From a virus, in the IMG/VR virus record IMGVR_UViG_3300049629_000025, positions 1-37,229 of that record: DNA of 37,229 bases; one strand, 5' to 3'. The position numbers and the translations under genes were made by a program. Every line of letters starts with the position of its first letter. The stretch's first letter is position 1. The notes under the pieces were generated by a model, which had not been told where the DNA came from, made no database searches, and worked only from the letters and a program-made list of their open reading frames with translations. Below, one piece after another: positions 1 to 37,229 of this stretch.

Positions 1-473
1 TCCCATCCAAGAGTTACACCGCTAATCTGAGTTGGGAAAGCACCAACTAGCTGATAAACACGAAGAACTTCTCCGTCCTTAGCAAACTGGGTTACATCAA
101 CAGCAAATGCCTTATACTGCTCAAAAGAGGCTTCAGGTAGACGAATGTTAGTCTGCATAGTGTTGATAGCATTCTGCCATGCTTCAAACATTGAACGTAC
201 AGAGAAATCTTCATCGTTCATTACTGTGATTGACCAATCAGCAAAAGATCTTTCACCAGCAACTTTAATCTTACGACCGAAGTATGGTACTTCAATCTGA
301 GAAATTGTTGACTCAGGAAGTTCTGCTGCTCTACAAGTGAACACTAGCTTTTTGAATGCTTCTGGGTTCAAAGGTAGAGTAGGTGGTGGTGTTACTTGGA
401 CTTGGAAGAGGGAGGGGCGTGCGCCCCCCCATGGTAGTCCGTTTACTTTAAAAGAGTTAATATTAAAAGCCAT
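1..473 (-). CDS. gp19: Tail tube protein gp19 (3' end outside window)
   Basis: This gene encodes the protein that polymerises into the inner tail tube through which DNA passes. Translation from the ATG at 473 gives 157 residues with no stop before the left edge, so the C-terminus is missing. The N-terminus has the T4 gp19 pattern: MAFNINSF, then WGGARPSLFQVQV (about residues 15-27), then a conserved core with CRAAELPESTISQIEVPYFG and KVAGERSFADWSITVMND. T4 gp19 is 163 residues, so little is probably lost. A Shine-Dalgarno AGGAG stands about 9 bases before the ATG, and a late-promoter-like octamer lies just upstream at 500-507. It follows the sheath gene gp18, as in T4. Identification rests on motif recognition plus gene order and is strong. 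Confidence 0.95.
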   Translation of the reverse strand, partial: MAFNINSFKVNGLPWGGARPSLFQVQVTPPPTLPLNPEAFKKLVFTCRAAELPESTISQIEVPYFGRKIKVAGERSFADWSITVMNDEDFSVRSMFEAWQNAINTMQTNIRLPEASFEQYKAFAVDVTQFAKDGEVLRVYQLVGAFPTQISGVTLGW

Positions 474-499
474 CTATTTTACTCCTAGAATATTTTATC

Positions 500-507
500 T
501 ATTTATT
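500..507 (-). promoter_or_regulatory. T4-type late promoter before gp19 (AATAAATA)
   Basis: The minus strand reads AATAAATA, matching the relaxed late-promoter octamer NATAAATA used by T4 relatives. It lies 27 bases before the gp19 ATG and overlaps the stop codon of gp18 (506-508). It would give the abundant tube protein its own late transcript. Confidence 0.6.
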
Positions 508-3112
508 AAAACTTACCGATAACTTCAGAGAACTGAACACCAGTTGGGACAGCAACGAAGTTAAGCTGGATAAAGTTAATGCTTCTAGCAGGTTTAATAT
601 AGATGTCTCCAACAAACTGATTGGTGTCAATAATTTGTGGAGTGTTATTAGTGTCGTCACATACAACATAGAAGTCCGTAATACCACGACGTCCCTTGAT
701 GGTGCGTAGGTATGGTGTTACAAGATTTCTAAACTGTGCTCTAGTGAAAGCATCATTGAACTCGAATAGCTGATATTTAGCAGCAGTAGCAATTGCCTTC
801 TCAAGAACAATAAACAATCTGCGAACGTTAATACGATCGAATGCAGATGGCTTATCCTGAAGTGTCTTATCTCCATAAAGAACAGTTCCCTGTCCTGGGA
901 ATGTTACAACAGGGTTGATGCCGTTGCTATAGAGAACGTCACGTTCAGCCTTGCGTGGGTTAAATGCTAGTTTCACAAGGTTCTTGATATGACCACGGTT
1001 GAAACCAGCTGGTGACCACCAAGCGTCATTTGTAGTATCTGTTCTTGCGCAGATACCAGCAATGTCACCATTTAGTGGGACCCAACGATAAACGTCGTTG
1101 TAACGGTCATACTGATACTTATAACCTGAATCCATGATAGCATAAGAAGAACTGTTTAGAGCGCCTCTCCATGCCTTTAGATCCACAGCTTCATCGCCGA
1201 CGTTATTAAGAACAGTTGATCTTTCTGGAGATACTAGAACAACACAATCTCTTCTAGTTTCTGCTAGATTATCAATCAAGTAATTAGCAAGCTGATAACC
1301 TGATACAGTTCTACCTCCAACTGAAGTAGTTCCACCGACTGGCTTTCCTTGGATAACCAATGAGATGTCAATGTCTTCAGCTGACTGGAATAGGTCATAT
1401 GCTGCACCTAGAATGCCAATTGTAGCTGTTGATTCATTTAAACCATCAGCACCAAGCGCAAAAGTGATATTTGCAGGGGCAGAAGAGGAGGCCGATACAA
1501 CGTTTAGAGCAGTTGCCGATGGAGCGCTACTACGATCGTTTGCCCAACGGATATAATTAGAATTCTGGTTAATTATATCTTTGTAGTAGTTACCTGTACC
1601 GTCGTTGTTCTTACCATCAGTAGCACGTGATAGACCCTTATAAACTTCAAGAATTGTTCCTGGAGTTCCGGTAAACTTACCACCATCGTCAACAACTACA
1701 ACGTGAAGTTCATCCTGTGCAGAAGTATTACCGTTATAAAGAACGTAATCTGACTGACCAGGAGCAACATCAACAACGTTAAAGAATTCCCAATAACGCT
1801 GAACAGTGTTAGTTGTGAAGTTAGTTCTTAGTCTATATGGATCTTCAAAATCAATCTCAACCACTGTAGTATTTGCAACTAGAGTTGCATTAGCTCCAGA
1901 AGTATAAGATATATCAATCTCTTCACCAAATGGTGTCAAAGATAGTTTTAGACCTGAAGAATTAGCCTGAATGACGTTATAGTTAATACCCTGAGTCAAA
2001 CCAGTGATCTGGCTATTACCAGCAGTGTTAGAATAGTTAACAATATCACCGTTTGAATAAGGATTATTGGCAATAGTGATAAAGTTAGTATTGCTAGAAA
2101 CGTCTAGACCGCTGAAACCAATAGTTGAAGTGTTAATGTAAGTTGAATTGCTACCTACAGAAACATTTTTAACCATCAAATACTGCTGATTAATTGAACT
2201 ATTACCAGCTAGGATCTGATCGCCGGCAGCTACTTTAGCAGCAACAGCGTTTGCAGCAGCATTTGTAGTGCCAGCAAACTTAATTGTTGCAACGTTTGAA
2301 CCGAGGCGGAATTCCAGTAGAGCGTTTGCGGAAACGCCACTACCAGCAACGTTTGCACCAACTAGAGCAACATTTGAATTGAAACTATCAGCGTTATCGC
2401 AGATACCAATTCTTAGAGAATTGCCCATTTCTCCAGGGAATCTTGCAACGTAAATAACGTCTGGATCGAAGTTTCCGTCCTTATCAGCATAGTCGTTATC
2501 ATTCTTTACAATCTGATTTACCAGATTAGCTACGAAAGAATTAGCCCCAAAAGCTGAAGAATTTGGTTCCATAGCTACAGAGGTATAAACTGAAACTGGA
2601 TCAGCAAAATAGAAACTTACGCCGTTCTGAGTAGCAGTAACATTGCTTGAAAGAGTTACAGAGCTTGAGTTCTTTGAGACAACAGAAATAGTTGAAAGAA
2701 CAGCTGAATTAACTGTACTGTTACCAAATGTAATGTTAGAGTTTGAACACTGGTTTAGATACATGCCTACTGTGATTGCAGATGTATTAGAAACCAATAG
2801 AACGTTAGTTGCTCCGGATGTGTTAGCAGAAACGACTGGAGTTGCTCCAGTTACGTCAGCAGCACGTGAAACCCATAGACGGTTTGTATATGATAGAAAG
2901 TTTGCAGCTGTGAAAAATGTTTCTCCGTTGAAATTGGTTGGTTTACCAAATCTAGAAACCAGTGCATTTTCAGAGTCGATTAGAACTCTTTCTCCGATTG
3001 GACCCCAACGGAATACGCCAGCAAAGGCGCCATCAGTTGTGGCGACTGAAGGAACGACTGTTGTAAGGTCGATCTCAGATACATTTACTCCAGGTGATAG
3101 TTGGAAAGCCAT
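506..3112 (-). CDS. gp18: Contractile tail sheath protein gp18, enlarged
   Basis: This is the subunit of the contractile sheath around the tail tube. The 868 residues compare with 659 in T4. The N-terminus (SPGVNVSEIDLTT, then DGAFAGVFRWGPIGE and FGKPT) and the C-terminal domain (WWSPAGFNRGHI, GQGTVLYGDKTLQ, FDRINVRRLFIVLEKAI, GRRGITDFYVVCDD) are clear sheath signatures; the C-terminal domain packs against the tube. The extra length sits in the middle: an Asn/Ser/Thr-rich stretch at about residues 95-170, and a separate module at about 340-415 with FITIANNPYSNGDIVNY and ITGLTQGINYNVI. The latter looks like a beta-rich surface insertion seen in other phage tail proteins. A core motif RFPGEMGNSLRIG lies at about 224-236. 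The ATG follows GGGAG. It is preceded by a perfect late promoter and lies between gp17 and gp19. Confidence 0.96.
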   Translation of the reverse strand: MAFQLSPGVNVSEIDLTTVVPSVATTDGAFAGVFRWGPIGERVLIDSENALVSRFGKPTNFNGETFFTAANFLSYTNRLWVSRAADVTGATPVVSANTSGATNVLLVSNTSAITVGMYLNQCSNSNITFGNSTVNSAVLSTISVVSKNSSSVTLSSNVTATQNGVSFYFADPVSVYTSVAMEPNSSAFGANSFVANLVNQIVKNDNDYADKDGNFDPDVIYVARFPGEMGNSLRIGICDNADSFNSNVALVGANVAGSGVSANALLEFRLGSNVATIKFAGTTNAAANAVAAKVAAGDQILAGNSSINQQYLMVKNVSVGSNSTYINTSTIGFSGLDVSSNTNFITIANNPYSNGDIVNYSNTAGNSQITGLTQGINYNVIQANSSGLKLSLTPFGEEIDISYTSGANATLVANTTVVEIDFEDPYRLRTNFTTNTVQRYWEFFNVVDVAPGQSDYVLYNGNTSAQDELHVVVVDDGGKFTGTPGTILEVYKGLSRATDGKNNDGTGNYYKDIINQNSNYIRWANDRSSAPSATALNVVSASSSAPANITFALGADGLNESTATIGILGAAYDLFQSAEDIDISLVIQGKPVGGTTSVGGRTVSGYQLANYLIDNLAETRRDCVVLVSPERSTVLNNVGDEAVDLKAWRGALNSSSYAIMDSGYKYQYDRYNDVYRWVPLNGDIAGICARTDTTNDAWWSPAGFNRGHIKNLVKLAFNPRKAERDVLYSNGINPVVTFPGQGTVLYGDKTLQDKPSAFDRINVRRLFIVLEKAIATAAKYQLFEFNDAFTRAQFRNLVTPYLRTIKGRRGITDFYVVCDDTNNTPQIIDTNQFVGDIYIKPARSINFIQLNFVAVPTGVQFSEVIGKF

Positions 3113-3157
3113 TTATTTTTCTCCCTTTTGCGAGAACTTACAATTATGAATTTTTTA

Positions 3158-3165
3158 TATTTATA
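3158..3165 (-). promoter_or_regulatory. T4-type late promoter before gp18 (TATAAATA)
   Basis: This is a perfect match to the T4 late promoter TATAAATA on the minus strand, in the 65-base gap between gp17 and gp18. It lies 46 bases before the sheath ATG. The gap is AT-rich and holds no other signal I can see, and no convincing terminator hairpin. Confidence 0.8.
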
Positions 3166-3177
3166 AAATGAGCTTTT

Positions 3178-4818
3178 TTAGAAGTCCTGCGGTTGGTTCC
3201 ACATCCAAGAATCACCTACAAATCTTTCATATTCTTCTTCTACAAAATCATCCCTTCCGGAATCCACAAACCCAAACGGAGCAAGATCCTGCTCAATGTC
3301 ATCCTCAGTTTTATCTCTAAGAGACATAAGAGTATTGATATTGGTATAGTCTTTAAAGTATTGTTGATCTGATAGCCAAGCAAAGAGAACTAAACACATT
3401 ACTAAGTCATCGTGTTTACCAGACTCTGCTTCGTATGAAGTTCCCTTTTTAGAAAAGGTGCCTAATTCACTGATAGTGTTCACATCGTTTACTATCAGCT
3501 GGTTTTGCTCGACCAGTAGTTTTAAAATAGAACACCCAATAGATTTTACAATTTTGGTGGTCCTAATACCCTTATCAACACTACCGCCACCAAATCCAGT
3601 AGTGATTCTCTTACCAGATCTACCAGCGTTTTCGGTAAAGAGAACATTTTCATAACCAAAATCATAATTAAGAGAAGTTGAAACCTGTTCACCTATATCG
3701 TTCACCTCAACAAGAACTGAAGCGTTGTTATAAGCCTTAGCAGTTCGGTGAATAATATCGGCATAATCTAACGGGGTAATGGCATTATTTCTATAAACAC
3801 CCACTTGTTGATAAGGCATAGAAGTAACATCTATCAACTGAAATGCTGAATAGTCCAACCCCTTACCACGAGAAACGTCACATACCATCATATAAACATG
3901 ATTAGGTTCTACGGCTTTAAATTGGGTCAACCCATCTTTTTGTAAGATTGGGTTTTCAGAAACTAACTCTTTAAGTTTCCAACCAGCAATCAAGGTACCA
4001 GAAGAACCTAAGAATTCGCAATTATACTCCTGATCGAACTTCTCGAGATCAAAGTTCATACCAGCTAGAGTATCAGCCTTCCACTTTTCATCTCTGCCAG
4101 GAACCGCTTGCCAATTAACTAAAATCGGATGGTATCCATTAGTTCCCTTTTCGGCATTAGCCCAAGTAGCATGGAAATGGTTCAAACCGTTCGGAGTTGA
4201 AACCAGAATAATCTTTGATTCCGAGCCTGACGAAATAGTAGGATAAACCGAGGTAAAGAATTCATCCCAGTTATCAATGAACGCCGCTTCGTCGATGAAT
4301 AGAAGGTTGATGGTATAACCACGGATGGCGCTGGCGGAAGTAGCAGCAGCCAAAACACGGCTGTTATTTTCAAGGACGAATGAACCTTTGTTCCATTCAA
4401 CAACACCCTGCTGAAGCCATTTTGGTAAGTGCTGGTAAGCCAACTGAACACGACCAAGAATTTCTCGAGCCGTATCGCCCTTGTTGGCTAGTAGGGCTAC
4501 GGTCTTATCAGGATGAAAAATTATATACCAAAGAATAAACGCACAGGTAGTAGTTGACTTACCTGCCTGACGAGCGGTGGTAACAATTGTATAACGGTTG
4601 TCTTTAAATGATGTTACCATTTCTTTCTGGTAACCATACAAATTGAAACTTGTAAGACCCTCATTAATTGAGATGATCTTCATATAGTTTTCAGTAAAAT
4701 ATATGGGATCGTTCTGACATCTAACATACTCCTGAACAAGATCTGGAGTCCATTCAATGTTCTGATTAGTTTTCTTTAGAAGAACGTTACCCTTATAACC
4801 ACCCACCAACTCATTCAT
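3178..4818 (-). CDS. gp17: Terminase large subunit gp17 (packaging ATPase/nuclease)
   Basis: This is the motor that packages DNA through the portal and cuts the concatemer. It is 546 residues (T4: 610). The ATPase domain shows Walker A TTARQAGKST at residues 80-89 (K87), Walker B LLFIDEAA at 172-179 (D176, catalytic E177) and the coupling motif LVSTPNG at 205-211. The RNase-H-like nuclease domain shows the acidic triad at D314 (CDVSRGKG), E371 (VEVNDIG) and D470/D471 (KHDDLVM), matching T4 D401, E458 and D542. All key residues are present, so it should be active. The gene overlaps the end of gp16 by 8 bases, suggesting coupled translation of the two terminase subunits. Confidence 0.98.
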   Translation of the reverse strand: MNELVGGYKGNVLLKKTNQNIEWTPDLVQEYVRCQNDPIYFTENYMKIISINEGLTSFNLYGYQKEMVTSFKDNRYTIVTTARQAGKSTTTCAFILWYIIFHPDKTVALLANKGDTAREILGRVQLAYQHLPKWLQQGVVEWNKGSFVLENNSRVLAAATSASAIRGYTINLLFIDEAAFIDNWDEFFTSVYPTISSGSESKIILVSTPNGLNHFHATWANAEKGTNGYHPILVNWQAVPGRDEKWKADTLAGMNFDLEKFDQEYNCEFLGSSGTLIAGWKLKELVSENPILQKDGLTQFKAVEPNHVYMMVCDVSRGKGLDYSAFQLIDVTSMPYQQVGVYRNNAITPLDYADIIHRTAKAYNNASVLVEVNDIGEQVSTSLNYDFGYENVLFTENAGRSGKRITTGFGGGSVDKGIRTTKIVKSIGCSILKLLVEQNQLIVNDVNTISELGTFSKKGTSYEAESGKHDDLVMCLVLFAWLSDQQYFKDYTNINTLMSLRDKTEDDIEQDLAPFGFVDSGRDDFVEEEYERFVGDSWMWNQPQDF

Positions 4819-5218
4819 TATTCTTCATATCCTTAAGAACTTTTTGTAATTCTGCTGTAGAACCTACGAATAGATTGTTATTGATAGTTTGCGCTTTCTC
4901 GCTAATTGGTGAGTCTTTTGCATCAATTTCACGGATCTTAGACTGAAGTTCTAACAACTCTTTATTAGTGCTTACCACTGTATCCATGAGTTTAGCTAGA
5001 ACTTCGAATGCACGTGGGTGCTGCGATTGACCAGCTATTTCAGATAGCTTATCAATTGCTTCTTGACCTGTTTGGATAACTTCGTAAAGATTAGCTCGGG
5101 CTGCTTCAAAATCGTTTCTAGCAGAATCATCATGAGCTTTGGCTATCAAAGTATCAATTTGTTTTTCATATTGTAACGGAGTAAGAGACTTATCCGATTC
5201 ATCATTTTTTTCTGTCAT
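4811..5218 (-). CDS. gp16: Terminase small subunit gp16
   Basis: This is the small terminase, which forms a ring that recognises DNA and regulates gp17. It is 135 residues (T4: 164). The central helical segment (about residues 35-100) carries the family pattern: FEAARANLYEVIQTGQEAI, then SQHPRAFEVLAKLMDTVV, then NKELLELQSKIREID. The SQHPRAFEVLAKL block is the most diagnostic part. The tails are charged and probably flexible. Its ATG overlaps the stop of gp15 by four bases (ATGA), and its own stop overlaps the start of gp17. It is recognised from motif and position; small terminases diverge quickly, but the context makes this call firm. Confidence 0.93.
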   Translation of the reverse strand: MTEKNDESDKSLTPLQYEKQIDTLIAKAHDDSARNDFEAARANLYEVIQTGQEAIDKLSEIAGQSQHPRAFEVLAKLMDTVVSTNKELLELQSKIREIDAKDSPISEKAQTINNNLFVGSTAELQKVLKDMKNNE

Positions 5219-6072
5219 TCTATCTCATCAGTGTTGTAGATTTGAGTTATGAAACCATAATCGTCATCAGAATTTACTTCAATATAAGGAACAGTTCCTG
5301 TATTGGCGTTTGGACCACCAAAGTAATTTATAGGGTTACCATTAGCGTCTAATCCAGGTTGAACTGTTATCTTTTCTGCCATTGGGGTAACACCCTTACC
5401 TTCAGCGGCAGTGTTTGTTGAAGGTATATAAAACTGTGTTCTAACAAATTTAATGATACCAGAAGATCTAATAGGACCATAAAGATAGCCTTTTAGAACA
5501 AAATCTAATTGCCAAATTATAGCTCTTCTTTCACTATAAGCTCCATCATATGTGTCAGAATAGCTGATATTATTTAATATGATTGGAATATCCATTGTAA
5601 CATTAACTTCTGGTATTAAGTTACATGTTGTTGTCCAATCAGGAGTAAAATAAGGAAGTATTTGTTCAACAATTTTTGTTCCATCTTCAGCGTTTTTAGC
5701 GTAAATGTAAACTTTGAAATCTATATTATATGGAACAGGATTATACTGATATTTGAATTTATCAGCGTCAGTAGCATCCCTAACTGAAACTTTACCAACA
5801 GTGTTTAATTTTCTAGAACCGTCATAAACCATTTTACCCATTTCAAAGGAAATCATAGGTAAAGGCGCAACTGCACTTGGTTTATCTAATGCTGGATCTT
5901 GGATAATTCTAGCTAACATTTTATCTTTAGGAGCATATGTAATAGGAACTCTTACTAAAGATGTAACTGTGCCAGAAGAATCAGTTTTAGTTATACGAAT
6001 CTGATTAAGTAAGGTTCCCATAAGAATTACATATTTTCTTATAAGACCAAAATAAAACGGTGAACCAAACAT
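5215..6072 (-). CDS. gp15: Tail sheath stabiliser / tail completion protein gp15
   Basis: gp15 caps the finished tail as a hexamer that locks the last sheath ring and accepts the head-neck complex. The 285 residues (T4: 272) begin MFGSPFYFGLIRKYVILMGT, a pattern of Phe/Tyr followed by IRKYV that is typical of the family. This is followed by FNDI-like LLNQIRITK, and then KDKMLARIIQDP and LPMISFEMG. A later block, IPIILNNISYSDTYDGAY, with WQLDFVLKGYLYGP, is also characteristic. The ATG overlaps the stop of gp14 by one base (TAATG). It belongs to the unbroken gp13-gp17 series. Confidence 0.95.
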   Translation of the reverse strand: MFGSPFYFGLIRKYVILMGTLLNQIRITKTDSSGTVTSLVRVPITYAPKDKMLARIIQDPALDKPSAVAPLPMISFEMGKMVYDGSRKLNTVGKVSVRDATDADKFKYQYNPVPYNIDFKVYIYAKNAEDGTKIVEQILPYFTPDWTTTCNLIPEVNVTMDIPIILNNISYSDTYDGAYSERRAIIWQLDFVLKGYLYGPIRSSGIIKFVRTQFYIPSTNTAAEGKGVTPMAEKITVQPGLDANGNPINYFGGPNANTGTVPYIEVNSDDDYGFITQIYNTDEIE

Positions 6073-6800
6073 TAAATGTTACCTTCGCTAAATGGATCTA
6101 AAGAACTGAAGTCAACAAACATGTCAGACTCTGTTTGAATTTCGTCATTGTCTGAAGCTGGAACTAAATCTTCCAATGAGAATTTTTCTAATACTAGATA
6201 ATCGCCCTCTTCAGTCATAATAGAAATTTTATTAGAACTTTCTGTTCTTATTGTCCAATCCAGAATATTTGTATCGTTCTTTCTTTGAATAGAATCAATT
6301 TCTGGAATACCTGTATTGAACAGTTCTCCGGAATATTCAAACACTTCACAAGTCATTTCCCATGTTTGAAGTGCACCTAGCTGATAAAACATTTCATATT
6401 TGTTAACATACTTAATCTGAAACGCTCTTTGATTCAAAGGAAAATAGATAATATCTCCTTCGTTTGGTCTTACCTGTGCGGTAAACTCACCAACTTCTTC
6501 ATTAAAGATTCTACGGGCAACAGAGAATACAACTTGATTGCGAATTTCAACGCCAAACTTAGATAGAAATTCTTGATCGCCACTAAACCCGTCAATGGAT
6601 TTAATATACATTTCTATAGGATAAGCTACTTCATAAGAAGATTGATCGTCCGCTCCATACACATCATCGTAATTGTTTAATTTACGAGGAACGTAATATA
6701 TGTCATGTCCGTATATTTTTATCGACTCAATTACCAAATTCTCAAGAAGTAGTTGTTCTTGAGATGCTTGGAAATTGTTGAAGAAAAAGTTAGTGGCCAT
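6072..6800 (-). CDS. gp14: Neck protein gp14
   Basis: gp14 forms, with gp13, the neck that closes the packaged head and docks the tail. The 242 residues (T4: 256) start MATNFFFNNFQASQEQLLLE, followed by IYGHDIYYVPRKLNNYDDVY and YPIEMYIKSIDGFSGDQEFL, all strong gp14 signatures. The middle (RPNEGDIIYFPLNQRAFQI, YVNKYEMFYQLGALQTWEM) matches the head-completion fold. The acidic C-terminus (about residues 200-242) is less conserved. There is a two-base gap after gp13 and a one-base overlap with gp15, so the neck genes are probably translated from one message. Confidence 0.95.
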   Translation of the reverse strand: MATNFFFNNFQASQEQLLLENLVIESIKIYGHDIYYVPRKLNNYDDVYGADDQSSYEVAYPIEMYIKSIDGFSGDQEFLSKFGVEIRNQVVFSVARRIFNEEVGEFTAQVRPNEGDIIYFPLNQRAFQIKYVNKYEMFYQLGALQTWEMTCEVFEYSGELFNTGIPEIDSIQRKNDTNILDWTIRTESSNKISIMTEEGDYLVLEKFSLEDLVPASDNDEIQTESDMFVDFSSLDPFSEGNI

Positions 6801-6802
6801 GA

Positions 6803-7543
6803 TTATCCAATCATATCAGTTGCTGGCAAGCTGTATGTGTAAATCATTTCTCTTTCTAAGGCTTCTCTTTCTTGAGTGGCTTCATCGTATATTTTCTGAC
6901 CATTGAAAGTTAAGCCTCCAGGCATTTTCATACCTTCAAACTTTTTAAGATTTTGACCCCACTGCTGTTTAATCAAACAAGAAGCATAACGCCCTAACCA
7001 ACGATCGCCCCAAGCATCAGAATAAACTGCAGGGTCTACGATTTGATATGCTTCAACGATTAGATAATTACCAACAGCAACTTGATCCCAAGACATGTCA
7101 ATGTAAAGTCTATTAATATGTCTATTATATCTAAGTGGTTGTTGTCCAACTAGCATTTGTTCTAGGAACTGAACATGATTCATGGCCATATAATATGGCA
7201 CCATAGAAACTGATGTCAAAGTGTAAAGATCGTTTAGTGCAATCTGATAACGGATATTGAATAGGTTATTCAAACCAAGCGCAGAGCCAAGAGGGAAGAT
7301 ATTTACCGCTCCAATTATGTTCTCTGGGAGAGTAATATATTTGTTGGCAATATCAGTTGAGTCTATTTGTCTTTTATAATAGGTCTTTTCAGAACCATCA
7401 AAATGATAATCCCAATAATATCTTAGAGCTTCGTCAATACGATCTGAAACCTGATCGTCGTCGACGTTGATTTCAACAACTGGTTTACCTAATTTTCTTA
7501 GGCAATATTCAGTAAATTCTGCTCTTGTTGTTGGCACTGCCAT
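6803..7543 (-). CDS. gp13: Neck protein gp13
   Basis: gp13 is the head-completion neck protein that binds beneath the portal. The 246 residues (T4: 309) begin with the typical MAVPTTRAEFTEYCLRKLG and VVEINVDDDQVSDRIDEAL, followed by YYWDYHFDGSE. Later blocks include ITLPENIIGAVNIFPLG, YNRHINRLYIDMSWDQVAVG and the helix WGQNLKKFEGMKMPGG with DEATQEREALEREMI near the C-terminus. It is the first gene of the neck-terminase-tail module. A weak late-promoter-like sequence lies 19 bases before its ATG. Confidence 0.95.
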   Translation of the reverse strand: MAVPTTRAEFTEYCLRKLGKPVVEINVDDDQVSDRIDEALRYYWDYHFDGSEKTYYKRQIDSTDIANKYITLPENIIGAVNIFPLGSALGLNNLFNIRYQIALNDLYTLTSVSMVPYYMAMNHVQFLEQMLVGQQPLRYNRHINRLYIDMSWDQVAVGNYLIVEAYQIVDPAVYSDAWGDRWLGRYASCLIKQQWGQNLKKFEGMKMPGGLTFNGQKIYDEATQEREALEREMIYTYSLPATDMIG

Positions 7544-7561
7544 TTAATTACCTTTGAATTA

Positions 7562-7569
7562 TGTTTATA
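7562..7569 (-). promoter_or_regulatory. Possible late promoter before gp13 (TATAAACA)
   Basis: The minus strand reads TATAAACA, one base from TATAAATA, in the short gap before gp13. Spacing to the ATG is only 19 bases, so it is a tentative call. It sits where a promoter for the gp13-gp17 series would be expected. Confidence 0.35.
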
Positions 7570-7570
7570 A

Positions 7571-8035
7571 TTATTTAGCGGATTGTTCTTGTGAAGATTG
7601 TTTAGCAAGTTCTAATAATTTTTGAAATTCTTCCTCTGTTATCCATTTAATATTATTGTTATCCCAAAAATATTTTTTACCATCATCTGGATAAGGGAAT
7701 GGAGGAATCCATTCAATTTTTGCTTCATCTAACGTCCATGTATCTTTAAATGGAAATATTTCTTTTGATATTCTAATTTTTTCTGCTTTTTCAGATGGAG
7801 TTAAATCTCTAATTATATGAACATCTCTCCAGATATTATCAATTTTTTCATAATGGGTGCTATCATGAGTTTTTGATTGATCATATATTGGTAAAGGAAC
7901 TCTTATAAATTTTTCAAATCCTTGAGGCGGATTATCAACGTCTAAATCGGGATAAAACTGCCTCAGATTCCATTCTGCGATTGGATGTTCAAAAGGTTTT
8001 CCTTCTACAACTCTAATAAAAAAATGTTCAGACAT
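7571..8035 (-). CDS. Small tail-fibre-associated protein, possible assembly helper
   Basis: This is a 154-residue protein read from MSEHFFIRVV. A longer in-frame reading from 8107 exists, but the start at 8035 is preferred: it has a GGAG Shine-Dalgarno, lies one base after the stop of the upstream gene, and the extra 24 codons would overlap that gene. The N-terminus has the pattern seen in many small proteins beside phage fibre genes: GKPFEHPIAEWNLRQFYPDL followed by PPQGFEKFIRVP. The middle (IWRDVHIIRDLTPSEKAEKI) and the C-terminal helix (EEEFQKLLELAKQ) are also of that type. It follows the S74 fibre and the polyglycine protein, which suggests a role in folding or attaching them. No enzymatic motif is visible, and the function is inferred from context. 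Confidence 0.75.
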   Translation of the reverse strand: MSEHFFIRVVEGKPFEHPIAEWNLRQFYPDLDVDNPPQGFEKFIRVPLPIYDQSKTHDSTHYEKIDNIWRDVHIIRDLTPSEKAEKIRISKEIFPFKDTWTLDEAKIEWIPPFPYPDDGKKYFWDNNNIKWITEEEFQKLLELAKQSSQEQSAK

Positions 8036-8036
8036 T

Positions 8037-8747
8037 TTAACTCCAATTAATTGTGACCCAACCGTTAGCTCCATTGCCTGGGGTGCCGGCGTTATAACCT
8101 CCAACATTTACTCCGCCACCCCCTCCGACGGTTACAGGATAAGACCCTGCCCAGACAGGAAACCCAGAAGTTATTTGATGTGACCATTGTTGAGTAACTT
8201 TTCCTCCAGCGCCGCCATTACCACCGCTATATGCTGGTTGGAAGGCATAATTGAAATATCCGCTACCACCACCTCCACCAGCTCCTCCGCCTCCGGTTGT
8301 TACAGATCCTCCTGATCCTCCACCATTAGTACCTGCACCACCGAAACTTGCAAATCCACCGCCACCACCACCTGTCCCAGCAGTAGCAGATAATCCATTA
8401 AAAGAACTGTTGGCGCCACTGTTTCCTCCAGATCCGCCTTCGGCTATAGCAAAATAATATAAAAAAGCATAATAAGCGCCTTCACCACCACCACCGCCAC
8501 CTGCCGCAACATTAGCAAAAACTGTCTGGTATGGATATACTAACCATGAATATGAACCAGGAGTGCTGTAAGTATTACTTCCTGCCGCTGGTTTCCCATA
8601 ACCAGTACTTATGGATATCGATCCAGAAGGAACACCAAAAAGATATCTAGTGTTAGCTTCTCCAATAGAAATTTCAGAAGTGGCATTTCCTTTTGTTATA
8701 GTTGCGATATCTGAAAATGATATTTGTCCGCTAGATGGTAATGCCAT
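8037..8747 (-). CDS. Polyglycine tail-fibre tip protein (adhesin-like)
   Basis: This 236-residue protein has two parts. Residues 1-52 (MALPSSGQISFSDIATITKG through GVPSGSISISTGYGKP) form a small module common at the start of phage tail proteins, probably an attachment domain. From about residue 82 the protein is dominated by glycine runs (AAGGGGGGEG, GTGGGGGGF, TTGGGGAGGGGGSG, YSGGNGGAGG, TVGGGGGVNVGG) separated by aromatic or polar loops, ending NGWVTINWS. In T-even phages such as S16, glycine runs of this type form polyglycine-II helices in gp38, the receptor-binding tip of the long tail fibre. Here it directly follows a long fibre, overlapping its stop by one base (TAATG), as gp38 follows gp37. 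The receptor-binding role is inferred; there is no clear sequence match to T-even gp38 outside the glycine pattern. Confidence 0.85.
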   Translation of the reverse strand: MALPSSGQISFSDIATITKGNATSEISIGEANTRYLFGVPSGSISISTGYGKPAAGSNTYSTPGSYSWLVYPYQTVFANVAAGGGGGGEGAYYAFLYYFAIAEGGSGGNSGANSSFNGLSATAGTGGGGGGFASFGGAGTNGGGSGGSVTTGGGGAGGGGGSGYFNYAFQPAYSGGNGGAGGKVTQQWSHQITSGFPVWAGSYPVTVGGGGGVNVGGYNAGTPGNGANGWVTINWS

Positions 8748-11080
8748 TATTTACCTCTTTTTAATTCGTCTACTTCATTTTTGAGGTCTTTGATTGCTTC
8801 AATTAACAAAGCCACAATTCTATCATATTTAACCGCCTTAGTGCCGTCTTCTTTAGTTGCAACTACTTCAGGCAAAACCTTTTCAATGTTTTGAGCAATA
8901 ACGCCGACATCATGTCTACGGATAAAGTATCCATCTTCACCACCACGAGCATCCATGAATTCCTGGGTCCAATCAAATTCTACGCCGTCAACAGCCATAA
9001 CTTTTTCAAGAGCGTTTTCAATTGGTTTTACATTTTCTTTGAAGATGGCGTCTGAAGTATAATAAGCTGTGATGTTATTATTTGCTCTAATTTCGCCAGC
9101 AGTTCCGGAAGCAGCAGTACCAACACCAATTGAATTAAATTGTGAGTTCTGCGAAGTAGAAGTGAATGTTGCAGCACTTCCATCAATCGAGACGCCTGTG
9201 AGAGTTTGAGACCCTGTTGTTCTATTAATTGTCAGTGAAGTAGTGCCAATAAACATTGTTTGGTTTGTTGCTGCAGCGCCGATCTCACCAAGAGTCCATG
9301 AAACAGCAGCAGATCCATCAACAGATTTACCAGTTGATCCGATAGTAATAGTTCTTGACGTACCCCATGTAGCAGTTGTAATAGCAGCAGAACCATTGAA
9401 GGCGGAACCATTAATGTTTCTAGAAGTAGCCAATGTGGCTGCACTGTTGACGTTAAGATTTCCTTCAGTCTTACCATAAGCTGTAGTGGCATTATTGACG
9501 TTAAGATTTCCTTCAGTCTTACCATAAGCTGTAGTGGCATTATTGACGTTTAGTGTAGCCTCAGTTTTACCATAAGGACCAGTACTATTACCAATTAAAG
9601 TCGTTCCTACGTAATATGATACTGCATTAACGACTGTAGCATTGGCAGTAAATGCAGTTCCAACGGTATGACTAGCAGCGTTCATAGTTCCAGTGTGATA
9701 AACACCAGTGGCATTGGCAATAAGAGATGTTCCAACAGTATGTGACGAACCGTTAACTACACCAGCGTAAACTGGTAGATAAGCAGCGACATTGGCGTTT
9801 AAGGTAGAATTAAGCTGATAGGAAGCAGCAGCTGTTCCTCCTAGATTTGTGGAGTTATTAGCTGTTAATGCGCTATTTACGTTTAGAGTGCCTTCAGTTT
9901 TACCGTAAGCTGTTGTGGCATTATTAACGTTCAGATTGCCTTCAGTTTTACCATAAGCTGTTGTGGCATTATTGACGTTTAGTGTAGCCTCAGTTTTACC
10001 ATAAGCATACGTAGCATTATTAACGTTAAGATTGCCTTCGGATTTACCGCTAACAAATGACGTATTATTAGCAGATAAAGTTCCAATATATGTTGCATTA
10101 ACATGAACGCCAGTGGCATTTACTACAGTACCAGTTCCTGGAGTAACAAACAATCCTAAAGAATTGGCAGTAATACCATTATTAGCTAGAACAGAAACCG
10201 TTCCGGATGTCGTGAATGGACCGCCAGTTAGACCGTTACCAGTGCCAACAGAAGTTACAGTTCCTGCATTAACGTCATCAGCAGCCCAATAAGTGGCTGT
10301 ACCATTAGAGTGAAGAACTTGGCCAGCGGTTCCGTAAGTGCCATTAGCAGAAAGGCCAGAACCTAATATTAGGTTAGCATTATACGTATAAACACCAGAT
10401 ATTGTAAATGCCGCAGTGGTATTAACAACATTAGCTGGCATTCGAGCGTATGGAAGAACGCCTGTGGTTATATTAGTAGCATTGGTGTAAAAAGAACCAG
10501 GTTGGCTGTTTAAATTAGTGGCATTAGTTGCCTGCACAGCACTGTTAACATTTAGAGTAGCTTCTGTTTTACCATAAGGTCCAGTAGCATTACCGATTAA
10601 TGTTGCGCCAACATAATATGAAACAGCATTAACTACTGTAGCATTAGCAGTAAAGGCAGTTCCAACAGTATGACTAGCAGCATTAACGATACCAGTGTAA
10701 ACACCAGTAGCGTTAGCAACAGTAGAAGTGCCAACAGTATGACTAGCAGCATTAACGATACCAGTGTAAACACCAGTAGCGTTAGCAACAGTAGAAGTGC
10801 CAACTGTATGACTAGCAGCGTTCATAGTTCCAGTATGATACACACCAGTAGTATTGGCGATAAAAGTTGTTCCGACAGAAACACTAGTGCTGGTATTAGC
10901 GAAACCAACAATCGTTGTATTTCCGAGATAAACATCCCCTATAGTAGAAAGACGATGGGTGGGAGACGAATTATTGATGCCCACATTACCTGTAGCGGTA
11001 ACAGTAACTGCTGTTCCTAGTAAGGTGGTATTTGAGCCTGTTTCTAGACCGTTCTTTACGACGAAATTTTTATCTGCCAT
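8747..11080 (-). CDS. Long tail fibre with C-terminal S74 self-cleaving chaperone
   Basis: This is a 777-residue fibre. Residues 1-60 include a GNVGINNSSPTHRLS motif. The body is built of repeats: a 23-residue type (VNAASHTVGTSTVANATG followed by VYTG) and a 16-residue type (YGKTEGNLNVNNATTA). Between them lies a unique block, QVLHSNGTATYWAADD followed by VTSVGTGNGLTGG. Residues 676-777 form a peptidase-S74 intramolecular chaperone: S676-D677 at the expected self-cleavage site, K681 five residues after the serine as in known members, then DGVEFDW, HDVGVIAQNIEKVLPE and KYDRIVALLIEAIKDL. This domain drives trimerisation and is then cut off. The gene precedes the polyglycine tip protein, so the pair is a good candidate for the main receptor-binding fibre. 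The ATG at 11080 follows GGGAA. Confidence 0.9.
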   Translation of the reverse strand: MADKNFVVKNGLETGSNTTLLGTAVTVTATGNVGINNSSPTHRLSTIGDVYLGNTTIVGFANTSTSVSVGTTFIANTTGVYHTGTMNAASHTVGTSTVANATGVYTGIVNAASHTVGTSTVANATGVYTGIVNAASHTVGTAFTANATVVNAVSYYVGATLIGNATGPYGKTEATLNVNSAVQATNATNLNSQPGSFYTNATNITTGVLPYARMPANVVNTTAAFTISGVYTYNANLILGSGLSANGTYGTAGQVLHSNGTATYWAADDVNAGTVTSVGTGNGLTGGPFTTSGTVSVLANNGITANSLGLFVTPGTGTVVNATGVHVNATYIGTLSANNTSFVSGKSEGNLNVNNATYAYGKTEATLNVNNATTAYGKTEGNLNVNNATTAYGKTEGTLNVNSALTANNSTNLGGTAAASYQLNSTLNANVAAYLPVYAGVVNGSSHTVGTSLIANATGVYHTGTMNAASHTVGTAFTANATVVNAVSYYVGTTLIGNSTGPYGKTEATLNVNNATTAYGKTEGNLNVNNATTAYGKTEGNLNVNSAATLATSRNINGSAFNGSAAITTATWGTSRTITIGSTGKSVDGSAAVSWTLGEIGAAATNQTMFIGTTSLTINRTTGSQTLTGVSIDGSAATFTSTSQNSQFNSIGVGTAASGTAGEIRANNNITAYYTSDAIFKENVKPIENALEKVMAVDGVEFDWTQEFMDARGGEDGYFIRRHDVGVIAQNIEKVLPEVVATKEDGTKAVKYDRIVALLIEAIKDLKNEVDELKRGK
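9447..9542 (-). repeat. Exact 48-base tandem repeat, two copies
   Basis: Two identical 48-base units (9447-9494 and 9495-9542) encode the 16-residue fibre repeat YGKTEGNLNVNNATTA. A third, diverged unit follows from 9543, and further copies recur near 9890-10050 in the same gene. Identity at the DNA level, not only in protein, points to recent duplication or ongoing exchange. Confidence 0.9.
10662..10799 (-). repeat. Exact 69-base tandem repeat, two copies
   Basis: Two identical 69-base units (10662-10730 and 10731-10799) encode a 23-residue unit, VNAASHTVGTSTVANATG followed by VYTGI. A third partial unit follows with the first mismatch at 10805. They lie near the N-terminal end of the S74 fibre and would let its length change in steps of 23 residues. 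Confidence 0.92.
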
Positions 11081-11160
11081 GGTTCCCTGTCCCCTATGGT
11101 GTTGTTTTTTTAATATTTAGTCATATCGAAGGTTAGATTGCTCGCTCTATGTTGTAAATA

Positions 11161-11168
11161 GATTTATA
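11161..11168 (-). promoter_or_regulatory. Probable late promoter before the S74 fibre (TATAAATC)
   Basis: The minus strand reads TATAAATC, seven of eight bases of the T4 late consensus, immediately after a strong hairpin. It is about 80 bases before the fibre ATG at 11080. The leader between them (11081-11160) has no open frame that I can support. Confidence 0.5.
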
Positions 11169-11170
11169 AA

Positions 11171-11193
11171 ATGCCGTTCTTCAAGAACGGCAT
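11171..11193 (-). terminator. Strong hairpin, probable transcription terminator
   Basis: The arms GCCGTTC and GAACGGC, extended by AT pairs, form a near-perfect inverted repeat of up to 11 base pairs around a very small centre. On the minus strand it is followed by TTTATAAATC, a weak T tract. It begins eight bases after the stop codon of the 59-residue gene, where a terminator is expected. The short T tract leaves open an RNA-stabilising or processing role. Confidence 0.65.
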
Positions 11194-11200
11194 CACAGTA

Positions 11201-11380
11201 TTATTTAATGACTTTATCTGCAAGAGGACCAGCTGGAGGTGACGCTCTTAATTGTGCGTCAGCCTGTTTCTGGACTTCTGTGAAAGTTATCAGAACAGTT
11301 TCTAATGGTAGTTTAGAAAGCCCAAGCATCACAATATTTAGCTGTTCAATCGTCAATTCAAGTTTAACATTCTTATCCAT
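11201..11380 (-). CDS. Small conserved-type tail-region protein, 59 residues
   Basis: This short gene reads MDKNVKLELTIEQLNIVMLG, then LSKLPLETVLITFTEVQKQA, then a Pro/Ala-rich tail ending KVIK. The pattern of an N-terminal ELTIEQLN strand-helix, a LPLETV turn and an amphipathic VQKQADAQL helix is one I recognise from short frames scattered among fibre genes of T4 relatives, where it has no assigned function. Its stop at 11201 is followed by the hairpin at 11171-11193. A Shine-Dalgarno GGAGA stands before the ATG. It lies 19 bases after the stop of the 119-residue gene and probably shares its transcript. Confidence 0.8.
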   Translation of the reverse strand: MDKNVKLELTIEQLNIVMLGLSKLPLETVLITFTEVQKQADAQLRASPPAGPLADKVIK

Positions 11381-11399
11381 AATTTACTGTCTCCTTATT

Positions 11400-11759
11400 T
11401 TAGGTATTGCTAATCGCCGTATTTGGCGCTGGTGCCCATGGTAGAGTTGCATCTACTACAGGATTCTTCTTATCGTCGATTTGTTTCTGTATCTGTTCGT
11501 TAACATGTTCTTCGTATTGTCCAACAACCACTGCTTTGATCCAAGTAAGAACGTCGTCTTCAGTCAAATCTGAAAATGGAATGAAAGAAGTATTAGCTGG
11601 CATATTATTGGAAGAAAATGGAGTTGCTCCAGAAAATTCTCCATCAAGATCGCCTTCAGTCCCTATTTTCTTCCAATATGTCTGCACGACAACATCGGAA
11701 GTATTAGCAACAGTTGTAGTTTTTAATCCGGTTACTTTCCAAGAATATGTTACCGCCAT
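11400..11759 (-). CDS. Small conserved phage protein (DUF7936-like)
   Basis: The 119 residues begin MAVTYSWKVTGLKT and contain VVVQTYWKKIG, an Asn/Ser-rich loop, FIPFSDLTEDDVLTWIKAVV, then a helix EEHVNEQIQKQIDDKKNP and the ending TLPWAPAPN. The combination of a beta-rich front (tW-v), a PF-DLTE-DV-W helix and a C-terminal LPW motif matches a family widespread in marine phages that I believe is DUF7936, function unknown. It is usually found in tail and fibre gene neighbourhoods. The gene has a late-promoter-like octamer 28 bases upstream and stands at the head of a short unit with the 59-residue gene. Confidence 0.82.
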   Translation of the reverse strand: MAVTYSWKVTGLKTTTVANTSDVVVQTYWKKIGTEGDLDGEFSGATPFSSNNMPANTSFIPFSDLTEDDVLTWIKAVVVGQYEEHVNEQIQKQIDDKKNPVVDATLPWAPAPNTAISNT

Positions 11760-11786
11760 TTTATCCTCTTAGATTATGTTTTAAGT

Positions 11787-11794
11787 TATTTATT
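11787..11794 (-). promoter_or_regulatory. T4-type late promoter (AATAAATA) before the 119-residue gene
   Basis: The minus strand reads AATAAATA, 28 bases before the ATG at 11759. It overlaps the stop codon (11790-11792) of the upstream gene, the same arrangement as between gp18 and gp19. Confidence 0.55.
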
Positions 11795-12035
11795 GTAATC
11801 CTAATGCTTGTTTCAATTCATCAATAGTTAGACCAACACGCTGCAGTTTTTCCTGAACTGTTGGTTCTGGTAATGGTTCTGGTAATGGTTCAGGCTCTTC
11901 TGGTTTGTTACCTTTTTTTAACCATGCCTGATATTCTGCCCATTCTTCTGGATTATTGGGACCTAATATCATACCATCTGTTAGTCTTACAACCGCATTT
12001 GTATGGAGCCTTGATTTATAATTAAGTTTTGTCAT
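11790..12035 (-). CDS. Small proline-rich tail-region protein, 81 residues
   Basis: The protein reads MTKLNYKSRLHTNAVVRLTD followed by GMILGPNNPEEWAEYQAWLK. It then has an acidic Pro-Glu repeat (EPEPLPEPLPEPT, about residues 47-59) and a C-terminal helix QEKLQRVGLTIDELKQALGL. The NPEEWAEYQAWLKKGN motif is common in short proteins accompanying phage fibres, including C-terminal parts of fibre-assembly helpers, and the VGLTIDELK ending is likewise common. It may be a fibre chaperone fragment or linker; I cannot assign a function. Its ATG overlaps the stop of the upstream 194-residue gene (TAATG). Confidence 0.78.
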   Translation of the reverse strand: MTKLNYKSRLHTNAVVRLTDGMILGPNNPEEWAEYQAWLKKGNKPEEPEPLPEPLPEPTVQEKLQRVGLTIDELKQALGLQ

Positions 12036-12619
12036 TAGTTATATCCATATGCTCTTACTGTCCCTGTGATGTTTCCTGATGATGCATACATTTGAAATCC
12101 GGTTATAGCAACCGTTGATGCTGTATACCATCCTCCACCAATATACAAAGCAGTATATCCTGTCGTGTATGTCGGACCATTAACCTTGTAATCCCAAGTT
12201 TTATAAGTAGAACCCGTCACATTATAAAGATACATAGTACCACATATACCAGATCCGCCAGTGGCTGTTGTAATGAAATATGACGGATAAGTCATTGATA
12301 ATTGTGTTGCTGACACTGAATGGAATGCACCAGTATTATTATTGAATATACCATAACCCATACTTTGATATCCAGCCGCTGCGTTGAGATATGCGCCGCC
12401 ACCATATAACTGAAAATAAAGAGTCACCGACTGAGTTACAGGCAACAGATTTTCAAACACCAATTCGTAATTTCTATAACCAGAAAGAACAGTAGTAGCG
12501 AGAGAAGCGACATTCGTGCCGGTGATCGTAGTAACCAAGTTTCTTGATCCATTACCGGTTGCCACAATACTGTTATCCGGATATGTGATACCACTGGTGC
12601 CGTTTATAGTGATCGCCAT
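12035..12619 (-). CDS. Small beta-rich tail protein, possible receptor-binding domain
   Basis: The 194 residues start MAITINGTSGITYPDNSIVA, the short leader seen on many phage tail-tip proteins. After it comes a single beta-rich domain (about residues 30-194), full of Tyr, Gly, Thr and Ser, with LSGYRNYELVFENLLPVTQS, TLYFQLYGGG, YKTWDYKVNG and the ending TGTVRAYGYN. The GYRNYELVFENL block and the final AYGYN strand are typical of a compact beta-sandwich found at phage tail tips. A carbohydrate- or receptor-binding role is inferred from fold type and place. It lies between two small genes that look like fibre-assembly helpers. Confidence 0.8.
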   Translation of the reverse strand: MAITINGTSGITYPDNSIVATGNGSRNLVTTITGTNVASLATTVLSGYRNYELVFENLLPVTQSVTLYFQLYGGGAYLNAAAGYQSMGYGIFNNNTGAFHSVSATQLSMTYPSYFITTATGGSGICGTMYLYNVTGSTYKTWDYKVNGPTYTTGYTALYIGGGWYTASTVAITGFQMYASSGNITGTVRAYGYN

Positions 12620-12623
12620 CTAG

Positions 12624-13034
12624 TTACTGCCCACAAGTAAGCGTTAAAAGTTCTTCAAGAGTAGTCGTAGAATCCACTACCTGAGTAATGTTACGAAGGC
12701 GGTTCTTTTCAGCAACAATAGCAGTTGTATCAGCACCAGTTTCCTGTGCCTTCATGAAAAGAACATCTTGTGCTGCTAGTAGAGGAGCACGTTCGTTTCT
12801 TAGGCGAACCTTGGTGATCTCTCTTGCTTTATCAATATTGACAGTGATTGTATTAGCATCCATTTCCCAAGCATCAGAAAACTCTGGATGTTCTGGAAGA
12901 TCAGAGGTATCAACAATACGAGCAAAGTTACCTAGGCCGCCTTTGTCTAAAATCTCTTGTGGTGTAAATTCTTTGGAAGGTGAGGTGATAGAAACACCGC
13001 CCTGTCCGTTTTGTGATATAATAACTTCAGCCAT
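12624..13034 (-). CDS. Probable fibre-associated helper protein, 136 residues
   Basis: The N-terminus (MAEVIISQNGQGGVSITSPS followed by KEFTPQEILDKGG) is unassigned. The C-terminal half carries a block shared with the 258-residue gene at 13425-14201: SDAWEMDANTITVNIDKARE, then KVRLRNERAPLLAAQDVLFM, KAQETG, and LRNITQVVDSTTTLEELLT. The order 'AW, then ID-KA, then R-R--R--L---D--F, then LR-IT' is a helical module I have seen in many short proteins beside fibre genes of T4 relatives. It resembles the helical arm of tail-fibre assembly proteins. Function is inferred. The next gene starts five bases downstream. Confidence 0.78.
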   Translation of the reverse strand: MAEVIISQNGQGGVSITSPSKEFTPQEILDKGGLGNFARIVDTSDLPEHPEFSDAWEMDANTITVNIDKAREITKVRLRNERAPLLAAQDVLFMKAQETGADTTAIVAEKNRLRNITQVVDSTTTLEELLTLTCGQ

Positions 13035-13059
13035 TATTTTGATTTCTCCTATTGAATTT

Positions 13060-13425
13060 TTACCGAACTACGTTACAATTGATGTTAGGTGCGTCGGAAC
13101 TAGTTGAATTGCCGGCGGAAGATTGTATTCTAACAACTGAGGCACTGACATAAGAAAATAGAGTAAGTGCTTCTGAGTTAACTCCCTTTGGACCAGTAAT
13201 ACCGGAAGCACAATAATTAACGTCTGTTAAAGCAGTAGTAAAATTCATGCTGTAGTCGCCGGAACCGTTATAAGTTACTGAAGACACATTAAATGAGGCA
13301 CGAACAGAATATGGAGAATTTCCTTTATAATTCATCCATGCTTTTAAACTACCTCTGATAATATTAGTAGCACTAGTGCTATTTGTTTCATCTGATATTG
13401 TGCTTACTGTTAATGTACCTGCCAT
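13060..13425 (-). CDS. Small beta-rich tail protein, copy A of a paralogous pair
   Basis: The 121 residues begin MAGTLTVSTISDETNS and contain the core SLKAWMNYKG, then VRASFNVSSVTYNGSGDYSM, NFTTALTDVNY and a final strand NINCNVVR. The pattern AW-NF-G---IRASFNVSS--R-G-GDYT-N is a beta domain frequent in phage tail-tip proteins. A second copy with the same pattern lies at 14294-14689. Its ATG overlaps the stop of the 258-residue gene (TAATG), so each beta protein flanks that helper. A surface or receptor-binding role is inferred. Confidence 0.82.
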   Translation of the reverse strand: MAGTLTVSTISDETNSTSATNIIRGSLKAWMNYKGNSPYSVRASFNVSSVTYNGSGDYSMNFTTALTDVNYCASGITGPKGVNSEALTLFSYVSASVVRIQSSAGNSTSSDAPNINCNVVR

Positions 13426-14201
13426 TATACTTCCTTAGTGAGATAGTCTGGCCAGACCTTTTCTAGTTCTTCTATGGTTCTGGCTGCTTCTAATTCTGGT
13501 AACTGTGTAACGTCTCTTAGTAATTGCTTACGATTAGCAATGGCCTTTTGATATTCTGGTGTTCCTCTTTCCAACGCTATAAAATACTGCGTGTCAAGTT
13601 TCGGAAACAGTAGTTCTCTAGCCTGTCTCATTCTGTTCTTCCATATATCTTTCGCCTTGTCAATGTCTATAGAGATAAGTTGTTCTTCTGTATCTGATAG
13701 ACGCCACGCATTTCTATATGTCTGGTCTACCGGTATATCTTCCCTTGTAACAATTCTATACATTTGTCGGTTATACTTATAATCAGGATGCCATACTCTT
13801 GCCGGGACATCCTTCTTTAGAATATACTCAATTGCCTCTTCTTCTGTCATAGGGCCGATTGGTTCTGGTAACAAGTATTCTTTATAATCTATAACTTTTT
13901 CGCCAGTGATTCTTTTCTCTAGTCTGATCTGTTGTGCTTCTAAGAATGTTGTTACAATCTTTTCACCATGATCAGTAGTCAATTCTAGTTTCATATTATG
14001 CTGGTGTTCTACTGCTGGTAGAATACCGCCAGCCAAGGCGCAAGTCATCCATTCTGGTGCTACACATACCTCACATACTGGATGATCTGGATATGCAGGG
14101 TCTTCATAAACAATAACATATTTGGATTGATATGGTTCAAGGTTTTCAGACGCCCAATGTAACCTGGTAAACATATCTACATTACGAAAATCTGGTGTCA
14201 C
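13425..14201 (-). CDS. Probable fibre-associated helper protein with GTG start
   Basis: This is a 258-residue protein. The start is GTG at 14201, with AAGGAG eight bases before it; the first in-frame ATG is residue 10 and has no ribosome site. The N-terminal part has Cys and Trp residues (HPVCEVCVAPEWMTCALAGG) that could form a small metal or disulfide site. The middle has KVIDYKEYLLPEPIGPMTEE. The C-terminal half carries the same helical block as the 136-residue gene: RNAWRLSDTEEQLISIDIDK, IWKNRMRQARELLFPKLDTQ, YFIALERG, and KQLLRDVTQLPELEAARTIE. It sits between two paralogous beta proteins, which fits a dedicated folding or attachment helper. No enzyme motif is recognised. Confidence 0.8.
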   Translation of the reverse strand: MTPDFRNVDMFTRLHWASENLEPYQSKYVIVYEDPAYPDHPVCEVCVAPEWMTCALAGGILPAVEHQHNMKLELTTDHGEKIVTTFLEAQQIRLEKRITGEKVIDYKEYLLPEPIGPMTEEEAIEYILKKDVPARVWHPDYKYNRQMYRIVTREDIPVDQTYRNAWRLSDTEEQLISIDIDKAKDIWKNRMRQARELLFPKLDTQYFIALERGTPEYQKAIANRKQLLRDVTQLPELEAARTIEELEKVWPDYLTKEV

Positions 14202-14293
14202 TTAGTTCTCCTTATCTATTAATTATTATATAAACTCTGAAAAAAACAGTTCAAGGGTCGCCAGAAAAATATATAAAGCATTTAATTATAATC
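14202..14293. other. AT-rich intergenic gap without a recognised gene
   Basis: Ninety-two bases separate the 131-residue gene from the GTG-started gene. On the minus strand there is a run of seven T (around 14240) after GCGACCCTTGAACTG, but I find no clear stem before it, and no exact late-promoter octamer. The Shine-Dalgarno AAGGAG for the downstream gene is at its left end. Confidence 0.5.
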
Positions 14294-14689
14294 CTATCTT
14301 ACTAAATTTGTAGAACAATATACAGGATCTCTAGCGCCGCCGCCGCCATCGGATACAAATACTCTAACAAGACTTACGGTGAGTCCCCAACATATAGCTT
14401 GTCCGTCATTAGCACCGCCAGTAGCTGTATTGGTAAACGAATAGTTAGCAACCGCAGAATAATTTGCATCATTAATCGCATTCGAAATATTAACTGTGTA
14501 ATCTCCACCACCATTTCGAACAGCACTGGAAACATTAAAACTCGCTCTAATAACAGCCGAACCTGTTGATCCGTTAAAGTTGCACCAACTTCTACACAAT
14601 CTTCCAATCTCGACACCACTAGAGTTATTAAAAACCGTTGGTGTTGATACTTCCGATCTAATAGTATCTACCGTTACTGTACCTGCCAT
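14294..14689 (-). CDS. Small beta-rich tail protein, copy B of a paralogous pair
   Basis: The 131 residues begin MAGTVTVDTIRSEVSTPTVF and contain RLCRSWCNFNGSTGSAVIRA, SFNVSSAVRNGGGDYTVNIS and NAINDANYSAV, ending YCSTNLVR. The core matches the 121-residue protein at 13060-13425 strand for strand, but the N-terminal linker and the loop before the last strand (SDGGGGARDP) differ. It directly follows the 1216-residue fibre with a nine-base gap, so it may cap or extend that fibre. Tip or receptor-binding function is inferred from the fold pattern and location. Confidence 0.82.
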   Translation of the reverse strand: MAGTVTVDTIRSEVSTPTVFNNSSGVEIGRLCRSWCNFNGSTGSAVIRASFNVSSAVRNGGGDYTVNISNAINDANYSAVANYSFTNTATGGANDGQAICWGLTVSLVRVFVSDGGGGARDPVYCSTNLVR

Positions 14690-14698
14690 ATTATCCTC

Positions 14699-17600
14699 TT
14701 ATAGAACTACCCAATTCGAGCCAGTTGGAATGGTGACTGACACACCTGTATTTATGGTGACTGGCCCAACAGTCACGGCATTGTAGTTTGTCGTGATAGT
14801 GTAGTTAGCAGCAATGGTTTTGGTCATTTCAAGGAATGGGTATGATACCTGTCTAACGACACCAGCTAATACGGCAGATGTTGCAGCATTGGGGTCAACA
14901 TAGTAGTTAGTATCATTGTGATCATAAAAAATAGGCGCTCGCCACGAATTAGTTGATGTACCTATACCAAGAGTCCAGATACCTGTACCAACAGCGGATT
15001 GTGTAACACCATTGATCATAAACAAGGCTTGATGATTTAAACCAGCTTTGGACTGTGGATTGTTTCCTGCAGCGCCGTGATCTGGATTATAAGACCAACC
15101 AATACCATAAAAAGCGCCATATGTATTTGAAGAGCCGCCATTGGTTAGTATATAAGATGAACCCATAGCAAATATTGCCTGAGTTTGAGCAGGATCGTAA
15201 ACGCCAATTAGACCTTTTCTACCATTATTGAATTGTATATTACCTAAAGTGTTTAAACCTGTTGCACCAGCAGGATCACAGTAATAAGCAGTGTTGTCAG
15301 AATCATAGAAGTATGGGGCTCTCATACTACCAGCTGCTTGTGTATACGCAGCGCTAAGATCGCATCTAGCATTTGTTCTACTATAAGAAATAATACCACC
15401 ACCTGATGCAGAATATAGACCCCATGCAGTGCCATTATTAAACAAATAGGCAGCACTTTGACCAGTAAAGTTAGCAAGCAACTGACCTTCTGACGCTGTT
15501 GTTGCGGTGGCAAATGAGGATCCTTGAGCGCCAGTAGCAGTTGTAGCATTACCAGCAATGTTCATCGTCTGGCCGCTGATAAATGTAGCAACCTTAGCAG
15601 CAGTAGCAGAACGATGATAGTTGTCACCAAACTTACCCATTAGATATGTTAGCGTACCAGTACTTACATCATCGCTTGAATTGTGATAAGAAGCGTTAAT
15701 ATAACGACCGTTAAAATCACCATTGGCATCTCTTGTTACAACTGTTGAACCTGTTGCTGTTGTTGATGCTGCAGAAAGACCAAAAGCGAAAGTCGCATTG
15801 TTGGCTGTGATTGTTGCAATATAAGAAGCATTGACAGACAGAGTTCCCGTAGTGGTAATTGTACCGCCAGAAAGACCTGTACCCCCAGCAACAGAAGTTA
15901 CTGTACCACCAGAATTGTCATCAGCTGCCCAATAAACTGCTGAACCATTTGAATGTAATACTTGTCCTGCAGTTCCTAAACCACCATTAGCACTTATACC
16001 AGCAGTTGTTGAAATGACAAGATTACCGCCAAGAAAAGTTGTTCCATTGACTGATAGTTTATGAGCAGGTGCAGTATTACCAATACCAGTATTGCCATTA
16101 CCATCTATATTAAATACAGAATCACCGCCAGCCCTTGAAATCTGAAATGAGTTGGCTGCTGGAGAACCTAGATATACTGGATTAACACTAGTGCCGTAGA
16201 ACAAACCAAGAGCATATGCTTCGTTTGATGGTCTTAATAGGGTTCTACCTCCAGTGACTGCTAGTCTACCGTCAGGAGTAGTAGTTCCAATACCAACGTT
16301 ACCACTATTTAATACAGTAATATATTCACTAAACGTATTCTGTGATGTATTAGATGCTGGATATGCACCTATTCTAACAGCTACAGTGTCTGATTTTCTA
16401 CCATAGAGGGCTGTAGCCCAAGCGGTACTTTGTAAAGAACCAGTGTCTCCATAATGAAGTTCTGCACCAAAACCTCTATCTGTCCAAAATGTGATACCAG
16501 CATTTCTAGCAGTATTTGCTGTCAAAGCACCGCTTTGTACCTGAACACCAAAAGTTGAGTTAGCAATAAAGTTAGATCCAACTGTGTGACTAGCCGCATT
16601 AATAATACCAGTGTAAACACCAGTTGAGTTGGCTATTGTAGAAGTTCCAACTGTATGACTGGCTGCGTTCATCGTTCCAGTATGATAAACACCAGTAGCA
16701 TTAGCAATGAACGATGTGCTAACAGTGTAAGACGATCCATTAACAACACCAGTATATACCGGTAAATAAGCAGCGATATTCGCATTCAACGTAGAATTTA
16801 ACTGGTATGAAGCTGCAGCGGTACCACCAAGGAATGAAGCGTTATTGGCTGATAATGTTCCAATATATGTTGCATTAACATGAACGCCAGTAGCATTTAC
16901 TACAGTACCAGTTCCTTGTGTTACGAATAAACCAGTAGTATTTGCTGTTATACCGCTGTTTGCTAAAACAGATACTGTGCCTGTTGTTGTAATAGCGCCG
17001 CCTGTTAGACCGTTGCCAGTTCCAACAGATGTAACAGTGCCAGAGTTATCATCAACCCCCCAATAAGTGGCTGTACCATTAGAGTGAAGAACTTGACCAG
17101 CAGTACCAAAACCGCCATTTGATGAAAGACCAGAAGAACCTAAAACAATATTAGCATTAAATGTTGTGACCCCTGTTATTGTTCCACCACCGGCATCAAA
17201 ATTAGCAGCCCATACCATGGCAGTTGTACCAATAGTATCCGTGGTCTTGAAATCATTATCAAACAATCTACCACCATTGGTCGTTCCTTCATCAACAGCG
17301 ACCAGAGCCGAAGCAATTTTACTTGATGTATTAGCGTCGTTTGCTCTTGTTAGAGTCCATGCATAGACTGCCGCAGAACCTGTATTTGAAACATAATATA
17401 TACCATTTTGATTGGCTGAAGTTTGGTTTTTAACTAATAGTCTGTCATTTAACGCTAAAGTAATACCATCTTGTGCAGGTAATGCTACAAGCCCACCAGT
17501 CAAAACTTGTGTAGTAGCAGAAGCTGCTGATAAATCGGCAGTAGTAGCAGCACGACAAGATTTCTTGAAAGTGGCCTCTGGTAGATACGCCATATCTATC

Positions 17601-18349
17601 TGAGTAAATGCAGGAACTGTACCGTTAGAAGCTAAAACAAAGGTGTTAGTTCCCGCCGATGTAATAGCCATGCCAGTAGCATTGGAATAAACAACGCCGC
17701 CAGAAACCGGAGTTAATGAAGAATTTGTGCCGCCTCTGGCAGCAGAAAGAGTGCCAGTAGAAATGTTAGTAGCATTAGTGTAATATGCTGCTGCTTGTCC
17801 GCCGAGATTAGTAGAGTTATTAGCTGTTAATGCGCTATTGACGTTCAGATTACTTTCTAATTTACCATAAGGGCCAGTGTTATTACCAATAAGCGTAAAC
17901 CCAACGTAAAAAGATCCAGCATTAACAACAGTGGCGTTGGCAGTAAAAGCTGTTCCAACAGTGATAGATGAACCATTAACTACACCAGTATATACACCAG
18001 TAGAGTTGGCGATAGTTGATGTGCCTACGGTGTGAGATGAACCATTAACAACGCCAGTGTATGTTGGTAGATAAGAAGCTATATTGGCATTTAATGTAGA
18101 GTTTAATTGATATGAAGCAGCTGCGGTACCGCCAAGATTGGTTGAGTTATTAGCAGTTAAAGCAGAATTAACATTAAGATTACCCTCAGTCTTACCATAA
18201 GGACCAGTAGAGTTAGCGACCAATGTAGAATTAGAATAAACGCCAGTGGCATTGGCTGTGAGTATGGTAAAAGTCGAATTCGCACCAATTCTGGCGTTTG
18301 TCGATTCAATATAACTATTGACTGTAGAATTACCTACAAATAAGGTCAT
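14699..18349 (-). CDS. Long repetitive tail fibre, 1216 residues, with inserted domains
   Basis: This is a modular fibre. It begins MTLFVGNSTVNSYIESTNAR and carries the 23-residue (VNGSSHTVGTSTIANSTGVY) and 16-residue (YGKTEGNLNVNSA) repeats common to the fibre genes here. At about residues 258-390 is a distinct domain with CRAATTADLSAAS, LNDRLLVKNQTSANQNGIYY and FKTTDTIGTTAMVWAANFD, seen in other phage tail proteins. Blocks QVLHSNGTATYWGVDD and VTSVGTGNGLTGG are shared with the S74 fibre. GNVGIGTTTPDGRLAV-type motifs follow. Near the C-terminus two RAPxFYD--xTxYY-DP motifs occur (about residues 1008 and 1135), and the end is VTIPTGSNWVVL. No S74 domain is present. The ATG overlaps the stop of the upstream fibre (ATGA). 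Confidence 0.88.
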   Translation of the reverse strand: MTLFVGNSTVNSYIESTNARIGANSTFTILTANATGVYSNSTLVANSTGPYGKTEGNLNVNSALTANNSTNLGGTAAASYQLNSTLNANIASYLPTYTGVVNGSSHTVGTSTIANSTGVYTGVVNGSSITVGTAFTANATVVNAGSFYVGFTLIGNNTGPYGKLESNLNVNSALTANNSTNLGGQAAAYYTNATNISTGTLSAARGGTNSSLTPVSGGVVYSNATGMAITSAGTNTFVLASNGTVPAFTQIDMAYLPEATFKKSCRAATTADLSAASATTQVLTGGLVALPAQDGITLALNDRLLVKNQTSANQNGIYYVSNTGSAAVYAWTLTRANDANTSSKIASALVAVDEGTTNGGRLFDNDFKTTDTIGTTAMVWAANFDAGGGTITGVTTFNANIVLGSSGLSSNGGFGTAGQVLHSNGTATYWGVDDNSGTVTSVGTGNGLTGGAITTTGTVSVLANSGITANTTGLFVTQGTGTVVNATGVHVNATYIGTLSANNASFLGGTAAASYQLNSTLNANIAAYLPVYTGVVNGSSYTVSTSFIANATGVYHTGTMNAASHTVGTSTIANSTGVYTGIINAASHTVGSNFIANSTFGVQVQSGALTANTARNAGITFWTDRGFGAELHYGDTGSLQSTAWATALYGRKSDTVAVRIGAYPASNTSQNTFSEYITVLNSGNVGIGTTTPDGRLAVTGGRTLLRPSNEAYALGLFYGTSVNPVYLGSPAANSFQISRAGGDSVFNIDGNGNTGIGNTAPAHKLSVNGTTFLGGNLVISTTAGISANGGLGTAGQVLHSNGSAVYWAADDNSGGTVTSVAGGTGLSGGTITTTGTLSVNASYIATITANNATFAFGLSAASTTATGSTVVTRDANGDFNGRYINASYHNSSDDVSTGTLTYLMGKFGDNYHRSATAAKVATFISGQTMNIAGNATTATGAQGSSFATATTASEGQLLANFTGQSAAYLFNNGTAWGLYSASGGGIISYSRTNARCDLSAAYTQAAGSMRAPYFYDSDNTAYYCDPAGATGLNTLGNIQFNNGRKGLIGVYDPAQTQAIFAMGSSYILTNGGSSNTYGAFYGIGWSYNPDHGAAGNNPQSKAGLNHQALFMINGVTQSAVGTGIWTLGIGTSTNSWRAPIFYDHNDTNYYVDPNAATSAVLAGVVRQVSYPFLEMTKTIAANYTITTNYNAVTVGPVTINTGVSVTIPTGSNWVVL

Positions 18350-21300
18350 TGCATTTCTTCCAATTTAAATTTGAATTTTTTACCATTTTTATTATTTATA
18401 ATGTATAACTCACTTTCGCCCTCTTGGATAGTCCAGTTACCAGTGGTTCCATCAATGTCATTGCCCCTAGTTCTTTCGTTAGATAAATGTAAGTCGCCTG
18501 TATATACGTTGGCCCAACGGAGGGATGCAGAACCAAGATTATAAGAGTTGTCACCGGATGGCATGATATTACCAGCAACGACAAGTTTATCTGCTGGTGT
18601 TGTGTTACCAACGCCTACGTTACCATTAGAGGCCAAATACGTAGAAGTAGAAGCACCTGGAGAAAAACTAATCGCATTAGCATGATAAAGATTTAATAAA
18701 CTACTTGCTATCTGAAGATATCCACCGTATGTACCATCTGTTAGATACAAATATGGATTCGCTCCACCTGTGATATTCATCGCAGCACCAGAAGTACTAA
18801 TAGCACCAGTAGCGTTTACAGTTCCGCCGAAATAACCAGTTCCGTTTACTGACAGTTTATGAACTGGAGAAGAATTACCAATACCAACATTACCATTAGA
18901 AACAAAATAAGTTCCTGTTCCAATAGTAAATGTGTTACTAGAAGTATTAGTTGTAACAGTAACAGCGCTGTTAACATTTAGAGTGGCTTCAGTCTTACCA
19001 TAAGGACCAGTAGTGTTACCGATTAGAGTAGAACCAGAATATATAGAGCCAATAGTTCTAAAGTTACCAGTTGCAGAAGCTAACTCGGCAACAACCGAAG
19101 GAGTGGTTGATGTTGCTGTTCCGCTTTCCCAAGTCCAACCATAAAGCGCATTATTTTCAATAAATGATCTTCTTGCCCATGAGGTAACATAAGTTCCCGA
19201 AGGCGCTGTTACTGTTCCTGTCCAACCTTGGCTTGCTCCAGCAGGTGCCATGTAATCTTGCCAAGCTGTATATCCAGAGTTATACCAATTGATACCACGT
19301 GCTGCTGCAGCAGATCTATCTAAAAATAATACAGGGGTTTTTGTAGTAGTTGAGTTTGCAACAAAAGAAGAACCAACAGTGATAGATGAACCATTAACAA
19401 CTCCGGTATAAAGACCACTAGAATTAGCGATAGTTGATGTACCAACTGTATGACTAGCAGCATTAACCGTTCCGGTATGGTAAACGCCTGAAGTATTTGA
19501 TACTAACCAATTTGTAGAAGTATTACCAAGATACAGAGTATTAGCTTGGAAATTAGCTATTTGGAAAGTAGTATTTGTTGTATCAATGTTAACATTAGCA
19601 TCTGGTTCTGGCTTATAACCATCAAAGACTTTCCATGTTCCATCTGAAGCATCTCGGAAAATACCAGTATGGGCATAACCCAAAGAATTGCCTGTGCTAT
19701 TATAATTAGCTACTATACCGGTATCTTCGTTATCTATTGAATTATTAGAGTTTAGATAGATAAAGTTATCAACAACAGATAATGTGTTTGCGCCAACAAC
19801 ATTAACATTACCAGAAATATTCAAACTACCAGTAAGCGTTAATGTGCTGAAAGTAGGACTATCTGTAGTTCTAACATTCTGATCCATACGGTATGGAAGT
19901 CTAGCTTCTGCTAAAGTTCCAGTGTTGATATTAGTGGCATTGGAAGCAAATACAGTAGCATTAGAATAAGCTGTCGCCGCATTACCGGTAATAGCCGCAT
20001 TGGCTGTAAGTATCTTACCATCAACATAAGAAACAGCGTTAGTGTAAGCTGTCGCCGCATTACCGGTAATAGCCGCATTGGCTGTAAGTATCTTACCATC
20101 GGTGTATGATACAGAGTTAGTATATGCTGTTGCTGCGTTACCTGTGATAGCTGCATTAGCGGTTAATATCTTACCATCAACATAAGACACTGCATTAGTG
20201 TAAGCAGTAGCAGCGTTACCTGTAATAGCTGCATTAGCGGTTAATATCTTACCATCAGTGTAAGATACTGCGTTAGAATAAGCAGAAATAGCAGCTGACT
20301 GTGCAGATGCCGCTCTAGTGTTAGCGTCTATTGCTCTATCATAAGCATTTTTAACTGTATTGGCTACTGGAATGAATAATATAGAAGTATTAGTTACTGA
20401 ATCTAATCTTAGGCCATTAGTGTAAGATACTGCATTAGTGTAAGCAGTGGCGGCGTTACCGGTTATTGCCGAATTAGCAGTTAGTATCTTGCCATCAGTG
20501 TATGATACAGCATTAGTATAAGCAGCCGCTGCAGCTGTTTGGGCTGAAGCAGCACGAGTGTTAGCGTCGATAGCTCTATCGTAAGCATTTTTGACGGTAT
20601 TAGCTACTGGAATAAAGGTAATAGAAGTATTTGTTACAGAATCTAATTTCAAACCATCAACATAAGACACTGCATTAGTGTATGCAGTGGCGGCATTACC
20701 TGTAATAGCAGAGTTAGCTGTTGCTATTTTTGAATCCGTATATGATACAGAGTTAGTATATGCTGTTGCTGCGTTACCTGTAATAGCCGCATTAGCAGTT
20801 AGTATCTTGCCATCAGTGTATGATACAGCATTAGTGTAAGCAGTAGCCGAATTGCCTGTAATCCAAGATACGAAGTTGGCCGTAGTTCCGGAAGAATTAC
20901 CTAGATACGATGCAGTATTTGAAGTTATAGAGTTATTAACATTTAAGTTAATTTCTGTCTTACCATAAGGTCCAGTGGTATTACCTATTAATGTTGATCC
21001 GGCATAATAAGATACTGCATTAACTACTGTAGCATTAGCAGTAAACGCTGTTCCAACAGTAAACGAAGAAGCGTTAACGATTGATGCGTCTAGCTTACCG
21101 GTGCTTGGAACATAATACAACTTAGTTGTAGAAACAACAGCGTTTGTCCAAGCGCCAGAAGAACCGTTTGCTAGACCAATGTAATAAGTTTGAGTATCTG
21201 TATTGTTAGCGTTTAGTGTAGCGCCAGCAGTGGCCCAATAAGTAGATGAACCATTAGAAAGTAAAGATTGACCAAAAGACCCATAAGAACCATTTGCGGA

Positions 21301-22488
21301 TAATCCAGAAGAACCTAGTGTAACATCGCCGCCTAAGAATGTTGTACCATTAACCGATAGTTTATCGGTGGGATCCGTATTACCAATACCAATATTACCA
21401 CCAAGAGGGTTAAGGATAATTGAATAATATACAGCACCACTTGCTGAATAACCAGACTGAATCCATTGATGAAAATTTGATTGTTGACCAAATGCTAGAT
21501 AATTTCCGCCAAAACCGCCCAAATAAGCATAAGCATTAGATTTAAAATCACCAGCAGAAGCATTCGTTTGACCGTTAATATTTGTAAAGGTTGCTGTATT
21601 AGGAGAACTAATTGTTATACTATTTGTAATAATTGCTGATGAATTGATAGTAGCATTAGATGTAGAACTTCCAACAACTAATCTATTAGCAACATATGTT
21701 CCAAGATAGCCAGTTTCGAAATAAGACGATTGACCATTTAGACCAATAGCAAACCCTTCGCCAGAAGTATTAGCTGTAAGAATATCAATGGTGTTACCAG
21801 TATAAACCCATTTAGTAACATTATTGGTGTTTCTACCAATTCTCCAGTTAGCGTCCGCAACACCGTTGAAATAAAGAGAATTATTAGTAGCTAATCCGAT
21901 TTCATCAGAGAATGAAACGTTGGCGCTAAATGTGTGCGTATTTGTCCAAACATATTGCGCTGCTGTGTTTGTAACTAGAGCAGCTAATGTTGACCAATAT
22001 GTAGATGAACCATTAGATAATAGAGCTTGACCAGCAGTACCAGTAGTTCCGTTTGCTGTAAGAGCTCCAACATTAGCAGAGAAATTTACAGGTACAGAAA
22101 AGTTTAGATTGCTCGTAATACTATTAGCAAATATACTCCAAACCGCTCTTGAACCGCCAGCAGTATTAGTTGTATAAAATACAAAATTATCATCGTTCTG
22201 TTGTATGAAAGATACAACATTTCCATTAAGTGTTGAGAAATTTAATTTGACGTTATTCTTGAAATGAACGCCTGAGTTGTTAGAAAATACAGTGTTAGCA
22301 ACGCTAAGAGTGTTAGAAACATTTACATTTGTATTATTAGCGCCGATTTCCCAAGTATTAGAACCATCAGAAGAATAGAGTCTTCTATCAGTTAGGTTTA
22401 AAGCCAATTCACCGATAGTTATGTCAGATGTAGTGGGAACTTTCCCTGCGACCGATGAACGGCGCAGTTTAAAAACTGTATTTGCCAT
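18346..22488 (-). CDS. Long repetitive tail fibre, 1380 residues, with coiled-coil-like repeats
   Basis: This is the largest protein here. The N-terminus MANTVFKLRRSSVAGKVPTT followed by DITIGELALNLTDRRLYSSD matches the small N-terminal domain of phage tropism-determinant-type fibres, which probably anchors the protein. Two GNVGIGN motifs and the QVLHSNG-like QALLSNGSSTYW block follow. The middle is an array of 26-residue units (AYTNAVSYTDGKILTANAAI followed by TGNAAT), with two longer 80-residue units containing VKNAYDRAIDANTRAASAQ, probably alpha-helical or coiled coil. Then come LRDASDGTWKVFDG-type and 23-residue repeats. The C-terminus has NIMPSGDNSYNLGSASLRWA, DLHLSNERTRGNDI and ELYIINNKNGKKFKFKLEEM. 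The C-terminal codons contain a late promoter for the next gene. Confidence 0.88.
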   Translation of the reverse strand: MANTVFKLRRSSVAGKVPTTSDITIGELALNLTDRRLYSSDGSNTWEIGANNTNVNVSNTLSVANTVFSNNSGVHFKNNVKLNFSTLNGNVVSFIQQNDDNFVFYTTNTAGGSRAVWSIFANSITSNLNFSVPVNFSANVGALTANGTTGTAGQALLSNGSSTYWSTLAALVTNTAAQYVWTNTHTFSANVSFSDEIGLATNNSLYFNGVADANWRIGRNTNNVTKWVYTGNTIDILTANTSGEGFAIGLNGQSSYFETGYLGTYVANRLVVGSSTSNATINSSAIITNSITISSPNTATFTNINGQTNASAGDFKSNAYAYLGGFGGNYLAFGQQSNFHQWIQSGYSASGAVYYSIILNPLGGNIGIGNTDPTDKLSVNGTTFLGGDVTLGSSGLSANGSYGSFGQSLLSNGSSTYWATAGATLNANNTDTQTYYIGLANGSSGAWTNAVVSTTKLYYVPSTGKLDASIVNASSFTVGTAFTANATVVNAVSYYAGSTLIGNTTGPYGKTEINLNVNNSITSNTASYLGNSSGTTANFVSWITGNSATAYTNAVSYTDGKILTANAAITGNAATAYTNSVSYTDSKIATANSAITGNAATAYTNAVSYVDGLKLDSVTNTSITFIPVANTVKNAYDRAIDANTRAASAQTAAAAAYTNAVSYTDGKILTANSAITGNAATAYTNAVSYTNGLRLDSVTNTSILFIPVANTVKNAYDRAIDANTRAASAQSAAISAYSNAVSYTDGKILTANAAITGNAATAYTNAVSYVDGKILTANAAITGNAATAYTNSVSYTDGKILTANAAITGNAATAYTNAVSYVDGKILTANAAITGNAATAYSNATVFASNATNINTGTLAEARLPYRMDQNVRTTDSPTFSTLTLTGSLNISGNVNVVGANTLSVVDNFIYLNSNNSIDNEDTGIVANYNSTGNSLGYAHTGIFRDASDGTWKVFDGYKPEPDANVNIDTTNTTFQIANFQANTLYLGNTSTNWLVSNTSGVYHTGTVNAASHTVGTSTIANSSGLYTGVVNGSSITVGSSFVANSTTTKTPVLFLDRSAAAARGINWYNSGYTAWQDYMAPAGASQGWTGTVTAPSGTYVTSWARRSFIENNALYGWTWESGTATSTTPSVVAELASATGNFRTIGSIYSGSTLIGNTTGPYGKTEATLNVNSAVTVTTNTSSNTFTIGTGTYFVSNGNVGIGNSSPVHKLSVNGTGYFGGTVNATGAISTSGAAMNITGGANPYLYLTDGTYGGYLQIASSLLNLYHANAISFSPGASTSTYLASNGNVGVGNTTPADKLVVAGNIMPSGDNSYNLGSASLRWANVYTGDLHLSNERTRGNDIDGTTGNWTIQEGESELYIINNKNGKKFKFKLEEMQ
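18393..18400 (-). promoter_or_regulatory. T4-type late promoter inside the 3' end of the 1380-residue fibre gene
   Basis: This is a perfect TATAAATA on the minus strand, within the codons for YIINNKNG near the end of the upstream gene. It lies 44 bases before the ATG at 18349, so the second fibre could be transcribed independently. Confidence 0.65.
19967..20100 (-). repeat. 26-residue repeats with 56-base exact DNA copies (78-base period)
   Basis: Bases 19967-20022 and 20045-20100 are identical over 56 bases and stand 78 bases (26 codons) apart. They belong to a longer array, roughly 19965-20870, in which the unit is repeated with increasing divergence. Confidence 0.88.
20399..20648 (-). repeat. 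Two 240-base units encoding an 80-residue repeat
   Basis: The segments encoding DSVTNTS-I-FIPVANTVKN followed by AYDRAIDANTRAASAQ recur exactly 240 bases apart (marker base 20399 and 20639). Each is a composite of a helical insert plus 26-residue units. DNA similarity is high but not perfect. Confidence 0.75.
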
Positions 22489-22503
22489 ATGGCTCTCCTA
22501 CAA

Positions 22504-22519
22504 CTCAGTATATACTGAG
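22504..22519. other. Perfect 16-base palindrome CTCAGTATATACTGAG
   Basis: This is a perfect inverted repeat in the 37-base gap between the coiled-coil gene and the 1380-residue fibre, 16 bases before the fibre ATG and just before its GGAG ribosome site. It has no T tract on the minus strand, so it is unlikely to be an intrinsic terminator. It could be a protein-binding site or an RNA hairpin that affects translation. Confidence 0.55.
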
Positions 22520-22525
22520 GGTTAA

Positions 22526-22999
22526 CTACTTTTTAACAGACTTTTTATAGTTATCAAATTCTGTATTTAAAATATTTAGTTCTTCTCTTGTGTGTTCTAA
22601 TTCTTTTCTAAAATCTTCTGAAGATTTTTTACAATCAACAAGATCGTCTTTTAATTTTTTGTTTTCGATGTCAGAATTGTTTCTTTCGTCAATAAATTCA
22701 TTTAGCTTAGATTCAAGTTGTTTTATTTTCTGTTTTAGTTCTTCTTCTTTTTCATCGAACAATTCTCGTTCATATGTAAGAGCTTCAATACCAGATTTAG
22801 CTTCTTGGCTTATTTTTTCTAGAATCTCAACTTGAGAAGTTAGTTCTTCAATCTTTTTGTTTGCTTCTGTCAAAGAAGCAGAAAGAACCTGGGATCTAAT
22901 TTCTAAATCCAGGTTCTTCCTTATAAAATCAATTAATACAGATTCTTGTCTCTGTGTGTATAACTGAAAATATTTTGCTTGACCTTCTTCGTTTTCCAT
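22526..22999 (-). CDS. Coiled-coil protein, 157 residues
   Basis: This is a highly charged, almost wholly helical protein. After MENEEGQAKYFQLYTQRQES comes a helix-rich region, and from about residue 45 to 150 there are nearly continuous heptads: LTEANKKIEELTSQVEILEK, EEELKQKIKQLESKLNEF, FRKELEHTREELNILNTEFD. It contains no Gly-rich or beta repeats, and its Lys/Glu-rich composition differs sharply from the Asn/Thr-rich neighbours. It lies between two fibres that share a tropism-type N-terminus. It may be a fibre-assembly chaperone, a trimerising adaptor or a spacer; I recognise no family. It starts with ATG at 22999 after an AAGGAAA ribosome site. Confidence 0.8.
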   Translation of the reverse strand: MENEEGQAKYFQLYTQRQESVLIDFIRKNLDLEIRSQVLSASLTEANKKIEELTSQVEILEKISQEAKSGIEALTYERELFDEKEEELKQKIKQLESKLNEFIDERNNSDIENKKLKDDLVDCKKSSEDFRKELEHTREELNILNTEFDNYKKSVKK

Positions 23000-23026
23000 A
23001 GTATAATTTCCTTGTCATGAATAATA

Positions 23027-24562
23027 TTAGAAAGATCCCCCATCAAGGATGTCGTAAAGTAATGCTGTTCCATTGGATTGAAGAACATAACCACTAGTAC
23101 CAAGTCCTAGCTTACGGAATCCATTAGTAGAGTTAGCTACGATAATATCTTCCTGAGTATACGTATTCAATCCAGTACCACCAGAATTTCCTAATAGTGG
23201 ACTTGATAGAGTAAGAGTGTTAGCTGCTATAGCAACATTTAGACTGCTATTAGCGGTAATTGTAATACTAGTAGCGTTAGATGTGAAACCAGCAGACTGA
23301 ATATAAGTCTGAAGGATAGCAAGAGTCCAACCGTTAGCAGAAGTATTAACGACGTTGTTACCAACTAGCTCTTGTTCTGAATTGGTAAAGAGTTTATATA
23401 TACCGCCGTCAGATGCATCACGGAACAGACCAGTGTGTCTTGCGGTAACACCGTCAAAATAATTAGCAGCAAAACCAATATCCAGAAGATCACTAGCATA
23501 ATTATTACCAGCCAAATAAATCATTGGATCGGAAACAACCAATGAATTTACGTTAGTAGTTACAACGTTACCAGAAATTATAAGGTCGCCAGAGATTTCA
23601 ACTTTACCGTCGAAATAACCAGTTGTAGAATGCAAATTAGATGCGTGAATTTCGTTCCAACGTAGGGTGTTGTTACCTACGTTGTAAGTATTATTAGCAG
23701 ATGGAATTAGGTTGCTGCTGACTAGAGCACCAACATTAAGTCTATCTGAGGTACTATCACCGATAACTGTATTACCATTAAGAGTTGTATTGCTTGTTAC
23801 AACTAGATTGGTATTAACTGTCATATTATTGACAGTAGCCGAAGCGTTAACAGCGGTAATAGTTGGTCCGTTAAACACAATATGAGTAGTGTTTACGGTG
23901 AAATTAGCAGCCGTTCCAATAGTTGCTGATAGAGCGTTTACTGTTCCGGAAGTGTAGAAACCAGTATTGTTTGCAATAGACTGACCATTAACATTCAAAC
24001 CAGCTGATGTAATTCTGGTATTGATGGTGTTATTACCAACAGTGATTATTGTAGAGTTAGATAGAACACCACCTGTGCCGGTAGTTGTATTGCCAGTATT
24101 AATAGAAGTTGCATTAATATTGGTAACTAAAAGAGTGTTACCGATGAATAATGTATTAGTAGTCTTGTTAAATGTAAATCCAGCAACACCATTAGCAACG
24201 CCAGAATCATTAAACTGAACGTAAGTGTTAGTTCCAGATGTACCTGTTCCCCAATATACTGCAGTACCATTGGTTACAAGAACTTGACCATTAGAACCAG
24301 GAGAACCATTTGCGACAAGAGATGTTATTACTGCATTAGCGACAATAACTTTATCAATTTCACCAGTAGCATTAGCAACTAGAGCATGACTGTTGGTTAG
24401 AACACCTGGATACTGAGCGCCACCAATTCTAAGAACACCAGAACCGTCTGGGAGACCAATGTGAAGCGTATTAGAGGCTTGAGTAAAGGCTAATTCGCCG
24501 TTTGAAAGACCTGAAACTGTAGCATTAGCTACAGATCTTTTAATTTGAATCTTGTTGGCCAT
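23027..24562 (-). CDS. Tail fibre, 511 residues, ending DGGSF
   Basis: The N-terminus MANKIQIKRSVANATVSGLS followed by NGELAFTQASNTLHIGLPDG is another tropism-determinant-type N-terminal domain, parallel to the 1380-residue fibre. The body contains GQVLVTNGTAVYWGTG, NTTTGTGGVLSNSTIITVG, a NTYNVGNNTLRWNEIHASNL motif (about residue 290) and a block DPMIYLAGNNYASDLLDIGF followed by RHTGLFRDASDGGIYKLF. The latter block is also found in the 1380-residue fibre. The C-terminus reads GYVLQSNGTALLYDILDGGSF. The DGGxF ending is shared with the next small gene. It has a perfect late promoter 30 bases before its ATG. Attachment of short or side fibres to the baseplate is plausible but inferred. Confidence 0.86.
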   Translation of the reverse strand: MANKIQIKRSVANATVSGLSNGELAFTQASNTLHIGLPDGSGVLRIGGAQYPGVLTNSHALVANATGEIDKVIVANAVITSLVANGSPGSNGQVLVTNGTAVYWGTGTSGTNTYVQFNDSGVANGVAGFTFNKTTNTLFIGNTLLVTNINATSINTGNTTTGTGGVLSNSTIITVGNNTINTRITSAGLNVNGQSIANNTGFYTSGTVNALSATIGTAANFTVNTTHIVFNGPTITAVNASATVNNMTVNTNLVVTSNTTLNGNTVIGDSTSDRLNVGALVSSNLIPSANNTYNVGNNTLRWNEIHASNLHSTTGYFDGKVEISGDLIISGNVVTTNVNSLVVSDPMIYLAGNNYASDLLDIGFAANYFDGVTARHTGLFRDASDGGIYKLFTNSEQELVGNNVVNTSANGWTLAILQTYIQSAGFTSNATSITITANSSLNVAIAANTLTLSSPLLGNSGGTGLNTYTQEDIIVANSTNGFRKLGLGTSGYVLQSNGTALLYDILDGGSF

Positions 24563-24591
24563 ATTAAATGGTGCTCCTGTAAATTTTTATC

Positions 24592-24599
24592 TATTTATA
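24592..24599 (-). promoter_or_regulatory. T4-type late promoter before the 511-residue fibre (TATAAATA)
   Basis: This is a perfect TATAAATA on the minus strand in the 39-base gap between the 92-residue gene and the 511-residue fibre, 30 bases before its ATG. Confidence 0.78.
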
Positions 24600-24601
24600 A
24601 A

Positions 24602-24880
24602 TTAAAAGTTCCCACCATCTAAATCGCCAACAACATCAGATCCGAGATCAACCTTTTTCACAATATATTTGTCTAATGAAGAATCATAAACTGGCACGGC
24701 TCCAGTTATTTCGTTTGTTGCAGAAACATCCTGTAAACGATCTAATCTTTGTGCTGAACCAATATTACCCAAGGTAGGTGTATTTTTTATGGTAACGGGC
24801 ACAGTTGTGTCGATGATACCGCCCGTTGCATTAGCGGAAATACGAATATCTCTTTTTCTGCCTACTATAACATTAACCAT
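24602..24880 (-). CDS. Small tail protein, 92 residues, ending DGGNF
   Basis: The protein reads MVNVIVGRKRDIRISANATG, then QRLDRLQDVSATNEITGAVP with VYDSSLDKYIVKKVDLG, and ends VVGDLDGGNF. The LDRLQDV followed by GAVPVYDSSLDKYIVK is a short beta module found repeatedly in tail and fibre proteins of T4 relatives. The DGGNF ending matches DGGSF of the neighbouring fibre. It could be a baseplate or fibre-attachment piece. It is tightly spaced after the 109-residue gene (two-base gap). I do not know its exact role. Confidence 0.82.
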   Translation of the reverse strand: MVNVIVGRKRDIRISANATGGIIDTTVPVTIKNTPTLGNIGSAQRLDRLQDVSATNEITGAVPVYDSSLDKYIVKKVDLGSDVVGDLDGGNF

Positions 24881-24882
24881 TT

Positions 24883-25212
24883 TTATCTCGTAACTTGAGG
24901 CGTAACTGTAATGATACCTTCGACAATTCTAGAAATCACTGAACCGTCGTCAATTTCTACGTCATAAACATATCTACCAGCCACCAAGTTGCTTGTCTGG
25001 TTGGCAGTCAAAGATAAGGTCACAACCCCTGATGTAGTGTTTATAGAAGTTGAGAAAACTGCAGCTGCATTAGATGAGGTATACCACTTTCTTACTTGAG
25101 AATTCGCCGAATAACCTATTAGGTTCAAAATGTCTCCATTTTCGTCTGTTAAAGACAAATCCGTAGAGAAAGTAGTTCCTTGATCGATTACTAGATTAGC
25201 TTTTGTGGCCAT
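24883..25212 (-). CDS. Small beta-sandwich structural protein, 109 residues
   Basis: The protein reads MATKANLVIDQGTTFSTDLS, then LTDENGDILNLIGYSANSQV, RKWYTSSNAAAVFSTSIN, VVTLSLTANQTSNLVAGRYV, and YDVEIDDGSVISRIVEGII ending TVTPQVTR. The order 'QGTTF, then G--L-L-GY-A--QVRK, then TA-QTS-L--GRYVYDVEI, then RIVEG---V-P-VTR' is a compact Ig-like module common in T4-like phage structural regions, often next to baseplate and fibre genes. Its ATG overlaps the stop of the 1216-residue fibre (TAATG). Role as a baseplate or fibre connector is inferred from position. Confidence 0.86.
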   Translation of the reverse strand: MATKANLVIDQGTTFSTDLSLTDENGDILNLIGYSANSQVRKWYTSSNAAAVFSTSINTTSGVVTLSLTANQTSNLVAGRYVYDVEIDDGSVISRIVEGIITVTPQVTR

Positions 25213-28200
25213 TATCCTACAATTGTCCTAACGTATTTAACTGTGGTATTAGAAGAAACAGGTGTGAATCTCAACGCAACGTGAGAAACGTTTGGAGCAA
25301 CGAAACTAAATGTTCCTACGTTTGTGTTTGTTGTAATAGTAGCAAATTCTGTCATATATCCTGTGGCACGATCATGTGTTGTTAGAATCTTTGACATATA
25401 ACGGTTATTAGCTACGTTGTCAACAACACTGACAATATATTCAGCTGCTGGATAGCTAACCATTGAGTAAGCATCAATTTCTTGAGTGGTTGTACCGGTA
25501 GTAGTAATTGATGCATTTGTAGTAGCTGGAGCAATAATACCCCATTGACCGTTTGCGTTCAGATAATACTGACCAGAAGCGATAGCTGCTGAATTTGGAG
25601 TAGTTATAGAAAGATTTACAGTTGAATTGGAAATCTTAATAGTTGAAGAATTCGCAACCAAATTAGCTGTAGCACTACCAATAAAAATATCGGTCAACAC
25701 ATCAATCGAAGCAGTGTTTATGCCGGTAGAATTAGCAGTAAACGAAGTTCCGATATTCAATGATGTGGCGTTAACAATACCAGTATAAACACCAGTAGAG
25801 TTAGCAATGGTTGACGTTCCAACAGTATGGCTAGCTGCATTAATATTAGTAACATAAGCGCCGGAAGAATTGACAACCGAAGAACCGCCAACAGTTATTG
25901 TATTACCAAAAATGGCGCTCTGAGTTACGTTTGCATTAGTAACCCAAAGGACAGCCCATCTATATGATGTGTTACCTAGACTATAAGTGTCATTTGTTGC
26001 TGGAACAACGTCGGCGGAAGATATACCAGTATATGTTAGATTACCGGAAACCTGTAGATCGCCGAGAACGTTTAGCTTACCAGCCACATTAGCATAAGCA
26101 CCGTTGAATTGAGCGTTTCCGCCAATGGTCATAACACCAGTGTGATTTATGGTAGTGGCGTTAGCGACAAAAGAAGAACCAACAGTAACAGAAGAACCAT
26201 TAACAACTCCGGTATAAACACCAGTGGAATTGGCTATTGTTGAGGTTCCGACGGTGTGGCTAGCAGCGTTTACTGTAGTAGTATAAACGCCAGTAGCATT
26301 AGCAATTGTAGAAGTTCCAACTGTGTGTGCCGCTGCATTTACAGTTGTGGTATAAACACCAGTAGCATTAGCAACAGTGGAAGTTCCTACAGTGTGCGCA
26401 GCTGCGTTCATCAAACCAGTGTGATAAGCACCAGTAGTGTTAGCAATAAAAGAAGAACCAACAGTAACAGAAGAACCATTGACTATTCCAGTATAAACGC
26501 CAGTAGCATTAGCAATTGTAGAAGTTCCAACAGTAATAGAAGAACCGTTTACAACGCTGGTGTAAACACCAGATGAATTTGCTATTGTAGAAGTTCCGAC
26601 TGTGTGGCTAGCTGCATTAACAGTTGGTGTATAAACTCCGGATGAGTTAGCAACAGTTGCTGAACCGTTGACATTCAAACCAGCAGAAGTAACAACAGTA
26701 TTGATTGTATTGTTACCGATTAGGAGTGTTGTACCATTAAGTAGCGATGCACCCGCACCAGTTGTTACAGTTCCGGTAGTAAACGAAGCAGCATTAGCAG
26801 TTCCGGTATAAACACCAGTAGAGTTAGCTATTGTTGCAGAACCATTGACGTTCAAGCCAGCAGATGTGACAACGGTGTTAATAGTGTTATTACCTAGGAA
26901 TACAGTAGTTACGTTCTGAACGCTACCACCAGTTCCTATTGTCACATTACCTGCAGTAAACGAAGAAGCGTTAACAGTTGTGGTATAAACGCCGCTAGAG
27001 TTAGCAATTGTGCTAGTTCCAACACTGTGCACCGCAGCATTAACTGTTCCTGTTGTCCAGAAGCCAGAAGTATTTCCGATTGTTGAAGATGTAACTTGAA
27101 GCGCAGTTGTATTGGCAGTAAATCCACCAGCGCCTGTTGTGATTACAGTGCTATTAACTAATGAAGTTCCAACAGTTAGGCTGATTGGGTCTAGATTAGC
27201 TGAACCAGAATTATTAGCCATAATAAGGCGATTAATGCTCTGGTCTGAATAAACAGTGGTGTTACCAACGAAGTATGAAGATGTATTAATCTGAATATTA
27301 GCAGCAACTTTAACAACGCTAGTGTTGGCAGTTATACCGTTAGCCCCAGTAGTAATTACAGTGCTATTGACAACCGAAGTTCCTACTGTTAAGCTAACAG
27401 GATCTAGATGAATTGACCCAACGCTATTAGCGATAGTAACACTGTTTGCATCCAAGATAGAATTAGCAGTAGTGTTACCAACAAAATATGTTGTTGTGTT
27501 AATCTGGATATTGGCAGCCACCTTAACAACACTGGTATTAGCAGTTATGCCATTAGCACCAGTAGTAATCACAGTGCTATTAACGACAGAAGTGCCAACA
27601 ATCAAACCAATTGGATCTAGGTTAGCTGATCCGGAATTATTAGCAATAGTGAATCGATTTATGCTTTGATCAGAATAAACGCTGGCGTTACCAACAAAGT
27701 ATGAAGAGGTATTGATCTGAATATTGGCTGCAATTTTTACTGCACTGGTGTTGGCAGTTATACCGTTAGCCCCAGTAGTAATAATAGTGCTATTAACTAG
27801 TGAAGTTCCGATAGTTAAGCTGATTGGATTTAGGTTAGCTGAACCAGTAGAATTAGCAATTCTTATTAAAGTAGCATTAGACAACGCATTTACGGTGCTG
27901 TTACCAACGTCAACAGCTATAGCGTTTACTACGACATTAGAAGTTGCAACTGCAACATAGAATTGAGAAGTGTTTGCTACAACGTTTGAACCAACTGTAA
28001 TAGCAGAAGTATTAGCAACTAAACCACCAGCGCCAGTTGTAATAATTGTGCTGTTGACTAGGGAAGTCCCTACAGCAAAACTTACTGGGGTGATATTAGC
28101 TGAAATAGTAGAATTTGCAACCTTCACTAACGAAGAATTAGCAAAAGTGTTTATGGTTGTATTACCAACAAGAATTGAACTAGAATTAGATAATACGTTT

Positions 28201-28862
28201 GTTGTTGTATTACCGATAACAATAGTTGATGTGTTCATAAACACATTTGCACCAACGGTCACAGCCTGTGTATTAGCAAAAAGGCTGTTAGAACCGACCA
28301 TTGAAATAGAAGTGCTATTTACTAAAGAATTGCCAATTGAAAGAGAATTATAATTCATTACAGCTAATGCAGCGCCATTTGTAATCTGCAATAGAGTAGA
28401 ATTGGCTATTGTATTGACAGTAGTGTTAGATCTGAAAAGTAATGTAGTGCTGTTAGCTATTAGATTGGTTGTGGCGGCACCAGTATGAGTTATGTATAGT
28501 TGGTTGGTATTAACAACGACATTAGAACCGACATAAACAGCATAAGTGTTTAGAGATTCAGAGTCCAAATAAGAATTTACTGTAGAATTACCAATAGAAA
28601 TCGCCGAAGTGTTAACATATGTAAAGTTGTAAATATCTACACTGTTATTACCAATCAATAAAGAATTATTAACATGTGCTGTGGTGTTAATAACCAAAGA
28701 ATCAGCAGTAAATTTACCAGTAATAGCTGCATTACCAGCTGCCGCATTAGAACCATTTGCTGTAACGGCCAACACTGAGAAAGTGTAAGCCAGTTCATTG
28801 GTTCTATTACGCCAGAAATCAAAAGTGTTATTTGTTCCTACATTGGAAATATTTACTGTCAT
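25212..28862 (-). CDS. Long Asn/Thr-rich tail fibre, 1216 residues
   Basis: The N-terminus MTVNISNVGTNNTFDFWRNR followed by TNELAYTFSVLAVTANGSNA is a recognisable fibre-anchoring leader found in marine T4 relatives. The body has three zones. About residues 80-330 hold short GNSTVN, NSTxxxVGN units. About 330-580 hold a 71-residue repeat (VGTSVVNSTVITTGANGI, ANTSVVKVAANIQINTS, YFVGNTTVYSDQSINR). About 590-900 hold 23-residue units (AASHTVGTSTIANSSGVYTS) like those in the other fibres. Near the C-terminus there is a Ser-Leu-Gly-Asn-type motif, TNDTYSLGNTSYRWAVLW, and the end is a beta domain with VSHVALRFTPVSSNTTVKYV. It is the first fibre after the baseplate genes, so it may attach most directly to the baseplate. 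Confidence 0.87.
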   Translation of the reverse strand: MTVNISNVGTNNTFDFWRNRTNELAYTFSVLAVTANGSNAAAGNAAITGKFTADSLVINTTAHVNNSLLIGNNSVDIYNFTYVNTSAISIGNSTVNSYLDSESLNTYAVYVGSNVVVNTNQLYITHTGAATTNLIANSTTLLFRSNTTVNTIANSTLLQITNGAALAVMNYNSLSIGNSLVNSTSISMVGSNSLFANTQAVTVGANVFMNTSTIVIGNTTTNVLSNSSSILVGNTTINTFANSSLVKVANSTISANITPVSFAVGTSLVNSTIITTGAGGLVANTSAITVGSNVVANTSQFYVAVATSNVVVNAIAVDVGNSTVNALSNATLIRIANSTGSANLNPISLTIGTSLVNSTIITTGANGITANTSAVKIAANIQINTSSYFVGNASVYSDQSINRFTIANNSGSANLDPIGLIVGTSVVNSTVITTGANGITANTSVVKVAANIQINTTTYFVGNTTANSILDANSVTIANSVGSIHLDPVSLTVGTSVVNSTVITTGANGITANTSVVKVAANIQINTSSYFVGNTTVYSDQSINRLIMANNSGSANLDPISLTVGTSLVNSTVITTGAGGFTANTTALQVTSSTIGNTSGFWTTGTVNAAVHSVGTSTIANSSGVYTTTVNASSFTAGNVTIGTGGSVQNVTTVFLGNNTINTVVTSAGLNVNGSATIANSTGVYTGTANAASFTTGTVTTGAGASLLNGTTLLIGNNTINTVVTSAGLNVNGSATVANSSGVYTPTVNAASHTVGTSTIANSSGVYTSVVNGSSITVGTSTIANATGVYTGIVNGSSVTVGSSFIANTTGAYHTGLMNAAAHTVGTSTVANATGVYTTTVNAAAHTVGTSTIANATGVYTTTVNAASHTVGTSTIANSTGVYTGVVNGSSVTVGSSFVANATTINHTGVMTIGGNAQFNGAYANVAGKLNVLGDLQVSGNLTYTGISSADVVPATNDTYSLGNTSYRWAVLWVTNANVTQSAIFGNTITVGGSSVVNSSGAYVTNINAASHTVGTSTIANSTGVYTGIVNATSLNIGTSFTANSTGINTASIDVLTDIFIGSATANLVANSSTIKISNSTVNLSITTPNSAAIASGQYYLNANGQWGIIAPATTNASITTTGTTTQEIDAYSMVSYPAAEYIVSVVDNVANNRYMSKILTTHDRATGYMTEFATITTNTNVGTFSFVAPNVSHVALRFTPVSSNTTVKYVRTIVG
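27110..27840 (-). repeat. 71-residue fibre repeat with 213-base period
   Basis: The segment encoding VNSTVITTGANGITANTS recurs with matching marker bases near 27113, 27324, 27537 and 27750, i.e. in steps of about 213 bases. Copies are similar but not identical, so they are older than the exact repeats in the S74 fibre. Confidence 0.82.
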
Positions 28863-28865
28863 TTA

Positions 28866-29081
28866 TTAACTTCTTTTTAAGAGTTGGCCGAGCATATTCT
28901 TTATCTCTTCTAAATCTTGTTCCACCTTTTGAATTCTTTCTGAGTTCTTCATACCGTCTATAAACATCTGTTTTTGTTTTTTATACGCAGAAAGTTTTTG
29001 ATTATCGACATTAAGTATAGCCCCGCTGGTTGGGTCTTTAACGATTCCTTCGAAATCTGTTTTATAATATTTATTTTCCAT
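28866..29081 (-). CDS. Small protein with C-terminal coiled coil, 71 residues
   Basis: The protein reads MENKYYKTDFEGIVKDPTSG, then AILNVDNQKLSAYKKQKQMF, then a heptad helix, ERIQKVEQDLEEIKNMLGQL, and ends LKRS. The N-terminal VKDPTSGAILNVDNQKLSAY pattern recurs in short frames placed between structural and fibre genes of T4-like marine phages. Its position, three bases before the fibre and three after the 911-residue protein, suggests an adaptor or assembly factor. The C-terminal helix could trimerise. Function is not established. Confidence 0.8.
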   Translation of the reverse strand: MENKYYKTDFEGIVKDPTSGAILNVDNQKLSAYKKQKQMFIDGMKNSERIQKVEQDLEEIKNMLGQLLKRS

Positions 29082-29084
29082 TTT

Positions 29085-31820
29085 TTACATCTGTAATGCT
29101 AGAGCTCTTAAATCATCGATAATAGGCACTTTTGAGCTATCATTTGATTTGAGAACGATTTTAATTTGGAATTGTTTGAACGAAGTATATGTCTTACCGT
29201 CCAAACTAGAATAAGTCAACCCTAAAGGACTCTCGAAATAAACATTAGCCCCAGAAGCGTTTGAACTCCATGGAGTTCCTACAGTCAAATATGTGTTATT
29301 AGCAACAGAAACAATTATCTGCGAATCGTTGGCGACTTGAACAATATTTCCAGGTCTAAAGTCTGTAATGAAAGTTGTTCCGTTTCCGATAACAGCGTTA
29401 TTGGTTGTCGATACAGTAACATTACCTGTTAATTGAGTGACGTTTTGTCTAGACATGAAAGCTGTAGTCGGAGGGAAAGCCAAATAAGCAGTCTGCGCAG
29501 TAGCATTAGAACTAGGTGCTGATTCTAGAGTTAGATTAGTATTGCTAGTTATACTAATAATCTTTCTGCTGTAAATAGTGTTAATAGTAGTGTCATTTGG
29601 TATAGCATACATAAACCAACCAGGACTCAACTCAGTTGTAAATAGAGTGCTTGTGCCAACGACTGTTGTGCAAGCAGTATTGCATGTTACTGTTCCTGTC
29701 ATTTTAAGAGCAGGATAGTTTGAAGAGGTTGTAAATGTATATTCTTTAAAATCGCTTGGGTTACTTGGATCTGAATAATAATCCAAAGAACTATTGATCA
29801 AAGGAGTCCATGTTTTCTGAGAAATTGGTTCTGGATCTTCGCCATTAAGGAACTTGACCCAAACTTCTACTTCTGAACCAACTGGTCTGAACGCAGTTAG
29901 AACAACTTGAATGTCCTCTGCATCTTGACCTGCAGCAAGGCTGACAACCTTTGATACATATTTTGATTTCGCATCACCAGAATTAAAGAATTCGTCGTAT
30001 TGGAAATTGACCGGATCAATTTCATTTTTAATTACTAACTGCTGATCTCTGACAGTGTCAATAGCAGGAGAAAGGAAAGCACTATCACTGACCATTCTAG
30101 CTTTATAAGTGAACGATTTAGCGCCACTCATGCTAGTAATTTCGTTTGATCTACTAGCAACTATTCTTTCTCTGTCGTAGAATTCAGATTCATAACCAGG
30201 AGTTACTCTGTTGTCCAAAGTATCAACCGAGTATGTATTACTTGTACCTCTATAATAGAGGTCCAAAGTTGTTCCTGCAGGGGTAATAAATGCCAACTGT
30301 GGAACAACAGCGTCTACTACTGGATTGTATAATGTGCCACTATTAGCGTATGCAATCAGAGTTGTGTTATTTGGGCTTGAAATCGTTGTGTTACTAAATC
30401 TATGAATCTGAACATAAGAGTTACCGCTAAAATTACCAGTAGAAGAATCGCAATATAGAATGTTCTTAACAGCATCATAATAATTGATTGTAGCATAAAC
30501 ACTAGTATTGACCGTTCCACCAGTAGCATTTGATGTTGAATTTGTTGATTTGAATACGACATCTCCGGAAATGATACTTGCACTAGTATTGACGTAACCT
30601 ACGTTATATACCGAAACATATTCGTTATTACTGTTGTAGAATACAGCCTGACCTTCATTGGTCTTAAAATTTGCTCTATATAAATTGAACTTTACGTATT
30701 CTTCCTGAAGAGCAGTCCATTGTTTTTCGGTGGCGCCATAAAAAGCTGTCCCCACTACGGGCTGACTGTACACTTGATAACCAGTTTCAATATCAACGTC
30801 TCCGAGATTACAAGTCCATACATGATAATCTGGGTCGTTTGCGTCAGGTCTTACCACGAAAGCATATGTTTTGCCATTCATCAAAAAAACTGGAGATTGA
30901 AAAGTAAATGTAGTCGGATTTGTAGCATCTGCGCTAATGTTTATTTCATCGTAACTTTTATGAACTTTGGAAAATGGTAAGATCACATCGCCATTTGGGT
31001 ATCCATTTTCAGTTTCACAAAGATATACTGTTACACCATTTTCTCTTATCTGTGATTTTTGTTTGAAGAAAAGTCTTAGAGCTGTGGCGTATATTCCTGC
31101 TTCTCCATTTGGAGTATTAATTGTCAACGCCTGCGCTAACGGTTCTAAAAAGAACAACCAAATTGGAGGAGGTGGAGGTGGTGGAGGAGGCAGAATAGTA
31201 ACGACATCTAGAATATTAGTTTGTGATGTTACTGTATTACTCTGAACTACGGTTTGTGTTACAGGAACAAAACCTAAATCCGGAGTCACAGTTGTTAAAG
31301 TGGTAGCTTGTTTGGTCACGCTCAAGTTAGAAGCGGTGAATACCACAGAAGCCAAAGAAGTGAGAGCATCATTACCCAAAGCCAAACTGTCTACGTCTGC
31401 TATTTGGAACGCTCTATCTCCTGTTTTGAATTTACCTGCAGGAATATTGAACTGTCCTGCTACTCTACCCCATTTATCAGAATAGATTGCATCTCCCCAA
31501 TTACCGCCCTTTGGTACAATTGTATAATCTGCAGCATTTAATGGTATCTGGTATGTATTAGCTGTGCTGCCTGTTCTCTGCGCTGGAGCGCAATAAGCAT
31601 CAACATTAATACTATCAAAGAAAAAATGCAATCTCTGATTAGGGCGCATATTGTATGCGACGAATGAAACAATTCTATTGGCGATAAATGGTTGATTGGA
31701 AACAGAAGTAACAAAATTACCTACCTGTTGAAGATCAGTCTGAGGCGTAACAGTAATCTGAGTACCATCTCTGGTATTAGTTACTGTTGTTGTAGTAGAT
31801 GTTGTATTTACTGCTGCCAA
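29085..31820 (-). CDS. Large baseplate/tail structural protein, 911 residues, TTG start
   Basis: The start is TTG at 31820, with GGAGA nine bases before it; an in-frame stop lies just upstream and the next ATG is residue 58, so TTG is required to include the conserved N-terminus. That N-terminus (RIVSFVAYNMRPNQRLHFFF followed by DSINVD, and WGRVAGQFNIPAGKFKTGDR) is shared with large structural proteins of marine T4 relatives. Nine consecutive prolines (P211-P219) act as a linker and could stall ribosomes. A middle beta domain (TALRLFFKQKSQ, TFQSPVFLMNGKTYAFVVRP) resembles a sugar-binding sandwich. The C-terminal third has two copies of a short module, VGTSTLFTTELSPG (about 706-790) and IGNGTTFITDFRPG (about 797-860), before the ending VPIIDDLRALALQM. 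It is probably a baseplate partner of the DUF4815 protein. Confidence 0.86.
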   Translation of the reverse strand: MAAVNTTSTTTTVTNTRDGTQITVTPQTDLQQVGNFVTSVSNQPFIANRIVSFVAYNMRPNQRLHFFFDSINVDAYCAPAQRTGSTANTYQIPLNAADYTIVPKGGNWGDAIYSDKWGRVAGQFNIPAGKFKTGDRAFQIADVDSLALGNDALTSLASVVFTASNLSVTKQATTLTTVTPDLGFVPVTQTVVQSNTVTSQTNILDVVTILPPPPPPPPPIWLFFLEPLAQALTINTPNGEAGIYATALRLFFKQKSQIRENGVTVYLCETENGYPNGDVILPFSKVHKSYDEINISADATNPTTFTFQSPVFLMNGKTYAFVVRPDANDPDYHVWTCNLGDVDIETGYQVYSQPVVGTAFYGATEKQWTALQEEYVKFNLYRANFKTNEGQAVFYNSNNEYVSVYNVGYVNTSASIISGDVVFKSTNSTSNATGGTVNTSVYATINYYDAVKNILYCDSSTGNFSGNSYVQIHRFSNTTISSPNNTTLIAYANSGTLYNPVVDAVVPQLAFITPAGTTLDLYYRGTSNTYSVDTLDNRVTPGYESEFYDRERIVASRSNEITSMSGAKSFTYKARMVSDSAFLSPAIDTVRDQQLVIKNEIDPVNFQYDEFFNSGDAKSKYVSKVVSLAAGQDAEDIQVVLTAFRPVGSEVEVWVKFLNGEDPEPISQKTWTPLINSSLDYYSDPSNPSDFKEYTFTTSSNYPALKMTGTVTCNTACTTVVGTSTLFTTELSPGWFMYAIPNDTTINTIYSRKIISITSNTNLTLESAPSSNATAQTAYLAFPPTTAFMSRQNVTQLTGNVTVSTTNNAVIGNGTTFITDFRPGNIVQVANDSQIIVSVANNTYLTVGTPWSSNASGANVYFESPLGLTYSSLDGKTYTSFKQFQIKIVLKSNDSSKVPIIDDLRALALQM

Positions 31821-31843
31821 TTTAAATTTCTCCTAATAATCAT

Positions 31844-31851
31844 TATTTATA
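31844..31851 (-). promoter_or_regulatory. T4-type late promoter before the 911-residue gene (TATAAATA)
   Basis: This is a perfect TATAAATA on the minus strand, 24 bases before the TTG start at 31820. A second octamer, GATAAATA, lies ten bases upstream of it. Confidence 0.78.
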
Positions 31852-31853
31852 GT

Positions 31854-31861
31854 TATTTATC
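31854..31861 (-). promoter_or_regulatory. Second late-promoter-like octamer (GATAAATA)
   Basis: GATAAATA matches the relaxed form NATAAATA and lies ten bases upstream of the perfect octamer, overlapping the stop codon of the DUF4815 gene. It may be a tandem promoter or chance in AT-rich spacer. Confidence 0.45.
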
Positions 31862-34800
31862 AAAGCAACGACAAGAGGTTAGACAAGCTTACGCCACCAG
31901 CTATAAACTGTAGCAAACGATTTCTAGTTGCATCAACTGTTGTGGTGACAGTAGTAGTATTACTTGCGGCAGTCAAACCTATTGTTCCTGAAACTCTTTG
32001 TGCTTCGGTCAAACTTTGTTGCGCTGTTGCTGCAACTGAGCTTTGAACTGTTTGAGTGTCTCCTGTACTCCAAGAAGTAGTAGTTGTTGATGGTCCAATA
32101 ATTGGCGTTGAGCTTACTAATCTACCCCAAGAATCATAAACTAGACTTGATGCAGTTCCTGTGATTACCGTGGTTCTAGAAACGTCTGTTCTAGTTCTCC
32201 AATCACCCCATAGAGTGCCGAAAGGACTTGCAGCGAATTCTCTCCATGGTGCAGTCATATCAACTGTCATATTAACTGACGCTGTTTGGTTGGTGTCAAT
32301 GTTATTATCATATGAAGGTATTAATTGCGCCTGACCGTTCCAAGCGTATGCAACTAATGCAGAAGAACGATATTTGGTTGCAAATCTTTGTGATATGAAT
32401 GACACAGAATCATACTGAAGTGTTATCAATCTACCAGTTTGAACAACATTTGAAGAAGCTGCAGAATTGAAACGAATATTAACAATTTCTCTTGTGATTC
32501 TTGGTCTTGCTACACCAATATCAGAATCAATTGCAATAGCAAATTCTGGATTAGATACATCACTTAGACCGAAATCAGTAAACGGATCAACGAAGATACC
32601 ATTTTTGAATCTATCAAGACCATAACTATCTGTTACAGTTAGATCCTTGGCCTTTTTTTCTAATAGAGAAAGCTGTGCATAATACTCTAGATTTGTAATT
32701 CTGTTATCTAGGGTGCCAATATCCTTCATGGTATATCTGCGATTAGTTACAAGGCTACTGGTTACAGCAGTAGAAGTATCTCTAATTAGATTTACAGCGT
32801 TCTGATTGATTGACTGGAATTCATCAATCTGGTCACCAGAAAGAGAAGGATAAGCAGGAACATTTAATACAGCCAAAGCCATTGCATTTTCTGGATACAA
32901 CGGAGTCTGTGGGCTGATACTTGATACGCCTTCCTTTACTTTCAAAGTGTTTTCTGGTGTCATTAACAACAGATCTTTTCTTGGCAAATACATGGTATAG
33001 TCAGCTTCTAGATTCTTACCATATGTTGGGAAATTCAACCCATCAATTGGTATATTAAGAGAAACTGTTGAAGAAGGATTCAAAGTTGCATAAGAAACCG
33101 CAGTATTAATCAATGCAGCGTTTGATAGGTTTGTGATAATACCAGTATCGTTAGCTGTGATAGCACAAGGTGTTCTGAAATCTACAACATCTCTTAGATA
33201 AATTCTAGAACCAGTAGAAGCCACATAAAGCGGAATGTCTTTAGTTTGGATGGCGCTTGTATTAGCTGTATTAGCATCGTCAACGGGATAAGATTCAACA
33301 GTGAAGAATCCAACGCCAGCCGAAGTGTTAGCAGCAAAATAATCAAGTTCGACCAATAGATATGGGTAGCTAGACTGACTATAACTAGATTTAGCGTAAA
33401 TATAAGCTAGACCGTAATGAGTGTCTTGCTGACCTGTATCATAACTGAAATTGGATGTTAGATCTACAGCAATGATACCATTAGCGTTTGTAAAGCTAGT
33501 AGTTGCTGAACCGTAAATTTTACGAACTCTATGAACGTCGCTGTAACCAAGGCACCATGGGCCCTTTGGATTTGTTGCAGTGTTTATCTTTACGTATCTA
33601 TTTTTACGTATGGCCTTTGAGGCTGGGTTAGCAACAGTTCTCTGCATATTGAACGAAACTTCTACGCCTACTGTGGCGCTTGGGAATTCGCCAGAGTAAA
33701 CATTGAAAGAAGTTGTATTTGTTACAGTAACGTATGCGTTTGGACCAACAGTTGATCTTGCAATCTGAAGAACTTTGCCCTTTGGATATCTCTTGTAATA
33801 AGTTTGACCAGCAGCATTTGCACCGAATGCAGCATCAACGTTAAGGAATGTAGCATTAGTTACACTTGTTACAGTTCTTACATCACTGGCACCAACTCTA
33901 ATATTATCTCCTGGCTTGAAGTTTGTAGTAAAGGTAGTGCTAGAACCAACAACGTTTGTTGAGGTATTATATACTGTTACATTACCAGTTAGCGCAGAAG
34001 AATCTGCATTAGCTGAGAATGTAACAACAATTTCAGAAGCAGAAGAATCGGATAGAGTTGTATTTGAACCGTATGTTAATATGTCAGAACCACCAGCCTG
34101 AGAACCAGGAGCTCTAACAACAATCAGACCAGTACTCAACATTTGACATGAAGAGTTTGTGGTTCTATATGTGTAATCAGTGTTGATATTATTTCCAGCG
34201 TCTCTTAGGTTCTTAATACCAGGAACGCCGAAACTATAAAGTTGCATCTTATTCTGAGAATCAACAGTGCCATTAGAGACAACGTCGCCAACAGCCTTAT
34301 TAGTTCCATCGTAATATATTGATTTGATCTGATTGATGCTGTATCCGCTCAATAGCTGAACATCAAATACATGTAACAAATATTCTGCAGAAGCAGAACC
34401 AACAACGCCTGCATTATATGTGAAACATCTAGCTTTAGCTGTCCCAATGTATGTTCCAGCTGGTGATACTGAAGAATAGGTTCTGTTTGTGACAGCTTGT
34501 TGAGCGGCAGAATATAATTTTACTGTCTGTGCTTTGTCTGTCAAAAATGTTCCTGCAACTTCTTTAAGAGCAAAGAAGCTACCATAATTGAAACTTATTA
34601 TCTGTGATTTGTTAACGGTAGTGTCAACACCACGGCGCATATTAATATGAGCAGATTTTAATAGCTCAACTCTGTTACCCTGAGCATATCCTATGCCGGG
34701 GCTTACTCTGGCAAGAACATTATTAGAACTTGATGGAGCAATTTCGTTTCCAAGAACTGATGTTAGCGTATCAATGGTAAAGTTTTTAACAATATAGTTA

Positions 34801-35747
34801 CCTGATTCTTCGTATGTTCTAGTGGCTAGAATATCACCAACAATAGAATAAACATTGACTGATGGATTTACTTTGGCAACCAAAGATCCATAATTGTAGA
34901 AAGCAATAGGGTTAAAATCTTCAGTTAATGATGCTTGTTCTTGTGATAGAGAAACTAGTTTTGGAACCAGTTTTAATCTATGAGCTCCAGGCGCATTTTC
35001 ATTAGGATAACCAAGAGCGTTGTCTAGCAGACTAGTATCTTGGGTTTCAGTAACAATTTGTTCCACTAGAGTGAAACCAACTACGTTATTAGAAGCGTAT
35101 GTATTGAAGTTGTTAACTAGGCCAAAAGTTTCTTCAGGAACTTTAATAAAGAAACCATTAATAAAGATAATACCATTACTGCAAGTAATACCATGAGCCT
35201 CGCCAGAAGTATATGTGTCAGTAAGAACGTTTGCCCAAGTATATACATTAGCAAGAGAAACATTACCTTGCGGTGTAACCTGATGAAAAGTAAGAAGTTC
35301 TCCATTAGAGAATACAGTCTCTCCGCCTTCGCCAGTATCAAGATACTTTAGATAAAGGATATTATTGTCTGGATAATTGCTAGAAAAACCAGCATTAGCA
35401 TAAAGAACCTTGGCGGTCAAATTACTTGTAACACTGGTTGCAATCGCATTGATATATTCTGTAACGTCTAGGGTTGCTGTATTAGCAGAACCGTTTGAAG
35501 CAAAATCCATTAGACGAATATAAGGAACTTTTGGAAGATCTGTTACAGTACAACCTTTAACGACGTCTCCGCTTCTCCAAGCCCAGCTACCAAATGTTTC
35601 AATCTGATTCTGTAAAATAGTCTGTAGTTGTGTCAATTCTCTCGCTTGAACAGCAACAGAAGGACGAAACATAATACGATGATAATTTTTATCTACATTA
35701 TAATCGTCGTAATATGGAGCTACGTTAAAATCAGTCTTTAATGGCAT
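31860..35747 (-). CDS. DUF4815-type baseplate/tail structural protein, 1295 residues
   Basis: The N-terminus is highly characteristic: DFNVAPYYDDYNVDKNYHRI, then MFRPSVAVQARELTQLQTIL, QNQIETFGSWAWRSGDVVKG (about residues 5-65). This is the DUF4815 signature of large structural proteins encoded next to baseplate genes in cyanophage-like and rhizobial T4 relatives. Other parts include GEAHGITCSNGIIFINGFFI, a long beta-rich middle, one copy of the module VVGSSTTFTTNFKPGDNIRV (about residues 595-620) also found twice in the 911-residue protein, and LPRKDLLLMTP, which is common in this family. The C-terminus is Ser/Thr-rich with WGDWRTRTDVSRT. It lies between gp8 and the 911-residue gene, in the place of T4 genes 9-11. 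Baseplate location is inferred. Confidence 0.9.
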   Translation of the reverse strand: MPLKTDFNVAPYYDDYNVDKNYHRIMFRPSVAVQARELTQLQTILQNQIETFGSWAWRSGDVVKGCTVTDLPKVPYIRLMDFASNGSANTATLDVTEYINAIATSVTSNLTAKVLYANAGFSSNYPDNNILYLKYLDTGEGGETVFSNGELLTFHQVTPQGNVSLANVYTWANVLTDTYTSGEAHGITCSNGIIFINGFFIKVPEETFGLVNNFNTYASNNVVGFTLVEQIVTETQDTSLLDNALGYPNENAPGAHRLKLVPKLVSLSQEQASLTEDFNPIAFYNYGSLVAKVNPSVNVYSIVGDILATRTYEESGNYIVKNFTIDTLTSVLGNEIAPSSSNNVLARVSPGIGYAQGNRVELLKSAHINMRRGVDTTVNKSQIISFNYGSFFALKEVAGTFLTDKAQTVKLYSAAQQAVTNRTYSSVSPAGTYIGTAKARCFTYNAGVVGSASAEYLLHVFDVQLLSGYSINQIKSIYYDGTNKAVGDVVSNGTVDSQNKMQLYSFGVPGIKNLRDAGNNINTDYTYRTTNSSCQMLSTGLIVVRAPGSQAGGSDILTYGSNTTLSDSSASEIVVTFSANADSSALTGNVTVYNTSTNVVGSSTTFTTNFKPGDNIRVGASDVRTVTSVTNATFLNVDAAFGANAAGQTYYKRYPKGKVLQIARSTVGPNAYVTVTNTTSFNVYSGEFPSATVGVEVSFNMQRTVANPASKAIRKNRYVKINTATNPKGPWCLGYSDVHRVRKIYGSATTSFTNANGIIAVDLTSNFSYDTGQQDTHYGLAYIYAKSSYSQSSYPYLLVELDYFAANTSAGVGFFTVESYPVDDANTANTSAIQTKDIPLYVASTGSRIYLRDVVDFRTPCAITANDTGIITNLSNAALINTAVSYATLNPSSTVSLNIPIDGLNFPTYGKNLEADYTMYLPRKDLLLMTPENTLKVKEGVSSISPQTPLYPENAMALAVLNVPAYPSLSGDQIDEFQSINQNAVNLIRDTSTAVTSSLVTNRRYTMKDIGTLDNRITNLEYYAQLSLLEKKAKDLTVTDSYGLDRFKNGIFVDPFTDFGLSDVSNPEFAIAIDSDIGVARPRITREIVNIRFNSAASSNVVQTGRLITLQYDSVSFISQRFATKYRSSALVAYAWNGQAQLIPSYDNNIDTNQTASVNMTVDMTAPWREFAASPFGTLWGDWRTRTDVSRTTVITGTASSLVYDSWGRLVSSTPIIGPSTTTTSWSTGDTQTVQSSVAATAQQSLTEAQRVSGTIGLTAASNTTTVTTTVDATRNRLLQFIAGGVSLSNLLSLL

Positions 35748-35762
35748 TATAAGTTCCTGTTA

Positions 35763-37229
35763 TTAAATCTCAATAACCAGCTTAAAAGATTCTGTTTGAG
35801 AATTGGATCTATTTACGTTATTTATATCTTGGACGTATAACGGTTTTATGTCTTTGGCGTAAATAGAGCCATTATCAATAATGTCTATCTCAGAGCTTAT
35901 AGAAGAATCGCTAGATAAAACATATTCCCCGTTTGTGAAAGTTTTGTCGCCTACGACCTTTATTCTTGACGTATTGGCAAAGGCTACGATGCCATAAGCA
36001 TTACTAGTGTTTCCATAAACTCTATCTCCAACAGTGAACGAGACCGGATTCAATAGATTTGCGTCTAAAGTTTGACTAAATGTTGCAGAGGTATAGGCAA
36101 CATTACTTTTGGCACCGTTAGCATATAGTCCATATGGATTTTTAATTATACCAACCTTGTTATACAAGATATTATCAGGAATAGTGCTGATCTCACTATT
36201 AGCAAAATGAAAATTGATACCTAATGCTTTTACATTTAGTTCTGAAACTGGGTCGGAACCATGTCCTCCTGGAGGAGGAACAATAGCATAAACATTAACA
36301 CCAGAACCAACAGAAGATGTAATATATACATTAGCCCAAGAAACATCAGCGCCAATATCAAGCATTACAATATCGCTGATAGAATTAGTGGAAGTATTTA
36401 CTAAACTATAAGCGGAAGGTTGTGTGCCTCCATCAGTAACAAACACAACTCTTGGGGAAATTTTATATTGTGTTGCTTCTGGGACGATATTGGTTGTATT
36501 AGCCTCGCCGTCTAAGTATATCCATTTACCTACACTATTAGAAACATAGTTTGAAATCTGGAATATCTGAGAAGTAGTTGCTGTAGTATTATAGATATAA
36601 ATTGCACTATTAGTATAAAACCCAGAAGCATTACTTGCAGTGTTACCAACCTGAACAACAGTACTATTGGCAGAAAGAATGATTCCATCATGATAAGTGG
36701 AATATCCAGAACCAGCGTTTGATATAACTACTTTTTCTACACCACAGTAAACATTAGCATATAAAGAAGTTACACTATTTGCATATACTGGAGCATAATC
36801 GTTTGTAGAAAACATCTTATAAACTCTATATGGAACAGAGGTGATGTATTTCCAAACATATCCATCAGATGTTTCGAAAGAAGTTACTTGTGGTATAGAA
36901 GGTTTTACAGTAGAAGGGGAATTGTTAGCATTATCGATGCATTTATAAATGTCATAAGAACCGCCAGTATAATCTGGAGTGGATATTACATAAAATTTAT
37001 TATTAGAATATAGATTTGCATCGTTGTTATCATACATTCTATAAACAACACCATTGGCCCAAATATTATTATCTATCAAAGGTGCAAAATTTGATATTAT
37101 TAATTTTTTACCAAACAACATTAACCAATCTGATTCAAATTGGGTGTTATAATCGTCAGCAGTAGTGTTAGAAAGCGGTCCAACTCTTTCTATAGGATTA
37201 GAAGCGACAGCGTAATAATATGAAGTGTT
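35763..37229 (-). CDS. gp8: Baseplate wedge protein gp8 (5' end outside window)
   Basis: The reading frame stays open from the stop at 35763 to the right edge, giving 488 residues and no true start. The first visible residues are YYYAVASNPIERVGPLSN followed by DDYNTQFESDWLMLFGKKL; the internal ATG at 37121 is therefore not the start. Diagnostic gp8 features are WANGVVYRMYDNND, FYVISTPDYTGGSYDIYKCI, DNANNSPSTVKP, TSDGYVWKYITSVPYRVYKM and, later, ALGINFHFANSEISTIPDNI with YNKVGIIKNPYG. gp8 forms part of the baseplate wedge in T4 and relatives. T4 gp8 is 334 residues, but marine homologues are longer, with inserted beta domains as here (about residues 150-330 of the visible part). A perfect late promoter for the next gene lies in its 3' end. 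Confidence 0.92.
   Translation of the reverse strand, partial: NTSYYYAVASNPIERVGPLSNTTADDYNTQFESDWLMLFGKKLIISNFAPLIDNNIWANGVVYRMYDNNDANLYSNNKFYVISTPDYTGGSYDIYKCIDNANNSPSTVKPSIPQVTSFETSDGYVWKYITSVPYRVYKMFSTNDYAPVYANSVTSLYANVYCGVEKVVISNAGSGYSTYHDGIILSANSTVVQVGNTASNASGFYTNSAIYIYNTTATTSQIFQISNYVSNSVGKWIYLDGEANTTNIVPEATQYKISPRVVFVTDGGTQPSAYSLVNTSTNSISDIVMLDIGADVSWANVYITSSVGSGVNVYAIVPPPGGHGSDPVSELNVKALGINFHFANSEISTIPDNILYNKVGIIKNPYGLYANGAKSNVAYTSATFSQTLDANLLNPVSFTVGDRVYGNTSNAYGIVAFANTSRIKVVGDKTFTNGEYVLSSDSSISSEIDIIDNGSIYAKDIKPLYVQDINNVNRSNSQTESFKLVIEI
35819..35826 (-). promoter_or_regulatory. T4-type late promoter inside the 3' end of gp8 (TATAAATA)
   Basis: This is a perfect TATAAATA on the minus strand, within the codons for DINNV near the end of gp8 and 72 bases before the DUF4815 ATG at 35747. 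The gap between the genes itself is only 15 bases. Confidence 0.65.

Follow-up and report, generated by a model that had tools for sequence, protein, structure and literature searches.

The fibre genes of a T4-like phage

The window, by which we mean the whole stretch of DNA analysed here, is a 37,229-base fragment of an uncultured water phage from IMG/VR whose genes lie on the minus strand. Reading from high to low coordinates, structural and fibre genes are followed by gp13, gp14, gp15, gp16, gp17, gp18, and gp19. Based on this order, in which the gp13-gp19 neck, terminase, and tail genes adjoin a fibre cluster, we classed the phage as a T4-like myovirus; the same gp13-gp19 order is present in annotated relatives. 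The best isolate match for the window gp17 was Sinorhizobium phage phiN3 at 55%, and cyanophage and methylophage records matched at 49-51%. Within the fibre region, the genes run in the order F1216b, a 511-aa fibre, a 1380-aa fibre, F1216, seven small genes, the S74 fibre, and a glycine-rich 236-aa protein. Four of the fibre genes recur below:

8747..11080, minus strand: S74 fibre gene (777 aa), with a match to Pfam PF13884 (4e-14, residues 676-740) and to PHROG tail / long tail fibre families
14699..18349, minus strand: F1216, a 1216-residue fibre gene, an ORF with repeat modules common to the S74 fibre, F1380, and F1216b
18346..22488, minus strand: F1380, a 1380-residue fibre gene, with 25-29-nt tracts in common with S74, F1216, and F1216b
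25212..28862, minus strand: F1216b, a second 1216-residue fibre gene, with a 25-nt tract in common with the 1380-aa fibre

The PF13884 match at the C-terminus of the S74 fibre scored 53 bits against a curated cut-off of 22, and we assign the gene as a Peptidase_S74 fibre with a predicted C-terminal intramolecular chaperone domain of the endosialidase type. For the large fibres other than S74, F1216 included, there was no PHROG family match and no Pfam match above cut-off. NCBIfam gave no informative match for the fibre ORFs, and tblastn with F1216b (25212-28862) found no relative among phage isolates. At the low-coordinate end of the fibre region, the glycine-rich 236-aa gene and the downstream 178-aa gene overlap by ~70 bases in different frames (window 8037-8107).

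Two exact patches in a diverged module

When the S74 gene was aligned with F1216, we obtained a colinear homologous block that includes two stretches of exact or nearly exact identity, referred to as patch 1 and patch 2 herein. The features of this comparison, along with two further exact matches of the S74 gene, are as follows:

10045..10405, minus strand: homologous block in the S74 gene (nt 676-1036), 77.2% identical to 16822-17182 over 364 columns
16822..17182, minus strand: homologous block in the F1216 gene (nt 1168-1528), 77.2% identical to 10045-10405 over 364 columns
10285..10321, minus strand: patch 1, S74 copy, 37 nt exact, QVLHSNGTATYW, identified by sequence match and exact in this lineage only among the viral contigs
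17059..17095, minus strand: patch 1, F1216 copy, an exact match to the S74 copy
10080..10139, minus strand: patch 2, S74 copy, GTGTVVNATGVHVNATYIG, identified by sequence match, 24 and 35 nt exact with one mismatch between them
16857..16916, minus strand: patch 2, F1216 copy, matched to the S74 copy
9852..9877, minus strand: 26-nt exact match of the S74 gene to F1216 (17814-17839), off the colinearity of the block
10626..10654, minus strand: 29-nt exact match of the S74 gene to the 1380-aa fibre (21017-21045), FTANATVVN

A first-pass annotation of the window had reported that bases 10081-10114 equal 16858-16891 and that 10285-10321 equal 17059-17095, with a spacing that differs by one codon between the genes. 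We recovered both matches in frame, over 34/34 and 37/37 bases, and the spacing (204 versus 201) was as described. The first of them reaches 35 nt (10080-10114 / 16857-16891) and, together with a neighbouring 24-nt match (10116-10139 / 16893-16916), accounts for 59/60 nt. The annotation had further taken a segment of ~240 bases to be colinear and near-identical in both genes. Its colinearity is borne out, and near identity describes the two patches, but not the block as a whole; the alignable block is longer, at 364 columns, and identity is limited to tracts of ~37 and ~60 bases.

Our codon alignment of the block covered 119 positions, of which 98 specify the same residue and 59 use the same codon, with 82% amino-acid identity and a one-codon indel. 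The same-codon positions are clustered, first in a run of 12 (QVLHSNGTATYW) and then in runs of 7 and 11 around one silent change (GTGTVVN-A-TGVHVNATYIG). Outside exact runs of at least seven codons, 29/68 same-residue codons matched, compared with 27.7 expected at saturation, that is, with silent sites fully randomised under the codon usage of the two genes. Upon permutation of the matches among same-residue codons, the two longest runs together were reached in only 1 of 20,000 shuffles (p = 5e-5). Since the same-codon runs are clustered, the silent sites elsewhere are saturated, and permutation so rarely reproduces the pattern, we read the block as an old homologous module bearing two young-looking patches. 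Per-column codon frequencies in unrelated blocks gave a product match probability of 6e-5 for patch 1 and of 2e-7 for patch 2, the latter figure being approximate because 1 of its 19 codons differs between the two window genes. A comparison of the block with the PDB found no relative, and the AlphaFold model of the block (pLDDT 56, pTM 0.31) was too poor for use.

Relatives, lineages, and strains

The S74 block was present at 100% in seven contigs (L006-L012). The next relatives, L013-L016, have an S74 orthologue (84% aa) along with an 885-aa fibre that lies upstream and also carries the block. Outside the patches, silent matches amounted to 52/73 between the S74 genes of the window and L013 and to 37/56 between the window F1216 and the L013 885-aa fibre, whereas the window S74 gene and F1216 matched at 28/66, which is at saturation. 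By its silent sites, the block thus falls into two lineages, one comprising the S74 genes of the window and L013 and the other comprising F1216 and the L013 885-aa fibre.

Patch 1 does not follow these two lineages, as it is the same in the window S74 gene, the window F1216, and the L013 S74 gene and different in the L013 885-aa fibre. Because the L013 S74 gene has the same patch DNA and the other L013 fibre does not, patch 1 was probably copied from S74 to F1216. In a GENECONV-style run test, the global p for S_w/F_w was 0.09 with four sequences, a weak and underpowered result, and 0.03 with seven; given the weak four-sequence test, the direction is one that we infer, with L013 as the single outgroup. 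For patch 2, the right half does not differ among the four genes, namely S74 and the other fibre in both the window phage and L013. Within L013, the 35 nt of the window patch 2 are common to the S74 orthologue and the 885-aa fibre, and this is the sole exact match of at least 24 nt between the L013 fibre genes examined. Since the right half is common to both genes in both phages, we infer that patch 2 was exchanged before the split of the window phage and L013, or more than once. Exact scans of 2.9 million viral contigs found the patch DNA nowhere outside the window phage type and its next relative. All of its occurrences in these contigs were inside fibre genes with parental flanks, and the order of the flanks was unchanged. 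As a separate feature of the S74 gene, a 48-nt YGKTEGNLNVNNATTA repeat array lies at window 9440-10067; it is partly missing from the L013 S74 orthologue, so its copy number is variable.

Polymorphism in short patches was also observed at the strain level. For contigs L006 and L011, two strains of the window phage, identity to the window is 98-99% across the genes from gp19 to S74, with divergence setting in at 11121, ~40 bases upstream of the S74 start codon. On the far side of this breakpoint, to ~18000, both have a different gene cassette and a different large fibre with the same N-terminus and a different C-terminus. Along the F gene, the first 154 bases have three scattered differences between the window and L006, the 73 nt that follow (155-227) have ~17, in two groups, and the next 83 bases are identical. 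The first group of changes gives L006 a 24-mer equal to the TEATLNVN repeat of the S74 gene; among the loci examined, this 24-mer occurs only in this species. No donor was found for the second half of the patch. Judging from these matches, the L006 cluster is a short-patch replacement between strains, for one half of which a within-genome donor is the best match. The S74 gene is likewise a mosaic between strains: nt ~250-610 (window 10470-10830) are 80% identical in L006, and the rest is nearly identical. In a search for the donor of this L006 segment, nothing matched more closely than the 80% allele of the window itself.

Tract sharing among fibre genes of one genome

We surveyed 99 distinct loci. 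Among 650 non-overlapping pairs of fibre-like genes (a class set by amino-acid composition alone, so that the tail sheath is included, and from which overlapping ORF pairs were left out as they inflated the counts), we found 28 exact tracts of at least 30 nt in 14 genomes, compared with none in 4,196 other gene pairs. All 28 tracts were in the same reading frame. While about half of the survey loci were found by block similarity, L088, L098, and L103, which were found through gp13, carry tracts. Pairs with a common 30-mer made up 19/650 within genomes versus 24/46,426 between genomes (odds ratio 58, p 2e-24), where the between-genome control consisted of genomes with unrelated cores whose other genes had no common 30-mer. 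Codon resampling under each genome's own usage gave 0.4 expected pairs (maximum 1) versus the 19 observed.

Most tracts have homologous flanks in which silent identity is near saturation, and this agrees better with conversion within old modules than with recent short duplications. For instance, in L017 the S74 fibre and a 1191-aa fibre in the place of F1216 have 62 exact nt in common at another module; around this tract 73/74 codons specify the same residue, and outside it 22/53 same-residue codons match. The longest tract, of 107 exact bases, was found in L037 between ORF 2-2383 (from nt 611) and ORF 9773-13798 (from nt 2372), which are ~10 kb apart. Two complete isolates gave comparable results. 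Pelagibacter phage HTVC008M has four paralogous fibre genes with 53 distinct 30-mers in common versus 1.1 expected, and Synechococcus phage S-SRM01 has three RCC1-like fibre-region genes with 34 shared 30-mers versus 1.1 expected. Old tandem duplications, and not conversion, may account for some of the excess within genomes, above all in RCC1-like repeat fibres. The process is not universal, since phiM12 had no shared tracts and Melnitz-3 had one match only, of 29 nt. As an aside on the S-SRM01 locus (L163), the region 31329-39753 holds three RCC1-like repeat genes with many exact tracts of 24-42 nt, and the set in L038 is similar.

Taken together, we consider it very probable that the patches are short gene-conversion tracts and that paralogous fibre genes within a genome undergo conversion repeatedly. 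The S74 fibre and F1216 have in common an old homologous shaft module, with DNA that is diverged to silent saturation. Stretches of ~37 and ~60 bases would then have been copied from gene to gene, in frame and with the flanks unmoved, and comparable copying would recur across T4-like aquatic phages, at different modules, among the fibre genes of one genome. The short tracts, the intact flanks, the kept frame, and the within-genome enrichment all point to non-crossover recombination between modules. Gene conversion between the fibres, as the first-pass annotation had proposed, is therefore supported in the form of two short tracts and not of a single 240-base segment. The likely machinery would be recombination-dependent replication, in which strand invasion or template switching at short homologies is followed by heteroduplex repair; such a pathway is well known from T4 replication. 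The recombination genes of this phage, a T4-like recombinase included, lie outside the window, and UvsY-like genes are annotated in related isolates.

Four other explanations were weighed against conversion within one genome. The one that survives best, although we think it unlikely, is exchange among co-infecting phages of one population, in which each gene received its patch from the fibre gene of a neighbour. Strains do differ by whole swapped fibre regions and by mosaic segments in the S74 gene, and related genomes share tracts too (25/1,431 pairs). Moreover, because the tracts are short, a phage of the same lineage may have been the source of any single patch. However, sharing is ~60 times as frequent within genomes as between genomes whose cores are unrelated, and such exchange leaves the match between non-orthologous genes of one genome unexplained. 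We regard as less probable still a constraint at the nucleotide level, either a DNA or RNA element in the patches or a locally fixed codon choice. The identity of the right half of patch 2 in four genes of two phages is in its favour, as is the finding that blocks of other, unrelated phages match the window codons slightly more often at the patches (rates of 0.49-0.53) than elsewhere (0.41). However, codons at the patch positions vary freely among the other blocks examined, and since these blocks use other codons there, the patches are not fixed DNA elements. In addition, the patch DNA is private to the window/L013 lineage, and the shared tracts of other genomes sit at other modules. The unrelated-genome control and the variation of the patch codons led us to reject constraint as a general cause.

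The first-pass annotation had also offered a recent duplication between the fibres, which would mean that a segment of ~240 bases or longer is only now starting to diverge. While the colinear block, its one-codon indel, and its amino-acid identity would agree with a duplication, we consider it very improbable and reject it by the silent-site profile, since silent sites are saturated both between the patches and on either side of them and the F1216 block is nearer at these sites to the L013 885-aa fibre than to S74. According to the annotation, identity limited to the patches along with silent saturation would speak against its reading. Pairwise alignment returned this very pattern, which disposes of duplication and leaves conversion standing, because the patches are private to the lineage and common to the paralogues and belong to an excess seen generally within genomes. 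Lastly, chance combined with codon bias, or an assembly artefact, is barely credible: although no part of the module is more conserved than the patch motifs, 200 redraws of the synonymous codons of the fibre genes gave an S74-F1216 exact match of at least 34 nt once in 2 runs and twice in 0/200, the same flanks appear in contigs from several samples, and the isolate genomes HTVC008M and S-SRM01 have the same excess.

In T4-type phages, short conserved motifs in fibre genes were reportedly described as recombination points by Tetart and colleagues in 1998. In that system the exchange is between phages and the adhesin is replaced, whereas in the window the short tracts are those of paralogues in a single genome, and their flanks are left in place. 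Accounts of fibre mosaicism usually centre on phage-to-phage exchange, a form that is well known (PMC10684548; Tetart et al. 1998, as cited in PMC6027323). Receptor-binding proteins show recently emerged domain mosaicism (Smug et al. 2023, PMC10684548), which resembles the present case in that fibre genes are hotspots of ongoing fragment shuffling. That mosaicism is at the level of domains and between protein families, whereas the window tracts are far below domain size; in the passages of that paper reached by a term search, within-genome paralogues did not come up. Phage recombinases can join diverged DNA, so that modest homology is enough for mosaics to arise (De Paepe et al. 2014, PMC3945230), although that work concerns temperate phages and defective prophages with Rad52-like enzymes and the window phage is T4-like. 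For Bacillus phage 0305phi8-36, an intragenomic domain transfer was proposed (PMC2147016). It is alike in that domains are proposed to pass among virion genes of one genome, but it is one ancient whole-domain event at 41% identity, whereas here the tracts are short and recurrent. Our searches of the open-access literature turned up no account of recurrent short-tract conversion, or of conversion at all, among the paralogous fibre genes of a genome.

If conversion of this kind takes place, a phage that infects a cell alone could alter the apparatus with which it binds its host, and short within-genome copying between fibre genes would be a means of reshaping the grip on the host cell. The rate of conversion would be measurable in a clonal stock, and fibre-gene phylogenies would mix orthology with concerted evolution. 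More tentatively, several paralogous fibre genes might serve as a within-genome reservoir, with frequent in-frame tract copying that keeps modules alike while tips diverge. This would be a phage counterpart of conversion-driven antigen diversification that uses ordinary recombination without a dedicated cassette system, a proposal that we hold to be possible but doubtful.

Recombination between the two genes had also been predicted to delete the DNA between them and to fuse the N-terminus of the larger fibre to the S74 tip. In principle, a crossover between the patches could delete ~6.8 kb in frame and join the N-terminal third of F1216 to the part of the S74 fibre that begins at the block. 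The N-terminus of the S74 fibre itself would be lost as well, a consequence that the prediction omitted. We found no recombinant patch flanks or deletion junctions in the contigs examined and no fused genes, with 0/104 S74-domain ORFs having an F-type N-terminus and 0/5 distinct F-type genes having an S74 domain. This absence holds for consensus genomes only, since a rare deletion would not show up in an assembled contig. That fibre genes undergo deletion is in itself plausible, given that the T4-like phage PP01 underwent parallel deletions of 579-686 bp in gene 37 in the laboratory and that natural relatives have similar losses (PMC6027323). The two cases are alike in that T4-like long-tail-fibre genes readily lose internal segments; the PP01 deletions are within one gene, whereas an inter-gene deletion was not seen among the contigs examined here.

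A minor observation concerns a stand-alone 194-aa protein (12035-12619), which is homologous to the C-terminal ~190 residues of the L013 885-aa fibre at 55% identity. Three tandem copies of this module are present in L017. Based on this homology, we assign the 194-aa protein as a putative tip module that is fused in some phages and separate in others.
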